Part shown: positions 1-64,000 of the stretch, piece by piece | Position numbering within the stretch: position 1 is the first letter of the stretch | How the letters are laid out: the number at the start of each line of letters is the position of its first letter | Origin: Thermobispora bispora DSM 43833 | Lineage (GTDB): Bacteria > Actinomycetota > Actinomycetes > Streptosporangiales > Streptosporangiaceae | NCBI RefSeq assembly: GCF_000092645.1 | Contig: NC_014165.1 | Coordinates: 1,736,001-1,800,000 of the forward strand | DNA: 64,000 nucleotides | Reading direction: 5' to 3' | Program-made: the position numbers and the translations under genes | Notes under the pieces: model-generated | Told to the model about the DNA's origin: nothing | Database searches by the model: none | Seen by the model: the letters and a program-made list of their open reading frames with translations, nothing else

Positions 1-893
1 CTTTGCAGCATCACCCGGTCCATGTCCTCCTCGGTGGGATCAGCCCCGCCTTCGGGGAGAAGCAGATCCTTGATGTCCTCCACACAGCGTTGGAGCAGGC
101 CGATTTTGTTGACCTTGTCTCGGATCGCCCGGCGGGTGCGGGAGCCCACGTCCTGTGCGCTCTCCGCGGCGACCTCGAACGCGACAGGAATGGCCACCTC
201 GGTCTTGTAGAGATCGGCGATATCCAGCACGAACGCCAGTTCATGCCCCGAATGAATGAAGCCCAGGCCGGGAGCACAGCCCAAAGCCGCCACCGCGGTC
301 TGCGCGATGCCGTACATGCACTGGGCGGCCGCCGTGATCGCCTGATTGACCGGATCACTCGAGCCGAAGTCTCCGGGCACGTACTCCCGGCCCTTCCAGC
401 GGATCCCGACTCTCGCGGCCTCTCTGCGGTAGCACTCCCTGACCCGCCGCCCTTCTCGGCCGAGGAGCTCCCGCCGGGTGAATCCGGCCGGATCCTCATC
501 CGGGAAGCGCTTGCGGTACATCTCCCGGGCCACGTCGAGCCTGGTCCGGTGGTTGGCCCACTTGGTCGCCTGCGCCTCCACCAGCGCGGAGGAACGGGTG
601 AGGGATCTGCCGCCCGAATAGAACCGGACCCCGTTCTCCCCGACCCACACCACCCCCGCCCCGCTGTCGCCGAGCAGGCTCATCGCCTGATGCGTGACGC
701 GGGTACCCGGGCCGAGCAGGAGTGTTCCGATCGTGGCCGACGGGATATGGATGACGCCCTCGGCGTCCTCAGCGGTGAGGGCGTTGTCCTCCCGGTGGAT
801 GGTGCAGCGCTCGAGGTAGACGAACGAGAGGCGGTCCCCGGCGCGGGTGAGCTCCCACGGGGAGGACGCACCCCGCTTGCCGACGGTGGTCAT
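1..893 (-). CDS. cas1: Cas1e integrase of type I-E CRISPR-Cas (3' end cut by window edge)
   Basis: Reading leftward from an ATG at 893 gives 297 codons of continuous Cas1 sequence with no stop before the window edge; I-E Cas1 is usually about 300-310 aa, so only a few residues are missing. Cas1, with Cas2, integrates new spacers at the leader end of the array. Visible family signatures are SPWELTRAGDRLSFVYLE near the N-terminus, the ESSDPVNQAITAAAQCMYG helix that includes the equivalent of E. coli Glu141, IHSGHELAF (His208 equivalent) and LDIADLYK (metal-binding Asp equivalents). The metal-binding residues therefore look intact. The start overlaps the cas6e stop by four bases (890-893), so it is co-translated as the last visible gene of the operon. 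cas2 is expected just outside the window. The call is firm; only the C-terminus is unseen. Confidence 0.95.
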   Translation of the reverse strand, partial: MTTVGKRGASSPWELTRAGDRLSFVYLERCTIHREDNALTAEDAEGVIHIPSATIGTLLLGPGTRVTHQAMSLLGDSGAGVVWVGENGVRFYSGGRSLTRSSALVEAQATKWANHRTRLDVAREMYRKRFPDEDPAGFTRRELLGREGRRVRECYRREAARVGIRWKGREYVPGDFGSSDPVNQAITAAAQCMYGIAQTAVAALGCAPGLGFIHSGHELAFVLDIADLYKTEVAIPVAFEVAAESAQDVGSRTRRAIRDKVNKIGLLQRCVEDIKDLLLPEGGADPTEEDMDRVMLQ

Positions 894-1585
894 GAGTCAC
901 ACCGCGCCAGGGTCAACAGGCCGCAGCCGTAGGCCTTCGCCCGGCCGAGCCCTCGGGTGAGGGTCCGGCGGAGGGCGTCCGGGTCTGTCACCTCGAGCAG
1001 CCCGTCGTAGGTGACGGTGACCAGGGTCACCCTGTCCCGGCCGTTCCGGGTGAAGGTGAGCCTCTGCCGTTCGTGGATGACCAGCTCATGCTCATCGCCC
1101 TCGGGGAGCAGCCGCTTCTCCGGGGGCTTCTCGACCACTCTGAAGCCGGCGGCGTCCTGGCGTTGCAGGAGCCAGCGCACCTGGTGGCGAGGGCTGACGT
1201 GAGCGGTGATCTTCGTGGGCTCGGCGTCCGTGCGGCGGGCGAGGTGAACCGGGTTGGCGGTGAGCCGGAACGCCCAGCGGTCGCCCTTGGCCAGCCGGGA
1301 GAGAAACGGCGCATAGTCGTAGGTCTCCCATCGGCCGGTCTCGGGCCAGCCGGCCTGCTCGACCAGATGGGTCAGATCGGGCTTCGCCGGGCTGACGATG
1401 AAGAGGTAGGTCTCGGCCCGGCTGTTCCGATCGACCCGCCACAGCACCCGCGGCCCGCCGGACGGAGCGGGTGGCGGCTCGGCGAAGGCGGACATCACCG
1501 CCGCATGCAGCCGTTGCGGGGAGGAGAGCAACCGGCGAGCCCCGACTCGCGCGGTGTTGAAGCGGAATCGGGTGAGGTACATCAC
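890..1585 (-). CDS. cas6e: Cas6e crRNA-processing endoribonuclease
   Basis: A 231-aa protein that cuts the CRISPR transcript at the base of each repeat hairpin and stays bound to the crRNA in Cascade. The N-terminus MYLTRFRFN starts the first ferredoxin-like fold; LLSSPQRLHAAVM carries the expected catalytic histidine at the position seen in other Cas6e proteins; the glycine-rich loop near the C-terminus reads GLGRAKAYGCGLLTL, a RAMP hallmark. Two starts are possible: GTG at 1585, which overlaps the cas5e stop as GTGA, or the adjacent ATG at 1582. Length matches the family (about 200-230 aa). It lies between cas5e and cas1 with four-base overlaps on both sides, so translation is coupled. Confidence 0.95.
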   Translation of the reverse strand: MMYLTRFRFNTARVGARRLLSSPQRLHAAVMSAFAEPPPAPSGGPRVLWRVDRNSRAETYLFIVSPAKPDLTHLVEQAGWPETGRWETYDYAPFLSRLAKGDRWAFRLTANPVHLARRTDAEPTKITAHVSPRHQVRWLLQRQDAAGFRVVEKPPEKRLLPEGDEHELVIHERQRLTFTRNGRDRVTLVTVTYDGLLEVTDPDALRRTLTRGLGRAKAYGCGLLTLARCDS

Positions 1586-2280
1586 GCATCCCTCAGGACG
1601 GATGTCGGGTCGTGGTCACGGCGGGCGGCCGGGTTGCGCACCGTCGCGCGCGCGTGGCGGATGCCGCGCAGCGCGTACCGGCGGTGCAGGGGGTCGAAGG
1701 TGATCGGCTGGTCGCGCAGGCTGCCGGTCTGCTCCTCGGCCACCGCGGGCTCGATGAGGAGCTCCAGATCGACCTCTGCCTCGCGGTGGCGTCGCTGGTA
1801 CCAGCGCGCCGCCCGCCACTCCTCCGTTCCGAGCGCCTGTTCCAGCGTGAGCTCGTGCCGGACGCCGAGGCTGATCGGCCGGGCCGGCGGGCACGAGCGG
1901 CGCCCCAGGTAGGGAAGGAAGACCGGGTGGAGCAGGGACCGGTGGAGCTCCTCGATGATGCCGGGCTCGCCCTCGACGCCAGCGACGAACACGGCGTCCG
2001 CCAGGTAGAAGCGTTCCGAGATCGGAAGCGCGGCCCCCGTGTCGAACCGGTGGGCGGTCTGGAAGTCGCGGAGCAGCGTGCCCGGCTGGTCGATGCGCAC
2101 GCCGAAGCGCAACGCGGCGAGGTCGGCCAGATCGGCGGACCGGGGACGCCCTTGCGCGGCGGCGAGCAGGCCGATCACCCCGCTCTTCGTGGGGGCCGCC
2201 TCGGTGGCTCGCCGGGCGAACCGTGACGACGACCCCCACGACTGGAGCGGGCCCGCGAGCTGCATCAGCAGGACGCTCAT
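1582..2280 (-). CDS. cas5e: Cas5e, Cascade subunit capping the crRNA 5' handle
   Basis: A 232-aa Cas5e (CasD). The N-terminus MSVLLMQLAGPLQSWGSSSR is the classic Cas5e opening, followed by TKSGVIGLLAAAQGR, a conserved helix of the family, and RFYLADAVFVAGVEG in the middle. In Cascade this subunit holds the 5' end of the crRNA and contacts Cse1; the I-E version is not a nuclease. The C-terminal part contains FDPLHRRYALRGIRHA, useful here because a decayed copy of the same stretch lies near 12.4 kb. The gene overlaps cas7e by four bases at its start and cas6e by four at its end. Nothing looks broken. Confidence 0.95.
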   Translation of the reverse strand: MSVLLMQLAGPLQSWGSSSRFARRATEAAPTKSGVIGLLAAAQGRPRSADLADLAALRFGVRIDQPGTLLRDFQTAHRFDTGAALPISERFYLADAVFVAGVEGEPGIIEELHRSLLHPVFLPYLGRRSCPPARPISLGVRHELTLEQALGTEEWRAARWYQRRHREAEVDLELLIEPAVAEEQTGSLRDQPITFDPLHRRYALRGIRHARATVRNPAARRDHDPTSVLRDA

Positions 2281-3455
2281 GCCCCACCCTGCCGCCGGAC
2301 GACCTCGGCGCCGACCGCCGAGACCAGCTCCGAGATCGACGCCACCTCACGTCCCAGTGCGGACAGCTCGTGAGTGTTCTTGCCGACCCGGAGCACCCAG
2401 GCCGGGACGTCCGCCTCCCCGTAGGCGCGCTCGATCTCGGGCACGTAGGCCGCCAAGGCTTGCGATGCCGCCTTCAGGTAGCCGCCGGTCTCCGGGTCGA
2501 CCGGGCAGGGCTCCTCGAAGGCGCCGACGAAGCTGATCGGCCGCAAGGAACGGATCTTCACCACGACCGCGTCGGGCAGGGTGTGGTTCCCGAAGGTGTT
2601 GATCTTGCCGGTGGGCAGCGAGGTGACGAAGCACCGGACGAATGCCTCCACCGCCCGGCGGACCGGCTCGGTCACCGGCTCGTCCTCGCGCAAGCCGGCC
2701 CCCAGGTTCGCGCGCAGCAGGTCGACGTCGACCGCCGCGTACCGGTAGAGGGTCGCGGAGTTGAACTCCACCGTGCCGATCATGCCGGCGCCCAGGTCGT
2801 CGGTCTCCTGGTGGTCGTCGACCGCCGTGAAGTAGTCGGATTCGTTGTCGACCCGGTGGACGCTGATGGCGTGCGCGACCTGAGCCGCGGCGTCGACGTT
2901 GATATCCGCGCCGTCGGCCACCATGCGGCCGAAGAGCGCGATGTCCACCGAGTGCCGGCTGTTGGCGATCTGCTTCGCCTGGTCCTTGGCGGCCTTGTCC
3001 TTGAAGAACGCCTTGATGTCGTCGCGCCCCTTGAGCGCGAGCTCCGCCAGCCCGCCGAGCTGGTGGGCGCTGAGGAACAGCAGGTACTTGGACTCCGGCG
3101 CCACCGCGCCGTCACCCTTGTCCTTGCGCTTGGGAATCTCGGTCTTGGACCCCGTGGCGGTTTGGATCGTTTCGGCGGCCAGGGCCCATGCCTCGGATGT
3201 CTCGATCGACGGGTCGAGCTCTTGGATCCGTCCGGCGAGCACCTCGGCGACCCTCCGCGTGCGGACGCCGAGCTCGCTGGGGTCGAGCAGCTCGTGGAAT
3301 GCCTTACGGATCGCCCGCTTCCAGGCCTGGCTGGAGACCCGGGCCCGGCGGACCCCGCCGTACACGGCGGTCTTCGGGGTTCCGGTGTCGTCCCGGTTGA
3401 CGCAGCTCGGGGGAACGGTCTGCAGGGCGTGAATGTCGAGAATGGTCCTGGTCAT
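2277..3455 (-). CDS. cas7e: Cas7e (Cse4/CasC), Cascade backbone subunit
   Basis: A 392-aa Cas7e, the subunit present in six copies that forms the crRNA-binding backbone of Cascade. The N-terminus runs TILDIHALQTVPPSCVNRDD, then VYGGVRRARVSSQAWKRAIR, the most conserved stretch of the Cse4 family. GKINTFGNHTLPDAVVV near residue 290 is the conserved segment of the thumb region. Length fits the family (350-400 aa). The stop overlaps cas5e by four bases, and the start overlaps the cse2 stop by four (ATGA). It is intact. Confidence 0.95.
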   Translation of the reverse strand: MTRTILDIHALQTVPPSCVNRDDTGTPKTAVYGGVRRARVSSQAWKRAIRKAFHELLDPSELGVRTRRVAEVLAGRIQELDPSIETSEAWALAAETIQTATGSKTEIPKRKDKGDGAVAPESKYLLFLSAHQLGGLAELALKGRDDIKAFFKDKAAKDQAKQIANSRHSVDIALFGRMVADGADINVDAAAQVAHAISVHRVDNESDYFTAVDDHQETDDLGAGMIGTVEFNSATLYRYAAVDVDLLRANLGAGLREDEPVTEPVRRAVEAFVRCFVTSLPTGKINTFGNHTLPDAVVVKIRSLRPISFVGAFEEPCPVDPETGGYLKAASQALAAYVPEIERAYGEADVPAWVLRVGKNTHELSALGREVASISELVSAVGAEVVRRQGGA

Positions 3456-4114
3456 GCCGCTTCCTTGTCGCTGGGGGTGGGTTTGCTAGGGGTGGCGGGG
3501 GACTCGCCGGGGGAAGCGCTCTTGGCGCGGTGGGCGTGGAAGCTGCGGCCCCAGCGCTGGCGAACCTGCCGCAGCCCGTCCGGCGTCTGCGCCAGGTAGA
3601 GCTGCCCGGCGAGCAGCCCGTAGTCGAGCGGGATCGCGTCCCGGCGCAGCAGCGTGATGATCTCCCGCAGCCGGGTGGCCAGGGCGTCGCGGGTGGCGGC
3701 GGTGCCGACCCGGACGAAGCGTCGGCGGATCGGCTCGTCGATCTCGTCGCCCATGAGCCGCCGCACGGCCTCCCCGAGCTCCACCCCGGGGCGGTGCATC
3801 GGCTCGGCCTGGGACTGCTGGTGCAGGGCGTACAGGGTGACGGCGAGGAACATCGCCGTCTCGGCCTGGGCCGCCTTGGCCTCGCTCAGGGTCTCGTCCG
3901 CGAACAGCCGCTCCGCACCGGTCATGCCCCACAGCTCGGGCACGTCCTGGGGGAGCTTGCCGGCGCCCCGCCGGAGCTGGGCCAGGCTCGCGACCGCCCA
4001 GCTCTGGTCGGCGAGGTAGCCCGCCTGAAGCTCGCTGACGTACTCCCCGGTGATCCGGCCGACGAACTCCTCCACGCGCTGGCGGGGGACGGGTTTGGCC
4101 GAGGTCACGACCAT
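3452..4114 (-). CDS. cse2: Cse2 (CasB), Cascade small subunit
   Basis: A 220-aa all-helical protein in the Cse2 position of the operon. Cse2 forms a dimer along the Cascade belly and stabilises the R-loop. Supporting sequence includes LAQLRRGAGKLPQDVPELWGM, a typical Cse2 stretch, and AVTLYALHQQSQAEPMHRPG. The ATG at 4114 has a strong GGAGG ribosome site; the gene overlaps the end of cse1 by ten bases. Residues near the C-terminus (after about 195) are Ser/Pro/Lys rich and look disordered. Cse2 is poorly conserved in sequence, so the call rests on the motif plus its place between cse1 and cas7e. Confidence 0.92.
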   Translation of the reverse strand: MVVTSAKPVPRQRVEEFVGRITGEYVSELQAGYLADQSWAVASLAQLRRGAGKLPQDVPELWGMTGAERLFADETLSEAKAAQAETAMFLAVTLYALHQQSQAEPMHRPGVELGEAVRRLMGDEIDEPIRRRFVRVGTAATRDALATRLREIITLLRRDAIPLDYGLLAGQLYLAQTPDGLRQVRQRWGRSFHAHRAKSASPGESPATPSKPTPSDKEAA

Positions 4115-5811
4115 GCTGCCTCCAGATGGTGCCGGTCACTCTCACCGCCGGGCGGCTCGGGCTTGGGCTCGTAAGCCGCGGCGGCGGGCAAGGCCTTGTT
4201 CAGTGCCTTCCGGAAGAGCAGGTCCGCGTGCGCTGCGGTCAGCCAGATCGTCCGGCCCTGCTCCGTCGTGATGGTGCGGCCGTCCCACGCGGCGTCACCG
4301 GCCGACCGGAGGAGCTCGTCCCCGAGCCGGCTGATGATCCGGTAGGCTCTGCGCTGCCACTCCGCCCGCTTGTCCTGCGGGTCGTCTCCGGGGCGCAGGT
4401 GGGCCAGCCAATCCCGGAACGGTCCATCGAGCGCGGCGAAGCCGCGGGTCCGTGCCTCCGCCTTCGGCGGGCCCTCCTCCGCCCCGGCGGCGCGGGCGAG
4501 GTACGCGGCGAGATCGCCCAGCGCGGTGACGGCCTCCTCGGCCTTCGTGACCGCATCGATCGCGGCCTCGCCGAGGGCTTGGTCCCGCTCATGCAGGAGC
4601 ACCACCGGCATCGCCACCGCATCGTCGATCATCTCGTCGATGACGGACTGCTGGGTCCCGTAGATCGCGCCGAAGAGCCGGGCCCGGATCAGGAAGCCGG
4701 GCGGTAGATAGCCCAGGACGCAAAGCCGGGCGATCCACTCGATGATCAGCGGCCGGAGGGCCGGCGCGGCCTCCCGGCCTTGCCCGGAGGCATTCCCGTA
4801 ACCGGTGATCAGGGAGGCGAGCCCGCGCCAGGCGCTCTTGCTGGGGTCGTGCGGCTGCGGCAGGTAGACCGGGGACCGGCCGAGCTTCTTCTCCAGGTTG
4901 GCGCTGCGCCGCCAGCCCGTCATCGGCTCGAGCAGGTGCTTATTGTGCGCCTCCAGCGGATCCCCGTAGGCGAGGACCACGCCGTGGACCCCCTCGGCGT
5001 CGAACACCAGACGGATCCGCCGCGACTGCCAGGTGTAGAGGTCGCGTACCCCCGCGGGGCGGCTGGCCAGCTCCGTTTCGTCCAGCTGCCGCGGGCCCAG
5101 CGGCGGGCGCCGCCATGCGGGGAGATCACGTTCGGGATCGAGATTCCGGTCCAGGAGGTCGAAGGCGATCAGGTTGAGCAGGAGGGTCTCGCGCAGGGTG
5201 TTCCCCTCGACCAGCACGCCGCCCAGGTTCCCCGCCCAGGCCACCCCGAGGGGGTACACCTTGCCGTTCTTCACCCGGGGATCCCCGACCGCACCGGTCT
5301 TGATCCCGGAGGTGTCGAACGCATGGGCGTGCACCAGCCAGCGGGCCGCCTCGGCGAAGCCGAGCCGCTCCGCGCCGCGCGCCCGCATGGTGAAGAAGAG
5401 CGCGCCGTTGGGCACGTCGGCGACCATGCGGTCCAGGGAGCTCACCTCTCCCGTGGCGGTGCGCAGCCCGGCGACCTGGTAGAAGGGCTCCTCCGGGTGC
5501 AGCAGGTCGAACCGCCCCCGGTGCCGATCCAGGTACGCGTGGATGTCGCCGACCGGAAGCCCGCTTTCCCAGAGCTCGTACCACTGGTCGGAATCGCGCG
5601 GCCCGTCGATCACGTCGTGCAGGATCGCCAGCAGCAGCCGCAGCAGGGCGAACTCCTGGGTGGGGACATCGCCCACCAGCCGCCGCAGCCGGTCCGCCTG
5701 GGCGAAGACCTCCCGCAGCGACAGCGCGCCCTCGGTGCCGTCCCGCCATTGGACGGGTAACCACGGTTCGCTGGTCAGATCGAACGAGGCCGGGGTTGGA
5801 TCACTCGACAC
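4105..5811 (-). CDS. cse1: Cse1 (Cas8e/CasA), Cascade large subunit
   Basis: A 568-aa large subunit that recognises the PAM and recruits Cas3. Features of the family are FDLTSEPWLPVQWRDG at the N-terminus, SLREVFAQADRLRRLVGD, FYQVAGL, and the segment VADVPNGALFFTMR. The C-terminal four-helix bundle corresponds to roughly residues 370-560. The start is a GTG at 5811 preceded by GGAGGTGATCC, a near-perfect match to the 16S 3' end, and it overlaps the cas3 stop by 11 bases. The unusually strong ribosome site after the long cas3 gene may lift Cascade expression above that of Cas3. The length is slightly greater than that of E. coli CasA (502 aa) but usual for actinobacteria. Confidence 0.94.
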   Translation of the reverse strand: MSSDPTPASFDLTSEPWLPVQWRDGTEGALSLREVFAQADRLRRLVGDVPTQEFALLRLLLAILHDVIDGPRDSDQWYELWESGLPVGDIHAYLDRHRGRFDLLHPEEPFYQVAGLRTATGEVSSLDRMVADVPNGALFFTMRARGAERLGFAEAARWLVHAHAFDTSGIKTGAVGDPRVKNGKVYPLGVAWAGNLGGVLVEGNTLRETLLLNLIAFDLLDRNLDPERDLPAWRRPPLGPRQLDETELASRPAGVRDLYTWQSRRIRLVFDAEGVHGVVLAYGDPLEAHNKHLLEPMTGWRRSANLEKKLGRSPVYLPQPHDPSKSAWRGLASLITGYGNASGQGREAAPALRPLIIEWIARLCVLGYLPPGFLIRARLFGAIYGTQQSVIDEMIDDAVAMPVVLLHERDQALGEAAIDAVTKAEEAVTALGDLAAYLARAAGAEEGPPKAEARTRGFAALDGPFRDWLAHLRPGDDPQDKRAEWQRRAYRIISRLGDELLRSAGDAAWDGRTITTEQGRTIWLTAAHADLLFRKALNKALPAAAAYEPKPEPPGGESDRHHLEAAWS

Positions 5812-8707
5812 GGATCACCTCCAGACCGTCATCGGGGGTGTAGTGCAGCTCGTAGCCTGCCAGGCGGGACCGACAATTCTCGTCGAGCATGAGGATCAGC
5901 TCACCGGCGAGCCAGTGGCACTCGGCGGACTGCCAGGCCGGGATGCACAGGGCCTCGAGCTCGTCGATCGCCCGGGCGAGGGTCTCCGGATACGAGAAGT
6001 GGTGGGGCAGCCGCAGGGCGCACGCGCTCACGATCCGGGCGAGCCGGGGCTCGGGCGCCGTCTCGGTGGGCAGCTCCAGCCCACCGCGCCCCTCGCCCAG
6101 CCACGGCACCGTCGCCAGGGTGCCGTCCGCGCGGCGCTGCACGACAAGCACCTCCAGCGACTCGCGTCCGTCGCGGACCTGCGCGCGGCCGCTTCGCGTG
6201 TCGTCGGCGTCCCCGACCCCGGCCTCGACCCAGCCCAGCAGGGGACTGCCCGGCCGGCCCACGGGGGCGATCTGAAACGCCGCCGCATTCCTCCGCTGGG
6301 ATTCGCGGTGAGCGTCCTCCTCCCGGTGGGCCGCCGCGATGGCCTCCTGCCACTCGGCGGGACCGACCTCATCGGGTCCGTACGCCCGCTGGATGAGCGG
6401 GCTGATGTCATGCGGGAGCCGTACCGTGTGCCCGGTCTCCGCGGTGCCGGAGAGGTACGGCTCCAGCACCGCGGCGGAGCGCAGCAGGGCGTACCGGCGG
6501 TAGACCCGCACGGAGCCGGGCACCGGTTCGGGCGGCGCCGCGCTCCAGTCCGCGCCGGTGATCAGGCAGCGGGCGGTCCGCAGGCGCGGCGGCCGCTCGC
6601 TCTGGCCCGCGCCGCGCTCATGCCGGTGCAGCCGTCCCATCCGCTGCAACAGCAGGTCGACCGGGCACAGGTCCGACACCAGCAGGTCGAAGTCGATGTC
6701 GAGGGACTGCTCGGCGACCTGGCTGGCCACCACGATGTGCGGCCCGGCGGGCCGACCGGCGCTTTCGCCCGGCGGGCCGAAACGCCGGAGCAGGTCCGCG
6801 TCCTTCGCCGCCCGGTCGAGATCCAGGAAGCGGGAGTGCGCCACCGTGACGTTCTCGGATCCGAAGCGTTTCCGCAGGTACGCGGCGGTCTCCAGCACCC
6901 GGTCGACGGTGTTGCGCACCACCAGGGCGCACCCGCCTTCGGCCAGCTCCGCTTCGAGGCGGTCACCCAGCACGATGAGGTCGTCCGCCAAGCGCTCCAG
7001 GCGTACCTCGACCTCCCGGCCCGAGGCGGCCACCGGCTCGGTCTTGACCGGGCCGCCGGGCTCGACCGTCGTGATCAGCGGATACCCGGCCGCCTGCGCC
7101 ACGTGCGCCAACGCCGCATCGTCCGGGCGGGCACCCGCGTACGCCGCGGCGAGCTCCCGCCGGCGGGCGGCCGGCAGCGTCGCCGAGAGCACCACCACCG
7201 GGACCCGGTACGCGCCTAGCCACGACAGCACCCGGTCCAGGTAGGAGTTCATGTACGCGTCGTAGGCGTGCGCCTCGTCGATCACGACGACCTTGCCGGC
7301 GAGGGCCAGATGCCGGAGCGCCAGATGGCGGCTCTTCAACCCCATGAAGAGCAGCTGGTCGATCGTGCCGACCACGAACGACGCGAGCACTCCCTTCTTC
7401 CGGCCGAGCAGCCACTGATGGGCGACGAGCTCGGCGGAGGGCCTCCGCAGGTCTTCGCGGTGCCGCCATTCGCCCGCACCCCCGTCCGCATCGACACCGC
7501 GTACGGCCCGCCGACCGGCCCGCACCAGGCCGGTGAACTCCTCGTTCAGCACCGCCTTGGAATGGGCCAGGAAGACCGAGTGAGCCCCGTCCCGGCCGGT
7601 GAAGAGCCGGCGCAGCCAGCGCAGAACCCGGGAGAACATCGCGTTGCCCGTCGCCATGGTGGGGAGCGCGACGAAGCAGCCGCCCGCGCCGCTGCGCGCG
7701 GCGAAGACCTCGGCGACGGCCAGCGCAGCCTCGGTCTTGCCCTCGCCCATCGGGGCCTCGATGATCATCAGGCCGGGTGACGACATGCTCCGCGCCGCCT
7801 CGAGAGCGCGCGCCTGCACCGGGCGCACGCGCGCCTGCGGCGGCAGGCGGAAGCGAGAGGTGAAGAACCTTGCCGGCTCCTCCGTCGGCTCCCGGGCACG
7901 CCACGGCTCGGGCAGGTTGAGGCCGCGCCATGCCGCCGCCACGCGTTCGCGCTCGTCCTGCCGCGCCGCGTCGGGGAAGTACGGGAAAAGGTCGGAATTG
8001 CTGGCGATCCAGTCCGCGACGATGACCAGTGCGGTCAGCAGCACCTGCGCGGGCTGGGACAGCTTGACCTCGTGCCAATGGGACAGGTGGCCGCGAACGC
8101 CGCAGGCGTCCGCGCAGAAGTCCAGAATCTCCCACTGCACCCTTTTCCACAGCGCTGCGCAGTCCGGGGTTCGCAGCAGGTGCTCACGCATGGCGAGGTG
8201 GTGGATGTCCGTAGCGGCCGGCGGAACCCCGTGATGGCCGCCCACCATGATCGCGAACTGGATCGGGGCCCGTCGAGGCCAGCAGTACCGCTCCTCTAGC
8301 CACTGCTGGAGCAGCACCTGACCGGCCAGCGCGTGCGGGGCTTGCTTCCGATCCTGCATCCTGGCCGGCGGCATGTCCAACCCCGCGTCACGCATCCGGG
8401 CGGCGAGCGGTTCCACCTGGCAGGCGAACGCCGGTGTCGCCTTGCCGATGTCGTGCGTCGCCGCCAGCCAGATCGCCAGCCGGCGCGCCTCCTCCTCGCC
8501 GCCGGGAAGGCACTCGGCGATCACCCGGTGCACTTGGGGCGGAAGCCAGCGGTCCCACAGCAGCCGGGCCACCGCGCCGCTATCGGCCATGTGCCGCCAG
8601 AGCGGCAACCATCCGTCGGTGGATCGGTCGTACTTCGCCCATACCGTGCGCGCCGCAGCCGATAAGCGTTCGGCGTGCACGTGAAAGGACGGCTCTTCGT
8701 CCGGCAT
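5801..8707 (-). CDS. cas3: Cas3 HD nuclease-helicase
   Basis: A 968-aa single-chain Cas3 that is recruited to Cascade-bound DNA, unwinds it and degrades the displaced strand. The N-terminal HD domain shows WLPLWRHMADSG (first His near 39), ATHDIGK (His85-Asp86), QAPHALAGQVLL and MVGGHHG. The SF2 helicase follows: APMGEGKTEAAL near 318, FVALPTMATGNAMF, VVIDEAHAYDAYM near 476, VVLSATLP, and SQVAEQSLDIDFDLLVSD plus LLQRMGRLHRH for motifs V and VI. I chose ATG 8707 because the open frame upstream (to 8923) consists of array repeats and AT-rich spacer; the protein from here begins MPDEEPSFHVHAER as expected. It is the first gene of the cas operon, and its stop overlaps the cse1 start. Confidence 0.95.
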   Translation of the reverse strand: MPDEEPSFHVHAERLSAAARTVWAKYDRSTDGWLPLWRHMADSGAVARLLWDRWLPPQVHRVIAECLPGGEEEARRLAIWLAATHDIGKATPAFACQVEPLAARMRDAGLDMPPARMQDRKQAPHALAGQVLLQQWLEERYCWPRRAPIQFAIMVGGHHGVPPAATDIHHLAMREHLLRTPDCAALWKRVQWEILDFCADACGVRGHLSHWHEVKLSQPAQVLLTALVIVADWIASNSDLFPYFPDAARQDERERVAAAWRGLNLPEPWRAREPTEEPARFFTSRFRLPPQARVRPVQARALEAARSMSSPGLMIIEAPMGEGKTEAALAVAEVFAARSGAGGCFVALPTMATGNAMFSRVLRWLRRLFTGRDGAHSVFLAHSKAVLNEEFTGLVRAGRRAVRGVDADGGAGEWRHREDLRRPSAELVAHQWLLGRKKGVLASFVVGTIDQLLFMGLKSRHLALRHLALAGKVVVIDEAHAYDAYMNSYLDRVLSWLGAYRVPVVVLSATLPAARRRELAAAYAGARPDDAALAHVAQAAGYPLITTVEPGGPVKTEPVAASGREVEVRLERLADDLIVLGDRLEAELAEGGCALVVRNTVDRVLETAAYLRKRFGSENVTVAHSRFLDLDRAAKDADLLRRFGPPGESAGRPAGPHIVVASQVAEQSLDIDFDLLVSDLCPVDLLLQRMGRLHRHERGAGQSERPPRLRTARCLITGADWSAAPPEPVPGSVRVYRRYALLRSAAVLEPYLSGTAETGHTVRLPHDISPLIQRAYGPDEVGPAEWQEAIAAAHREEDAHRESQRRNAAAFQIAPVGRPGSPLLGWVEAGVGDADDTRSGRAQVRDGRESLEVLVVQRRADGTLATVPWLGEGRGGLELPTETAPEPRLARIVSACALRLPHHFSYPETLARAIDELEALCIPAWQSAECHWLAGELILMLDENCRSRLAGYELHYTPDDGLEVIRVE

Positions 8708-8834
8708 GAGGCTATTAAACGGCACACCTGAACAAATATCTTGGGATTTATCAAATTGACTAACTAGAGTGGAAAAAGTTTCCTGCTTCTGTGAAGGGTG
8801 CCGCGTATCATGCAATTTCGCTATGAGTCCGCCC
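8708..8834 (-). promoter_or_regulatory. AT-rich spacer between cas3 and the array trailer; probable cas promoter region
   Basis: These 127 bases are much more AT-rich than the surroundings (for example around 8730-8790) and contain no gene. They separate the degenerate, leader-distal end of the array from the cas3 start, so they should hold the cas operon promoter. Read leftward I see TTTTCC, 17 bases, then TGATAA as a weak -35/-10 candidate, and TTTAAT just before the start, but no convincing consensus. Because the array is also transcribed leftward, read-through from the array into cas3 is possible. Confidence 0.5.
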
Positions 8835-11800
8835 GGAATCATCCCCGCGTGCGTGGGGAGCACAGCGGGGTCGGGGACCGTCTCCAAGAGGCGGGGGATC
8901 ATCCCCGCGTGCGCGGGGAGCACATGGTGCCGGCCGCCGACGGGATGATCCTGCGGGGGATCATCCCCGCGTGCGCGGGGAGCACTTCGCCCAGGCCCTC
9001 ACGCAGAACCCGGGGGCGGGATCATCCCCGCGTGCGCGGGGAGCACGGATGAGGCGGCATGATGCCAGGCCACATGGAGGGATCATCCCCGCGTGCGCGG
9101 GGAGCACAGGACGGTGTGGGCGGCCGACCTCGAGGAGGAGGGATCATCCCCGCGTGCGCGGGGAGCACACCCGCCGCCGCTGAGTAACCGTGATCGCCTG
9201 GGGATCATCCCCGCGTGCGCGGGGAGCACGATCAGGAGCACGACCAGCGCGGCGTAGAACGGGGATCATCCCCGCGTGCGCGGGGAGCACCCCTCTCCGA
9301 TCACGCGAAGCATGATCTCCGCCGGATCATCCCCGCGTGCGCGGGGAGCACCCCACGACGAGGGCGCCCGGTGCGCCGGTCGCGGGATCATCCCCGCGTG
9401 CGCGGGGAGTACGTCACGCAGGGTCGAGGTTACGCGTCCGCACGGGGATCATCCCCGCGTGCGCGGGGAGCACGCATCCAGTCGCAGGCGCAGGGCACGG
9501 ACAATGGGATCATCCCCGCGTGCGCGGGGAGCACGCGTCCTTGTCGTAGTAGGGCCCGATGAACTCGGGATCATCCCCGCGTGCGCGGGGAGCACGACCG
9601 GTTCGAGCGCATGCCCCTCGCCGAGTTGGGATCATCCCCGCGTGCGCGGGGAGCACATCGCCGGCAAGTCATTCACCGACCAGTACCTGGGATCATCCCC
9701 GCGTGCGCGGGGAGCACGCAGGGGCCTCGGGAAGGGGGTAGGGATGGGGGGGATCATCCCCGCGTGCGCGGGGAGCACGCCACTGCCACGGCCGACCGCG
9801 AGCTCCCCGTGGGATCATCCCCGCGTGCGCGGGGAGCACGTGTGGACGTACAGGAAATCGGTGTACGCGCAGGGATCATCCCCGCGTGCGCGGGGAGCAC
9901 TTCGGTGACGCCTGGGTCGAAACCGGCTTGGTGGGATCATCCCCGCGTGCGCGGGGAGCACAACGTTGCTTGCTGCCACGGCAACAAGCTTGTGGGATCA
10001 TCCCCGCGTGCGCGGGGAGCACTGAAACGCACGACCGCCACAGCGCCGCGGGTGGGGGATCATCCCCGCGTGCGCGGGGAGCACATGACCGAGCGCATCC
10101 CGGCCGTCGCCGCCGGGGGATCATCCCCGCGTGCGCGGGGAGCACGTACGACCCGTTGTCGATAAAGCTGTACCAGCCGGGATCATCCCCGCGTGCGCGG
10201 GGAGCACTCGGCGATCTCGTCGGCGACCGCGGCGGCCTGGGGATCATCCCCGCGTGCGCGGGGAGCACTGACCTGCAGGGAGTCACGGAGAGTATCCATA
10301 GGGATCATCCCCGCGTGCGCGGGGAGCACGCGTGTCCGCCGCTCACCACAGTGTGAAGCCGGGGATCATCCCCGCGTGCGCGGGGAGCACCGGTCGCGCA
10401 CGCTCACCCGGATCGAGTGGCTGGGATCATCCCCGCGTGCGCGGGGAGCACGTAGCCCATTCGATGTCTGCCGCGGCTAAGCAGGATCATCCCCGCGTGC
10501 GCGGGGAGCACAACGACGCCAGGCCGTCCGAGCTCCGGACCGTGGGATCATCCCCGCGTGCGCGGGGAGCACCAAGCAGCAGAACACTGGCCCTGGTAAG
10601 CGCGGGGATCATCCCCGCGTGCGCGGGGAGCACGGGGGTCCATCTACTCGCCAACAACAACAACAGGGATCATCCCCGCGTGCGCGGGGAGCACCCTCGA
10701 CCCGTTCGGAATACATGACAATGTCCGGGATCATCCCCGCGTGCGCGGGGAGCACTCAACGGCATCAAGGGCATGGTGTCCAAGGCCGGGATCATCCCCG
10801 CGTGCGCGGGGAGCACAGCGTGTCATGCTGCCCGAATTCGGGGTGCCGGGGATCATCCCCGCGTGCGCGGGGAGCACCTGACCGGTGCCCGCACCGAGGA
10901 GCTTCGGGCGGGATCATCCCCGCGTGCGCGGGGAGCACCGGAAGACGAGGGCGATGACCCCTTTGATCATGGGATCATCCCCGCGTGCGCGGGGAGCACC
11001 TGGACAAGATCACGCCGCGAGACGTCCGCTCGGGATCATCCCCGCGTGCGCGGGGAGCACAACGCAGCGATGTAGGCCGGGTCGAGGGCCGGGGGATCAT
11101 CCCCGCGTGCGCGGGGAGCACACGCAGTTAGTCACTCAGGCATGCGAGAGGCCGGGATCATCCCCGCGTGCGCGGGGAGCACACCCCCGACGGGATCACC
11201 GCGCGGGTGCTGGAGGGATCATCCCCGCGTGCGCGGGGAGCACTGTTCGATGACGGGGTGGCCAGGCTCGACCGGGGGATCATCCCCGCGTGCGCGGGGA
11301 GCACGCAGCACGCCCTGGCCCGCCTGCGGGCCGAGGGGGATCATCCCCGCGTGCGCGGGGAGCACACCGACTGCGGTTCACCGTTGGGCCAGACACCGGG
11401 ATCATCCCCGCGTGCGCGGGGAGCACACAGGTTGATATAGGTCGGCAACCCGCAGGCGGGGATCATCCCCGCGTGCGCGGGGAGCACCGCCGCTACTTCC
11501 TGGACGGCACTCCTGTCGAGGGATCATCCCCGCGTGCGCGGGGAGCACAGGAGCAGGGCATGCGGAACATCCCGGTGGACGGGATCATCCCCGCGTGCGC
11601 GGGGAGCACGTTTGCTCTATCGCCTGATGATCTCTATGACGGGGATCATCCCCGCGTGCGCGGGGAGCACACGTACGTCGACCCCCATGCTGGCAAGACG
11701 AAGGGATCATCCCCGCGTGCGCGGGGAGCACAATGTTTTCGGCCCCCTGCAGGACCCGATCCTGGGATCATCCCCGCGTGCGCGGGGAGCACCACGCGGC

Positions 11801-12036
11801 GCCCTACCCCCCCGGGGGGGCCGGGGATCATCCCCGCGTGCGCGGGGAGCACTACCTCTACCGCGACGAGGCCGGCAATGTGCTGGGATCATCCCCGCGT
11901 GCGCGGGGAGCACTGGACGTGTCGCACGCGCGGCATGGCGGGAAATGGGATCATCCCCGCGTGCGCGGGGAGCACTCCATGCGGCGAAGAAACCGAAGAG
12001 ACCCCCTGGGATCATCCCCGCGTGCGCGGGGAGCAC
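8835..12036 (-). CRISPR. Type I-E CRISPR array, 53 repeats and 52 spacers
   Basis: I count 53 copies of a 29-base repeat at 60-62-base intervals, leaving spacers of 31-33 bases. On the + strand each begins GGGATCAT, has the hairpin core CCCCGCGTGCGCGGGG and ends AGCAC. Read on the minus strand it begins GTGCTCCCCGCG and ends GGGGATGATCCC, the usual forward orientation of I-E repeats, so transcription is leftward and the leader lies to the right. The leftmost repeat (8835-8863) has two changes, GGAATCAT at its start and GCGTGGGG in its core, as expected at the old end. Other variants are repeat 9 (9323, C at the first base), repeat 10 (9384, ends AGTAC) and repeat 28 (10483, A at the first base). 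I noticed no duplicated spacer, but spacer origins were not searched. Confidence 0.98.
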
Positions 12037-12150
12037 TCTCCGCGACCTGCGCTTTCATGTCGCGCGGCCGCGGTTTCTGACCACTTTCAAAGATTCCGAC
12101 ATTTTGGACTATGTAAAGCTCTAGGTTTCGTTGCCTGTCAGCTGTGATCG
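12037..12150 (-). promoter_or_regulatory. Leader of the main CRISPR array
   Basis: This stretch directly abuts the rightmost repeat, on the side where the repeats are all perfect. Read leftward it goes from AT-rich sequence (about 12078-12125, including TTTACATAGTCC and AATCTTTGAAAG) to a GC-rich run of about 35 bases that touches the first repeat. An AT-rich block near the leader-end repeat is typical of I-E leaders, where new spacers are integrated and transcription begins. TACATA near 12115 could be a -10 element; I see no clear -35. The assignment rests on position and repeat orientation. Confidence 0.7.
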
Positions 12151-12219
12151 GCCGGGTGATGCCGTCGCAGGGCAAGAACCGATGGGCGGTGTCACCGGAC
12201 GACACGGCGACACGCGGGC

Positions 12220-12311
12220 GCCTCACCCCCACATGCGTGGGGAGAAAGCTTCGCACGCGTCTTCCAGCGCCCAATGGAGGAGGCTCACCCCCACCGGCGT
12301 GGGGAGGAAGC
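12220..12311 (-). CRISPR. Two-repeat relic array of a second I-E repeat family
   Basis: Two similar 29-30-base units at 12220 and 12282 are 62 bases apart, exactly one I-E repeat plus a 32-33-base spacer. On the + strand both contain CTCACCCCCAC, then a GCGTGGGGAG hairpin arm, and end in GAAAGC or GGAAGC. The stem is CCCCAC with GTGGGG, so the repeat differs from the main array (core CCCCGCGTGCGCGGGG). The first copy differs from the second at several positions, including ATGC for CGGC in the loop. I see no third copy on either side. The orientation is the same (minus) as the main array and as the cas5e remnant to its right. Confidence 0.7.
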
Positions 12312-12384
12312 CGGTTTCCGGCCGGCTAATCCTTCATACCACTTCCGATCCGATCCCGAGCCCGCGGACCGCGAATCCCGATCA

Positions 12385-12800
12385 CCCGAGCCGGGAACGG
12401 CGCCGCCGTACGGGCCCGCGGCGCAGGCGCGCGCGGTGGCGCCGGTCGAACCGGTCGATGCTCTCCGGCACGTCGGCCACCTCGGTGACCGCGTCAGCGC
12501 CGGCGTCCGCTTCTTCCACGGCGAAGTCGGCCAGCGGCTCCTCGTCGCCGGTGAGCCGCTGGGCGGCGGGGACCCGTTCGTGCAGGTCGGCGACGGGCCG
12601 TTCGCCTCGCGCAGCAGCGGCTCGTCGGGCGGCAGGAGCGGCACCCGAGATAGGGGTGCCAGCGCGGCCGCCGCAGCGCCCACGGCGAGCTCGGCGATGC
12701 GCGGCGCGGGCCCTTCGACCGTCACGGTGAAGACGGCGTCGGCCAGGTACCGGCGCCGGGTGACGATGGTGGCCTTCACCCGGGGGCGCTGCCTGCCCTC
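12385..12800 (-). pseudogene. Frameshifted remnant of a second cas5e
   Basis: Read leftward from about 12779, the frame gives TRRRYLADAVFTVTVEGPAP followed by RIAELAVG, closely matching the intact cas5e of this window (RFYLADAVFVAGVEG followed by GIIEELH). Past about 12690 that frame loses similarity, but a second frame carries EVADVPESIDRFDRRHRARL, which lines up with the intact protein's DQPITFDPLHRRYALRG near its C-terminus. The N-terminal half including the LQSWG motif is missing. So this is a cas5e fragment with at least one frameshift. It sits 75-100 bases upstream of the relic array on the same strand, consistent with one decayed I-E locus from which the other cas genes were deleted. 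Confidence 0.65.
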
Positions 12801-12843
12801 CGGCCGCGGGGCATCCCGCCCGGCTCACCGCAACGGGCAGGGA

Positions 12844-14499
12844 TCAGTAGGGGAGGCCGGCACGCCGTACCGGCCGGGTGCGCCGGGCCTCGAACCACTG
12901 CTCCCCGCGCACCGCTCCCACGCCGGTGAGCGACCGTACCTCCATCTCGGCGAACTTCCGCGGGTCGTACTCCCTATTGAGGATCGTGCCGAGCCAGCCG
13001 CAGAAGAAGCCGAACGGGATGGAGATCAGGCCCGGATTGCTGAGCGGGAACCAGTGGAAGTCGACATCGGGGAAGAGCGAGCCCGGAGATCCGGAGACCA
13101 CCGGCGAGAAGAACACCAGGAGGACAGACGAGCCGAGCCCGCCGTAGATCGCGGCGATCGCGCCCGCGGCGTTGAAACGTTCCCAGAACAGGCTGTAAAG
13201 GATCGCGGGAAGGTTGGCGGAGGCGGCCATCGCGAACGCCAGGGAGACCAGGAACGCCACGTTGAGCCGCTGCGCGAAGATGCCGAGCACGATCGACACC
13301 CCGCCGATGACGAACGCGGCGATCCGGGCGAAGCGTACTTCATCCGCCTCGTTGATCCGGCCGCGCTTGCCCGCGTGCGCGTACAGGTCGTGCGCGACGG
13401 ACGAGGAGGAGGCGAGGGTGAGCCCGGCGACCACGGCGAGGATGGTGGCGAAGGCCACGGAGGAGACGACGGCCAGCAGGACGGCCGCCCCGATCTCGCC
13501 GAAGAGCATCTCGCCGAGCCGTTCCGCGAGCTGAGCGACCGCCGTGTTGCCCCCGGGATTCGCCTTGGCGATCTCCTCGCTGCCGACCACGGCGGCCGCG
13601 CCGAAGCCCAGGATCAGGGTGCACAGGTAGAAGGTGCCGATGAGGCCGATGGACACGAGCACGGATTTGCGGGTCTCCTTCGCGGTCGGCACGGTGTAGA
13701 AGCGCATCAGCACATGCGGGAGGCCGGCCGTGCCCAGGACCAGCGCCAGGCCGAGGCTGATGAGGTCGAGCTTGCCCGCCAGGCCCTCCGCCTCGGTCGC
13801 GTACCGCAGCCCGGGCTCGAGGAACGCCTCACCCTGCCCGCTCTGGTCGGCGGCCTGCCGGAGCAGCTCGGAGATGTTGAAGCCGAACTTGGCGGCCACC
13901 AGGACCGTCACGATCGTGGCGCTGACCATCAGCAGGACGGCCTTGATGATCTGCACCCAGGTCGTGCTCTTCATGCCGCCGCCCGCCACGTAGATGATCA
14001 TCAGCATGCCGACCAGGACGATGATGGCGGCGTTGGCGACCGGGCCGTCCAGGCCGAGCAGCATGGACACGAGCGCACCGGCGCCGACCATCTGCGCGAG
14101 CAGGTAGACGATCGACACGGTGATGGTGGAGACCCCGGCGGCGATGCGGACCGAACGCGCGCTCATCCGGAAGGCCACCACGTCGGCCATGGTGTACTTG
14201 CCGGAGTTGCGGAACAGCTCGGCCACGAGCAGCAACGCCAGCAGCCAGGCCACCAGGAAGCCGATCGAATAGAGGAAGCCGTCATAGCCGTATAGGGCGA
14301 TCACGCCCGCGATGCCGAGAAATGAGGCGCCCGACAGGTAGTCGCCACTGATCGCCAGACCGTTCTGCATCCCGGAGAACGAGCGCCCGCCGGCGTAGAA
14401 GTCACCCGCGTCCTTGGTTTGCCGGCTCGCCCAAACGGTGATGAGCAGCGTTACCGCGACAAAGAGGATGAACAGGATGATGGCTAACGCCTGGCTCAC
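12844..14499 (-). CDS. Sodium:solute symporter, acetate permease (ActP)-like
   Basis: A 551-aa, strongly hydrophobic membrane protein of the SSS family with about 13 predicted membrane segments, probably importing acetate or a similar short monocarboxylate with a cation. Matching sequence includes FYAGGRSFSGMQNGLAISGD and YLSGASFLGIAG near residues 35-65, VYLLAQMVGAGALVSMLLGL, GGGMKSTTWVQIIKA and LGTAGLPHVLMRFYTVP, the standard stretch of the ActP/DhlC group. The GTG start at 14499 has GGGAGGT at the right distance. ActP genes are often preceded by a small DUF485 membrane-protein gene; I see none here. The gene is metabolic and sits between the CRISPR region and the next defence genes. Substrate is inferred from family only. 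Confidence 0.88.
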   Translation of the reverse strand: MSQALAIILFILFVAVTLLITVWASRQTKDAGDFYAGGRSFSGMQNGLAISGDYLSGASFLGIAGVIALYGYDGFLYSIGFLVAWLLALLLVAELFRNSGKYTMADVVAFRMSARSVRIAAGVSTITVSIVYLLAQMVGAGALVSMLLGLDGPVANAAIIVLVGMLMIIYVAGGGMKSTTWVQIIKAVLLMVSATIVTVLVAAKFGFNISELLRQAADQSGQGEAFLEPGLRYATEAEGLAGKLDLISLGLALVLGTAGLPHVLMRFYTVPTAKETRKSVLVSIGLIGTFYLCTLILGFGAAAVVGSEEIAKANPGGNTAVAQLAERLGEMLFGEIGAAVLLAVVSSVAFATILAVVAGLTLASSSSVAHDLYAHAGKRGRINEADEVRFARIAAFVIGGVSIVLGIFAQRLNVAFLVSLAFAMAASANLPAILYSLFWERFNAAGAIAAIYGGLGSSVLLVFFSPVVSGSPGSLFPDVDFHWFPLSNPGLISIPFGFFCGWLGTILNREYDPRKFAEMEVRSLTGVGAVRGEQWFEARRTRPVRRAGLPY

Positions 14500-14720
14500 C
14501 GCGCCACCTCCCAGTGAGATATGTCACGCACTGTAGAAAACGAGGGGCACTATTGCAGCGACACGTTCGGCCAGCGGTCACAGAGGCGCGCCGATCGTGA
14601 TCACGCCGTCGACGAGCGGTCGGTTCGGCGCGACGAGCGGTCATCATTCATCAATGATTACGACGTGATCGCTATTCGATCACGATCCATTGCCAGGATT
14701 TCCGATAATTAATCTTTAAT
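14500..14720 (-). promoter_or_regulatory. Upstream region of the symporter with inverted repeats
   Basis: An AT-richer stretch upstream of the symporter gene. A perfect inverted repeat CGTGATCG-CTATT-CGATCACG lies at 14664-14684, and next to it TCAT-TCATCA-ATGA (about 14647-14656) forms a weaker one. These are plausible operator sites for a regulator of the symporter, but no known consensus is matched with confidence. A direct repeat GACGAGCGGTC occurs twice at about 14610-14642. No open frame here looks coding. Confidence 0.4.
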
Positions 14721-15105
14721 CCAGATCAGTGGCGACCGCTCAGAATCCAAGAATCGCTCCAGACCGCTTTCCGGTGAGGCTTCCCGGGTGGCTCTTCACC
14801 TGAAAAGGAGCAGAAGTCCGCTGAGGATCGGGTCCCGCTGCCGTAATCAAGATCAGGAATGGCGGCGTCGTGGCCATGGGTCAGCGGACCGTCTCCGCCG
14901 CGTGCGGCTCCCGGTCACGGTCAAGAGGGGTGGCTGGACGGTCCGCCGCTTTCGTGGCCGGTGTTCCTTGACTCAAGCCCCAGCCGTTGCGCTCAGTGCC
15001 GCTGGCCAACTTACCGGCTCTCCCACGGCGCGTCATGGCTCGCTGGGCAGCCGGTAGTAGAACAGATCGGCCGAAAAGGATGCCGCTCAGGAGGGCCTGG
15101 CGCGG
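14721..15105. other. Gene-free stretch between symporter and broken gene
   Basis: About 385 bases in which I find no frame with a recognisable protein or consistent codon bias on either strand. Short open frames exist (for example 14788-15057 on the + strand) but look random. It probably holds decayed sequence connected with the broken gene to its right. Confidence 0.5.
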
Positions 15106-15450
15106 TTATGGCCGGCCGCGGCAGTCGGGTGGGCCGGTCAGGTGCAGTAGATCGTGAACGTGCCAGCCGTCCCTGTCGTCCGCCATCCGCAGGGAGAGTT
15201 CCGCACGAGTGGCCAGATCCAGTGGAGCTGTTCCAGCGACGGCATGCCCATGAGCGAGCCGGTCCAGGGCTGCCCCGACCAGGGGCCCAACCGTTCTGAC
15301 GGTGGCCGCCAGGGCGGCGGGCCGCGTCGAGCCGCCATGAAGGACGATGTTCCGCTGACGGTACAGGCGGCGGAACGATCCCTGGACATTGGCCTATCCA
15401 GGAGAGCGCGCGCAGGGAGTTAACCGAAACGTCAGCGCGATTTCCTGTCA
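15106..15450 (-). pseudogene. C-terminal remnant of a protein with a HEPN-like Rx4H motif
   Basis: Between a TAG at 15394-15396 and a TAA at 15106-15108 one minus-strand frame runs 95 codons and reads like real protein: SFRRLYRQRNIVLHGGSTRP, then VGPLVGAALDRLAHGHAV and PLDLATRAELSLRMADDRDG. The RNIVLH segment fits the R-N-x3-H signature of HEPN RNase domains, common in abortive-infection proteins. The in-frame TAG and the lack of a start codon show it is broken; a second frame just upstream (VNSLRALSWIGQ at about 15394-15430) could continue the same protein across a frameshift. I cannot name the family. It lies directly downstream of the helicase operon. Confidence 0.45.
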
Positions 15451-15698
15451 CGAATGCTGCAATAGGGGAATCTGGCTGGTTTGCCGTCGACCTTTGGTGC
15501 CGTTAAGCACGGGACCGTGGACCGGTCGTCGGCATTCGCGTGGTCCTGCGCCTCATCTCCCTGAGCACCCTGCTATGCGCTGGCCACCGGTACGCCACCA
15601 GGCGCCGGAGGCCAGCGCGGCGAGCCCACGGAGGGATCCGGCCAGGCGGCTCACGACCACGGCCAGGGGTCACCCGCGGCGGCCGCAGCTCACGTGCC

Positions 15699-18600
15699 CT
15701 ACGCCATCGTCACCCGGGTGAGCGGACCCTCCCCGGTGAGCCTCCGCAGCACCTGCAAGGCCGCACCGCGCGAGAGCAGGCCGTGGTGGCGCTCATTCCT
15801 TCGGTTGCGCAGGCACCCGTAACACGAGGTCTCCTCACCGCAGTCGCACTGCGCCATCCGGTCGAGAGCAGTCTGGGCTACAACGTCGAAGCGCTCGGCG
15901 ATTCGCAGTACTGCGCCGGCCCCGCCGGGCACCGTGTCGTAAATCACGAGACTCGGTCTGCCGCCGGCCCCGGTGTGGACCACACCGTCGATGTCATCGC
16001 GGCTGATCTCCAGGCCGTAGGCCGCACCTTCAAGCAGAGCGTGGAGGGTAGAGAGCCACTCGGCCGTCTCCTGGTGGAGGCCGTAGATGATGACCTCGAG
16101 GATGTCGGTCTCGTACAGGTGCCCCAGATCGCGCCACTGCAGCTCGCCGGTGCACTTCGTCCGCCTGAGCGGATCCTCATGCACTTTCTCGACCTTGCCA
16201 CCGGTGCGCGGGCGAGACCAGCCACACGCTGCGCAGATCAGGAAACCGGCCCCGCCCGGCCCGTACGAGAGCGCGATCATTTCCCCACGGGCTCCGGCCC
16301 GGCAGACCACGTGGGTGCCGCGCGTCGTGCGCCAGACGACCTCTGCAGGGTCGTCGGCGAGTTTGACCAGGTAGGTGCCGCCGTGCCACGAGGTCTCGGG
16401 CGGGGACGTGGCCGGTCGGCGCGTCTGGGGCGCGGCGACGAACCCGAACTCCGGGGTGCAGTACTCCCGCGGCGGCGAGGTGACTTCCGTGCCGCACACC
16501 GGGCACTCTGGGGCCTCGGCTTCGTCGGTATGCCGGAAGTGCTGGCAGCTCGGGCAGATGGCGTACCGCTTCGGGACGAGCTCACGCCCGGGCAGGCGGT
16601 AGATCCCGGTGGACCGCCACAGGACGCCACCGGCCACCACCTCGGCACCGGGAGCGTACTCGTAGATCGCGCTGGACAGGTCTCGGGTGAGCTCCAGCTT
16701 GGCGCCCACCGGGTTGTCACAGTGGATCGTGCGCAGCTCCACTGTGTCCACCGGGAACCCGTACTTGGGGAGCACGTTTCGGTTCGCCAGGAAACCGATC
16801 AGGTCACGCCGCATCAGGGTGTTGATGGTCCGCTGGTAGCGGTCCGCCTCCCGGTATCTGCGGGCCTCGGCCGCCTTGTCTCTCTTCTCCTCGAAGAGCT
16901 CGATGTCGTGGTTGAGCTCACGCCGTACCTTCTCCAGGTGATCGCAGAGCCGGGAGACCCACTTGCCGGAGTCCACCCCGATCTGGGCCTGGACCTCGGC
17001 CGGGAGCACGTGCCGCAGCGTTTCGGTGATCTCGGCGGGGACAGGGGTGAGGAAGTCGCGGACCCGGGTGCACGGGGGTTCCTGGCCCGGCCCGGGGCGG
17101 AAGAACTCGCCGGCGGTCCGCCAGATCGTGCCACTGGTCACCTTGGCGTGGCGGAAGAACGCCGCCAGCGCCACCGAGTGGGCGTGCCGCCGATCGATCC
17201 GCTCATTGCCGAGCGGCACGTACGGCGCACGCACGTAACCGGCGATCATCTCTTCCGGCTCCTGGTAGCGCGACAGGTCATGGGAGCGCCGCTGGGCGTA
17301 GGTGAGCACGAGCGCCGCGGAACCGGTGCGCCGCCCCACCCGGCCGGCCCGCTGCACGTAGTTGGCCGTGGTCGGCGGCATGTTCCGCAGCAGCACGCTC
17401 TCGAGCTCGCCGACGTCCACCCCGAGCTCGAACGTGGTGGAGCAGGACAGGACGTTCACCTCGCCGCGCAGGAACCGCTGCTGGATGTCGGCCGCCGCCT
17501 CACTGGTCCACTGGGCGGTGTGCTCCCGGGCGACCAGCGGGATCGGCGCCATGGACCGGTACAGGGACGTATAGTGCTCGTCCGGATCCGCGGTGGCCTC
17601 CACGAGTCGGCCCGTGCACCCCATGGTCGGGCACACGCCCCGGACGTTAATCGCGGTGAACCGGCGGCACAGCTCGCACCGGTAGAGCACGTCCGCGGGG
17701 GCGATCCGCAGCCAAGTGTGGTCCAGCTGATGGACGACCCCAGCCCTGCCGTTGCTCGTGCTGCGCAGCCACCCGTCCTTCAGGTTCGTAAGGAACGTCC
17801 AGCAGTTCTCCAGGACGGTGCCGGCGTCCGCTGGGGAGCAGCCGAGCGCCGCGAACACCCGCTCCAGATAGTCGAGCCGCCGGTTGCGCCCGCGGGTGGG
17901 CAGCCAGCTCAGCACCTTGTACCTGGGTTCGGCGCCGCGGTTGCGCACATAGATCGGCCCGGTTCGTGGGCTGAACCGCTCGTCACCGGGGTGCACTGCC
18001 TCCGGCATGGTGAGAACGCCCTGGTTGCGAAGGGTGCGGACGAGCTCTGCCAGTAACGCCCAGCCCTCCTCCTCGCTCAGGCCGAGATCAAGGAGCGGGC
18101 CCGGCAACCGCCATGCAGGGTCGCGGCTGAGCGACACCCGGATGAGGCCAAGGCCCTCCAACGACTTGCGCTCGTCGAGCGCGAGCAGCTCGCGCATGAT
18201 CCACAGAGCGACCTCGCGCTCGCGGGCCGAGGCATCCTCCTTGACCTCGAACACGCCGGCCCGCTCCGCCGCCTGGGTTACGTAGAAGATCAGCGTATCG
18301 ACGCTCGCGTCCGGGTACTTCTTGGCCGCTTGCTGCAGTCCTTGCATGATGAGGCGCCGATGCTGCAGCTCCGCGTAGGTCGTCTCGAGGTAGGGACCGA
18401 AGAAGGCCGCCGCCTGCCGGCTGTCGTTGAAGGTGAGCAGCTTGCGGCCCTCCCCTGGGTGATCGGCGGCCTCGGGGTGCGGTGACGGAGGGATCTGCTG
18501 GTAGAGCGCGGTTGCGAGAACCGCGGTGGTGGCGTCGGTGCCGCTCTCGAACCGCCGGATCATCTCCGCACCCCGTCCGCCGCAGACGAGGCAGCCGGTC

Positions 18601-20327
18601 GGGGATGCGGCGGGTGTGTTCAACCTGCGGACCAGCCGGAACTCCTGCTCCGGACACCCGTCCCGGCCGCATCGAGGCGGCCGCGCGCCGTGGAGCGCGC
18701 CACAGCGGGGGCAGAGGTAGGCGCGCGGCCCTTCGGAGACGTTCGTCACGTTCTCCAGGACGAGCTCGTCTTCGTCCACGACCTCGGGCGCGTCGTCCAG
18801 CAGCAGCCACCTCCGGCGCTCTTCGCTGCGGACGCGCGGGGTGAAAATGGAGCCGCTCGAGGTCTCCTGTACCGCACCGATCAGGTGGACGGCTCCGCAG
18901 CGCTTGCACCCGGCAAGCTCGAACATCGCACCTCGGCAGGTGGGACAGGACTCGCGCCGGTTGAGCGACACGTGCGGGCCTTCCCCGGTAAGGCAGGTGT
19001 ACGCCCCCTCGGTCGCCCGGGCGAACAGGTGGTAGCGGGCGGAGAGCACGGGCCGGCCGGATGCGTCGCGGACGCGGCCGCCGACGTCGACGAGTGCGGC
19101 GAGCCCGCCGCCTGGGTCTGCTTGCCCGCCGAAGACCAGCTGGGCGAGGTCATCGAAGGAGCGCGGCCCTTTCGCCAGGCTCCTGCGCAGCTCCGCCATG
19201 GCCTGCTCGTGAGCGAGGGCAGTGGCAGGGTCGCCGTACCGGCCGCCGGTCATCCGGAGCAGGGCGTGGCCGGGGTCGTCCTCCCGGGCGAGCTCCTTAT
19301 AGCCTTCGGCGGTGAGTGGCCCCCAGAACGGCCCGTCCGGCAGGGCGACGCGGCTGGCGCGGACCAGATCCCGGCGGGATTCATCGCTCTCGTCCCATTC
19401 GAAGGGCGCGTTGAACAGCTTGGCGGCGAACGCCATCACCGCGTGGGGGTCGTCGCCCACGGTGGCGCTCGTGGCGATGCACTGCAGCCGCCTGCCCCGG
19501 GCGACCCGGGCGTGCAGGCGGCGCAGCAGCATGCCCAGCTCTTCCGCCTTGGCACCGTCGTAGACGTGGGCCTCGTCGAGCGCGATGAACCGCCAACGCC
19601 CGCCGTGCTCGCCCTCGAACAGGTCCATGTCGGCCGGCCGCAGGAGCAGGTACTCGAGCATCGCGTAGTTGGTGAGGAGGATGTGCGGGGGAGTGGCGCG
19701 CATCTCCTCCCGGCTGAGCAGCTCATTCGGCAGCCGCCTCTCCCCGGGGTTGAGCTCCGTGAACTGGACGGCTGCGTCCTGCCGGCGCTCCTTGGTCTCC
19801 CCGACGTACCGGCCGAAGGTGATGTACGGCACGGCGGCCAGCAGCTGGCGCAGCCGCTTGAGCTGGTCATTGGCGAGCGCGTTCATCGGGTAGAGCAGGA
19901 GCGCCCGCACCCCGGGGGTGAGCGTCCCCTTCCGGTGCTCCTCGAGCAGATGGTTCAAGATCGGCAAGAGAAAGGATTCCGTCTTGCCGGAGCCGGTTCC
20001 TGTAGCGATGACCAGGTTGCGCCCGAGTGCGGCCTTGCGGATCGCCTCCTCCTGGTGGCGGTAGAGCGGGCGGTCCAGCGGCAGTGCCGGGCCGTCGAGG
20101 TCCCGGAATGCGGGTGACAGCACGCCTTCGTCGATGAGCCGCCGGAGGGTGGCCCCGGTCGCGTAAGGCGGGGTGGCCTCCAACAGCGGTCCCTTGGTCA
20201 GCATGGGGCTCTCGTTGATCGCGGCCGTCAGGGCCTGCGCGATCTCCGCGTCTCGGATGGGGAGGATCGAGCGCAGGTAACGCCGGTAGGTGTCGGTGAT
20301 CAGTTCACTCGCTTTCAGTGCATCCAC
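15699..20327 (-). CDS. Large SF2 helicase with C-terminal DUF1998 zinc domain
   Basis: A 1542-aa DExH helicase, last gene of the five-gene leftward operon. Motif Q/I region: LYRHQEEAIRKAALGR and ATGTGSGKTES with Walker A at 110-116; LLYPMNALANDQLKRLRQLL (motif Ia); ALDEAHVYDG at 249-258; ATSATVGDD (motif III); SCSTTFELGVDVGELESVLL and YVQRAGRVGRR (motifs V and VI) near residue 1000. Several Cys pairs lie in the middle and the C-terminal half (ESCPTCRGAMFELAGCKRCG, YLCPRCGA, YRCELCRR, YAICPSCQH, LICAACGW). The C-terminus has the DUF1998 signature YDTVPGGAGAVLRIAERF followed by CDCGEETSCYGC. DUF1998 helicases occur in defence systems such as DISARM (DrmA/DrmB) and Druantia (DruE) and in the repair helicase MrfA. 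This one could be the nucleic-acid motor of the operon. No DruA-D, DrmMI or DrmC homologues are seen beside it. Confidence 0.85.
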   Translation of the reverse strand: MDALKASELITDTYRRYLRSILPIRDAEIAQALTAAINESPMLTKGPLLEATPPYATGATLRRLIDEGVLSPAFRDLDGPALPLDRPLYRHQEEAIRKAALGRNLVIATGTGSGKTESFLLPILNHLLEEHRKGTLTPGVRALLLYPMNALANDQLKRLRQLLAAVPYITFGRYVGETKERRQDAAVQFTELNPGERRLPNELLSREEMRATPPHILLTNYAMLEYLLLRPADMDLFEGEHGGRWRFIALDEAHVYDGAKAEELGMLLRRLHARVARGRRLQCIATSATVGDDPHAVMAFAAKLFNAPFEWDESDESRRDLVRASRVALPDGPFWGPLTAEGYKELAREDDPGHALLRMTGGRYGDPATALAHEQAMAELRRSLAKGPRSFDDLAQLVFGGQADPGGGLAALVDVGGRVRDASGRPVLSARYHLFARATEGAYTCLTGEGPHVSLNRRESCPTCRGAMFELAGCKRCGAVHLIGAVQETSSGSIFTPRVRSEERRRWLLLDDAPEVVDEDELVLENVTNVSEGPRAYLCPRCGALHGARPPRCGRDGCPEQEFRLVRRLNTPAASPTGCLVCGGRGAEMIRRFESGTDATTAVLATALYQQIPPSPHPEAADHPGEGRKLLTFNDSRQAAAFFGPYLETTYAELQHRRLIMQGLQQAAKKYPDASVDTLIFYVTQAAERAGVFEVKEDASAREREVALWIMRELLALDERKSLEGLGLIRVSLSRDPAWRLPGPLLDLGLSEEEGWALLAELVRTLRNQGVLTMPEAVHPGDERFSPRTGPIYVRNRGAEPRYKVLSWLPTRGRNRRLDYLERVFAALGCSPADAGTVLENCWTFLTNLKDGWLRSTSNGRAGVVHQLDHTWLRIAPADVLYRCELCRRFTAINVRGVCPTMGCTGRLVEATADPDEHYTSLYRSMAPIPLVAREHTAQWTSEAAADIQQRFLRGEVNVLSCSTTFELGVDVGELESVLLRNMPPTTANYVQRAGRVGRRTGSAALVLTYAQRRSHDLSRYQEPEEMIAGYVRAPYVPLGNERIDRRHAHSVALAAFFRHAKVTSGTIWRTAGEFFRPGPGQEPPCTRVRDFLTPVPAEITETLRHVLPAEVQAQIGVDSGKWVSRLCDHLEKVRRELNHDIELFEEKRDKAAEARRYREADRYQRTINTLMRRDLIGFLANRNVLPKYGFPVDTVELRTIHCDNPVGAKLELTRDLSSAIYEYAPGAEVVAGGVLWRSTGIYRLPGRELVPKRYAICPSCQHFRHTDEAEAPECPVCGTEVTSPPREYCTPEFGFVAAPQTRRPATSPPETSWHGGTYLVKLADDPAEVVWRTTRGTHVVCRAGARGEMIALSYGPGGAGFLICAACGWSRPRTGGKVEKVHEDPLRRTKCTGELQWRDLGHLYETDILEVIIYGLHQETAEWLSTLHALLEGAAYGLEISRDDIDGVVHTGAGGRPSLVIYDTVPGGAGAVLRIAERFDVVAQTALDRMAQCDCGEETSCYGCLRNRRNERHHGLLSRGAALQVLRRLTGEGPLTRVTMA

Positions 20328-20384
20328 GGTCGCTCCGTAAACCAGGGGAGGACGCTCATCGGTTCGAGGCCGGGGGACGGCCGC

Positions 20385-22463
20385 TCATCGCCCGCTGGCG
20401 TCGGACCGGCGCCGGACGGGATGCCGGGGGAGGAAGATCCATTCTCCGCCCGGATTGCTGGCGCCGAGGACGCGCCCGGGTTCGTGCAGCCAGGGGAACT
20501 CGTGCTGCAGCTCCTTGTAGCTGTCGTTCGTCACCACCACGGCGTTCTTGCGCTCGGCCAGGGTGGCGACCAGCCGATCGGCTTTTCCGCTCGTGCCCGC
20601 GGGTACTGGGGTGATGAGGCCGGAACGGATGTGCCTCTTGAGCTCGTCGCGTTCGCCCTCCTCGAGCTGGTGGATCAGGGCGGCGTCCACGATCACGTCG
20701 ACGGTGGCCCCGGGGAACTGCTCCCGCAGCGCGGCCACCGCCTCGAGGAGCTGCGCCAGGCTGGGGGAGTCGTCGGCCTTCGCGTCGCGCCCCAACCAGG
20801 CGATGTTCGACCCGTCGACCACGAGCGCCCGAGGGCCGGAGCGCGCCCCGCCGCCCGGGGTGCCGGGTGTCCCGGCCGGAATGCGGCCCGGTGCGGGCGC
20901 GGCCGCCCGGGCGGCCTGGCCCGTGGTCGGCGGCCGGGCCGCGGCGGGGGACGGGTGGGCTGGGAGCCCTTCCAGCGCGGTCATCTGCCGCCGGATCTCG
21001 TCGATGGAGATGGACCCGCCGTGGGTGAAGTCGGAGATCTCCTGGTCGACCAGCACCCGGCCGTCCCGGTCGAGGGTGGCCTTTACGTGGAGCAAGCCGT
21101 CCCGCTGGTAGGTGTATTCGAGCGTGAAGGAGGCCTGATTGCGGGGGAGGGGCTCCGGGTACCGGACGTTCAGCGTGGTGAGCTGGAAGTTCTCAGGGTC
21201 AGACAGGGGCTTGTCTGGATCGGCCTCCCAGATCTCGATGTTCACCTCGGGCTGGAAATCCGTTTTGGGGGAGTAGTTCTTCTTCTCCCGGATGGGCAGC
21301 GGCGACCGCGCCTTGATGATCTCGCTGAAGACCTTCCGGTCACCGTGCTCGCTTTCGTAGACGGCGGTGCCGAGCGCGTACATGGAGGAGACCTGCAGGT
21401 AGCTGTCGAGCTTCTTGTCCAGGATCGCTGCGGCGATCGCCGCCCCACGGGCCACCGCGGTCATCGGGTGGCAGATCTCGGCCGGCACGGCCTCGGCGTC
21501 CATTAGCCGCTCGACCGCGGCGCGCACGCACGGCATCTGGCTCGTGCCCCCGATGAGGAGGATGTCGGTGATGGCGGTGGGCGCCAAGCCGAGATCGTTG
21601 AGGCACATCCGGACCGGCTGGAGGGCCTGCTCGACGAGTGGCTGGATGGCGTCCTCCAGCTCTGGCCGGGACACCTCGATCAACCGCTTGACCCCGGGGA
21701 CCCGGGTGAGGACCGTCTCCTCCGTCGACAGGCGGATCTTCGTCCGCTCCACCGCGAGCGCGAACTGCCGCTCCTCCTCCAGGGACAGCTCGGGTAGGCG
21801 GCCGATCTTCCGGATGATCAGCTCGCGCAGCCGCTTGTCGATCTCCAGGCCTCCCAGCTGGGTGAGCCCACGCGACGCGCGCTCCTCGAACACGCCATCC
21901 CGGTGCTCGAGGATGGTGACGTCGATGGTGCCGCCGCCCCAGTCGAAGACCATGATCATGCCTTCGTCCTGGATGTCGTGCATGTAGGAGAGCGCCGCGG
22001 CGGTCGGCTCGTTGAGCAGGGTCTTGACCTGGATGCCCGCGGCGCGCGCGGCGGCGCGGGTGCGATACCGGGCTCCGCCCTTCGCGTTGGCCGGCACGGT
22101 GATGACCGCGCTGTCGATGGTGGTGAGGTTCTCCTCCGCCCGCTCGCGCATCGCCTTGAAAACCCCGGCGGCGGCCGCGGTCGCCGACACCCGGCGGTCG
22201 CGGAGGGCCACCGTGCCGTCGTCGCGCAGCATGCGCTTGCACGCCTCGATCACCCGGTTCGCGCGGAGCTTGGCCTCCCAGCCGAACAGCGTGCCGAGGC
22301 GCAGGGAGCTCTCACCGATGATGGTGGGGAAGAGGTATTCGAACGAGGGGTAGAACCATTCGTCTTCGAGGTGCTCGCTGTCCAGGGTGAGCACCTCGAC
22401 ATCCGTCCCGTTCCATTGGGCGACGACGGAATTCGTGGTGCCGAAATCGATTCCAGTGGACAT
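20385..22463 (-). CDS. Hsp70 (DnaK-like) chaperone fused to a NYN/Zc3h12a-type RNase domain
   Basis: A 692-aa fusion. Residues 1 to about 360 form an Hsp70 ATPase: GIDFGTTNSVVAQW (phosphate 1), VITVPANAKGGARYRTRAAA and NEPTAAALSY (connect 1), VFDWGGGTIDVTI (phosphate 2, about 172), LLIGGTSQMPCV (adenosine motif, about 305). A short substrate-binding-like beta region follows to about 480, then a Pro/Ala/Gly linker, then from about 542 ALVVDGSNIAW, DVIVDAALIHQL, KADRLVATLAERKNAVVVTN and DSYKEL. These match Zc3h12a/NYN RNases, including the four expected acidic positions. The start is ATG 22463 (or ATG 22469); neither has a well-spaced ribosome site, and the upstream gene ends at 22489. Neighbours are GrpE-like and J-like genes, so this looks like a dedicated Hsp70 system whose client binding could place an RNase. 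Fusion is clear; function is inferred. Confidence 0.85.
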   Translation of the reverse strand: MSTGIDFGTTNSVVAQWNGTDVEVLTLDSEHLEDEWFYPSFEYLFPTIIGESSLRLGTLFGWEAKLRANRVIEACKRMLRDDGTVALRDRRVSATAAAAGVFKAMRERAEENLTTIDSAVITVPANAKGGARYRTRAAARAAGIQVKTLLNEPTAAALSYMHDIQDEGMIMVFDWGGGTIDVTILEHRDGVFEERASRGLTQLGGLEIDKRLRELIIRKIGRLPELSLEEERQFALAVERTKIRLSTEETVLTRVPGVKRLIEVSRPELEDAIQPLVEQALQPVRMCLNDLGLAPTAITDILLIGGTSQMPCVRAAVERLMDAEAVPAEICHPMTAVARGAAIAAAILDKKLDSYLQVSSMYALGTAVYESEHGDRKVFSEIIKARSPLPIREKKNYSPKTDFQPEVNIEIWEADPDKPLSDPENFQLTTLNVRYPEPLPRNQASFTLEYTYQRDGLLHVKATLDRDGRVLVDQEISDFTHGGSISIDEIRRQMTALEGLPAHPSPAAARPPTTGQAARAAAPAPGRIPAGTPGTPGGGARSGPRALVVDGSNIAWLGRDAKADDSPSLAQLLEAVAALREQFPGATVDVIVDAALIHQLEEGERDELKRHIRSGLITPVPAGTSGKADRLVATLAERKNAVVVTNDSYKELQHEFPWLHEPGRVLGASNPGGEWIFLPRHPVRRRSDASGR

Positions 22464-22488
22464 CCTCATTCCCCGGACGTGCTCTCGG

Positions 22489-23340
22489 TCATCGTCGGTG
22501 CTGCTCGGGCAGGGGGCCGTCGGTCCAGCGCACCCGGCCGGAGCGGATCGTCTGCCCGGTCTGCACATCGATGTAGGCCGGCTCCACTACCTCCAGGCTG
22601 GGGCCTTTGCCCTTGCCGATCTGCTCGAACCGATCACGGTGGGCCTCGGGATCGTCGACGCGTTCCAGGCCGGCCCGGACGAACCATTCCGGCAGCAGGT
22701 CGGGAATGTGCTCCAGCATCCCGTCCTTGGCCAGTCTGTCCAGCTCGACGAGGTGGGTCAGGTGCAGTCTTCGGCTGCGCAGTGCCTCGAGCACGGCGCG
22801 CCGGATGATCTGCTGCACCTGGTCTTCGGTGAGCTTTAGCTTCGCCGAGCGTTTGATGTCCTTGCTCTGCTCTATCAGCTCCGACGCCCGCTCCGTGAAG
22901 GCCGCCAGCAGCTTCCCGGGCTCAAGGTGCGTGCGCTCGGCGGCGATCGCGTCCAGCCGCTCCTCCATCTCGGCGCGCAGCCGCGCATGGATCTGATCCG
23001 CGATCTCCTCGTAAATGTTCTTGTGCAAGGTTGCCCGGATGCACTCGGCGATCTGGTTGCGCAGCTCGTTCCTGACGAACTGCGTCAGCCGGAGCCGGGC
23101 CTCCTCGACGGTCTGCTCGATCTGCTTCTGGAGCAGCCGCTCGAGCCTTTCGAAGCCACCGGCGAGCTCTCGGGAGATGCTTCGCGCCGTGCCACGACTG
23201 TCGGCCGATTGGTCGGCCCGGGCGGGACGGTCTCCAGGCACGTGCGAGCCGGACGCGGCCGCACGGCCGGCGGCCGGCTGCGGGGCGACGTGGTTCTGCT
23301 TCGAGGGCACGGTTGTGCGCGGTGTGCGTCGGGATCTCAT
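22489..23340 (-). CDS. Coiled-coil protein, possible GrpE-like exchange factor
   Basis: A 283-aa protein. Residues 1-50 are basic and disordered; about 55-170 are charged helix rich in Glu, Arg and Gln (FERLERLLQKQIEQTVEEAR, FVRNELRNQIAECIRATLHK) typical of a long coiled coil; the C-terminal end reads SLEVVEPAYIDVQTGQTIRS then GRVRW, which resembles the last strands of GrpE (EVLQPGY...RPAxVxV pattern). A coiled coil with a small C-terminal beta domain is the GrpE layout, and the gene lies directly between Hsp70 and J-like genes, so a nucleotide exchange role is plausible. Similarity is weak and by eye only. Its ATG shares one base with the TAA of the upstream gene, so the genes are coupled. 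Confidence 0.5.
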   Translation of the reverse strand: MRSRRTPRTTVPSKQNHVAPQPAAGRAAASGSHVPGDRPARADQSADSRGTARSISRELAGGFERLERLLQKQIEQTVEEARLRLTQFVRNELRNQIAECIRATLHKNIYEEIADQIHARLRAEMEERLDAIAAERTHLEPGKLLAAFTERASELIEQSKDIKRSAKLKLTEDQVQQIIRRAVLEALRSRRLHLTHLVELDRLAKDGMLEHIPDLLPEWFVRAGLERVDDPEAHRDRFEQIGKGKGPSLEVVEPAYIDVQTGQTIRSGRVRWTDGPLPEQHRR

Positions 23341-24950
23341 TAGGGGTTCCTTGGCTCGTGCCGGAGTTCATCGAGGAGCGTGCGGGCCGCCGCGTTGCGG
23401 AGCATGCGGAAGTCCCGGGGCTCGCTCTGCGTCCTCCGGGGAAGGGGTTCGAGCGGCGGCGCCAGGCGGGGCGAGCGTCGCCGCGGGGCCTGCAGGTTCT
23501 TCTCCTCTAACGGGAGGACGTAGAAGTCCGCGCCGTGGCGGTCGGCATGGGTGAGGCGCCGTTTCGCCTCGTTGATCATGGTCAGCCTGTCGAGGTCGTC
23601 GTCGAACTCCTTGCGCAGCCGCCGCCAGGTGGCCTCCCAGCCGGGCGCCCCGTGGGGGAGCCCCAGCATGAGGTAGGGGTTCTCCCAGTACTCCCGCCTA
23701 TTCCGTGGGAGGGACCGGCGCTCCTTCAGCCGGCGGATGTTCTCCGTGACCTCCGGGTAGACGTCCGCCACCTCGTCGAGCAGCCTGATCGCGCGGTCGA
23801 GCTCCTCCGTCTCCTGGGCGAGGTAGGCGGCCATGTTGTGGATCTCGGCTCGGAGCTGCCTGCTGACGAGGTGCCGCCCGCCGCGCACCTGACGGGCGGC
23901 GTCCACGAGGAGCTCCGCTTGTTCCCTGGCCTTGCGCAGGTCGCGGGCGAGGATCCAGCGGTAGGCCTGGTGCGCGGCCCGCCAGGCGTGGAACTCGCCG
24001 GCCTTCGGGTTGATGAGACCGGCCGGTGACCACAAGGCCATCAGCAGCGCCCAGAAGCCACGCTCGGCGGTGATGTGCGCCGGCCAGTGGCCGGTCTGCG
24101 CGCCACGCATGATCTCGTCGAACAGTGGGCGCTGCTCCGGGGGTAGCGAGGCTCTCAGTCGGATGTCGGCATGCCCCTGCCAGAACCTCGCGAGCATGGC
24201 GTAGACGTCGTCGCCGTCGAGGTCCTCGCCCGCGAGGAAGGCGTGCCACCGGTCCAGCTCCGCCCATCCCAGCCGCCGGGCGTCGTCGCGGCTCAGCGAC
24301 CGGGGGATCAGCCGCGCGCGGAGGTAGAGCCGCTCGCCAGCGTCCCCCCGCATGTTCCACGGCTCCTCGTCCCGGCCCACCACGCCAAGGTCGATCAGGT
24401 CGTCGACGACGGCCAGCGGAAGGCGGGGGAGTACCGGGGTGATTTCGTCCGGGCGGACGCGCGCAGGATGACCGAGCGCCGCCAGGTAGATCCGCCATTC
24501 CGCGGGTCCGTCGAGCAGGTCGGCGCCGGGCAGGGACACCTCGCCCGCCCGGGGGTGCTCGGCCGCGAGCACCTGAACCCGGCGCATGCCGGTCTCGCTC
24601 ATCCAGGGCATCCCGGCCTGGAGGAGACGGTCCAGGTGCGCGATCAGGCGGGCGGGGGCGAGCGTGGCCAGCGCGGCCTTGACCGCGACGGGGAGCACGC
24701 GTGGGGGCGGGCCGGTGAGGGCGGCCCGAATGATCGCCGCGTCGTCCGCGGAGACCTTGCCCTCCTCCAGGAGGGTGGACAGCGCCCGGCGTATCCGGGT
24801 CACCGAGTCCTCGCCCTGAATTCCCAGGTCCGCCCAGGCTTTACCGATGGGATCCGTGCCGTGGTCCAGGGACTTGAGCGCCGTAAGCCGCTGCCGGCGC
24901 TTCTCGCGCCAGGCCTTGACGAGCTCAGTGCGGGAGATGGACGCGTCCAG
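23340..24950 (-). CDS. Protein with C-terminal J-like domain, probable Hsp70 partner
   Basis: About 536 aa if started at CTG 24950, which follows GAGAGGT at good spacing; the alternative GTG at 24803 gives 487 aa, but the 49 extra codons read naturally (ISRTELVKAWREKRRQRL) and no ATG is in frame before a TGA. Residues about 100-410 are helical and unassigned (LDRWHAFLAGEDLDGDDVYA, FHAWRAAHQAYRWILARDL). From about 418 the sequence is NPYLMLGLPHGAPGWEATWR, then LRKEFDDDLDRLTMINEAKR, matching the helix I-II and helix III layout of a J domain, with the INEAKRRL end typical of DnaJ. The HPD tripeptide, needed in canonical J proteins to stimulate Hsp70, is absent. It lies upstream of the GrpE-like and Hsp70-RNase genes. 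Domain call moderate, start uncertain. Confidence 0.6.
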   Translation of the reverse strand: MDASISRTELVKAWREKRRQRLTALKSLDHGTDPIGKAWADLGIQGEDSVTRIRRALSTLLEEGKVSADDAAIIRAALTGPPPRVLPVAVKAALATLAPARLIAHLDRLLQAGMPWMSETGMRRVQVLAAEHPRAGEVSLPGADLLDGPAEWRIYLAALGHPARVRPDEITPVLPRLPLAVVDDLIDLGVVGRDEEPWNMRGDAGERLYLRARLIPRSLSRDDARRLGWAELDRWHAFLAGEDLDGDDVYAMLARFWQGHADIRLRASLPPEQRPLFDEIMRGAQTGHWPAHITAERGFWALLMALWSPAGLINPKAGEFHAWRAAHQAYRWILARDLRKAREQAELLVDAARQVRGGRHLVSRQLRAEIHNMAAYLAQETEELDRAIRLLDEVADVYPEVTENIRRLKERRSLPRNRREYWENPYLMLGLPHGAPGWEATWRRLRKEFDDDLDRLTMINEAKRRLTHADRHGADFYVLPLEEKNLQAPRRRSPRLAPPLEPLPRRTQSEPRDFRMLRNAAARTLLDELRHEPRNP

Positions 24951-25046
24951 TGTGACCTCTCATATTCCGAGGGGAGACACTGATCGGTGAGCGGGCCGTG
25001 ATAGGTGGTCCGATGGTACTACCCGTGCCCTTTGCCCGGTCTGCGG

Positions 25047-28000
25047 TCAGGTGACCATGGACCGCTCCGCGACACCGGACGGCGGGGAGTGATCCTCGGA
25101 CGCCGCGATCAGAAACTCGGCCCTGATCAAGTCGATCGCGGTGAGGTCGGGGGCGAGCTTGGCGAGCATGCGCCAGAGGGGCCGGAACCGCTCTTCGAGG
25201 TCCCGGCAGCCTTCGTGCCCGCGGGCGGCGGCTCGGGCGAGGAGGGCGCAGGCGATAGAGACCGCCGGCAGCGACACCCAGCCCTCGAGCCGGTCCGGGT
25301 CGCAGCGTTCGGTGACGTACCGCTCCAGCCCGCGCAGCCGGGTGCCGCGCAGCGCCGTGAGCGCGTGGCGGATCAGGTGCGCGGATACCTCGGCGAGGGT
25401 GCGGGCGTCCCGGCTGTTCCTCCGGTCGAACAGAGCCCGTGCCGCGGCCATGCGGGTGTCCACGTCCAGCAGCGCCTTCGGGACGACCTGGGCCGCGCTC
25501 CAGAGCTCTTCGAGCCGCTCCGGCTCGTGGCGGGCCAGCACCTCCGCGGCCCGGTCGAACTTGCCCACGTGCGGGTAGGGGTCACCGCGGCCGAGCAGGA
25601 TCTCCATCGCCGCCGCCCCGCATACCGCCTCGACCTCGGCCCGCAGGTCCGGATGGTCGGCGATCTCGGGCAGGACCGGGCTCGACAGCAGGGCGGCCGC
25701 CACCGGAGCGGTGCGCCACAGCCCCACATCGGACTCCCGGAAACCGGCGGTGCGCCCGGCGGCGAGCCCTGTGGTGATCACGGCGACCACGGTCCGGTCC
25801 GGAGGCAGCCCGGCGGCGGGCAGGTGCCGGAGAGCCTCCGGGTCCCGGCGGAGCGCCGCCGCGCAGTGCCCGATCCACCGGCCGGCCGCCGCGTAGTCGA
25901 CCCGGTTGGCCAGGTCGACGATCGCCCAGAGGCGGTCGAGGCGGGTCACCTCCGGGGGGAACGTCTTCGCACCGGCCAGGTAACCGGACAGCCACCGCTC
26001 CTCGGCGTCGGCTCCGCTGTAGTGGCCCGGCATCGGGCAGGCGAGCAGCTCGCTTGGCTTGGGCCACCGGGGCCACTCCGCGGGGGCCCAGGGGTCCTCC
26101 ACGGCGAGCCGGACGTGCAGCGGGCCGGCGTGCTGTAACGCGGGCGGGAGCGGGATCGAGCCGTCCCGCTCGACCGGGATCAGCTCCGGCCCCCGCCACG
26201 GGGCGGTGTACAGGTAGACGCCCGCGGTGAGCCCGTCCACCCAGACGCACTCATCGAGGATGAGCCGGTCCCCGCTGGCGGTGACGCCCGAGGCGAGCCT
26301 GGCCGGCCGCACGTACCCGATGGGGAGCCGGTAACCGGGCACCGAGAGCACTAGGTCGGCGCTGCGGTACCGGGCCACCGTGTCCTGGGCCTGGGTGAGG
26401 TCGTACCGGCCGCCCTGGGGGGTGAGCCGCTGCACGCACTGGCCGCCCGCGTGGAGCTCTAGCGGCGGGAGCGTGTCCGCGCCGGGCAGGTCGACCCTCA
26501 GGGATTCGGCCTCGGCGAAGAACTCGGCCGCCAGCCGCACCGGGCGGGAGCTCCACTTGGGGCTCTCTCCCCTCCGCTCCAGCAGGACGCGCATCTGGGG
26601 CGGGGAGACGAGCAGCGGCTCGCTCTCGCTCGCCGTCGTGCAGGTGACGACATGCTCGCGCTCCCCGGGGGCGTACTCCGGGGTGGCCGGCTCCACGGTC
26701 ATGCCCGGCCCGGCGGTGAGCACCGCGCGGCCCGGGGCGAGGCCCTCGGGGGTGAACAGGCGCACGCGCGGGTGGTAGGCGGCGGTGAGCCCTTCGGCGA
26801 TGACCACGGTACGGCGGGTGCTCCGGCCGATCGGCCCGCGCACCGTGATCTCGAACGCGCCGAGCAGGGGCCGGGACAGGCCGGCCCAGAGCTCCTCCCC
26901 GAGCTCGACCGGTTCACCGACGGTGAAGGTGCCGGTGAAGACGGCGGGCCCGCCCGCGGCCGGCCGGATGTCGACGTGCCAGGTGAGCGTCGCCTCCGCG
27001 GGCAGCCACACGCGGGGCGGTGCGGCGTGCACGGGCGAGCCGTACGGCGTGGTGACCCCTGGGACGGGGTCGCTGGTGATCACGCGGGGCCGGCTGTACC
27101 CGCGGATCGGGCGGTGCCGGCCGCCAGACAGGCCGACCCAGGTCGCGCCCGCCGGCTCGACCAGGGCGAGGCGCCAGCCGCCCCAGCCGATGGGCAGCGG
27201 GCTCTCGGTGACCACCCGGATCTCCCCGTCAGAGGCGAGATCCCGGTCGCGGGGGTGGAGCACCCAGATCTGGTCCGGGGGCACACCGAGCCGGGGGGAG
27301 ACGTGCCGCCCGTCCTCGCTGAAGATGAGCAGCGGGTCGCCGGGGTCGACGATGTCGAGGTGCGTCTCGTGCGCCGTGCCGTACAGGGAGACCTGGGCGG
27401 AGCGGGCGGGTCGCGGCAGGGGGAAGGTAGTCGCGGGCGCGCCCTCGGCGGCGCCCACCCAGAGCGCGCGGCTCTTGACCACGGTGGGCACCCCGTCGAC
27501 GATCACCTGCCACCGCGCGGTGCCGTCGGGCGCCTCCCCGATGGGCGGCAGCACGATTTGGACGCCCTGCCCGTACGGGTCGATCGCGAGATGTGGCGGC
27601 TCGACCCGGCGCCGTCCCCGGCCAGGCGCGGGCTCCCGGATCAGGTCAAGTTCGCCCTCACGGGCGAGCTCCTGCGCGCGGTCGAGGAACCGCGCGGGCA
27701 GGCCGAGGCCGCTCAGGTCCGGGTCCGGCGAGTGCAGCCGGTCGAGGAGGTCCAGGCACCGGTCGATCACGTCCAGGGCGTAGTCGGTGCCGAAGCGGAT
27801 GAAGTTCTGCGCGGGCTTGTCGAGCGTGCCGAGCCTGCCGGGCCGGTCGGTGGCCCAGGAGAGCAGGGTGCCGGCGTCGATGGTCGGGTCCTGGCGGCGC
27901 CGTTGCACCAGGAGGGTGAAGAAGTCCCGCAGGCAGTAGGTGGGGATGCCCGCGTGCATGAGGATCGGCCCGACGTACCGCTGCGGGTCGTCGAGCACGG

Positions 28001-28373
28001 GCAGGCCGAACCGTTCCAGGGTCGCCAGGTACGCCTTGCCCCAGGCGGTGGCGTCCTGGAGGTCGGGACGGCCGGCGCAGTCCAGCGCCTCCCAGAGGTA
28101 GGGCCAGTAGGTGCCCCGCTGGTAGCGGTGGGCCGCCACGCCGGTGAGGGTGACGGCGATGCAGGCGGGCCAGCGGTCGAAGAACGACCGGTGGCGGCGC
28201 TTTTCCACCCTCAGCCGGTAGAGGTGGCCGAGCGCCCGGGCGGCCGCGTCGAGCGTCCGGCGATCGACCTCCAGCTCGGTGATGAGCGACACGCTGGAGA
28301 GCTTCGGGCCCCACTCGGATTCGAGCCGGTCGAGCAGTGCCGCCAGCTCCCAGTCGGAGAGCACCGTCGTCAT
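25047..28373 (-). CDS. Large protein of unknown function, first gene of the chaperone/RNase/helicase operon
   Basis: A 1108-aa protein I do not recognise. The N-terminal 250 residues are helical, with conserved-looking aromatic stretches (FDRWPACIAVTLTGVAAHRY, GTYWPYLWEAL, YVGPILMHAGIPTYCLRDFF). From about 290 to 830 it is rich in beta-forming segments, Pro and Gly, resembling repeated Ig-like domains (TLTWHVDIRPAAGG, FEITVRGPIGRSTRRTVVIA). The last 250 residues are helical again, Ala/Leu/Arg rich. No signal peptide, no membrane segment, no P-loop. Its size, leading position in the operon and probable own promoter suggest a scaffold or sensor for the four genes that follow. Base composition matches its neighbours. 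Confidence 0.75.
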   Translation of the reverse strand: MTTVLSDWELAALLDRLESEWGPKLSSVSLITELEVDRRTLDAAARALGHLYRLRVEKRRHRSFFDRWPACIAVTLTGVAAHRYQRGTYWPYLWEALDCAGRPDLQDATAWGKAYLATLERFGLPVLDDPQRYVGPILMHAGIPTYCLRDFFTLLVQRRRQDPTIDAGTLLSWATDRPGRLGTLDKPAQNFIRFGTDYALDVIDRCLDLLDRLHSPDPDLSGLGLPARFLDRAQELAREGELDLIREPAPGRGRRRVEPPHLAIDPYGQGVQIVLPPIGEAPDGTARWQVIVDGVPTVVKSRALWVGAAEGAPATTFPLPRPARSAQVSLYGTAHETHLDIVDPGDPLLIFSEDGRHVSPRLGVPPDQIWVLHPRDRDLASDGEIRVVTESPLPIGWGGWRLALVEPAGATWVGLSGGRHRPIRGYSRPRVITSDPVPGVTTPYGSPVHAAPPRVWLPAEATLTWHVDIRPAAGGPAVFTGTFTVGEPVELGEELWAGLSRPLLGAFEITVRGPIGRSTRRTVVIAEGLTAAYHPRVRLFTPEGLAPGRAVLTAGPGMTVEPATPEYAPGEREHVVTCTTASESEPLLVSPPQMRVLLERRGESPKWSSRPVRLAAEFFAEAESLRVDLPGADTLPPLELHAGGQCVQRLTPQGGRYDLTQAQDTVARYRSADLVLSVPGYRLPIGYVRPARLASGVTASGDRLILDECVWVDGLTAGVYLYTAPWRGPELIPVERDGSIPLPPALQHAGPLHVRLAVEDPWAPAEWPRWPKPSELLACPMPGHYSGADAEERWLSGYLAGAKTFPPEVTRLDRLWAIVDLANRVDYAAAGRWIGHCAAALRRDPEALRHLPAAGLPPDRTVVAVITTGLAAGRTAGFRESDVGLWRTAPVAAALLSSPVLPEIADHPDLRAEVEAVCGAAAMEILLGRGDPYPHVGKFDRAAEVLARHEPERLEELWSAAQVVPKALLDVDTRMAAARALFDRRNSRDARTLAEVSAHLIRHALTALRGTRLRGLERYVTERCDPDRLEGWVSLPAVSIACALLARAAARGHEGCRDLEERFRPLWRMLAKLAPDLTAIDLIRAEFLIAASEDHSPPSGVAERSMVT

Positions 28374-28881
28374 CAGATCCGCCCATCGGTGGAACGACGT
28401 GTCGGAGCGCCTTTCGCGCTACCGCATAGTAGTTACCAGTGGATTTGATTCACAGCAAGAGTGTTGAATATCTCGGGTGATGCGAGTATCGTTGGTTCGC
28501 GACTGCGACAGGTCGCAGGCGAACAACGGCCGCGCGCTCTGGTGGCGGTCCTGGAGCGGTACAAAACCACACGGAACCGGTGCTGACGTGCGATCTTAGG
28601 CGGGCCGGTCGGCGGTCGCCAAGAAGATCGTGGCGACAGATCCGGAATGCCGGGTGGCCGGATTGGCCGTTGGGCCGCGACGGGCCGGCCAGGACCGTCC
28701 CACCCCGTGCGGCCGGGGTGAGGCCGCATGGCCACGCGGCCGGCCCTGCCTACCGGCACCCCATTGCCCGGGGCCGGGCGCTTCGGGTATGACTTGCAGA
28801 TCGCGGCCCTATCCCGCCCGGGACGCGGCCGGCCGCCGCTGAACGCGGAACCCGCCGGAAGCCGGACGAACGGAGGCGTCG
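28374..28881. other. Divergent intergenic region between the five-gene operon and pglW
   Basis: About 508 bases without a credible gene. It must supply promoters in both directions. The part around 28430-28500 is AT-richer. A palindrome CTGCGAC-AG-GTCGCAG at 28503-28518 could be a site for a regulator shared by the two divergent defence operons. The pglW side (28560-28870) is GC-rich and shows no clear -35/-10 pair. Confidence 0.5.
28430..28458 (-). promoter_or_regulatory. Candidate promoter of the five-gene operon
   Basis: Read leftward, TTGCTG (28458-28453), a 17-base spacer, then TAACTA (28435-28430) form a good -35/-10 pair about 57 bases from the ATG at 28373. It lies in the AT-richer part of the divergent region. 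Confidence 0.5.
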
Positions 28882-31800
28882 GTGGAACCCGGTAGCAAGC
28901 GCTGGATCGAGGTCACCCCTTCACAGCACGCCCACGAGCGGGGCGGCCTCGCCGCCATCCGGGCACTCCTGCCGGACGCCGAGCCGTACCGCGCCTGGAG
29001 CAACTTCACCTTCACCACCAAGGGCAACCGGCAGTACGAGGTCGACCTGCTCGTCATCGGCAAGGCCGGCATCTTCCTGCTGGAGCTGAAGCACTGGTCC
29101 GGCACCATCACGGGCGACCACCAGACCTGGTTCCACAACGGGTTCGCCGAGGACAACCCGCGCATCCTGGCGGAGAGCAAGGCCAAGCACTTCAAACAGC
29201 TCCTCATCGAGACCGGCGAGCGGGCCGTACCGTTCGTCTACGCGGGCGTGGTGCTGCACAACCCCGAAGCCCAGGTACGGCTCACCGAGCGCGGCCGGGC
29301 CGGGGTCTACCGGATCGACGGTCAAGGCCCGGCCGGCCTGCCTGAGCTGATCAAAGACCTCATCACCGCCGAACCGCGCAACCCCCACCACCTGATCGAC
29401 GCCAAGCGCTCCCAGGACCTCGCCAAGTTGATCAAGAAGGCGGGGGTACGGCAGAGCATGCAGTTCCGCAAGGTCGGCAACCTGCTGCTCGCCGAAGACC
29501 CGATCGCGGAAGGGCCGGGCTGGCAGGACTACCTGGCCAAGCATCCGATGCTCGACCGGCCGCGCCGCGTCCGCTTCTACCTGGTGAACAAGGCCGCCTC
29601 ACCGAACGAACGGGCCGCGATCATGCGGGCCGCCCAGCGCGAGTTCATCGTGCTGGAGAACCTCAACCACCCCGGCATCGCGCGGGCCATCGAGTTCTAC
29701 GAGCACGAACGCGGCCCGGCGGTGGTGTTCGATCACGACCCGACCGAGACGCGCCTCGACCACTTCATGCGGCAGAAGGGCGCGGCACTCACCGTCGAAC
29801 AGCGCGTCGACCTGGTCCGCACGCTCGCCCAGACACTCCGCTACGCGCACTCCCGGCGGCTCGTGCACCGCCGGCTCAGCCCGCTATCGGTGTTCGTCCG
29901 CAACCTCGCCCAGGGCAAGTACGGCGTGCGGGTGAGGGACTGGCACACCGCCGGCCGGCTGATGCCCGGCACGCCCGGCCATCGTGCACAGGTCGCGGGC
30001 ACCCGCACCCTCGACGCCCTGACCGACAAGGGCGCACATGGCTACATCGCCCCCGAGACGCTGCACAGCCCGGACGCGGACCCGATCCTCGCCGACATCT
30101 TCGGGCTCGGTGCCGTCTCCTACCTGATCTTCACTGGTGCCGCCCCCGCCGAGTCGAGCGAGCAGCTCCACCAGCGGCTCGCCCGCGAACGCGGCCTGGA
30201 CGTCCGGGTCGCCCTGGACGGCGCCCCGCAGGCCATGGTCGACCTGGTCCACGACGCCACCGCCGCCGACGCCGACCTGCGCATCGCGTCCGTGGACGAG
30301 TTCGTCGAGCGCCTGGAGCGGCTCGCCCAGGAGGTCACCGCCGAGCAGGCCGCCGCCGAGCAGGTCGATCCGCTCGAGGCGGTGGCGGGGTCGCGGATCG
30401 GCCCCGCCGACGATCCGACCCGGTTCGAGGTGATCCAGCGGCTCGGCCAGGGCTCCACCGCGCTCGCCCTGCTGGTCAAGGACCCGGTGCACGGCCAGGC
30501 GGTGCTCAAGGTCGCCATCGACGAGGAGGACGCGCGGCAGCGGCTGCTCGATGAAGCCGAGGTGCTCCCCCTGGCCCGGGACCCACGCGTGGTGCGCTGC
30601 CTCGAAGGGCCGATGACGGTGGGCGGACGCACCGCCCTGCTGCTGGAGGACGCCGGGCGGGAAACCCTGGCCGCCCTCATCCGCCGGGAAGGCCGGCTCT
30701 CCCTGGACTTCCTCGCCCGGTGGGGCACCGACCTGCTCGACATCCTCGCCGCGCTCGACCTGGCCGGCATCAACCACCGCGACATCAAGCCGGACAACCT
30801 CGCCTTCCGGGAGCTGGGCAAGAACCGCGAGGTCCACCTCACCCTCTTCGACTTCTCCTTGTCGCGGGCCCCGCTGGAGCAGACCGCCGTCGGCACCCCG
30901 CCGTACCTCGACCCGTTCTTCGACCCGGTGCACCGGCCCCGCTACGACGCGGCGGCCGAGCGCTACGCCGCCGCGGTCACGCTCTACGAGATGGCCACCG
31001 GCCAGACCCCGATCTACGGTTCGGGGACCAGCCACCCGGCCGTGATCGACAGCGATGTCACGATCGATCCGGAGGACTTCGAGCCCGGGCCGGCTCGCGA
31101 CCCGCTCATCGCGTTCCTCCGCAAGGCGCTCGCTCGCGATGTCAAGCAGCGCCATGACTCGATCGAGAGCATGCGCCTCGAGTGGCGGGCGGTGTTCGAG
31201 GCGGTGCCGCCCGCGGCCGCCACGCCGGCGAGCGTCAACCCGGTCACCGGCAAGGAGCTCGACGAGGCGGCCGCCCGTGCCACGCTGGACACGCCGATCG
31301 CCGCGGCCGGCCTCACCCCGCGCGCGGTCGACGCGCTGCACCGGATCGACGTCCGCACGGTGCGGGACCTGCTCGCGCGCTCGCCCTTCGAGCTCTCCCG
31401 CCTCTCCGGCGTCGCCGACCCGACGAAGCGGGAGATCAGGCGCCGGGCCAAGCAGTGGCGGGCCCGGCTCCAGCCGGCCACGCCGGAGCCCATCGGCACG
31501 GGTGAACCGGCGGACGATCTCGGGCGCGGGGTCGACGCGGTGCTCCGCTCGCTACTCCCCAAGGGGGTGAAGCCGGACACCGCGGAGGCCCAGGTGCTGC
31601 GCTGCTACCTCGGGCTGGAGGAAACCGAGTCCGCCTGGCCGACCAACGCGGAGCTCGGCGAGGCCGCCGGGGTGACCGCGGGCCGGGTGAGCCAGATCCT
31701 GCCCAAAGCTCGCAAGCGCTGGCGGCAGAGCAAGGCCCTCGCCGAGGTGCGTGACGAGATCGTCCACCTGGTGACCGAGGCGGGCGGGGTGCTCTCCGCC

Positions 31801-33045
31801 GAGGCGATCGCCGAGACCCTGCTCACGCTGCGCGGGTCGGCGGCCGCGGGCGACCAGCGGATGCGGCGGGCGCTGGGACTGGTGCGCACCGCGGTCGAGG
31901 TAGAGGCCGAACGGGGCGGGGAGGCACGCCTGCTGCACCGGCGCACCCGCAACTCCGCGATCGTCGCCCTGGAGGAACCCACCGACCCGGACGCGGTGGC
32001 GGGCACCGACCTGCTCGACTACGCGGTACGGCTCGGCCGGGTCGCCGACCGCCTGGCCGCCGAGGACCCCTTGCCGACGGCCGAGCAGACCGAGGCCCAG
32101 CTCCGCAAGGTCCGGCTGCCGCAGGGCATGGCGGAGCTGCCGGCCGAGCGGCTCGCCGCCCTCGCCGCGGCGGCCTCGGAGCGCGCCGCGGCAAACGGAC
32201 GCGGTGAGATCTACCCCGACGGCCTCGACCCGCGGCGGGCTTTGGAGCGGCTCTCCTCCTCCTTCGGCGTGATCCGGTACGGCCTGACCCCGGACCAGCT
32301 CAAGGCCCGGATCCGCGTCCGCTACCCGCGCGTCGGCCCGCTCCCGGACGACCTGCAGGACCTCGACGCCCTGCTCCGGCTCGCCAGGGTGCCGCTCGTC
32401 TTCCAGGACGGGGTGTTCTGGCCGCGGCGGGACGTGCAGAGCAGCGTGCTGGTGCCGTCGACGCACGGGTCGTTCACCCGCCTCGCCGGTCCGGTGGCCG
32501 ATCGGGACTCCGCCGACTTCGAGCGGCGCCTGACGGCGTCGCTGGAGGAGCGGGGTTTCGTCACGATCAGCGCGAGCTTCCGGGCGTACCCGGAGGCGAT
32601 CCGCGCGCTGGCCGGCCGGTTCGGGGTCGAGGTGGTGGACGTGACCGCCGAGCTGCTGGTCGCGATGCGGACCACCGCTGAGGCGAACAACGTGGACTGG
32701 TCGCTCGTGCTGCGGGCCGACCGGCCGGACGCCGCCCCGCAGGACGCGGCCAACCTCCGCCTGCTGGTCGGCCTCGCCGCAACCGGCCTGGAGGAGCGCC
32801 TGCGCACCGACCCGCGGCCGTTGCTCATCATCGAGGCCGCCCCGCTCGCCCGGTACGACCGGCTCGCCGTGCTGGAGCAGCTCGCCGACAAGGCGACGGA
32901 CCGGCCGGCCGCCCGTTGGCTGCTGGTCCCGGTGGAGCAGGACGGCCGGCCGTACCTCGACAACCGGCCCGCCCCGGGCGCGCTCGGCGCGGTACGGCTT
33001 CCGTCGGCTTGGCTGGTGCAGCAGCGGCGGCAAGCGGCCTCCTGA
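28882..33045 (+). CDS. pglW: PglW: NERD domain plus tandem protein-kinase domains (BREX type 2)
   Basis: A 1387-aa protein starting at GTG 28882 after GGAGGCG. Residues about 16-130 are a NERD nuclease-related domain (QYEVDLLVIGKAGIFLLELK). About 225-480 resemble a kinase fold with lost catalytic residues: HRR (VHRRLSPLSV, 328-337) for HRD, RDW at 352 for DFG. A second kinase domain at about 515-770 is complete: LGQGSTALALLV, Lys543 in VLKVA, INHRDIKPDNLAF at 630-642, and FDFSLS with DFS for DFG. Then come a helix-hairpin-helix-like region (SPFELSRLSGVADPTKREIR) and a sigma-region-4-like helix-turn-helix (TNAELGEAAGVTAGRVSQIL). PglW is a Ser/Thr kinase essential for phage growth limitation in Streptomyces coelicolor. 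Here it precedes pglXYZ. Confidence 0.9.
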   Translation: MEPGSKRWIEVTPSQHAHERGGLAAIRALLPDAEPYRAWSNFTFTTKGNRQYEVDLLVIGKAGIFLLELKHWSGTITGDHQTWFHNGFAEDNPRILAESKAKHFKQLLIETGERAVPFVYAGVVLHNPEAQVRLTERGRAGVYRIDGQGPAGLPELIKDLITAEPRNPHHLIDAKRSQDLAKLIKKAGVRQSMQFRKVGNLLLAEDPIAEGPGWQDYLAKHPMLDRPRRVRFYLVNKAASPNERAAIMRAAQREFIVLENLNHPGIARAIEFYEHERGPAVVFDHDPTETRLDHFMRQKGAALTVEQRVDLVRTLAQTLRYAHSRRLVHRRLSPLSVFVRNLAQGKYGVRVRDWHTAGRLMPGTPGHRAQVAGTRTLDALTDKGAHGYIAPETLHSPDADPILADIFGLGAVSYLIFTGAAPAESSEQLHQRLARERGLDVRVALDGAPQAMVDLVHDATAADADLRIASVDEFVERLERLAQEVTAEQAAAEQVDPLEAVAGSRIGPADDPTRFEVIQRLGQGSTALALLVKDPVHGQAVLKVAIDEEDARQRLLDEAEVLPLARDPRVVRCLEGPMTVGGRTALLLEDAGRETLAALIRREGRLSLDFLARWGTDLLDILAALDLAGINHRDIKPDNLAFRELGKNREVHLTLFDFSLSRAPLEQTAVGTPPYLDPFFDPVHRPRYDAAAERYAAAVTLYEMATGQTPIYGSGTSHPAVIDSDVTIDPEDFEPGPARDPLIAFLRKALARDVKQRHDSIESMRLEWRAVFEAVPPAAATPASVNPVTGKELDEAAARATLDTPIAAAGLTPRAVDALHRIDVRTVRDLLARSPFELSRLSGVADPTKREIRRRAKQWRARLQPATPEPIGTGEPADDLGRGVDAVLRSLLPKGVKPDTAEAQVLRCYLGLEETESAWPTNAELGEAAGVTAGRVSQILPKARKRWRQSKALAEVRDEIVHLVTEAGGVLSAEAIAETLLTLRGSAAAGDQRMRRALGLVRTAVEVEAERGGEARLLHRRTRNSAIVALEEPTDPDAVAGTDLLDYAVRLGRVADRLAAEDPLPTAEQTEAQLRKVRLPQGMAELPAERLAALAAAASERAAANGRGEIYPDGLDPRRALERLSSSFGVIRYGLTPDQLKARIRVRYPRVGPLPDDLQDLDALLRLARVPLVFQDGVFWPRRDVQSSVLVPSTHGSFTRLAGPVADRDSADFERRLTASLEERGFVTISASFRAYPEAIRALAGRFGVEVVDVTAELLVAMRTTAEANNVDWSLVLRADRPDAAPQDAANLRLLVGLAATGLEERLRTDPRPLLIIEAAPLARYDRLAVLEQLADKATDRPAARWLLVPVEQDGRPYLDNRPAPGALGAVRLPSAWLVQQRRQAAS

Positions 33046-33450
33046 CATCACCGCGGGGTCGTTTCCGGGGATGCACGGCAAACGTCGGACGCCACCCAAG
33101 GAAAGGCACACGCGGCAGGGAATCGGGGCAGCCAGGGCGAATACGGGTCACGCTAGGTATCCACGCCTGGATTTCAGGGCTCAGAGAAGGGAGTGCCGTC
33201 CGTAATCGGATGAGCACCACATGAGAGGCTCGCCATCTTCAGCCGACTCCGTATGCAGCCGAGCTCCCCAGAATGGTGCACGTGTTTCGGTGGCGCTTGT
33301 ACCGAAATGTACTGTTCCATAACGATTTGGAGCGTTACAAGATGATTACTTCTGACCGGATTCCCCAGTGAATGTGCGGTCGTTCTTGCGAGACTTTCCG
33401 GAAATGTATGGGTGGCCCCTTATGCGTGCGTAGTCACGGAAGGTGAATAG
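33046..33450 (+). promoter_or_regulatory. Intergenic region with candidate pglX promoter
   Basis: About 405 bases between pglW and pglX with no gene. The second half (33290-33420) is AT-rich. TTGTAC at 33297-33302, 17 bases, then TAACGA at 33320-33325 is a fair -35/-10 pair, followed by about 125 bases before the GTG start of pglX, whose ribosome site is GGAAGG at 33438-33443. A separate promoter for pglXYZ would let the methylase, ATPase and phosphatase-like genes be expressed independently of the kinase. Confidence 0.45.
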
Positions 33451-36400
33451 GTGACTGTTGTCCCCGCTGCGCTGCTCAAGGACCTTCAGCGGCAGGTGAC
33501 GCTCGTCGCCGAGGACCTGCGGCGGCAGGCCGAGCGGGTGCCCGAGCTCGGCGCGCGTCTGGAGGGGATGTACCGAGCCGCGAATGAGGTCGGCCGGACA
33601 GGCGAGACCTGGAACGCCTGGCTCACTGCGCAGAGCGAGCAGGCGGCGTCGTCGTGGGTGGTCGCCTGCACGTTCATCCGGTTCTGCGAGGACAACGACC
33701 TCACCGCGCACCGCTGGATCGCCTCCCGCGATGCGAACGGTAACGCGACCACCGAGGCGGCCGACGCCGAGGCCGCCTGGATCCGGCGCAACCCCCGGCT
33801 GACCGCCCGCGAGTGGCTCCGCGAGGCGTTCACCTGGTTGCGCGCGACCCGGGCCGGGCAGGCGCTCTTCCCGGACACGGACTTCGTCTGGTGGTGGGAC
33901 ATCTCCGCCGACATGGCCGATGCGCTGATCGCCGCGTTCCGGCGGCGTGACGCCGACGGTGTGCGGCTGGCCCACGACTTCCACAGCCCCGAGCTCGACA
34001 CCCGGTTCCTCGGCGACCTCTACCAGGACCTCTCCGAGCATGTGCGCAAGCGCTACGCGTTGCTGCAGACCCCCGAGTTCATCGGGGACTTCATCCTCGA
34101 CCGGACGCTCACCCCCGCGATCGACGACTTCGGGCTGGACGGGCTCAAGCTGATCGACCCGGCCTGCGGCTCGGGTCACTTCCTCCTCGGGGCGTTCGAC
34201 CGGCTGCTCCAGGCCTGGGCCGCGCAGGCCCCGGGGATGGATGAGCGGGTCCGGGTGCAGAAGGTGCTCGACAGCATCCACGGCGTCGACATCAACCCGA
34301 CCGCGACCGCGATCACGAAGTTCCGGCTCATGGTGGCGGCGCTCCAGGCGTGCGGGGTCACCCGGCTCGACGACCCCGGCATCCCCGCGCTGCGGCTCAA
34401 CGTCGCCACCGGCGACTCGCTGCTGTATGCCAGCAAGTTCGGCGGCCGGCAGACCGAACTCCAGGTGCAGGACGGCTCACTCGTCGCGCACCGGTACGAC
34501 TGGGAGGACATCGACCGGTACCCGGGAATCCTCGCGCACGGCCGCTACCACGTGGTCGTCGGCAACCCGCCGTACATCACGGTCAAGGACAAGGCGCTCA
34601 ACCTGGCGTACCGCGATCGGTATCCCACCTGCCATATGAAGTACGCGCTGTCCGTGCCGTTCGCGGAGCTGTTCTTCCGGCTCGCGGTATGGGATACCGA
34701 GCGGCCCGGTTACGTCGGCCAGATCACCGCGAACTCCTTCATGAAGCGGGAGTTCGGCAAGAAGCTGATCGAGGAGTTCTTCGCGGCGAAGGTCGAACTG
34801 ACCCACGTCATCGACACCTCAGGCGCGTACATCCCAGGCCATGGAACGCCCACGGTGATCCTGATCGGCAAGAACCGCGATCGGAATCGCCTCGGCACGA
34901 TTCGCGCTGTGCTTGGGATCCGCGGTGAGCCATCTCAGCCTGAGGATCCACGACTGGGCTTGGTGTGGAGATCGATTAGTGGTCATATCGATCAGCCTGG
35001 TACGGAAACCGAATATGTATCCGTTGCCGATTTACCGCGCGAATGGTTCACCGCGCATCCATGGACGCTGGGCGGTGGGGGCAGTGCTCAGCTGCAGACG
35101 CTTATTGAGTCGATGGCGCAGGTGAAGCTAGGCGAGCTAGTCGAATCTATAGGAATTACCTGTTTCACGCTGGAAGATGATGTCTACGTTTTTCCGGAAC
35201 GGTGTCTCGATCGGCGTATGATTCCTAAAGATTTTCGGCGTCCCATGGTGCTTGGTGATGGCCTTCGTGATTGGGGTATTAGTGTAAATGGCTCTATTTC
35301 TGTATTTCCTTATGACTTTAATTTTCTTCCTGTGGAAGTTGAAAATGAAAGAGTGCTTTATCTGCATTTTTGGCCCTATAGAACAAATCTTAGTAAAAAT
35401 ATCATGTTCGGGGGGAGGACGAAGGTGGCGGCTGGACTCCGATGGAGTGAATTTGGTCGCCTAACAGTGAACAAGCTACGGACGCCCCTCTCAATTACAT
35501 TTGCGTTTGTGGCGACGCACAACCACTTCGTGCTTGATCGGGGTGGGAAGGTCTTCAAGCAGTCCGCGCCGGTGATCAAATTGCCCCGCGAGAAAACGGA
35601 AGACGAACACCTACGCCTTCTTGGTCTACTCAACTCTTCCACTGCCTGTTTTTGGCTTAAGCAGGTAAGTTATCCGAAGGGCGGTGACCCGATCGGCGAT
35701 GAGGGCGCGCGGGTCAGCCTTGAGGGGTGGTCAGATCGATACGAGTTCACTGGCACCAAACTGCAGGATTTCCCGATCCCCGAAGGTGCACCACTGGAGC
35801 GAGCGCGTCGGCTGGACGCCCTGGCGCAGGAGCTTGCCACGGTGATGCCTCAGCACGTCTGCGCGCGGGGTGTGCCCTCCCGTGAGGCGCTCGCCGAGGC
35901 CCGGCGGCGCTACCACGAGATCCGCGCGGAGATGATCGCGGTCCAGGAGGAGCTCGACTGGGAGGTCTACAAGCTCTACGGCATCCTCGACGAGGACCTC
36001 ACTTACGACGGCGACGACCTGCCCGGCCTGGCCCTCGGGCAGCGGGCGTTCGAGATCGTCCTCGGGCGCAAGGTGCTCGACGGCGAGGTCGAGACGCAGT
36101 GGTTCGCCCGGCACGGCTCCACCCCGATCCGCGACATCCCTGCCGAGTGGCCGCAAGCCTACCGCGAGCTGGTGCAGCGGCGGATCGAGATGATCGAGAA
36201 CAAGCCGCTCATCGGCCTGGTCGAGCGCCCCGAGTACAAGCGGCGCTGGGCCGCCGAGCCGTACGAGAAGATGCAGGCCGAGGCGCTGCGCACCTGGCTG
36301 CTCGATCGGCTGGAGGACCGGCGCCTGTGGTTCGACGAAGCGGAACACCCCCGGGCGCTGAGCGCGGCCCAGCTCGCCGACCTGGTGCGCACGGACGCCG

Positions 36401-37038
36401 ACTTCCGCCAGGTGCTCGACCTCTACCTGGGCCGCCCCGACTACGACATCACCGCCGAGGTGGCCGCGCTGCTCAAGGACGAGCACGTGCCGTACCTCGC
36501 CGCCTACCGCTACACCGAGAGCGGCCTGCGCAAGCGCCAGGACTGGGAGCACGTGTGGGCCCTGCAGCGCCGGGAGGACGCGGGGGAGAAGGTCGAGATT
36601 CCGGTGCCGCCCAAGTACGGCCCGAAGGACTTCGCCGCCCAGAGCTACTGGCGGCACCGCGGCAAGCTCGACGTGCCCAAGGAACGTTTCATCGGCTACC
36701 CGGGGGCCGAGCGCGACGGTGACCCCACCCCCGTGTACGGCTGGGCCGGCTGGGACCACCTGCAGCAGGCGAAGGCCCTGGCCAGCCTCATCATCGAGCG
36801 CGGCTACCCCACGGGCGATCCGCGGGTGACCCCGCTGCTCGCCGGGATCGCCGAGCTCGAGCCGTGGCTGCACCAGTGGCACAACCAGTACGACGCCGTC
36901 TACGGCGAGCCCCCGGCCGGCTTCTTCACCCGGTGGCTGGAGACCAAGCTCACCGAGCACGGCCTGACCCGTGAGGCGCTCGCCGCGTGGCGCCCCGAGA
37001 CCAAGCAGCGCGGCCGGCGCGCGAGGAAGGGAGCCTGA
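33451..37038 (+). CDS. pglX: PglX: adenine-specific DNA methyltransferase (BREX type 2)
   Basis: A 1195-aa methyltransferase, the size of Streptomyces PglX. Motif I is LIDPACGSGHFLLGAFDRLL (about 234-253) and motif IV is VVVGNPPYITVKD with NPPY at 372-375, the mark of gamma-class N6-adenine methylation. The N-terminus (LLKDLQRQVTLVAEDLRRQA) and C-terminus (PPAGFFTRWLETKLTEHGLT) fit BREX-2 PglX. It would methylate host DNA at an asymmetric site as the self mark; in Pgl it may also act on infecting phage. From about 34950 to 35660 (residues about 500-735, the target-recognition region) base composition drops sharply: 19 G/C of 60 at 35281-35340 against 43 of 60 at 36301-36360. TTA encodes Leu528, a rare codon in such genomes. 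The frame stays open. pglY begins six bases after the stop. Confidence 0.93.
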   Translation: MTVVPAALLKDLQRQVTLVAEDLRRQAERVPELGARLEGMYRAANEVGRTGETWNAWLTAQSEQAASSWVVACTFIRFCEDNDLTAHRWIASRDANGNATTEAADAEAAWIRRNPRLTAREWLREAFTWLRATRAGQALFPDTDFVWWWDISADMADALIAAFRRRDADGVRLAHDFHSPELDTRFLGDLYQDLSEHVRKRYALLQTPEFIGDFILDRTLTPAIDDFGLDGLKLIDPACGSGHFLLGAFDRLLQAWAAQAPGMDERVRVQKVLDSIHGVDINPTATAITKFRLMVAALQACGVTRLDDPGIPALRLNVATGDSLLYASKFGGRQTELQVQDGSLVAHRYDWEDIDRYPGILAHGRYHVVVGNPPYITVKDKALNLAYRDRYPTCHMKYALSVPFAELFFRLAVWDTERPGYVGQITANSFMKREFGKKLIEEFFAAKVELTHVIDTSGAYIPGHGTPTVILIGKNRDRNRLGTIRAVLGIRGEPSQPEDPRLGLVWRSISGHIDQPGTETEYVSVADLPREWFTAHPWTLGGGGSAQLQTLIESMAQVKLGELVESIGITCFTLEDDVYVFPERCLDRRMIPKDFRRPMVLGDGLRDWGISVNGSISVFPYDFNFLPVEVENERVLYLHFWPYRTNLSKNIMFGGRTKVAAGLRWSEFGRLTVNKLRTPLSITFAFVATHNHFVLDRGGKVFKQSAPVIKLPREKTEDEHLRLLGLLNSSTACFWLKQVSYPKGGDPIGDEGARVSLEGWSDRYEFTGTKLQDFPIPEGAPLERARRLDALAQELATVMPQHVCARGVPSREALAEARRRYHEIRAEMIAVQEELDWEVYKLYGILDEDLTYDGDDLPGLALGQRAFEIVLGRKVLDGEVETQWFARHGSTPIRDIPAEWPQAYRELVQRRIEMIENKPLIGLVERPEYKRRWAAEPYEKMQAEALRTWLLDRLEDRRLWFDEAEHPRALSAAQLADLVRTDADFRQVLDLYLGRPDYDITAEVAALLKDEHVPYLAAYRYTESGLRKRQDWEHVWALQRREDAGEKVEIPVPPKYGPKDFAAQSYWRHRGKLDVPKERFIGYPGAERDGDPTPVYGWAGWDHLQQAKALASLIIERGYPTGDPRVTPLLAGIAELEPWLHQWHNQYDAVYGEPPAGFFTRWLETKLTEHGLTREALAAWRPETKQRGRRARKGA

Positions 37039-37044
37039 CCCCGC

Positions 37045-40000
37045 ATGGCGACTCTGCTCAAGGACGTCATCCACATCCCCGAGGAGCTGAGCGCGAACGA
37101 CTTCGTGCTCAAGCTCAGTGACGGCGTCACCGCGGTCGAGGAGACGCTGGCGAGCTACGTCGTCACCCCGCAGCTCGCTGAGGCGTTCGACGCCGCGCTG
37201 TCGTACATCAAAGGCGCGCTGGAGAAGGGCAGGAGCGACGCGGCGTTCCTGCACGGCTCGTTCGGCTCCGGCAAGAGCCACTTCATGTCCGTGCTGCACG
37301 CCGTGCTGCAGCACAACCCGCACGCCCGCCGGCTTGACGGGCTCGCCCCGGTCATCGCCAAGCACGACCACTGGCTGTCCGGGCGGCGCATCCTCTGCCT
37401 CACCTACCACCTGATCGGGGCGGAGTCGGTGGAGGCGGCCATCCTCGGTGGCTACCTGGAGCAGATCCGCCGGCTCCACCCGGACGCGCCGCTCCCCGAG
37501 CTGCACACCACCGACGGCCTGCTCGCCGACGCCGACCGGTTACGCGAGCGGCTCGGCGATGAGGCGTTCTTCGCCGGCCTCGGCGGAGGGGGCGCGCAGC
37601 CCGGCTGGGGCACCCTCGCCGCACCGTGGACCGCGGACTCCTACGAGCGGGCCCGGAACGCCCCGATCGGGGACCCCGAACGCGGCCGGCTGGTCTCCGC
37701 CCTCGTGAACTCCTACTTCTCCGGTTACGTCCAGACCGGGGCATACCTGGCGCTGGACCAGGGCCTCGAGGTGGTCAGCGCCCACGCCAAGCAGCTCGGC
37801 TACGACTGCGTGGTGCTCTTCCTCGACGAGCTGGTGCTGTGGCTCGCCTCGCGCAGCTCGGATGTGGCGTTCGTCAGCGGCGAGGGCGCCAAGGTGGCCA
37901 AGCTCGTCGAGTCGGCGGCCACCCGCCGGGCCGTGCCGCTGGTGTCCTTCGTCGCCCGGCAGCGCGACCTGCGCGACTTCCTCGGCCCGAACGTACCCGG
38001 GGCGGAGAAGTACGCGATCGGGGAGACGTTCCGCTGGTGGGAGGATCGGTTCAACAAGATCACTCTGGAGGACCGCAACCTCCCCGTCATCGTCAAGCGG
38101 CGGCTGCTGCAGCCCAAGCCGGGTGCCGAAGGCGTGCTGGAGGCCGCGTTCCGCAAGGTGACCCGGGAGCCCAAGATCTGGAACGTTCTGCTGGAGGGCC
38201 TGGACGAGTCATCCGACGCCGACGCGTTCGAGCGGACCTACCCCTTCTCCCCGGCGCTGGTCTCCACGATGGTGGCCCTCTCCAGCCTGTTGCAGCGGGA
38301 GCGCACCGCCCTGCGCACCATGGCCGAGCTGCTGCGGCGAGGCCGGGATGAGCTGACCGTCGACGACATCATCCCGGTCGGCGATGTCTACGACGTCCTC
38401 ATGGACTCCGGGGTGGTGCCGCTCACCGACGAGATGAAGCAGCGTTTCGCCAACGCGCGCGCCTTGTACGAGGAGAAGCTGCTGCCGCGGCTCCTCGACC
38501 GGCACCGGCTGGCCACTCCGGACCATGCGAAAGGGCTGCCCCGCACCCACCCGTTCGTCACCGACGCCCGCCTGGTGAAGACCGCGCTGCTCGCCGCGCT
38601 CGCCCCGAACGTGCCCGCGCTGCGCGCCCTCACCGCGCAGAAGCTGGCCGCGCTCAACCACGGCACGATCGCCACCCCGCTCAAGGGAATGGAGGCGGCC
38701 CGGGTGCTGGCGCTCTTCCGCGACCTGGCCGCGTCCGGGGTGAGCGAGATCCACCTGTCCGACGACCCGGCCAACCCGCTGATCAGCATTCAGCTCGCCG
38801 GGGTGGACTACGAGCGCGTCCTCGACCGGGTCCGCCACCAGGACAGCAAGGGGGAGCGGCGCCGCCTGCTGCGCGAGCTGGTCTTCGAGTCGCTCGGGGT
38901 GACCGGGGCGAAAGCCGAGACCCTCGGCGGCACCTACACCCACTCCTTCGTCTGGCGGGGCACCCGGCGGACGGTGGACATCGTCTACGGCAACATCCGC
39001 AACGCCGATGAGCTGCCGAACTCGGCGCTGATGGCCGAAGGAGACCGCTGGAAGATCATCATCGACTTCCCGTTCGATGAGGCCGGGCACGGGCCCAACG
39101 ATGACATCGCCCGGTTCGAGAACCTCCAGCGCGAGGGCGTGCGCAGCCGGACGGTGGCCTGGGTGCCCCAGTTCCTCACCGAGGCCCGGGAGAACGATCT
39201 CGGTGAGCTGGTCTGCCTGCGCTACCTGCTCGCCTCCGACGACCGCTACGAGCAGAACGCGAGCGACCTGTCGGTGCAGGACCGCGCCACCGCGAAGGTG
39301 CTGCTGCTCAACCGCAAGAGCACCCTGGAGACCAAGCTCAACCAGGTCATCCAGCAGGCGTACGGCGCGGCCAAGCCCGAGCCTGCCGACATCGACCTCG
39401 ATCGCGGGCACAGCGCGTACTTCGCCACGCTCGAGCCCGGCCTCGAGCTGGGCGCTCCGGTCGGGGCGCGGCTCGCCGACTGCCTGGAGCACCTGCTCGA
39501 CCAGATCCTGTCGGCGCAGTACCCGGACCACCCGAACTTCCCCGGAGAGGTGCGCCGCTCCGACCTGACCACGGTGCTGCGCTACCTGGAGCTGGCGGCC
39601 GCGGAGGAGTCCGGACGGATCCCCGTGGATCCCAAGGACCGGGAGGTGCTGCGGAAGGTCGCGAACCCGCTTCAGGTGGGGGAGGCGCTGGAGAACGCCT
39701 TCCTGTTCACCCCCGACACCTTCCCCTGGCGCAAGCACCTCATGCAGCGTGCCGCCCAGGAAGGGCTGGACCAGGTGATCAGCGTCGGGAAGCTGATCGA
39801 GTGGCTGGACGAGCCCCGGCCGCGCGGCCTGGACGCCGGCACCCGTGGCCTCGTCATCGCCGCGTTCGCGCTCATGGAGGACCGCGAGTGGTACCGCGCC
39901 GGGGAACGGGTCCCCATGCCCTCGCCGGAGCGGATCGACGCGAGCTATGAGCTGCGCCTGCCGCGCCTGCCCGACGACGCCACCTGGCGGCGCGCGGTCG

Positions 40001-40761
40001 GCCGCGCGGCCAGGATCTTCGAGGTGCACGTCACCGAGCTGAAGTCGGCGGCCAACGTCCGCCGGCTCGCCACCGAGGTACGCGACCAGGCCCGGCGGCT
40101 GCAGGAGCCGGCGCGCCGGCTCGTCACGGCCCTGGAGTCCCGTCGCGGCGTGCTCGCCCTGCCCGAGGACGGCGGCCGGCTCGCCACCGCCCGGAGCGCC
40201 GCCACCCTCGCCGCGACCCTCGCCGCGGAGCCCGACCCGACCACACTCGCCGAGGCACTCGCCAACGCGCCGCTCGCCGCCGGCGAGGAGGTGCTCGGGT
40301 ACGCGCTGCGGACCGCCGGTGAGGTGCTGAAGGCGCTGGACGACATGGACTGGGGCCTGCTGGACGCGATCGCCTCGATCGGCGACGACCCGCGGGCCGC
40401 GGACATCCTCGACCGGCTGCGCGCGGCTGCCGGGAACGACGAGTTCGCTGAGCGTCTCGCCCCGGCACTGGCGCTCGCCCGGCGCACGGCCCAGATGCTC
40501 CTGGCGAGCCGCGTCCAGCCGCAGCCCGGACCGGGCACCGGCCCCGAGCAGCCGATCACCAGCGCCACCCTCGGCGCGGCCGCGAGCACCGGCGTGACCG
40601 CAACCGCCCAGTACACGGCTCAGGCCATCGACGACCGCGGCGCAGGCGGGCGGATCACCGTGCCCGGGCGGCGGATCGACGAGGCCATCCGCGAGCTGCG
40701 TGCCTTCGCCGCGGCGCACCCCGACACGGAGATCACCGTCACCTGGAGCGAGCGGAAGTGA
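37045..40761 (+). CDS. pglY: PglY: large P-loop ATPase (BREX type 2)
   Basis: A 1238-aa ATPase, close in length to Streptomyces PglY (about 1290 aa). Walker A is GSFGSGKSHF at 71-80, and a Walker B-like segment is CVVLFLDELVLWLA at about 255-268. The N-terminus MATLLKDVIHIPEELSANDF is followed by the conserved VLKLSDGV. The C-terminal quarter (from about 1000) is Ala/Arg-rich helix, ending ITVPGRRIDEAIRELRAFAA. PglY/BrxC-type ATPases are required for defence and probably work with PglX and PglZ in a complex. ATG follows pglX after six bases, and the stop overlaps the pglZ start by four bases (GTGA), so the three are one translational unit. Confidence 0.92.
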   Translation: MATLLKDVIHIPEELSANDFVLKLSDGVTAVEETLASYVVTPQLAEAFDAALSYIKGALEKGRSDAAFLHGSFGSGKSHFMSVLHAVLQHNPHARRLDGLAPVIAKHDHWLSGRRILCLTYHLIGAESVEAAILGGYLEQIRRLHPDAPLPELHTTDGLLADADRLRERLGDEAFFAGLGGGGAQPGWGTLAAPWTADSYERARNAPIGDPERGRLVSALVNSYFSGYVQTGAYLALDQGLEVVSAHAKQLGYDCVVLFLDELVLWLASRSSDVAFVSGEGAKVAKLVESAATRRAVPLVSFVARQRDLRDFLGPNVPGAEKYAIGETFRWWEDRFNKITLEDRNLPVIVKRRLLQPKPGAEGVLEAAFRKVTREPKIWNVLLEGLDESSDADAFERTYPFSPALVSTMVALSSLLQRERTALRTMAELLRRGRDELTVDDIIPVGDVYDVLMDSGVVPLTDEMKQRFANARALYEEKLLPRLLDRHRLATPDHAKGLPRTHPFVTDARLVKTALLAALAPNVPALRALTAQKLAALNHGTIATPLKGMEAARVLALFRDLAASGVSEIHLSDDPANPLISIQLAGVDYERVLDRVRHQDSKGERRRLLRELVFESLGVTGAKAETLGGTYTHSFVWRGTRRTVDIVYGNIRNADELPNSALMAEGDRWKIIIDFPFDEAGHGPNDDIARFENLQREGVRSRTVAWVPQFLTEARENDLGELVCLRYLLASDDRYEQNASDLSVQDRATAKVLLLNRKSTLETKLNQVIQQAYGAAKPEPADIDLDRGHSAYFATLEPGLELGAPVGARLADCLEHLLDQILSAQYPDHPNFPGEVRRSDLTTVLRYLELAAAEESGRIPVDPKDREVLRKVANPLQVGEALENAFLFTPDTFPWRKHLMQRAAQEGLDQVISVGKLIEWLDEPRPRGLDAGTRGLVIAAFALMEDREWYRAGERVPMPSPERIDASYELRLPRLPDDATWRRAVGRAARIFEVHVTELKSAANVRRLATEVRDQARRLQEPARRLVTALESRRGVLALPEDGGRLATARSAATLAATLAAEPDPTTLAEALANAPLAAGEEVLGYALRTAGEVLKALDDMDWGLLDAIASIGDDPRAADILDRLRAAAGNDEFAERLAPALALARRTAQMLLASRVQPQPGPGTGPEQPITSATLGAAASTGVTATAQYTAQAIDDRGAGGRITVPGRRIDEAIRELRAFAAAHPDTEITVTWSERK

Positions 40762-43583
40762 CCGAGACCCGGCCCATGGCAACCGACACCGCCTCTCCGG
40801 CCACCCCCTCCGGCCCTGGCTTGCGGCTCGCCACGCTGTCCGCGGTGCGGTCGATCGTGGCCCACCAGCTGAAGAAGGGAGGCTCGCGGCGGATCATCGG
40901 CATCCACGCCCTGCCCGAGTGGCATGGTGAGCCGTCCTTCACCGTGGAGGACGCCGTGGTGCACGTGCGGCCCTGCCCGTCCGCGCTCGCCGTGCGCGAG
41001 GCGCTCACAGAGCACGCGCTCACGAAGCGTGACACCAAGGACTACCTCGTCGTGCTCACCGACGTGGACGACGCCGACCTCGGCGCCGGGGTCCGGGTGC
41101 ACCTGGCCGGCGGCCGGCTGCACGTGCTCCGCCCCTGGGAGATGGTCAAGGAGGCGTTCAGCGCGCACACCATCGACCCGCTGCTGCTCGACGAGCGGTG
41201 GGCGGCCGACGCGCTCATCAACCGGGAACCCGCCGGAGGCTGGCCGCCCGCGCCCGGCGGCGCCCTCACCCGCGACCACGCCCTCGGGAACCTGGCGTCC
41301 GCGGTGTTCGGGACCGACCCCGCGGGCCAGCCGTACCTCACCCCGGAGCACCTCGACGCGCCCGGCCTGCTGCTATGGACCCTCGACCCGGTCGCCGTCG
41401 CCCGGTTCACCGAGCTGCCCGAGGAGGTCCGCGACGGCCTGACCGGGTGGCTCGGCACCGTCCTCGGGCCGGCCGGCCGGTGGACGCTGCGCGCGGTCAC
41501 GGCCGGGCACGGCGGGGACGCCGTCCCGCTCGCCCTGGTCGCCGGGCTGCTATGGGAGCGCGGCGCCGGGCCGTCCGCCGCCGAGGCGCGCGGCCTGGTC
41601 CGCGCCCGGCTCGGCGGGGAGGCCCTCCCCGCCGAGGAGGCACAGGCGTGGGCGCGCGCCGCCCAGGCGGCCCTCGGCAGGCTCGACCGGCCGGACGCCC
41701 TGCTGGACCGCGCCGAGGAGCTGCTCCGCGAGTTCAACGCCACCGAGGTCATCGCCCGCTCCACCCTGCTGCCGGAGGCGTACGCCATGCGGCTCCGCGA
41801 GTTCGCGCGGGCACTGCGGCAGGCCTTGCCCGGTCCCGGCCCATCGAGGCGCGTACCGGACGTGGCAGCGCTGCAGCAGGCCGAGGACGCGCACGCCCGC
41901 CTGCTCGCGCACGAGCTCGCCGGGCACAACCCACGCACCCGGACCGCCACGATGGCGCTCCGGCTGCTGCGCTGGCTCGCCACCCCCAAGCGGCCGGCGG
42001 CCACCCTGGCCGAGGCCGTGCACGAGCAGGTCCGCACCGGCGCTTATGTCGACCGGGCGTTGGCGGACGTGTGGACGGGTGACCAGGACGACGAGGTCGC
42101 CGCCGCCTACCGGGCGCTGCTGGAGGTCGCCGCCGAGCGGCGCACCGAGCGCGACCGCGTGCTCGCCCGCCACCTGGCCGCCGCCGTCGAGGCCGACAGC
42201 GAGCCCGGAACGCTGGTCCCGATCGAGTCCGCGCTCGGCACGCTGGTGCGCCCGCTCGGCCGGTCGCTCCTTCTCGTGCTCGACGGCATGACCGCGGCCG
42301 TGCTCGCCGAGCTCGCCGACGAGCTGATCCGGGACCGGTGGACCGAACTGGTGGACTCCTCGCTCGGCCACCGCCGGGCCCTGCTGCCCGCGCTCCCGAC
42401 CGTCACCGAGGCCTGCCGCACCAGCCTGCTCACCGGGACGCTCCGCATCGGCGGGCAGCACGACGAGAAGGCGGCGTTCCCCGGCGCGGTCGGCGACCCG
42501 CAGGCCCGGCTGTTCCACAAGGACGACCTGCGCGCCCCCGCCGGGCACGCGCTCCACCCGGACGTGAAGGCCGCGATCGACGGCCCGGCCCGGGTGGTGG
42601 GCGTGGTGCTCAACGCCATCGACGACTCCCTCGACAAGATGGATCCCGGCGGCACCACCTGGGCTCTCGACCAGGTGCCGTACCTGCGGGCGCTCACCGA
42701 GGCGGCCCGCGCGGCCGGCCGCCGGCTCATCCTCACCTCCGACCACGGACACGTGGTGGAACGGGGAGGAACCGCACTCACCGCGCATGCCACCGGGGCC
42801 GCCCGCTGGCGTCCGGCCGGTGGGCCGGTGTCGGAGGGCGAGATCGAGATCCGGGGCCGGCGGGTCCTGCTCGGCGGCGGCGCCGTCGTCCTGCCGTGGC
42901 GGGAGGACCTGCGCTACGGTGCCAAACGCGCCGGCTACCACGGCGGCGCCTCCGCCGCCGAGGTCGCGGTGCCGTTCGCGGTGTTCAGCACGGTCGCTGG
43001 GGATGACATCGCCGGGTGGGCGCCGGCGCCCGTGCAGGAACCCACGTGGTGGAACGCGGCCCTCACCCGGGCCCAGCTCCGGGAGACGACGCGCCACGCC
43101 GGCGCGCAGCCGGGCGCGCACCGAGCAGCGGCAGCGCGTGGGACGGGTACCCGTTCCGCGAAGGGCCGCAGCCCCGAGGTCACCGGGCAGACCGAGCTGG
43201 CGCTCGACGCAGTGGCACCGGAACCCGCGGGGGAGGAGCCGGTCTCTCCGGTGGAGCGGTACCTGGACGAGCTGCTCGCCTCCGACCTGTTCCGCGAGCA
43301 GTGCGCCCGGGCTGGCCGGGTGGCCCCGGACGTCGCCCTGGTCCGCAATGTGCTGGCCGCGCTGCTCGAGGCCGGCGGGCGGCTCCATCAGTCCGCGCTC
43401 TCGGCGCAGGCGAAGGTGCCGGCCACGCGGATGACCGCCGCGCTCGCCGCGGTCCGGCGGGTGCTCAGCGTCGACGGCTACGACCCCATCGGCTACGACC
43501 CCGATGGTGAGACCGTGGTGCTCTCGGCCGACGTGCTCGCCGAGCAGTTCGGCATCCCGGTGCCGCGGCAGCCGGACCTCTAG
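40758..43583 (+). CDS. pglZ: PglZ: alkaline-phosphatase-superfamily protein (BREX type 2)
   Basis: A 941-aa protein of PglZ length (about 965 aa in S. coelicolor). The PglZ domain spans about 500-790: SLLLVLDGMTAAVLAEL supplies the first metal-binding Asp, and ILTSDHGHVVERGG near 658 supplies the Asp-His pair, both as in alkaline-phosphatase folds. KAAIDGPARVVGVVLNAIDD lies between them. After a low-complexity linker (about 780-815, RAAAARGTGTRSAKGR) a C-terminal region, about 830-941, is helical with a winged-helix look (LHQSALSAQAKVPATRMTAA). PglZ is the protein common to all BREX types and is essential for defence. The GTG start overlaps pglY by four bases. A hairpin follows the stop. No brxD or brxHI is seen downstream. 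Confidence 0.93.
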   Translation: MTETRPMATDTASPATPSGPGLRLATLSAVRSIVAHQLKKGGSRRIIGIHALPEWHGEPSFTVEDAVVHVRPCPSALAVREALTEHALTKRDTKDYLVVLTDVDDADLGAGVRVHLAGGRLHVLRPWEMVKEAFSAHTIDPLLLDERWAADALINREPAGGWPPAPGGALTRDHALGNLASAVFGTDPAGQPYLTPEHLDAPGLLLWTLDPVAVARFTELPEEVRDGLTGWLGTVLGPAGRWTLRAVTAGHGGDAVPLALVAGLLWERGAGPSAAEARGLVRARLGGEALPAEEAQAWARAAQAALGRLDRPDALLDRAEELLREFNATEVIARSTLLPEAYAMRLREFARALRQALPGPGPSRRVPDVAALQQAEDAHARLLAHELAGHNPRTRTATMALRLLRWLATPKRPAATLAEAVHEQVRTGAYVDRALADVWTGDQDDEVAAAYRALLEVAAERRTERDRVLARHLAAAVEADSEPGTLVPIESALGTLVRPLGRSLLLVLDGMTAAVLAELADELIRDRWTELVDSSLGHRRALLPALPTVTEACRTSLLTGTLRIGGQHDEKAAFPGAVGDPQARLFHKDDLRAPAGHALHPDVKAAIDGPARVVGVVLNAIDDSLDKMDPGGTTWALDQVPYLRALTEAARAAGRRLILTSDHGHVVERGGTALTAHATGAARWRPAGGPVSEGEIEIRGRRVLLGGGAVVLPWREDLRYGAKRAGYHGGASAAEVAVPFAVFSTVAGDDIAGWAPAPVQEPTWWNAALTRAQLRETTRHAGAQPGAHRAAAARGTGTRSAKGRSPEVTGQTELALDAVAPEPAGEEPVSPVERYLDELLASDLFREQCARAGRVAPDVALVRNVLAALLEAGGRLHQSALSAQAKVPATRMTAALAAVRRVLSVDGYDPIGYDPDGETVVLSADVLAEQFGIPVPRQPDL

Positions 43584-43608
43584 GCGCCCGGGCTCGGCGG
43601 CCGGATCG

Positions 43609-43645
43609 GGCCGCCCGGCCGTGGGGGCCGGTCTGCCGGGCGGCC
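43609..43645 (+). terminator. Hairpin after pglZ
   Basis: Inverted repeat GGCCGCCCGGC / GCCGGGCGGCC (11 pairs, 15-base loop), 25 bases past the pglZ stop. There is no clear T-run, as usual in high-GC actinobacteria. Confidence 0.5.
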
Positions 43646-43837
43646 TCGGCCGGCTCGGCCGGGGTAAAGGGGGCCGGGCTTCGACCGCGCCGTGATGCCG
43701 GTCGGTCCCGGACGGCGTTGCGGGTTCAGCGTGATGCCGCGTTCCCCGGGCGGCGCCGGCCGGGACACGCGGCGCGGCCGCGGACGATGTCGGCCTGTCC
43801 GGCCGGGGTGGGCTGGCATGCTGAAAGGGTGGACGCC

Positions 43838-44563
43838 GTGCGGATCAAGGTCGATGACGAGCTCCGCCTGTTCCTGCCGGGTGGCGATCGTGATGGCGAG
43901 CGGACCGTCCGGGTGGACGGCACCTCGTCGCTCGGGCATGTGATCGAGTCGCTCGGCATCCCGCTCCCCGAGGTCGGGCACCTGGAGGTGGACGGCCGCG
44001 AGGTGCGGCCCGACTACCGGCCGCGGCCCGGTGACCTGGTCCACGTGCGCGCGGTCCAGCGGCCTCAGCCCGTGCCGGTCGATCCGCCCCGGTTCCTGCT
44101 CGACGTGCACCTCGGCACCCTGGCCCGGCGGCTGCGCCTGCTCGGCGTGGACACCGCGTACGGCAACGACCTCGACGACGACACGCTGATCGTGCTCGCC
44201 AACGACCAGCGCCGGGTGCTGCTCACCCGGGACCGCGGCCTGCTGCGCCGCAGGAGCCTGTGGCTGGGCGCGTACGTGCGGGGCAGCGACCCGGACGACC
44301 AGCTCGAGGACGTGCTCACCCGGTTCGCCCCGCCGCTCGCCCCGTGGACCCGGTGCGTCGCCTGCAACGACCGGCTCGTCCCCGTTGAGAAGCACGACAT
44401 CGCGCCGCAGCTCCAGCCGGGCACCCGCCGCACGTACGACACGTTCGCCCGTTGCGCCGCCTGCGGCCGGGCCTACTGGCGGGGTGCCCACTACGACCAC
44501 CTGCAGGAGATCGTGGCCCGGGCGGAACGCCTGCTCACACCCGACGGGCGTGCGGACCGCTGA
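43838..44563 (+). CDS. Mut7-C RNase domain protein with N-terminal ubiquitin-like domain
   Basis: About 241 aa from GTG 43838, chosen because GAAAGGGTGG lies just upstream and the protein then starts MRIKVDDELRLFLPGG; the frame is open to 43718 but the earlier part is low-complexity. Residues about 1-80 look like the Mut7-C ubiquitin-like domain (LGHVIESLGIPLPEVGHLEV). From about 87 is the Mut7-C (PIN-type) RNase domain: FLLDVHLGTLARRLRLLGVD, YGNDLDDDTLIVLAND and VLLTRDRGLLRRR, with the expected Asp residues. A zinc ribbon follows: CVACNDRL and CAACGRAYWRGAHYDHLQEI. Widespread housekeeping-type family of unknown cellular role. It is probably not part of the BREX cluster, given the terminator and gap before it. 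Confidence 0.85.
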   Translation: MRIKVDDELRLFLPGGDRDGERTVRVDGTSSLGHVIESLGIPLPEVGHLEVDGREVRPDYRPRPGDLVHVRAVQRPQPVPVDPPRFLLDVHLGTLARRLRLLGVDTAYGNDLDDDTLIVLANDQRRVLLTRDRGLLRRRSLWLGAYVRGSDPDDQLEDVLTRFAPPLAPWTRCVACNDRLVPVEKHDIAPQLQPGTRRTYDTFARCAACGRAYWRGAHYDHLQEIVARAERLLTPDGRADR

Positions 44564-44780
44564 GCATCCGGCTCGTTCCGTCCTCCGTCGTGCCCGCGGC
44601 CGGGCTATCCCGGTTCGCCGTGGTGCGATCGCCGTTCGCCGCGGAGCGCGGCCACGGAACCGCTCCGACCGCCACCGCGATCATCGGGTGACCCGGTGGC
44701 GGAGGCGTCCCGGCGTGCCGGGCCGTTCCCCGCGGCACGCCGCCCCGAGCACCTCTCGGCGCGGATGACCGCGTACGGCA

Positions 44781-44819
44781 AGCGGCCCGGCCGAGGGCGG
44801 AGACCTCGGCCGGGCCGCT
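44781..44819. terminator. Strong terminator hairpin
   Basis: Perfect 16-base stem AGCGGCCCGGCCGAGG / CCTCGGCCGGGCCGCT with a 7-base loop, lying between convergent genes; likely ends the Mut7-C transcript and may work both ways. Confidence 0.75.
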
Positions 44820-44882
44820 TGCCGGTGACCCGATGGATCACCCTGGGACGGACCCGGGAGCGACCCGATCGCCCGATGGGCG

Positions 44883-44920
44883 GGCTCGCCGTGCCCGGGC
44901 GCGGACGGGCACGGCGAGCC
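44883..44920 (-). terminator. Terminator hairpin of the nitrogen operon
   Basis: Fifteen-base stem GGCTCGCCGTGCCCG / CGGGCACGGCGAGCC with an 8-base loop, nine bases beyond the stop of the last gene of the leftward operon (44929). Confidence 0.75.
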
Positions 44921-44928
44921 GTGCCCGC

Positions 44929-45759
44929 CTAGGCCCCGGCGACCTCGCCGTAGAGGCGGGGCCGCCGGTCGGCGAGCACGTCGTTGCGCGGGGAGATCCG
45001 CTTGTCGTCCGCCGTGGCCAGGTCGCAGTCGGCCACGAGGATCTGCTCACCCTTGGCCGGGTCCGCCATGGCGAGGGGGAAGCCGTGGGGCCCGACGATC
45101 AGCGAGCCGGACACCCACTCCACACCGCGCTCGGTCCCGGTGCGGTCGGCGATGGCGAGGAACATCCGGTTGACCGAGGCGGAGGCCTGCACGCGCACCA
45201 TCTCGATCGGGCGCTCACCCGGCGGCCGGGGCTCGGCCGGCCAGTTGACCGGCGCGCACACGAGCTGGGCCCCGCGGAGCGCGGCCACGCGCAGCCACTC
45301 CGGGAACTCCAGGTCGTAGCAGATGACCAGCCCGATCCGGCCGAGCTCGGTCTCCACCACCGGGGGCGGCTCGTCGCCGGCGAGGAAGATCTCCTTCTCC
45401 CGGTCCCACAGGTGGACCTTGCGGTAGATCGCCCGGACGCCGCCCGGGTCGGCGAGCACGGCGCTGTTGCGGAGCCGTCCCTCCTCGTCGAGCTCGGGGA
45501 ACCCGAAGCAGACCACCAGGCCGCGGTCGCGCGCGGCACGGGCCAGGGCGGTGACGGCCGGCCCGTCCGCCGGCTGGGCCGCGCGGCGCGCCTCCGCCTC
45601 GTCGGCGAAGACGTACCCGCTGGTCACGAGCTCGGGGAGCACCACGATCCGGGCTCCCCGATCGGCCGCCGCCGCGACCGCGCGCAGCGCCCGGTCGAGG
45701 TTGCCCCCGGGGTCGCCGAGCACGGGGGCGAGCTGGCATACCGCGACCCGTACCGTCAT
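44929..45759 (-). CDS. Carbon-nitrogen hydrolase (nitrilase/amidase superfamily)
   Basis: A 276-aa cytosolic amidase-type enzyme. The Glu-Lys-Cys triad is visible: VVLPELVTSGYVF (Glu), YRKVHLWDREKEIF (Lys) and LVICYDLEFPEWLR (Cys). The fold's start VAVCQLAPVLGDPGGNLDRA is typical. Such enzymes hydrolyse amides or N-carbamoyl compounds, releasing ammonia; the exact substrate cannot be read from sequence. It is the last gene of the leftward operon with urease, amidohydrolase and APC permease, its ATG overlapping the permease stop by four bases (45756-45759). A terminator hairpin follows. The setting suggests one step in degrading an imported nitrogen compound. Confidence 0.9.
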   Translation of the reverse strand: MTVRVAVCQLAPVLGDPGGNLDRALRAVAAAADRGARIVVLPELVTSGYVFADEAEARRAAQPADGPAVTALARAARDRGLVVCFGFPELDEEGRLRNSAVLADPGGVRAIYRKVHLWDREKEIFLAGDEPPPVVETELGRIGLVICYDLEFPEWLRVAALRGAQLVCAPVNWPAEPRPPGERPIEMVRVQASASVNRMFLAIADRTGTERGVEWVSGSLIVGPHGFPLAMADPAKGEQILVADCDLATADDKRISPRNDVLADRRPRLYGEVAGA

Positions 45760-47144
45760 GATCCCGCCACCGGGACGGACGCCGCCTCGTCCTCCAGGTC
45801 GATCTCACCCAGCCGCAGCTCCGGCGGGCGCTGGGTGAACATCCGCGTCAGCGCGACCAGGTAGATGAAGCCGACCCCGACCCAGGAGAGGCCCACGACG
45901 AAGGTCATGCCGGACAGGCTGGTCCACAGCCACAGGCAGAGCAGGAAGCCGATGGCCGGGAGCAGGCCGTACCGGAACAGGTCCGCGGCCGTGCGCCGGC
46001 CCTCGTCCCAGACGTAGTGCTTGATCACCGAGAGGTTCACGAAGGAGAACGCCACCAGCGCGCCGAAGCTGATCATCGTGGAGGCCAGCTCGAGGCTGAT
46101 GACCAGGGCGACCAGGGAGAGCACGCCGACCGCGAGGGTGGCCCGCGAGGGGTTGCGGAACCGCGGGTGCAGGTAGCCGAAGAACCCCTTGGGGAGCACG
46201 CCGTCGCGGCCCATGGCGTACAGGATGCGGGAGACGCTCGCCTGCGAGGCCATGGCCGAGGCGAACGCCCCGGCGATGTAGGCGGCGGTGAAGAACGCGG
46301 TGAGCAGCCCGCCGCCGACGTGCTGCATCACGTCCAGCGACGCGGAGTCGACGTTGCTGAACGACTGCCACTGCGGGAAGGCCAGGTGGCCCACGTACGA
46401 GACGACGATGTAGATCACGCCACCGGCGAGGGTGGCGACCATGATGGCGAGCGGCACCCGGCGCCGCGGGTCGTGGGTCTCCTCGGACAGCGTGGAGACC
46501 GCGTCGAATCCGAGGAAGGACAGGCACAGGATGGCCGCGCCGGCGAAGATCTTGGAGAAGTCGGTCTCCCCGTCGAAGAACGGCGCGGTCAGGGACGGCA
46601 CGGGCTGCCCGGCGGCGGTGCGGAGGGCGAGCACGAGGAACACCGCGAGGAAGATCGCCTGCACCGCGATCAGGATGAAGTTCATCCGGCTCACCATCCG
46701 GATGCCGAGCACGTTCAGCCCGGTGACCAGGATGATCGCGGCGAGGATGAACACCCACGTCGGGACCGCGGGGAAGGCCTCATGCAGGTAGATGCCGATG
46801 ACCAGGTAGTTGATCATCGGCAGGAAGACGTAGTCGAGCATGAGGGCCCAGCCGGTCATGAACCCGACGTGCGGGCCGAAGGACTGCTGCGCGTAGGTGT
46901 AGGCCGACCCGGCGTACGGGTGGGCCTGGACCATCCGCCCGTAGCCGTAGGCGGTGAACAGCATCGCGATGAGGGTGACCACGTACGCGCCGGGCAGATG
47001 CCCCTCGGTCAGCTCGGTGACGATTCCGTACGTGGTGAACACGGTGAGCGGCACCATGTAGGCCAGGCCGAACAGCACCAGGGAGGGCAGGCCGAGCACG
47101 CGTTGCAGGCGGGTGCCGCCGGAAGTGGGCTGGGGGGTTTTCAT
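45756..47144 (-). CDS. APC-family amino acid/amine permease
   Basis: A 462-aa membrane protein with about 12 hydrophobic segments. The start is ATG 47144 (MKTPQPTSGG), preceded by GAGGAG; the frame continues upstream to 47291 but that part overlaps the amidohydrolase gene and lacks sense. The N-terminal segment GLPSLVLFGLAYMVPLTVFT and the next YGRMVQAHPYAGSAYTYAQQ are characteristic of the APC superfamily; FLGFDAVSTLSEETHDPRR is the conserved segment after TM6. It probably imports the amine, amino acid or related substrate processed by the surrounding enzymes. Ten bases separate it from the amidohydrolase gene, and it overlaps the hydrolase gene by four. Confidence 0.9.
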   Translation of the reverse strand: MKTPQPTSGGTRLQRVLGLPSLVLFGLAYMVPLTVFTTYGIVTELTEGHLPGAYVVTLIAMLFTAYGYGRMVQAHPYAGSAYTYAQQSFGPHVGFMTGWALMLDYVFLPMINYLVIGIYLHEAFPAVPTWVFILAAIILVTGLNVLGIRMVSRMNFILIAVQAIFLAVFLVLALRTAAGQPVPSLTAPFFDGETDFSKIFAGAAILCLSFLGFDAVSTLSEETHDPRRRVPLAIMVATLAGGVIYIVVSYVGHLAFPQWQSFSNVDSASLDVMQHVGGGLLTAFFTAAYIAGAFASAMASQASVSRILYAMGRDGVLPKGFFGYLHPRFRNPSRATLAVGVLSLVALVISLELASTMISFGALVAFSFVNLSVIKHYVWDEGRRTAADLFRYGLLPAIGFLLCLWLWTSLSGMTFVVGLSWVGVGFIYLVALTRMFTQRPPELRLGEIDLEDEAASVPVAGS

Positions 47145-47154
47145 AGAGCTCTCC

Positions 47155-48783
47155 TCACGGGCGCTCGTACACCACCGATCCCGCGGCGATGGTGCACACG
47201 ACGCGCGCATCGCCGATCGGACCGGCGGCGGGGTCGAAGAGGTTGCGGTCGAGAACCACGAGGTCGGCGCGCTTGCCGATCGCGATGACACCGGCGTCGT
47301 CGTCGTGGTTGAGGTAGGCGGAGCCGGCGGTGAACGCGGTCAGCGCGACCGGGAGCGGCAACGCCTGTTCGGGGAGGAAGGGCGCGTTGTCGCGGTTCTC
47401 GGGGTCGATCCGGGTGACCGCGACCTCGATCTCCTCCAGCGGGTTGGCGGTGGTCACCGGCCAGTCGCTGCCCATGGCCAGGGTGGCGCCGGAGCGGAGG
47501 AGATCGCCGAACGCGTACTGAAGGTCGGCCCTGTCCCGGCCGAGGAAGGGGATGGTGAGCTCTTCCATCTGCGGTTCCATCTGCGCCCAGTACGCCTGGC
47601 AGTTGGCGATGACGCCGAGCTCGCGGAACCGCGGGATGTCCTCGGGCTGGATGAGCTGGATGTGGGCGATGTGGTGCCGGTTGTCGCTGCCGCCGTTGGC
47701 CTCCCGGGCGGCCTGCACGGCGTTGAGCGCGTTGCGGACGGCCCGGTCGCCGATGGCGTGCATGTGGACCTGGAACCCGAGCCGGTCCAGCTCGGTGACG
47801 GCCGCGTTGAGCACCTCGGGGTCGACGTAGAACAGGCCGCGGTTGTCGGTGTGCCCGCCGCAGCCGTCGCAGTACGGCTCGAGCAGCGCCCCGGTGTGGT
47901 TCTCCAGCACCCCGTCGGTCATGATCTTGACGGTGGTGGGGCGGAAGCGGGCGGTGCCCTGCTCCCGCTGGTCGAGGAAACCGGTGATCTGCTCCAGGCC
48001 GCGGTGCCGGTCCCACCAGAGCGCGCCCACCACGCGGGCGGTGAGCCGGCCCGAGGAGTCGAGCGAGCGGTAGGCGGCGAGCGTCTCCGGGGTGACCCAG
48101 GCGTCCTGCCAGCCGGTGATGCCGAGGGAGTGGAGGTGCTCCTGCGCGTTGAGGATCGCGGCCTCCCACTGCTCCCGGCTGAGGGGCGGGACGAAGCGCT
48201 CGAAGAAGGTGTACGCCGCGCCCTCGTGCAGGGTGCCGGTCGGCTCGCCGGTCTGCGGGTCCCGCTCGATCCGGCCGTCGACCGGGTCCGGGGTGTCCTT
48301 GGTGACGCCGCCGATCTCGAGCGCGGCGGAGTTGACCCACGCGCCGTGCACGTCCCGGTTGAAGAGGAAGACCGGCCGGTCCGGCACGATCGCGTCGAGG
48401 TCCTCCTTCCGGGGCGTGCCGCCGGGGAAGTACTCCATCGCCCAGCCGCCGCCGATGATCCACCGCTTGCCGGGGTTGGCCGCCGCGTACCGGGCGATGT
48501 GGTCGAGGTAGGCCTGCTTGCCGGCCAGGCCGCTGAGGTCCACGTGGAGCCGGTTGCGGCCGGCGAACGGCGCGTGGATGTGGGAGTCCTGGAACCCGGG
48601 GAGCACCATCCCGCCGCGCGCCTGGATCACGAGGGTGCGCGGGCCGATCAGCTCCTTGACGTTCGCCGCGCCGAGCGCGACGATCCGGTCTCCCCGTACG
48701 GCCACCGCGTCGGTCCAGCTCCGGGCGGCGTCGGCGGTGAAGACGGGGGCTTCGGTGATGACGAGATCTGCGTACTGGGTCAC
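47155..48783 (-). CDS. YtcJ-type amidohydrolase (N-substituted formamide deformylase-like)
   Basis: A 542-aa metal-dependent amidohydrolase of the YtcJ/NfdA group. Metal ligands: LPGFQDSHIHAPFAG (HxH, about 67), IMTDGVLENHTGALLEPY, VHMHAIGDRAVRNALNA, HHIAHIQLI and LAMGSDWPVTTANPL (final Asp). The typical GGGWAMEYFPGG segment is present, and VVCTIAAGSVVYERP closes the outer beta domain. Characterised relatives cleave N-substituted formamides or related amides. The substrate here is unknown. It is the third gene of the operon starting with urease, 32 bases from ureC and 10 from the permease, so its product may feed the permease/hydrolase pathway or yield urea or ammonia. Confidence 0.88.
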   Translation of the reverse strand: MTQYADLVITEAPVFTADAARSWTDAVAVRGDRIVALGAANVKELIGPRTLVIQARGGMVLPGFQDSHIHAPFAGRNRLHVDLSGLAGKQAYLDHIARYAAANPGKRWIIGGGWAMEYFPGGTPRKEDLDAIVPDRPVFLFNRDVHGAWVNSAALEIGGVTKDTPDPVDGRIERDPQTGEPTGTLHEGAAYTFFERFVPPLSREQWEAAILNAQEHLHSLGITGWQDAWVTPETLAAYRSLDSSGRLTARVVGALWWDRHRGLEQITGFLDQREQGTARFRPTTVKIMTDGVLENHTGALLEPYCDGCGGHTDNRGLFYVDPEVLNAAVTELDRLGFQVHMHAIGDRAVRNALNAVQAAREANGGSDNRHHIAHIQLIQPEDIPRFRELGVIANCQAYWAQMEPQMEELTIPFLGRDRADLQYAFGDLLRSGATLAMGSDWPVTTANPLEEIEVAVTRIDPENRDNAPFLPEQALPLPVALTAFTAGSAYLNHDDDAGVIAIGKRADLVVLDRNLFDPAAGPIGDARVVCTIAAGSVVYERP

Positions 48784-48815
48784 GTGGCACCTCGCCAGCA
48801 GTCGGTCCGGGTCGG

Positions 48816-50489
48816 TCAGAGGTGGTAGAGGCGGAAGAGGGGGACGCGCTCGGCCGGGGTGGAGGTGAGGGGCTCGCCGTCCAGGTCCACGGCGCCGGTG
48901 GCGGGATCGACGTGCACTGTTCCAATTCGTCCGTTATGCACCATATCGGCCAGCCCGATGCCGCGGGTGTTCCGTACGGCCACGCGGCGGCGGCGGGTGG
49001 GGAGCCGGTCCCGGCCGGCGTCGAGGGCCGACCGGCTGACGAAGGCGACGGCGATCTCGGCCGGGGCGGCCCCGTGGCCGCCGAACTGCGGCCCCATGAC
49101 GCGCGGCTGCGCGTGCTCCACCGCCGCGTTCGGGTCCCCGGTCACGCCCCAGGCGGGGAAGCCAGCCTTGAGCACCAGGCGCGGGACGGCGGCGAACCGG
49201 GCGGGCTCCCACAAAACGATGTCGGCGAGCTTGCCCGGCTCCAGGGAGCCGATCTCGTGGGCGAGGCCGTGCGCCAGCGCGGGGTTGATGGTGAGCTTGG
49301 CCAGGTAGCGGAGGACCCGCGCGTTGTCGTGCCGCTCGTGCTCCGGCCCGCGCTCGGCCTTCATCTTCCCGGCGAGGGCGAAGGTCCGCCGGATCGTCTC
49401 CCCGGCCCGGCCCATGCCCTGGGCGTCGGAGGAGGTGATCGGGATGACGCCGAGGTCGTGGAGCACGTCCTCCGCGGCCATGGTCTGCGCCCGGATCCGG
49501 TCGCGGGCCAGCGCCTGGTCGCTGGGCAGGTCCGGAGAGAGCCCGTGGCAGGAGACGATCATGTCGAAGTGCTCGGCCACGGCGTCCCGGCCGAACGGCA
49601 GCGTCGGGTTGGTGGAGGAGCCGATGACGTTCGGCCGGCCGGCCAGGGTGAGCACGTCCGGCACGTGCCCGCCCCCGCACCCCTCGACGTGGAAGGCGTG
49701 GATGGTCCGCCCGTCCAGCACGGCGAGGGTGTCCCGCACCGACAGGCTCTCGTTCAGGCCGTCGGTGTGCAGCGCGACCTGGACGTCGTGCTCCTCGGCG
49801 ACCCGCAGCGCGGTGTCGAGCGCCCGGGCGTGGGCGCCCATGTCCTCGTGCACCTTGAACCCGCAGGCGCCTCCCTCGGCCAGGGCCTCGACCAGCGGCT
49901 CCGGGCGGGAGGACGAGCCCCGCGCCAGGAACCCGATGTTGACCGGCCAGGCGTCGAAGGCGGCGAACGCGGTCCGCAACGCCCACGGCGAGTTCACCCC
50001 GACGCCCCACACCGGGCCGAACTCCTGGCCCAGGATGGTGGTCACCCCGGACGCGAGCGACGCCTCCATCACCCGCGGGGAGATCAGGTGCACGTGGGTG
50101 TCGATCGCCCCCGGGGTGGCGATGAGCCCTTCGCCACTGATGATCGTGGTCCCGGTGCCGACCACCACGTCGACCCCGTCGAGGGTGTCCGGGTTGCCGG
50201 CCCGGCCGATCGCGGTGATCCGGCCGTTCCGGATGCCGATCGACGCCTTGCGCACGCCGAGCACCGGGTCGATGATCACCACGTTCGACACGACCAGGTC
50301 GCAGGTCTCCCGCACCGAGGCGGCCTTGAGGTGGAGCCCGTCCCGGGCCGTCTTGCCGAACCCGGCGAGGAACTCCTCCCCGCGCCGCTGGGCGTCCGCC
50401 TCGACCTCCACCACCAGCCCGGTGTCGGCGAGCACGATCCGGTCCCCGGTGGTCGGCCCGTACACCGCGGCATACTCACTCCGGTTCAC
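48816..50489 (-). CDS. ureC: Urease alpha subunit (UreC-like)
   Basis: A 557-aa urease catalytic subunit. Active-site positions line up with Klebsiella UreC: DTHVHLISP (first two Ni ligands), GFKVHEDMGAH (carbamylated Lys, near 213), HTDGLNES, TIHAFHVEGCGGGHVPDVL (Ni ligand His), the flap Cys-His in MIVSCHGLSPDLPSD, and TSSDAQGMGRAGE (Asp ligand). So the catalytic set is kept, though the flap (SCHGLS rather than VCHHLD) and other segments diverge from classical ureases. The GTG start has GAAGGAG five bases upstream. It follows ureAB by 22 bases. No ureD, ureE, ureF or ureG is seen in the window, so nickel loading must come from elsewhere, or the enzyme may have a different substrate. Confidence 0.88.
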   Translation of the reverse strand: MNRSEYAAVYGPTTGDRIVLADTGLVVEVEADAQRRGEEFLAGFGKTARDGLHLKAASVRETCDLVVSNVVIIDPVLGVRKASIGIRNGRITAIGRAGNPDTLDGVDVVVGTGTTIISGEGLIATPGAIDTHVHLISPRVMEASLASGVTTILGQEFGPVWGVGVNSPWALRTAFAAFDAWPVNIGFLARGSSSRPEPLVEALAEGGACGFKVHEDMGAHARALDTALRVAEEHDVQVALHTDGLNESLSVRDTLAVLDGRTIHAFHVEGCGGGHVPDVLTLAGRPNVIGSSTNPTLPFGRDAVAEHFDMIVSCHGLSPDLPSDQALARDRIRAQTMAAEDVLHDLGVIPITSSDAQGMGRAGETIRRTFALAGKMKAERGPEHERHDNARVLRYLAKLTINPALAHGLAHEIGSLEPGKLADIVLWEPARFAAVPRLVLKAGFPAWGVTGDPNAAVEHAQPRVMGPQFGGHGAAPAEIAVAFVSRSALDAGRDRLPTRRRRVAVRNTRGIGLADMVHNGRIGTVHVDPATGAVDLDGEPLTSTPAERVPLFRLYHL

Positions 50490-50511
50490 GCCGGCTCCTT
50501 CGCTCTCGGGT

Positions 50512-51216
50512 TCACGCCGGCTCCTCCGCGCCCAGGTATCCGCAGGCCCGGGCGCGCTCCAGCGCCCGCTCCTTGGCCCCCGGGGCGTCCAGCGGGCCGT
50601 CCACCAGGCCGGCGAAGCCGATCACCACGCGGTCGCCCCGGATCGGGACCAGCCGCACCTCGACGGTCGCGCCGGGGTCGAACCGCACCGCGGTTCCCGC
50701 GGGCACGGCCAGGTGCCGCCCGTACGCCTTGGCCCGGTCGAAGCGGAGCCGGGGGTTGACCTCGAAGAAGTGGAAGTGCGAGGTGACGCTGATCGGCACC
50801 GCGGCCGTGTTGGTGACCTCCAGCGTCACCGCGTCCTCGTCGTCCTCGGCGCCCGGCCCGTCCTCGTCCGTACCGGGCAGCACCGCGCCCGGCCCCGCCG
50901 GGTCCACCGCGTCGCGGCCGAACGGATCGGTGACCACGGCGAGCCGGGTCCCGTCGTCGAAGACCGCCTCGACCTGGACCTCCCGGACCACGTTGGGCAC
51001 GCCGGGCAGCACGTCGTCGGCGGTGAGCACCGACCGCCCGGCCTCGATCGCCTCGTCCAGGCGGCGGCCGTCCCGGGCGGCCTCGCAGACCGTGTCCGCG
51101 ATCAGCGCGATCGCCTCGGGGACGTTCAGCCGCAGCCCGCGGGCGCGGCGCGCCCGGGCCAGCTCCGCGGCGGCGAACAGCAGGAGCCGGTCGCGCTCAG
51201 TGGGCGTCAGATGCAC
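50512..51216 (-). CDS. ureAB: Fused urease gamma-beta subunit
   Basis: About 234 aa. Residues 1-100 are the gamma subunit (HLTPTERDRLLLFAAAELAR, LNVPEAIALIADTVCEAARD, GVPNVVREVQVEAVFDDGTR), residues about 130-234 the beta subunit (VTLEVTNTAAVPISVTSHFH, FFEVNPRLRFDRAKAYG, RHLAVPAGTAVRFDPG, EVRLVPIRGDRVVIGF). The join is an acidic Gly/Asp-rich linker (about 108-128). Fusions of this kind are known in Helicobacter UreA and in some actinobacteria. I place the start at GTG 51216, which has GAGGTGATC at good spacing and gives the usual MxLTP N-terminus; GTG 51225 is the alternative. First gene of the operon, facing the LacI gene. Confidence 0.9.
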   Translation of the reverse strand: MHLTPTERDRLLLFAAAELARARRARGLRLNVPEAIALIADTVCEAARDGRRLDEAIEAGRSVLTADDVLPGVPNVVREVQVEAVFDDGTRLAVVTDPFGRDAVDPAGPGAVLPGTDEDGPGAEDDEDAVTLEVTNTAAVPISVTSHFHFFEVNPRLRFDRAKAYGRHLAVPAGTAVRFDPGATVEVRLVPIRGDRVVIGFAGLVDGPLDAPGAKERALERARACGYLGAEEPA

Positions 51217-51281
51217 GTGGATCACCTCATGACCCGGGTGAAATGCCCCGGGATAGGAAGGTGAGCCAGATTAGACCACGA

Positions 51282-51318
51282 GCAGGAACGTTCCTGCAAT
51301 AGGTTGACGGAATGTTCC
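51282..51318. promoter_or_regulatory. LacI-type operators over the urease-operon promoter
   Basis: A perfect 16-base palindrome GCAGGAACGTTCCTGC at 51282-51297, and a second near-copy GGAATGTTCC at 51309-51318. Read leftward, TTGCAG (-35), 18 bases, TCTAAT (-10) place the palindrome inside the promoter spacer, where a bound repressor would block transcription. The second site lies toward the LacI gene's own start (51363), which suggests autoregulation. GAACGTTC-centred palindromes are usual for LacI-family proteins. Confidence 0.7.
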
Positions 51319-51362
51319 TCTAGAAATCTGCCGAACCGTTGCACCGTGTACCGTTGGCGGTG

Positions 51363-52397
51363 ATGAAGGCACGAAAGCGGATCACCCTGCTGGACGTCGC
51401 CCGCGCCGCCGGCGTGTCCAAGACCACCGTCTCCGACGCCCTGAGCGGTCGCGGCAGGCTGCCCGCCGCGACCCGTGAGCGGGTGGCCGCGGTCGCCCGG
51501 GAACTGGGGTACGTCGCCAACCGGAGCGCCCGGAACCTCCGCGGCGGCCGCACCGGGGCCATCGGGCTCTACTTCCCCGACCGCACGATCGGCCTCCAGT
51601 ACTACATGGACCTCGCCATCGGGGCCGCGGAGGAGGCCCTCGCGCACGACGTGGCGCTCACCCTGATCCCGGCCATCCACGACCCCGCGGACCCGCCGCC
51701 GCTCTACGTCGACGGGGTGGTCGTCTCCGACCCCATGCTCGGCGACCCCATGCTCCGGGCGCTCGCCGAGCGCCGCATCACGGTCGTCACCTGCGAGCGC
51801 GACCTGACCCCGGGCGCCCAGCACGCCGGCCGGGTGGAGTCCGACCACGGCGCGGGGATCCGCTCCCTGCTCGACCACCTCGCCGACCGGGCCGAGCGCA
51901 TCGCGCTGCTCTGCCCGGGCGAGGAGACCGCGTTCGGCCTGGACATCCGCACCGCGTACCGGGCCTGGTGCGCGGAGCACGGCCGGGAGGCGCTCGTCTA
52001 CGACGTGCCGTTCGTGTGCGCTCCCGAGGACGTGGGCCGGGCGGTCGCCGAGGCCCTGCGGTCACCCGGGGGAGTGGACGCGATCATCTCCGTGCCGGAC
52101 GGCGGCGCGACCAGCGCGGTCCAGGCCGCCTTCCAGCAGGGCCGCCACGTGCCCGACGACCTGCTCGTCGCCTCGTACGTCGACAGCCCCAGCCTGCAGA
52201 GCCTGATCACCCCGATCACCGCGATTGACATCGCCCCCCGGGAGATGGGCCGCCGGGCGGTGCGGCTGCTCGCCGACATCCTCTCCGGCAAGGCCGAGCC
52301 GGGCACGGTCGAGGTCCTGCCGATCACGCTGAGGGTCCGGGCGAGCACCTCGCCGGCGCGCCACCGAGGCCTGGACCGGGATCTCGCCCCCTCGTAA
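51363..52397 (+). CDS. LacI-family transcriptional regulator
   Basis: A 344-aa repressor-type protein. The N-terminal helix-turn-helix reads ITLLDVARAAGVSKTTVSDA then LSGRGRLPAATRERV, the LacI signature with hinge helix NRSARNLRGGRTG. The remaining part is the periplasmic-binding-protein-like effector domain (IGLYFPDRTIGLQYYMDLAI, VDGVVVSDPMLGDPML, DAIISVPDGGATSAVQAAFQ). I start at ATG 51363 (MKARKRI); a GTG lies one codon earlier. It is divergent from the urease operon with palindromic sites between them, so it most likely represses that operon until an inducer, probably the nitrogen substrate or a breakdown product, binds. Confidence 0.92.
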   Translation: MKARKRITLLDVARAAGVSKTTVSDALSGRGRLPAATRERVAAVARELGYVANRSARNLRGGRTGAIGLYFPDRTIGLQYYMDLAIGAAEEALAHDVALTLIPAIHDPADPPPLYVDGVVVSDPMLGDPMLRALAERRITVVTCERDLTPGAQHAGRVESDHGAGIRSLLDHLADRAERIALLCPGEETAFGLDIRTAYRAWCAEHGREALVYDVPFVCAPEDVGRAVAEALRSPGGVDAIISVPDGGATSAVQAAFQQGRHVPDDLLVASYVDSPSLQSLITPITAIDIAPREMGRRAVRLLADILSGKAEPGTVEVLPITLRVRASTSPARHRGLDRDLAPS

Positions 52398-53060
52398 GGG
52401 CTCGTCGGGGCCGCGTACGGCACCGCCGGTGCCTCGGCCGGCCCTGCCGGCGGCTGACCCGTCCGGCCGCGGGTCACCGCTGGCGCCCTGGCCGGCCCCG
52501 CCGGTGGCTGACCCGCCGCGTCACCGGCACCGCCGGCGCCCGGCCCCGCGCCGTCCAGCACCGCCGGCCTGGAATCGCGCTCGCCGGCGGGGCCGGACCT
52601 AACGCTTGTGGAGGTGGCCGTCCGGCCAGGCGTGCCTCGGCGCGGCCGGCCGGGATCTCACATGTGACGGGCCTCGCGTTCATGGGCGTGACGGGTCCGG
52701 GACGTCGGGTTCGCAGAGGTGGCGGGCCCGGGCACGCGTCGCCGCCGGCCTCTGCCGCGTCTTCGGCTGGACCGCCGGCCCGAGCCCGCCGCCGTACCCG
52801 GGTGACCGGGGGAGGGGACGACGCCGCCGCGGCATGCGTAGCCCGGGCGGTCCGCATGCGGGCACCCCGGCGATCGGCCCGGATCGCCGCCAGGGCGCGC
52901 CGGGGCGGTGCCGCAGCGCGGGGCATGCCGTACGGCCGGCCGGTCACGGCCGGGCGGCCGCGGCCGGGCCGGGCGGGGGCCGGATATCGCCCGGGTTGCC
53001 GTGGTGTTACGGCGCCCGCCGGAGAAGGGCGTCCGCCCAGCTCAGCGGGGCCGTCCGGGC
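52398..53060. other. Gene-free, very GC-rich stretch with imperfect direct repeats
   Basis: About 660 bases with long open frames in all phases due only to GC content; none reads like a protein. An imperfect duplication of about 40 bases occurs: GGCCGGCCCTGCCGGCGGCT from 52436 and GGCCGGCCCCGCCGGTGGCT from 52490, both followed by GACCC and a GTCACCG tail. Further CCGGCC-rich pieces follow to about 52600. Possibly decayed sequence or terminator-like structure after the LacI gene. Confidence 0.4.
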
Positions 53061-53089
53061 ATATTCCCTTTAAAACAAGTAGGGAATAT
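53061..53089 (+). promoter_or_regulatory. Inverted repeat upstream of the organosulfur operon
   Basis: ATATTCCCT and AGGGAATAT form a perfect 9-base inverted repeat around an 11-base AT-rich centre, in an otherwise GC-rich region. TTGACT directly after it (53089-53094) could be a -35 box. It is the natural operator for the leader peptide and transporter genes that follow; the regulator is unknown. Confidence 0.55.
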
Positions 53090-53124
53090 TGACTTCGTCC
53101 GGGAACGATGCGACCGTGGGGACC

Positions 53125-53208
53125 ATGAGTCAAGCGAGCCCCTTGACCCGGCGTGCGCACGTCGACCTGTGCCACGTCGCCAGCGCCCTGTGTCGGCGCC
53201 TCGCGTAG
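53125..53208 (+). CDS. 27-aa cysteine-containing leader peptide of a sulfur operon
   Basis: ATG 53125 to TAG 53208 encodes a 27-aa peptide, MSQASPLTRRAHVDLCHVAS followed by ALCRRLA. It is too short for most gene callers. Short peptides with an RRxHVDLCxVxxxLC core are known upstream of sulfur-acquisition genes in actinobacteria and are thought to act as translational leader (attenuator) peptides sensing cysteine supply. Two Cys codons lie near the end, fitting ribosome stalling under cysteine shortage. It is 87 bases before the lipoprotein gene of the ABC importer, in the right place to control it. The mechanism is inferred from position and family resemblance. Confidence 0.65.
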   Translation: MSQASPLTRRAHVDLCHVASALCRRLA

Positions 53209-53295
53209 CAGTCACCGACCGTCCTCTCCTGCGCCGCACGGATCCGATCGTGCGAGCGGACTCCCGCACCCACACTGCTAGCGAAGGGCTACCTC

Positions 53296-54363
53296 ATGTC
53301 CCCCCTCCCATCGCGGCGGGCCGTACGCGTGCTCGCGCCCCTCGTCATCACCGTCCTCCTGGCCACGCTGTCGGCGTGCGCCCGCGGCTCCGGGCCGTCC
53401 GGGCCGGAGCTCGCGCTCGACGCGCCGCTGCCCACCCAGGTGCCGGAGGGAACCCGGCTCCGGATCGGCGACCCCCAGACCAAGGTGGCGCTCGAGCTCT
53501 CCGGTGAGATCGGCAAGCTCTCCTTCGAGGTCGAATGGGCCAACTTCAGCGGCGGCCCCCAGACGCTCGAGGCGTTCCGCGCCGACGCGCTCGACGTCGG
53601 CTCGGTCGCCGACATCCCGCCGATCCACGCCACCTGGATCGGCCTGCCGGTCAAGATCGTCGCGGCGAAGTTCCGCAAGGACCCCCTCGACCACCCGGTC
53701 TACGAGCTCGGCATCGCCCCGGGGGTGCACGTCCGGACCCTCGCCGACCTGCGCGGCAAGCGGATCGCCTACAGCCCCGGCCAGGCGCAGGGCGCGCTCG
53801 TCCTGCGGGTGCTCCGGAAGGCCGGGCTCACCAAGGACGACGTGACGCTGGTCGAGCTGCCGAGCACCGGCGACGTCTACGTCAACGCACTCGCCAGCCG
53901 GCAGGTCGACATGGCCCCGCTCGGCGGCGTCAACATCAAGCGCTACCTCGCCAAGTACGGGGACCGCGGCGCGGCCACGATCCCCCATGGCGTCCGCGAC
54001 GACCCCACCCACCTGTACGTCCGCACCGAGACCCTGCGGGATCCCGCCAAGGCCGCGGCCATCCGCGAGTACGTCCAGGCCTGGGCCCGGGCGGCCGTCT
54101 GGGTCTACGAGCACCCCGAGGAGTGGATCCAGGGCTACTACGTCAAAGACCAAGGGCTGAGCCCGGCCGACGGCGCCTACCTCGTCAAACAGGCGGGTGA
54201 GCCGGACATCCCCGCGAGCTGGACCGACGTCATCGCCCGCCACCAGGAGACCATCGACCTCCTCGCCGCGGAGAGCGGCAACCCGGTGATCAACGCGAAG
54301 GACCTCTACGACCTGCGCTTCGAGCGCGTCGCCGCCGACGCCATCAGGAAGAAGGGGGCGTGA
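53296..54363 (+). CDS. Substrate-binding lipoprotein of a sulfonate/organosulfur ABC importer
   Basis: A 355-aa secreted lipoprotein. The signal peptide ends in a lipobox (LLATLSAC, Cys28) after VRVLAPLVITV. The mature part shows the SsuA/TauA-type fold: LRIGDPQTKVALELSGEIGK, FSGGPQTLEAFRADALDVGS, VADIPPIHA and LADLRGKRIAYSPGQAQGAL, the last a conserved NMT1/SsuA motif. The ATG has GAAGGG upstream. It binds an alkane- or arylsulfonate or similar compound outside the cell and delivers it to the permease encoded next, whose start overlaps its stop. Ligand class is inferred from family, the leader peptide and the downstream monooxygenase. Confidence 0.85.
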   Translation: MSPLPSRRAVRVLAPLVITVLLATLSACARGSGPSGPELALDAPLPTQVPEGTRLRIGDPQTKVALELSGEIGKLSFEVEWANFSGGPQTLEAFRADALDVGSVADIPPIHATWIGLPVKIVAAKFRKDPLDHPVYELGIAPGVHVRTLADLRGKRIAYSPGQAQGALVLRVLRKAGLTKDDVTLVELPSTGDVYVNALASRQVDMAPLGGVNIKRYLAKYGDRGAATIPHGVRDDPTHLYVRTETLRDPAKAAAIREYVQAWARAAVWVYEHPEEWIQGYYVKDQGLSPADGAYLVKQAGEPDIPASWTDVIARHQETIDLLAAESGNPVINAKDLYDLRFERVAADAIRKKGA

Positions 54364-55268
54364 TGGCAGACACCAGAACCCGGCTCAGGCGAGTGCCGCC
54401 GGTGCCGCCGGAGGCGGGCACCTCCGCGGCGCCCACGGTGCCCGCGACCGCGGCCCCGCCCGCCCCGCCCGGCCCGGGCGGCCGCCGGGCCAGGCGCAGG
54501 CTCGGCCCCGGCGACCCCATCCGGTTCGGCCCCCTGCTCGGCCCCGCGCTCCTGCTCGGCGCCTGGGCCGCCGGCTCGGCGACCGGCCTGCTCGACCCCC
54601 GGTTCCTCCCCGCCCCGTGGACCATCGCCGGCACCGCGATCGACCTGATCGAGAGCGGCCGCCTCCAGGAGAACCTGCTCACCTCGCTGCAGCGGGTCGG
54701 CCTCGGCCTCGCCTTCGGGACGGTGCTCGGCACCGTGCTCGCGGTCGTCTCCGGGCTCAGCCGCTGGGGGGAGTCGATCATCGACGGGCCGGTGCAGATC
54801 AAGCGGGCCATCCCCACGCTGGCGCTGATGCCGCTGCTGATCCTCTGGCTCGGCATCGGCGAGGGCATGAAGATCACCACGATCACGCTCGGCGTCCTGG
54901 TGCACATCTACATCCAGACCCACAACGGCCTGCGCAGCATCGACAGCAGGTACGTCGAGCTCGCCGAGACGCTCCGGCTCACCCACCGCGACTTCATCCG
55001 CAAGGTCGTGCTCCCGGGCGCGCTGCCCGGATTCCTCATCGGGATGCGGTTCGCGGTCACCGCCGCGTGGCTGTTCCTCGCGGTCGTCGAGCAGATCAAC
55101 TCCACCAGCGGGATCGGCTACATGATGGACCTCGCCCGCTCCTACGGCCAGACCGATGTGATCTTCGTCGGCATCGTCCTGTACGGCCTGCTCGGCCTGG
55201 TCTCCGACGCGGCGGTCCGCCTCGTGCAAAGGAGGGCACTGGCATGGCGGCGCACGCTGGCGGGCTGA
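54363..55268 (+). CDS. ABC importer permease, SsuC-type
   Basis: A 301-aa inner-membrane permease beginning at ATG 54363, which overlaps the lipoprotein stop (TGATG). A Pro/Ala-rich cytoplasmic N-terminus of about 55 residues precedes six hydrophobic segments (FGPLLGPALLLGAWAAGSAT, LGLAFGTVLGTVLAVVSGL, PTLALMPLLILWLGIGEGMK). The EAA-type loop that contacts the ATPase is LAETLRLTHRDFIRKVVLPG. This matches the SsuC/TauC group. It forms the importer with the genes on either side; the ATPase gene starts 25 bases before this one ends. Confidence 0.88.
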   Translation: MADTRTRLRRVPPVPPEAGTSAAPTVPATAAPPAPPGPGGRRARRRLGPGDPIRFGPLLGPALLLGAWAAGSATGLLDPRFLPAPWTIAGTAIDLIESGRLQENLLTSLQRVGLGLAFGTVLGTVLAVVSGLSRWGESIIDGPVQIKRAIPTLALMPLLILWLGIGEGMKITTITLGVLVHIYIQTHNGLRSIDSRYVELAETLRLTHRDFIRKVVLPGALPGFLIGMRFAVTAAWLFLAVVEQINSTSGIGYMMDLARSYGQTDVIFVGIVLYGLLGLVSDAAVRLVQRRALAWRRTLAG

Positions 55269-55987
55269 CCGCGGTGGCGCCCGCGGTGCGGGTCTCCGGC
55301 CTCACCCGGGCCTACGGCGACCGGGTCGTCCTCGACTCCCTCGACCTGGAGATCGCCCCGGGCGAGTTCGTCGCCCTGCTCGGCAAGAGCGGATCCGGCA
55401 AGAGCACCCTGCTGCGCGCCCTCGCCGGCCTCGACCACGACGTCGCGGGCGGCGGCGTGGTGGAGGTCCCCGAGCGGGTCTCCGTGGTCTTCCAGGACTC
55501 GCGGCTGCTGCCCTGGCAGCGGGTGCTCGCCAACGTCGTCCTCGGCCTCGACGGCCCCGACGCGGCCGAACGCGGCCGGGAGAGCCTCGCCGAGGTCGGG
55601 CTCGCCGGGCGGGAACGCGCCTGGCCCAACGAGCTGTCCGGCGGGGAGCAGCAGCGGGTCGCCCTCGCCCGCTCCCTGGTGCGGGAGCCCCAGCTGCTGC
55701 TCGCCGACGAGCCCTTCGGCGCGCTCGACGCGCTCACCCGGATCCGGATGCACGCGCTGCTGCGCCGGCTCTGCGACCGGCACCGGCCGGCGGTGCTGCT
55801 CGTCACCCACGACGTCGACGAGGCGATCGTGCTCGCCGACCGGGTGCTCGTCCTGTCCGACGGGCGGATCACCACCGAGCGGACCATCGACCTCGACTCA
55901 CCCAGGGAATCCACCGACCCCCGCTTCGCCGAGGTGCGCGCCCACCTGCTCGCCGCGCTCGGCGTCACCGGAGAGGAGAGACCATGA
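55244..55987 (+). CDS. ABC importer ATPase, SsuB-type
   Basis: A 247-aa ATPase that powers the importer. Start ATG 55244 sits 10 bases after AAAGGAGG; the open frame runs far upstream but only inside the permease gene. Walker A LLGKSGSGKSTLLRALAGL (about 50), Q-loop VVFQDSRLLPW, signature NELSGGEQQRVALARSL, Walker B LLLADEPFGALDAL and H-loop VLLVTHDVDEAI are all intact and of nitrate/sulfonate/taurine type. It overlaps the permease gene by 25 bases, and its stop overlaps the monooxygenase ATG by four. Confidence 0.92.
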   Translation: MAAHAGGLTAVAPAVRVSGLTRAYGDRVVLDSLDLEIAPGEFVALLGKSGSGKSTLLRALAGLDHDVAGGGVVEVPERVSVVFQDSRLLPWQRVLANVVLGLDGPDAAERGRESLAEVGLAGRERAWPNELSGGEQQRVALARSLVREPQLLLADEPFGALDALTRIRMHALLRRLCDRHRPAVLLVTHDVDEAIVLADRVLVLSDGRITTERTIDLDSPRESTDPRFAEVRAHLLAALGVTGEERP

Positions 55988-57360
55988 CCACCCCGAACCG
56001 GCAGCTGCACCTCAACCTGTTCATCTACCCGGCCGGTCACCACGAGGCCGCCTGGCGGTACCCCGGGTCCGCCCCGGACCGCGTCCTGGACATCACCTAC
56101 TACCAGGAGCTCTCCCGCCGCGCCGAGGCGGCCAAGTTCGACGCGGTCTTCTTCGCCGACGGGCCGGCGCTGCCGGACAACATCCGGTACGCCAGCCGGT
56201 TCCGGCTCGAGCCGTTCACCTGGCTGTCGGGCATCGCCGTGGCCACCGAACGGATCGGGCTGATCGGCACCGCGTCCACCACCTACTTCGAGCCGTACAA
56301 CCTCGCCCGGCTCTTCGCCTCCCTGGACCACCTCAGCCGGGGCCGGGCCGGGTGGAACATCGTCACCACCGGCGCAGCGAACGCGGCGCAGAACTTCGGG
56401 CTCGACGAGCACCCCGTGCACGCCGAGCGGTACGCCCGGGCCCACGAGTTCGTCGACGTGGTGACCAAGCTCTGGGACAGCTGGGAGGACGAGGCGCTGG
56501 TCGTCGACCCGGAGTCCGGGGTCTTCGCCGACACCGACCGCATCCACCCCATCGACCACGCCGGGAAGCTGTTCCGGGTGCGCGGTCCGCTCAACATCCC
56601 CCGCTCCCCGCAGGGCCGCCCGGTGTACGTGCAGGCGGGCTCGTCCGAGGACGGCAAGGCCCTCGCCGCCAGGTACGCCGAGGCCATCTTCACCGCGCAC
56701 CAGACCATCGACAGCGCCCGCTCCTTCTACGCCGACATCAAGAGGCGGGCCAAGGCCGAGGGCCGCGACCCGGACCAGGTCAAGGTGCTGCCCGGGCTCA
56801 GCCCGTTCATCGGCTCCACCGAGGCCGAGGCGCTCCGGCTGCAGCGGGAGTTCAACGAGCTCACCCAGCCCGAGTACGGCCTGGAGCAGCTCCGCCGGGT
56901 GCTCGGCGTCGACCTGTCCGGCCACGACCTGGACGAGCCGTTCCCGCGCGAGCTGATCCCGGACGACCCGGAGCTCAACGCCGGCAGCCGGTTCCAGCTC
57001 ATCGTCGGCATCATCGACCGGGAGCGGCCGACGATCCGGCAGCTGCTGCACCGGCTCGCGGGCGCGCGCGGGCACTGGGTCACCGCGGGCACCCCCGAGC
57101 AGATCGCCGACCGGATCGAGGAGTGGTTCACCACCGGGGCGGCGGACGGCTTCAACGTCATGCCCCCGTACCTCACCGGCGGGTTCGACGCGTTCGCCGA
57201 GCACGTGGTGCCGATCCTGCAGCGGCGCGGCCTGTTCCGCACCGAGTACACCGGCACCACCCTGCGGGACCACTACGGCCTGCCCCGGCCGCGCAGCCGG
57301 TTCGCCGCGCCGGTCGTCCCGGCGCCCCGCCGCGAGCCCGCCGCGTCCGCGCCGGCGTGA
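55984..57360 (+). CDS. Flavin-dependent monooxygenase, NtaA/SnaA/DszA group of the luciferase-like family
   Basis: A 458-aa FMNH2-dependent monooxygenase of the bacterial luciferase superfamily. Group markers are NLFIYPAGHHEAAWRYPGS, FDAVFFADGPAL, GLIGTASTTYFEPYNLARLF, LDHLSRGRAGWNIVTT and GRPVYVQAGSSEDGKALAAR. This subgroup oxidises aminocarboxylates, sulfones or alkyl sulfides with reduced flavin supplied by a partner reductase, which is not encoded here. As last gene of an organosulfur importer operon, it most likely releases sulfite or another sulfur species from the imported compound. ATG overlaps the ATPase stop by four bases. The C-terminal 20 residues (Pro/Arg/Ala) look disordered. 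Confidence 0.9.
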   Translation: MTTPNRQLHLNLFIYPAGHHEAAWRYPGSAPDRVLDITYYQELSRRAEAAKFDAVFFADGPALPDNIRYASRFRLEPFTWLSGIAVATERIGLIGTASTTYFEPYNLARLFASLDHLSRGRAGWNIVTTGAANAAQNFGLDEHPVHAERYARAHEFVDVVTKLWDSWEDEALVVDPESGVFADTDRIHPIDHAGKLFRVRGPLNIPRSPQGRPVYVQAGSSEDGKALAARYAEAIFTAHQTIDSARSFYADIKRRAKAEGRDPDQVKVLPGLSPFIGSTEAEALRLQREFNELTQPEYGLEQLRRVLGVDLSGHDLDEPFPRELIPDDPELNAGSRFQLIVGIIDRERPTIRQLLHRLAGARGHWVTAGTPEQIADRIEEWFTTGAADGFNVMPPYLTGGFDAFAEHVVPILQRRGLFRTEYTGTTLRDHYGLPRPRSRFAAPVVPAPRREPAASAPA

Positions 57361-57814
57361 CGAAGGGCGGCTCCGGTGCCCAGAGCCGCGACGGCTCGGG
57401 CTCCCGGAACCGCGACGGCTCGGGTTCCCAGGGCTACGGGTCGGCTCGCCGGATCCGCAGCCCTCGGGACCGAGGCCCCGTTCTCCGGGACGGCCGGTCC
57501 CCGGAGGGCGGGGCCGCCCCGCGCGATCGCCTGCGCTCCGAGACCTTTCGGGTGCGGAGGTTCTCGCGGTGGGGCCGGGGTACGGGTCGCGGGCCGGGGG
57601 AGAGGGGGTGAGCCGATGCCGGCTCCCCGCCGAGCCCGGCGAGCCGGACCCGTGCCGAATCCGGAAACTGAGGCGCGGGCCTCACCGGCACGGCGGCTTC
57701 AGCCCGCCCGGAAGGCCGGACCGGGCGCATGACACGGCGGGCCCGGCCGTCGCCGGGCCCGCCGTCCGGTCCTGATCACGCGCCGTGATCGCGAACCTGG
57801 CCCGGGTCAGGCCG
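57361..57814. other. Gene-free convergent region
   Basis: Between the rightward monooxygenase and the leftward GH62 gene. Open frames here (such as 57376-57732) are low-complexity Ala/Arg/Pro translations and not credible. A short imperfect tandem, GCGACGGCTCGGG, occurs at about 57388 and 57411. A terminator hairpin lies near the right end. Confidence 0.5.
57734..57765. terminator. Bidirectional terminator hairpin
   Basis: Perfect 14-base stem ACGGCGGGCCCGGC / GCCGGGCCCGCCGT with a four-base loop between convergent genes; 50 bases past the GH62 stop. Confidence 0.7.
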
Positions 57815-59281
57815 TCAGCGCTGCAGCGTCAGCAGGGCCGGCCGGTACGGCAGAAGGTCGTAGTCCCCGCCGGAGTTGGTGGCGCGTCCCTGGTAGAGCA
57901 GCTGCAGGTTGCACGGATCGACGGTCTTGGTCTGGTCGGGGTTGGTGCGCACCAGATCGCCGTGGCTGATGTCGTTGGTCCAGGTGGCGCCGCTGTTGGC
58001 CTTGCCCGCGAACGGGTTGCTCTCGGTCGCGGCCTGCGGCGTCCACGTGCCGTCCAGGCTGGTGGCGGTGAAGGAGCGGAAGTAACGCCACCCCTGCGAG
58101 CCGATCGCCTCGACGAGCATGAGGTACTTGTTCTGGCCCTTGAGCGTGTAGACCTCGACCCCCTCGAACAGGTTGTAGGTCGAGTCGCTCATGACCACCG
58201 TCGCGGACGAGCCGAAGTTGCCGGGGAAGTTCTGGATGGGCATGCTCGCCCGGTAGATCTTGCCGTTGTCCCCGGCGAAGAACAGGTACATGTTCTTGTC
58301 ATCGCCGATCAGCGTCTGGTCGATGGGCCCCGTCGCGGAACCGGAGATGCTCCCGGTGAACAGGGGCTGCTCCTCCGACCAGCTGTACGGGTTGCTCGGA
58401 TCGGTGGAGGTCCGGTACGAGAAGGGGTACCGGCCCCACTGGTAGGCGAGCACCCAGATGTTCTTCGGGGCGAAGTAGATCAGCGTGGGCGCGACGGCGG
58501 AGAAGGGCGTCTCGATCTGGCGGGCCGTCGCCATGTCCGACCAGTTCGTGAAGGGGTCGAACATCATCGACCCCCATCGCGTTCCGGTGTCGTGCGTCGT
58601 CGCGTAGACCAGGTGCTTGCCGTTGTAGACGACGTTGGTGAAGTCCTTGAGCGAGACCCACCCCGACCTCGGGTTCGCCAGCGGGCCCGTCGACGTCCAC
58701 CGGTACTGCGACGGCAGGTCGCAGGTGACCGACGGCGTCGGCGACGGGGTGACCGACGGCGTCGGGGACGGGGTGGACGACGGGGTCGGGGACGGAGGAG
58801 GCGTGCCCGGGCCGCCGGTGCAGGGCACACCGTTCAGCGCGAACGAGGTGGGCGCCGGGTTGGAGCCGGTCCAGGAGCCGTTGAAGCCGAAGTTCACGCT
58901 GCCGCCGCTGGGGATGTCGGCGTTGTAGTAGACGTTGGTGGCGGTGACCGACGAGCCGGACTGGGTGTGGGTGGCGTTCCAGATCTGGGTGATCTGCTGC
59001 CCGGCGCCGAAGGACCAGGTCAGCTGCCAGCCGTTGATCGCGTCACCGAGGTTGTGGATGGTGACGTTGGCGGTGAAGCCGCCCGGCCAGCTCGCGCTGA
59101 TCTCATAGTCGACCCGGCAGGCGATGGCGGCCTGGGCGGGCTGCGCCGTCACCCAGCCGGCTCCGGCCAGCAGAAGGGGAACGACGCCGATCGCGAGGCG
59201 GCGGCGCAGAGTCCGCCTGGGCAGGGCCGCGGTCGGGGCGGCGGAGCTGCGTGGTGACCGCGCTCGCCAGGGCATACGCAT
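57815..59281 (-). CDS. Secreted alpha-L-arabinofuranosidase, GH62 with N-terminal CBM2
   Basis: A 488-aa secreted enzyme; ATG 59281 is chosen for its GAGGAGG site. A signal peptide of about 53 residues contains an arginine-rich start ([20 protein letters not shown]) and ends AQPAQA. Then a family 2 cellulose-binding module ([40 protein letters not shown]), a Pro/Thr/Ser linker (about 156-180), and the GH62 catalytic domain: [60 protein letters not shown] and [20 protein letters not shown], the last carrying the expected catalytic Glu. GH62 enzymes remove arabinose side chains from arabinoxylan. This links the host to plant-cell-wall degradation. Confidence 0.92.
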
Positions 59282-59562
59282 CTGCAGATCCTCCTCATCG
59301 TTCACGTCCGGCCGCCGTCGAAGCCGCTCGGGCAGCGGCCGGAGCGGTCGTGGTCGGGCGCGCGGCAGGACCGTGCCGTGGGCCACGGGATTCAGGCAGG
59401 AGAAGCGCCGCGCGGGGTCGCTCCCGCGCGATCGACGCCGCGCCGTGTGCGCGAAGAGCGCACTCCACCAAGGCCTCGCGAACGACGGTCCTCAAGCACC
59501 TCCACTAAGAGGAGGAAATCGCCTTGCGCAGAGGTTTGTAAAGAAAAGTGTCAAATACTCCG

Positions 59563-59573
59563 CGAAAGTTTCA
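59563..59573. promoter_or_regulatory. GAAA-N-TTTC operator candidate upstream of GH62
   Basis: The palindrome CGAAAGTTTCA lies about 282 bases upstream of the GH62 start in an AT-rich patch (59530-59575). GAAA-N-TTTC sites control xylanolytic genes in Streptomyces through LacI-type regulators. TTGACA read leftward at about 59552-59547 could be the -35 box. No regulator gene is adjacent. Confidence 0.4.
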
Positions 59574-60101
59574 TTGCTCGCCGGCGCGGGGCCGGTGACG
59601 CGCGGTGGGCCGCCCGCCGGTGCGCCGTCACGGCGACCTGGCCTTCGACCCCACCGCCCGCGCGACCTTCCCTGCGGCGTTCGCGCCCGGGAGCGCCGTC
59701 GTCACCACCGGGCTGAGCGAGCACCCGGCCCCGGGCGGCCGGCGAATCGCGTGCCCGCGGGGCACCGCGGCGGCGGCGGTTCACGCCGGTGCGGCGGCGC
59801 TCCTCCTCGTACGGCGGGGTCGCCCGGCTGCCGGAGGCCCGCTCGGCAACGACCTGTACGGCTGGCTCGCCGCCGTGGCGACCGGACCGGACCGGGCGCG
59901 GTGCCGGTGCGGCCGCATGACGGTCGCTGGAAATCTACGATGTAAAGGGCACCGCGTTTGGACACGCGTGTCCATGACTTCACCACCACGGAGGGCCGGC
60001 CATCCTGCGATCGGCGACGGAACCCGCGGCCGTTCGCGCAGCCGCCGTCCGGGTGCCCGGCGGGGGAGGAGGCGGCCACGTCCCCGGAGCGCCGGCCGGG
60101 C
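59574..60101. other. Gene-free region upstream of GH62
   Basis: About 530 bases. A rightward open frame from 59605 begins with plausible-looking sequence (RHGDLAFDPTARATFPAAFA) but has no recognisable domain and becomes low-complexity Arg/Pro; I do not accept it as a gene. A short AT-richer patch at 59930-59985 is the only other feature. Confidence 0.4.
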
Positions 60102-60785
60102 TCACGCGGTGAACCGCTCCATGACCTCGTCGATCATCGGCTTGCCGTTCAGCAGCAGCGCCGCGGCGAGCAGCGAGGCGAGCAGGGCGAGCACCGCCTC
60201 GGTGGCGAGCAGCGTGATGGCGGCCGCCACGATCAGCAGGCTCGCGTTGCCCACGGTGACCCGGGGCGAGCTGAACAGGAAGTACACGGCCAGCCGGGCG
60301 ATGTCCCGCCCCCGGAACTCGAACAGCGAGGTGATGACGAGGGCGTTGACGAGCCACAGGGTGCCCGCCGCCGCGGTGAGCACAAGCAGCCCCGCCCACC
60401 ACCGGGGCACGCCGGCGGCGGAGAAGTTCATCAGGGTCAGCCCGACGATGCTCATCCAGGCGAGCCACGGCACCCAGATCTTCAGCACGCCGCGCACGTT
60501 CATCGCGTAGCCGCGCCAGAACGCGCGGGCGGGGTGCAGGTCGGTCAGGTCGAGGCGGCGGCGGTGCACCGCGTACAGCGCGGCGGACAGCGCGGGGCCG
60601 ACCGGGAGCAGGCACAGCGCGGCCAGCGGGACGTTGCCGGGATCGCGCTCGAGCAGGACGAGCCCGATCAGGCCGGGCAGGGTGGTGGCGAGGAAGAGCA
60701 GCTCGATGACGAGCAGGGTGTAGATCAGTGCGGCGGCGCGGGAGAGCGGGCCCTCACCGAACCGCCGTTCGGCCGTCGATTCCAT
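60102..60785 (-). CDS. YesL-like (DUF624) membrane protein
   Basis: A 227-aa protein with about six hydrophobic segments (ALIYTLLVIELLFLATTLPG, IGLVLLERDPGNVPLAALCL, WLAWMSIVGLTLMNFSAAGV). The pattern of length, first membrane pair and location beside a CUT1 sugar transporter matches YesL/DUF624 proteins, which accompany lipoprotein-type (YtcQ/LplA) importers in many bacteria. Role unknown. Start ATG 60785, with GGAG about ten bases upstream. It follows the solute-binding gene on the same strand after about 295 bases, a GC-rich stretch with no gene. Confidence 0.65.
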   Translation of the reverse strand: MESTAERRFGEGPLSRAAALIYTLLVIELLFLATTLPGLIGLVLLERDPGNVPLAALCLLPVGPALSAALYAVHRRRLDLTDLHPARAFWRGYAMNVRGVLKIWVPWLAWMSIVGLTLMNFSAAGVPRWWAGLLVLTAAAGTLWLVNALVITSLFEFRGRDIARLAVYFLFSSPRVTVGNASLLIVAAAITLLATEAVLALLASLLAAALLLNGKPMIDEVMERFTA

Positions 60786-61079
60786 CAATGGGGGACTCCG
60801 GAGCGATTCGTGCGGTCATGGCAGGCCGGGGGTGCCGGAGCCCGGCCGGCCACGGCCGTGCCCCGGGAGCGCCGGCGGCGGGCCGGGGCCGTCCCGCGGC
60901 GGGCCGGGAATGGCCGCGAGGGCCGGCCGCCCTCGATCTCCGCGCCGCCTGCCCGCGGAGACCAGGGGGTGACCGGCGCCCCGCGGCCGGCGGCGCGCCC
61001 GGCCGAACCCGTCCCCATCGACCAGGCGCGCCACGTCGTCACCCGCGCCGGACGCCTCCGGTGAGGCGCACGCCGAGCG

Positions 61080-62741
61080 TCAGCCGTGCTGCTGCTTGTA
61101 CCGCTCGTACGCGTTGTTGATGAGGTTGATGTAGGCCGACATGTTCTTGCCCTCGAGCTCGGCCACGTAGGCGTCCCACTCGTCGAGGCTGCGCTTGCCG
61201 AGGATGAACTGGAGCGTGTTCTGCATGACGTGGTCCTTGAGCGGGGTCTCCCACAGCGTGGCCTGCTCGCGCTCCTCCTCGGTGAGCGGCCGGGGCGGGG
61301 CCACCGGCATCGCCCGCCGGGAGTTCATCACCTTCTGGAACTCGATCTCCTCCTCGGAGAAGGTCGACTGGAGCAGCTCGGTGCTGCCGCCGTACGCGAA
61401 CACACCGTTGGAGAAGCCGAAGTCCTGCTGCAGGTGCTTGGGCGCGCCCGGGTTGAGCCCGACGAAGTCGACGTCCTTCGTGAGCCTGAACTTGCCGGAG
61501 GCGTCCCTGGTATAGGTGACCCCCTCGACGCCCCACTTGGCGAAGATCTGGCCCTCGTCGGAGTACCAGAGCCAGTCGATGAACTGCATCATGGCGACGA
61601 AGTTCCTGCTCTCCCGCGCCTTCTTGGAGATCATGATCCCGTTCTCCAGGCGCGTGTCGTTCGGCGTCGCCTTGATGGGGCCCATCGGCCCGATGGGCAC
61701 CGGGATCTTGACCAGCTTGGCCTTGGGGTTCGCCTTCTTCAGCGGCGGCCGGTACTCGTTGACCAGGACCTGCGCGTTGGCGCTGATCACGAAGGACTTG
61801 CCGGACACCAGCTTCTGGATCGCCTGCTCGTCGGTCTGGGTGAAGCTGTCCGGGTCGAGCAGCCCTTCCTTCACCAGCCCGTTGAGGTACTGCAGCATCT
61901 GCCGGTACGCGTCCATCGCACCGGTGTAGACGAACTTCTGCGCGTTGGGGTCCCAGGTCACGCCGTTGAGGAAGCCCCAGCCGCCGCGGGCGCCGAACGC
62001 CATGCCGATGATGTTGAGCAGCGCGCCGCCGGGCGTGGGGTTGTTCCACCGGTCGGTCCAGGGATAGGAGTCCGGGTACTCCTCCTTCATCGCCCTGAGC
62101 ACCTGGTGCAGCTCCTCCAGGGTCTGCGGGATCTGCAGCCCGAGCTTCTCGAGGATGTCGACCCGGATCGCCAGGGAGTAGTCCACCCAGTAGTCCTGGT
62201 GGAGGCCGGGGAGCAGGTAGAAGCGGCCGTCGGCCTGCCGGAGCGTGTCGATGTCGGCCTGGAGGTTCCACTTGGCGACCTTGTCCTTGAAGTGCGGCAT
62301 CAGGTCGATGTAGTCGCTGACCGGCAGGATGGCGCCGGAGGCGACGAACGCGGTCTCCTGCCCCGGATAGGTCTTCGGGATGATCAGCGGGGCGTCGCCG
62401 GCGCCGATGAGCAGGCTCCGCTTGTTCTCGTAGTCGCTGAGCGGCACCACGTTCGGCTCGAGCGTCACGTTGGTGCGCTTGGTGAGCTCAGACCAGAACA
62501 ACCAGTCCTTCTTGATCGGGTAGAAGGGGTGGTTGTTGTAGAGGATGCTGAACGTCAGCGGAACCGTGGCCTTGAACTGCTTGCCGACGCCGTAGTCGGG
62601 CATCGCGCCATCGCTGTGCGCCGACAGGTCCTCGCCCGAGGTCTTGCTCTTGTCGCCGTTACCGCCGTCGCCACTGCACGCGGCGAGCGCGAAGAGGGCG
62701 CCCATGGTGACGAGCGCCTGACGCCTGCTCATCTCGACCAT
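61080..62741 (-). CDS. Extracellular solute-binding lipoprotein of a CUT1 sugar ABC importer
   Basis: A 553-aa lipoprotein with signal peptide MSRRQALVTMGALFALAAC, lipobox LAAC. The mature protein resembles LplA/YtcQ-type binding proteins: FSILYNNHPFYPIKKDWLFW, WSELTKRTNVTLEPNVVPLS, DGRFYLLPGLHQDYWVDYSL and PQTLEELHQVLRAMKEEYPD, a conserved substrate-binding-protein stretch. These large binding proteins take up oligosaccharides derived from plant or microbial polysaccharide. With the two permeases upstream it forms an importer; the ATPase is usually a shared MsiK-type protein encoded elsewhere. ATG 62741 (or 62732). The neighbouring GH62 gene suggests, but does not prove, an arabinoxylan-derived ligand. 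Confidence 0.88.
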   Translation of the reverse strand: MVEMSRRQALVTMGALFALAACSGDGGNGDKSKTSGEDLSAHSDGAMPDYGVGKQFKATVPLTFSILYNNHPFYPIKKDWLFWSELTKRTNVTLEPNVVPLSDYENKRSLLIGAGDAPLIIPKTYPGQETAFVASGAILPVSDYIDLMPHFKDKVAKWNLQADIDTLRQADGRFYLLPGLHQDYWVDYSLAIRVDILEKLGLQIPQTLEELHQVLRAMKEEYPDSYPWTDRWNNPTPGGALLNIIGMAFGARGGWGFLNGVTWDPNAQKFVYTGAMDAYRQMLQYLNGLVKEGLLDPDSFTQTDEQAIQKLVSGKSFVISANAQVLVNEYRPPLKKANPKAKLVKIPVPIGPMGPIKATPNDTRLENGIMISKKARESRNFVAMMQFIDWLWYSDEGQIFAKWGVEGVTYTRDASGKFRLTKDVDFVGLNPGAPKHLQQDFGFSNGVFAYGGSTELLQSTFSEEEIEFQKVMNSRRAMPVAPPRPLTEEEREQATLWETPLKDHVMQNTLQFILGKRSLDEWDAYVAELEGKNMSAYINLINNAYERYKQQHG

Positions 62742-62793
62742 CTGGGGGTCCTTTCCCTGGGAACGGGGTGGGTGCGGGGAAGCCTCGGGTGGG

Positions 62794-63666
62794 TCACCCC
62801 TTGACCGCGCCGAGCATGACGCCGGAGACGAAGTACCGCTGGACGAAGGGGTAGACCAGCAAGATCGGGATGACGGTGAGCACCATGGTCACCGACTTGA
62901 TGTTCGTGGCCACGGTGAGGTTGGTGGCGTCGGCCCCGACCGAGGTCGCGGAGGTGGCCCCGGCGATGAGGTTGCGCAGGTACACGGTGACCGGGAACAG
63001 CTCCGACTTCGTCATGTAGAGGAAGGCGGAGAACCACGAGTTCCAGAAGGTGACCGCGTAGAACAGCACCATCGTGGCGATCACCGCCTTCGACAGCGGG
63101 AGCACGATCCGGAGCAGGATGCCGTAGGTGTTCAGGCCGTCGATGGCGGCGGCCTCCTCGAGCTCCTTCGGCAGGTTCTCGAAGAACGTCTTCATCACCA
63201 GGAGGTTGAAGACGCTGATCGCGTTCGGCAGGACGATGGCCCAGATGGTGTCCTTGAAGCCGAGGCTGGTGATGAGGACGTAGTTGGGGATGAGGCCGCC
63301 GGAGAAGAACATCGTGAAGACCGCGATGCCGATGAGGAACTTGCGGCCCTTCAGGTGCTGCTTCGACAGCACGTACGCGTAGCTGGTGGTCAGCACCATC
63401 GCGATGAACGTGGCGACGACCGTGTAGACCACCGTGTTGCGGTAGTTGATCCAGAACATCGGGTCGGACGCCACGTACGTGTACGTGTCGAGCGTGAACC
63501 CGACGGGGAAGATGCTGACCTTGCCGGCGCGGATGGCGTACTCGTCGCTGAACGACCGGGCGACGACGTTGAGGAACGGGTAGAGGGTGACGATCACGAC
63601 GCCGGTCAGGATGACGCCGTTGATCACCCGGAATACGCGGTATCCCCTGGTCTGGTCGATGGTCAC
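62794..63666 (-). CDS. CUT1-type ABC permease (LplC/YtcP-like)
   Basis: A 290-aa permease starting at GTG 63666, whose GTGA overlaps the stop of the upstream permease (a second GTG is at 63669). Six hydrophobic segments are visible (VFRVINGVILTGVVIVTLYP, FIAMVLTTSYAYVLSKQHL, GRKFLIGIAVFTMFFSGGLI). The EAA loop is LPKELEEAAAIDGLNTYGIL, contacting the ATPase. Typical of MalG-like subunits of the LplC group (IRAGKVSIFPVGFTLDTYTY). Followed after about 50 bases by the binding-protein gene. Confidence 0.92.
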   Translation of the reverse strand: MTIDQTRGYRVFRVINGVILTGVVIVTLYPFLNVVARSFSDEYAIRAGKVSIFPVGFTLDTYTYVASDPMFWINYRNTVVYTVVATFIAMVLTTSYAYVLSKQHLKGRKFLIGIAVFTMFFSGGLIPNYVLITSLGFKDTIWAIVLPNAISVFNLLVMKTFFENLPKELEEAAAIDGLNTYGILLRIVLPLSKAVIATMVLFYAVTFWNSWFSAFLYMTKSELFPVTVYLRNLIAGATSATSVGADATNLTVATNIKSVTMVLTVIPILLVYPFVQRYFVSGVMLGAVKG

Positions 63667-64000
63667 CACAGGCTGGCCCCCACCGTGCGACGGGAGATGA
63701 AGTTCGCCGACAGCACCAGGGCGAGCCCGATGATGGCCTCGAACAGCCCGATCGCCGCGGCGTAGCTGAAGTTGTTCGACACCACGCCCATCCGGTACAG
63801 GTACGTGGCGATCACGTCGGCGGTCGGGTACGTCAGCGGGTTGTAGAGCAGGAGGATCTTCTCGAACCCGACGGCCATGAACGTGCCGATGTTGAGGATG
63901 AGCAGCGTGACCACGGTGGGCCGGATGCCGGGCAGGGTCACGTGCCAGATCTGCCGCCACCGTCCCGCGCCGTCGATCCTCGCCGCCTCATAGAGCTGCG
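63663..64000 (-). CDS. CUT1-type ABC permease (LplB-like), 5' part beyond window
   Basis: The last 112 residues of a MalF/LplB-type permease enter from the right edge: QLYEAARIDGAGRWRQIWHV is the EAA loop, followed by TLPGIRPTVVTLLILNIGTF and ATYLYRMGVVSNNFSYAAAI, all characteristic of the C-terminal half. The frame is open to the edge, so start and N-terminal membrane segments lie outside. Its TGA overlaps the GTG of the second permease, indicating translational coupling. Confidence 0.9.
   Translation of the reverse strand, partial: QLYEAARIDGAGRWRQIWHVTLPGIRPTVVTLLILNIGTFMAVGFEKILLLYNPLTYPTADVIATYLYRMGVVSNNFSYAAAIGLFEAIIGLALVLSANFISRRTVGASLW

What the first reader, a model, noticed from the sequence alone, without database searches (positions are those of the whole stretch)
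15699..28373. Five-gene operon combining an Hsp70-RNase fusion, J-like and GrpE-like partners, a DUF1998 helicase and an unknown 1108-aa protein
Seen directly: five leftward genes with overlaps or short gaps, a good promoter in front (28430-28458), placed between CRISPR-Cas and BREX-2. Known: DUF1998 helicases are central in Druantia and DISARM, and NYN/Zc3h12a domains are RNases. Inference: a complete Hsp70 machine (Hsp70, J, exchange factor) with an attached RNase and a helicase could sense a phage product or a misassembled complex, unleash the RNase and use the helicase on foreign nucleic acid. I recognise no described defence system with this set, and the marker genes of Druantia, DISARM and BREX accessory modules are absent.
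Basis: partly seen in the sequence, partly recalled or inferred. Interest (0 to 1): 0.88.

Follow-up and report, generated by a model that had tools for sequence, protein, structure and literature searches.

The report
Chaperone–RNase cassette inside Druantia-like defence operon
A heat-loving actinobacterium carries an antivirus gene pair of a known kind (Druantia type III-like) with a three-gene chaperone set between its two genes, including an Hsp70 that has an RNA-cutting domain in place of its lid; the same set also sits in other helicase-based antivirus systems, which suggests a reusable plug-in.

Summary
The five genes are real and conserved, but read best as 2 + 3. The outer genes, X (1108 aa) and H (DUF1998/YprA helicase), form a two-gene unit elsewhere: X is directly followed by H in 10 of 10 relatives fetched first. 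H is DruE-like (PADLOC DruE3, 580 bits), so 'Druantia markers absent' is wrong. X has a DruH-like layout but only a weak profile link to DruH. The inner genes (TPR/J-like, GrpE-like, Hsp70-NYN) are a separable cassette. Among 20 genomes with a strong match it lies between X and H in four, behind X-H in one, divergent beside X-H in one, between drmMI and drmA of a DISARM operon in one, behind Druantia IV helicases in four, there without the NYN, and apart in nine. Cassette and X trees disagree, as exchange would give. The J-like domain lacks HPD and the Hsp70 lacks its lid. Best mechanism, inferred: a chaperone-gated RNase unit docked on YprA-helicase immune complexes. I found no description in the papers searched. 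Function is untested.

The parts
25047..28373 (-). Gene X, 1108 aa: helical N-part (about 1-240), array of Ig/FNIII-like beta domains (about 260-780), helical C-part (about 790-1093); DruH-like partner of the helicase
   Evidence: No Pfam, PADLOC or NCBIfam hit; AF2 model pLDDT 77.5; weak matches of the beta part to Ig/FNIII/macroglobulin-type chains; hhalign to DruH profile E 5e-4, probability 31; directly precedes H in relatives
23340..24950 (-). Gene J, about 536 aa (CTG start inferred; the finder's GTG is at 24803): almost all-alpha TPR-like solenoid with a C-terminal J-like domain lacking HPD
23535..23681 (-). J-like domain region of gene J
   Evidence: hhalign to DnaJ E 9.7e-5, probability 58.3; helices 376-379, 389-399, 404-423 of the 487-aa model
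22489..23340 (-). Gene G, 283 aa: GrpE-like; the part like GrpE's C-terminal domain is about 22504-22764
   Evidence: hhalign to GrpE E 1e-4, probability 57.5; no Pfam GrpE hit
20385..22463 (-). Gene K, 692 aa: Hsp70 ATPase domain and beta substrate-binding domain, helical lid replaced by a NYN domain
   Evidence: Pfam HSP70 2e-63, matched to profile position 488 of 599; PDB DnaK match over query residues 8-499; catalytic motifs kept
20499..20831 (-). NYN/Zc3h12a RNase domain of gene K
   Evidence: Pfam PF11977 E 1.8e-8; acidic motifs conserved; weak to solved NYN RNases (E 0.37-0.88)
15699..20327 (-). Gene H, 1542 aa: DruE-type YprA/DUF1998 helicase without a recognised C-terminal nuclease; MZB domain about 15810-16043
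   Evidence: PADLOC DruE3 580 bits; Pfam DEAD, Helicase_C, MZB; PDB 9tu7 E 3e-76
28882..43583 (+). Neighbouring BREX-2/Pgl genes (PglW, PglX, BrxC/PglY, PglZ), context only
890..12200 (.). Neighbouring type I-E CRISPR-Cas genes and repeat array, context only

Best explanation
Shown by sequence: the locus is a Druantia III-like helicase pair (X + H) with a separable three-gene cassette (J-like, GrpE-like, Hsp70-NYN) between its two genes; the same cassette occurs in a DISARM operon, behind Druantia IV helicases and alone. Inferred mechanism: the TPR/J-like protein docks the lid-less Hsp70 on the YprA-helicase complex; the Hsp70 ATP cycle, reset by the GrpE-like protein, is gated by an exposed peptide segment (a phage protein or a disturbed partner); engagement releases or positions the NYN RNase, which cleaves RNA at the helicase-engaged invader or in the cell. 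The cassette thus adds a protein-state sensor and an RNase arm to a DNA-helicase system whose helicase has no recognised nuclease domain. In Druantia IV, where the NYN is absent, only the chaperone part would act.
For: DruE identity of H. X directly followed by H in 10 of 10 relatives; in the class survey, of 16 X genomes without an inserted cassette, 15 show an intact H start directly after X and one a truncated H (G056 is in both surveys). J-G-K between X and H in four genomes (window, L033, L063, L069). J-G-K between drmMI and drmA in L073, while drmMI abuts drmA in 10 of the 11 other loci where drmMI is in view, and none of 30 DrmA loci has J-G-K within 1.5 kb. J-G-K behind the Druantia IV helicase in four genomes (DruE4 by PADLOC in G171 and G172, and by my H profile in G520 and G658; DruF in all four, DruL in the two tested). 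Context swaps in the K tree against a single X clade. Hsp70 motifs kept in all 25 K rows; DGSN in 16 of 16 NYN-bearing rows, ND in 15 of 16. No nuclease Pfam hit in H.
Against: No phage or RNase assay exists. Nine of 20 cassettes are not joined to a YprA helicase, so docking on one is not obligatory. The J-like domain lacks HPD, so it may not stimulate the Hsp70 ATPase as a true J protein would. The NYN match to solved RNases is weak (E 0.37-0.88). J-G-K is absent from 30 of 30 DrmA loci and 3 of 3 strong DruE4-like loci surveyed, so it is an optional extra. Homology of X to DruH is not proven.
Confidence: 0.42

Rival explanations
1. The J-G-K cassette is an autonomous conflict system (chaperone-triggered RNase, possibly abortive) with its own sensing; its sharing of operons with Druantia and DISARM is co-mobilisation of independent systems.
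For: Nine of 20 strong copies stand apart from X-H, DISARM and Druantia IV (and for L034, L035), and all nine keep the NYN motifs; standalone and embedded copies mix in the K tree; DnaJ-dependent phage sensing is reported for bNACHT25 (PMC12169576, abstract).
Against: In five genomes the cassette sits inside a same-strand gene run of another system (four X|JGK|H, one drmMI|JGK|drmA) and in four it directly follows a Druantia IV helicase, which loose co-location does not predict.
Confidence: 0.3
2. A dedicated assembly and quality-control chaperone for very large, zinc-rich YprA helicases; the NYN trims the operon's own mRNA or is a safety device, not an effector.
For: The partner shared by the embedded copies is a large YprA-type helicase; in the four Druantia IV copies the chaperone is kept and the NYN missing.
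Against: X-H pairs mostly do without the cassette, as do 30 of 30 DrmA loci; standalone copies keep the NYN without an adjacent X-H, DISARM or Druantia IV helicase.
Confidence: 0.2
3. A member of the GAP1-N2 HSP70/GrpE/DnaJ-TPR conflict theme (Kaur et al. 2020) that has lost its GTPase part and been captured by helicase systems. This concerns origin and can hold together with the best explanation.
For: That theme, in actinobacteria, combines HSP70, GrpE and an FNIII protein fused to DnaJ or TPR (PMC7159879, section read). Five distant relatives of the cassette lack the NYN; in three (L075, L085, L087) the J-like part is a small separate ORF, and in two (L075, L076) vWA or PP2C genes lie nearby.
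Against: No GAP1-N2 or GTPase family was found in the window operon or among the scanned neighbours of the distant relatives; no FNIII match in J.
Confidence: 0.2
4. A housekeeping chaperone operon, or chance neighbours.
For: Hsp70, J and GrpE are normally housekeeping functions.
Against: The genome has its own GrpE and two DnaJ elsewhere; the cassette is rare (16 strong J matches in 341 family genomes); five-gene order kept in four genomes.
Confidence: 0.02

Closest known systems
Druantia type III (DruH-DruE), including the 'type III-like/III-B' branch of Bell et al. 2025
   Same: H is a DruE-type YprA helicase; X precedes H as DruH precedes DruE; X has helical ends around Ig-like domains, as described for DruH (passages of PMC13192584; own model); no recognised nuclease on H, which is said to be most frequent in a Druantia III-like branch (PMC12458937, section read)
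   Different: X is not recognised by any family model searched and its profile link to DruH is weak; three extra genes lie between X and H. Whether X-H is the 'III-B' branch itself was not tested
DISARM class 1
   Same: In Actinomadura logoneensis the same J-G-K cassette lies inside drmD-drmMI-drmA-drmB
   Different: The window operon has no drmA, drmB or drmMI; 30 other DrmA loci lack the cassette within 1.5 kb
Druantia type IV (DruE-DruF-DruL of PADLOC)
   Same: Four loci have J-G-K directly behind the Druantia IV helicase
   Different: Their Hsp70 lacks the NYN; the passages seen of PMC8565338 name DruE, DruF and DruL only; PADLOC has no hit for the window's J and only weak ones for K (PDC-M61B, 17 bits) and G (LeoBC, 11.5 bits), and none at 1e-3 for J, G, K of G171 and J of G172
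GAP1-N2 conflict systems, HSP70/GrpE/DnaJ theme (Kaur et al. 2020)
   Same: HSP70 + GrpE + DnaJ/TPR logic in actinobacterial conflict loci (section read)
   Different: No GAP1-N2 or GTPase found in the operon; the Hsp70 here carries an RNase and is joined to YprA helicases
CoCoNuT CnuD Hsp70-like proteins (Bell et al. 2024)
   Same: Hsp70-like protein in a restriction locus, linked with RNases and sometimes Druantia III (passages)
   Different: No McrB GTPase found among the five genes; Hsp70 motifs are kept, whereas Walker A-like motifs are described as degenerate in CnuD

Membership tests
Druantia type III | DruE-type YprA/DUF1998 helicase | tested here: met
   PADLOC DruE3 580 bits, DruE1 576 bits; MZB; PDB 9tu7 E 3e-76 (taken as DruE because the neighbouring entry 9tud is named DruH)
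Druantia type III | DruH (STY4851/ECs_5259-type) partner | tested here: inconclusive
   No PADLOC or NCBIfam hit; BLASTP to an E. coli DruH only E 0.002 over 83 residues; hhalign X vs DruH E 5e-4, probability 31, 476 columns; similar domain layout. DruH profile found in 0 of 296 class genomes, which the tool calls uninformative without a positive control
Druantia type III | Two adjacent genes, sensor then helicase | tested here: met
   X directly before H in 10 of 10 relatives and in 15 of 16 in a second survey, one with truncated H; in the window separated by J-G-K
Druantia type III (E. coli kind) | C-terminal PLD-type nuclease on DruE | tested here: not met
   No nuclease Pfam hit in H; the protein ends 36 residues after MZB
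Druantia type III | Protection against phages | not testable with these tools
   Needs an experiment
DISARM | drmA, drmB and a methyltransferase in the operon | tested here: not met
   H matches DrmA at 53 bits against 580 for DruE3; no methyltransferase match among the five genes
GAP1-N2 HSP70 theme | HSP70 and GrpE genes together | tested here: met
   HSP70 by Pfam; GrpE-like by profile comparison only
GAP1-N2 HSP70 theme | GTPase with GAP1-N2 protein | tested here: not met
   None among the five genes
CoCoNuT | McrB-type GTPase (CnuB) | tested here: not met
   None among the five genes
Canonical DnaK | ATPase domain, beta substrate domain, helical lid | tested here: not met
   First two met; no lid match, NYN in its place
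J-domain protein | J fold with HPD motif | tested here: not met
   J-like by profile but no HPD in 23 of 23 rows
GrpE | GrpE family match | tested here: inconclusive
   No Pfam hit; hhalign E 1e-4, probability 57.5
NYN/Zc3h12a RNase | Conserved acidic active-site residues | tested here: met
   DGSN, the second VD and the third D each in 16 of 16 NYN-bearing K; ND in 15 of 16, NG in L038. Which residues are catalytic is recalled; activity not tested

The most novel reading that the evidence does not exclude
A mobile Hsp70-RNase cassette (HPD-less J adaptor, GrpE-like reset factor, lid-less Hsp70-NYN) is a general plug-in that gives helicase-based bacterial immune systems (Druantia III-like, Druantia IV, DISARM) a chaperone-type sensor of protein state and an RNA-cleaving arm, and can also act alone.
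Probability: 0.4. Interest if true: 0.87.

Novelty: new variant of a known kind. Interest (0 to 1): 0.72.

Why it matters
Helicase-based defences such as Druantia and DISARM are usually described as acting on nucleic acid. An Hsp70 module recurrently wired into three of them would link them to protein-state sensing, as DnaJ does for bNACHT25, and would show that immune systems share exchangeable control cassettes. The natural presence/absence pairs (X-H with and without J-G-K; drmMI-drmA with and without J-G-K) make the role directly testable. It would also give defence-finding tools three protein families that the PADLOC copy used here does not model.

Tried and rejected
Considered and rejected: one indivisible five-gene system (the trio is separable); a housekeeping chaperone operon (own GrpE and DnaJ elsewhere); chance ORFs.

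Led nowhere: J and X searched by tblastn in plasmids, no match; proteobacterial DruH profile in 296 class genomes, no match; X profile against PDB sequences, none at E up to 1; Foldseek of J against PDB, none at E 0.001 or better, best E 0.14, many TPR proteins; Foldseek of X, nine matches at E 0.001 or better but TM-scores near 0.1, so only a repeated beta-sandwich arrangement is indicated; VIA-align of X, best Z 6.7, within the range of common arrangements, DruH not listed (the library ends April 2026); blastn of L073 against its nearest DISARM relative aligned only the drmA-drmB side, because no drmMI was found in that relative's 15-kb stretch. I could not obtain the M. smegmatis DruH (MSMEG_1253) sequence, so whether X is its kin is untested.

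Papers: PMC12458937, abstract, two of three parts of the results, and the legends; PMC7159879, one section and passages; PMC11090510, PMC8565338, PMC13316683, PMC13192584, PMC8195603, PMC3710099, PMC3035289, passages only; PMC12169576, abstract and outline. That the set is not in print rests on the paper search over an open-licence library (the lists show 12 of 2,189 and 12 of 727 papers, those all but one), and on finding none of Hsp70, DnaK, DnaJ, GrpE, NYN, chaperone in PMC12458937. Subscription papers and supplements were not searched.

Limits: the surveys share genomes. The weak J matches (3 of 19, 5 of 12) are left out of the 20. One search had matches in 106 of 126 genomes; only the three with E below 1e-190 were taken as DruE4-like. 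One search looked at 20 of the 30 DrmA loci. Neighbours of the nine standalone cassettes were scanned selectively, not blind: eight loci had two or three neighbours scanned; restriction- or Abi-type matches were found beside L034 (RAMA domain only), L035, L066, L067, L068 and L072, none beside L064 and L065; L070 was not scanned. The chance figures rest on assumed rates and are not used.
Full report
What is there. The window is from a 4,189,976-bp chromosome, the published length of Thermobispora bispora R51T (passages of PMC3035289). Five minus-strand genes lie at 15699-28373, here called X, J, G, K, H in transcription order. Gaps are short; J probably begins at a CTG at 24950 and K at ATG 22463. 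The flanks are type I-E CRISPR-Cas and BREX-2/Pgl genes. A sigma-70-type scan found no promoter in front.

H is a Druantia-type helicase. It scores 580 bits against PADLOC DruE3 and 576 against DruE1, but 53 against DrmA, carries DEAD, Helicase_C and MZB/DUF1998 domains, and matches PDB 9tu7 at E 3e-76. No nuclease domain was recognised after MZB; Bell et al. report that helicases of a Druantia III-like branch most frequently have no nuclease domain (PMC12458937, section read).

X and H are a unit of their own. In the first survey X was found in 11 of 60 genomes including the own one, and in the 10 relatives H follows X directly. In a class survey X was found in 18 of 296 genomes; two of these (window, G060) have J-G-K in between, and of the other 16, 15 show an intact start of H directly after X and one (G287) a truncated H. 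X has no family hit. Its AF2 model (pLDDT 77.5) shows helical ends around a long beta region. That region's best matches are Ig/FNIII/macroglobulin-type chains, with low TM-scores and Z up to 6.7, so a repeated beta-sandwich arrangement is all they show. DruH is described as helical ends around Ig-like domains (passages of PMC13192584). Profile comparison with seven DruH proteins gives E 5e-4 but probability only 31, and BLASTP with an E. coli DruH E 0.002. I therefore call X DruH-like, not DruH.

J, G and K are a separable cassette. J is almost all-alpha (AF2 pLDDT 93.6) with TPR-like matches below significance and a C-terminal J-like domain (hhalign to DnaJ E 9.7e-5, probability 58.3); G matches the C-terminal domain of GrpE (E 1e-4, probability 57.5); crossed controls stay below probability 1. 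No HPD tripeptide occurs in any of 23 J rows. K aligns with DnaK over residues 8-499, covering the ATPase and beta substrate domains, and then carries a NYN domain instead of a lid. The Hsp70 motifs checked are kept in all 25 K rows with small variations (for example NESTAAA in L073, DFGGGT in L076). In the 16 rows with a NYN the acidic motifs are kept, one row (L038) having NG for ND. By sequence alone the NYN matches solved NYN RNases only weakly (E 0.37 or worse).

Where the cassette occurs. Searches with J gave 6 of 296 class genomes, 19 of 341 family genomes, 16 of them strong, and 12 of 394 class genomes, 7 strong; together 20 different genomes with a strong match. Their contexts: X-J-G-K-H in four (window; G060, Microbispora amethystogenes; G586, Streptosporangium carneum; G594, S. 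subroseum); X-H-J-G-K in one (G454, Nonomuraea jabiensis); divergent beside X-H in one (G023); drmD-drmMI-J-G-K-drmA-drmB in one (G530, Actinomadura logoneensis); behind a Druantia IV helicase in four (G171, G172, G520, G658); apart from these systems in nine. In one of the nine (G318) an X-H pair lies 18 kb away. For the Druantia IV group, PADLOC DruE4 was run and met in G171 and G172, the other two rest on my H profile; DruF was found in all four and DruL in the two tested, G171 and G520. These four copies lack the NYN. All nine standalone copies keep it. Species names rest on contig-length identity with records.

It is an insertion that comes and goes. Of 20 DrmA loci examined for DrmMI, 11 have it in the flank; in 10 it abuts drmA, in one (L217) it lies about 1 kb away. 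None of the 30 DrmA loci surveyed carries J, G or K within 1.5 kb, and none of three strong DruE4-like loci found among 126 class genomes does. In the X tree the five X proteins whose J-G-K lies between X and H or directly behind H form one clade (100/98). In the K tree their cassettes are interleaved with standalone and DISARM ones, with at least three changes forced by well-supported branches. For example X of L071 groups with the window (98/99), but K of L071 with L067 and then L069 (100/100, 100/99). Exchange of the cassette independently of X-H is the simplest reading.

How it probably works (inference). The recurrent partner of embedded copies is a YprA-family helicase. A TPR/J-like adaptor is a natural docking factor; loss of HPD suggests that it tethers rather than stimulates. 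A lid-less Hsp70 with a nuclease at the lid position could couple peptide binding and nucleotide state to RNase placement, with the GrpE-like protein resetting it. Precedents: phage sensing that needs DnaJ (PMC12169576, abstract), HSP70/GrpE/DnaJ-TPR conflict systems (PMC7159879, section read), and Hsp70-like proteins in CoCoNuTs (passages of PMC11090510). Autonomy of the cassette is the strongest rival, because nine of 20 copies stand apart. Nothing here shows activity.

Novelty. Druantia III-like helicase pairs and chaperones in conflict systems are known. A lid-replaced Hsp70-NYN cassette moving among Druantia III-like, Druantia IV and DISARM systems was not found in print in searches, two of which list only the top 12 papers of long lists. 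I rate it a new variant of a known kind.

Noticed in passing
window 8900-12200: Type I-E CRISPR repeat array with about 61-nt period; 52 copies of a repeat-containing 36-nt unit were found, next to Cas3e.
   Followed up: partly
L020, L022-L024, L164, L166-L171: Shorter X variants (ORFs of about 500-740 aa) that keep the start and the central beta region but lack most or all of the C-terminal helical part, each followed by H.
   Followed up: partly
L037:9898-15126 (minus): A 1743-aa protein with TIR, STAND-like and TPR matches lies beside the Druantia IV + J-G-K locus of G171.
   Followed up: no
L075, L076, L085-L087: Distant G/K relatives without NYN; the J-like part is a separate small ORF in L075, L085 and L087, and vWA or PP2C genes lie nearby in L075 and L076.
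   Followed up: partly
L043:11879-18199 (minus): A 2107-aa ORF with weak H similarity (172 bits) lies downstream of the J-G-K cassette of G297, about 9 kb past the end of K.
   Followed up: no
L021:4609-8070: A second H-like helicase ORF lies in the same region as X-H and J-G-K in G023.
   Followed up: no
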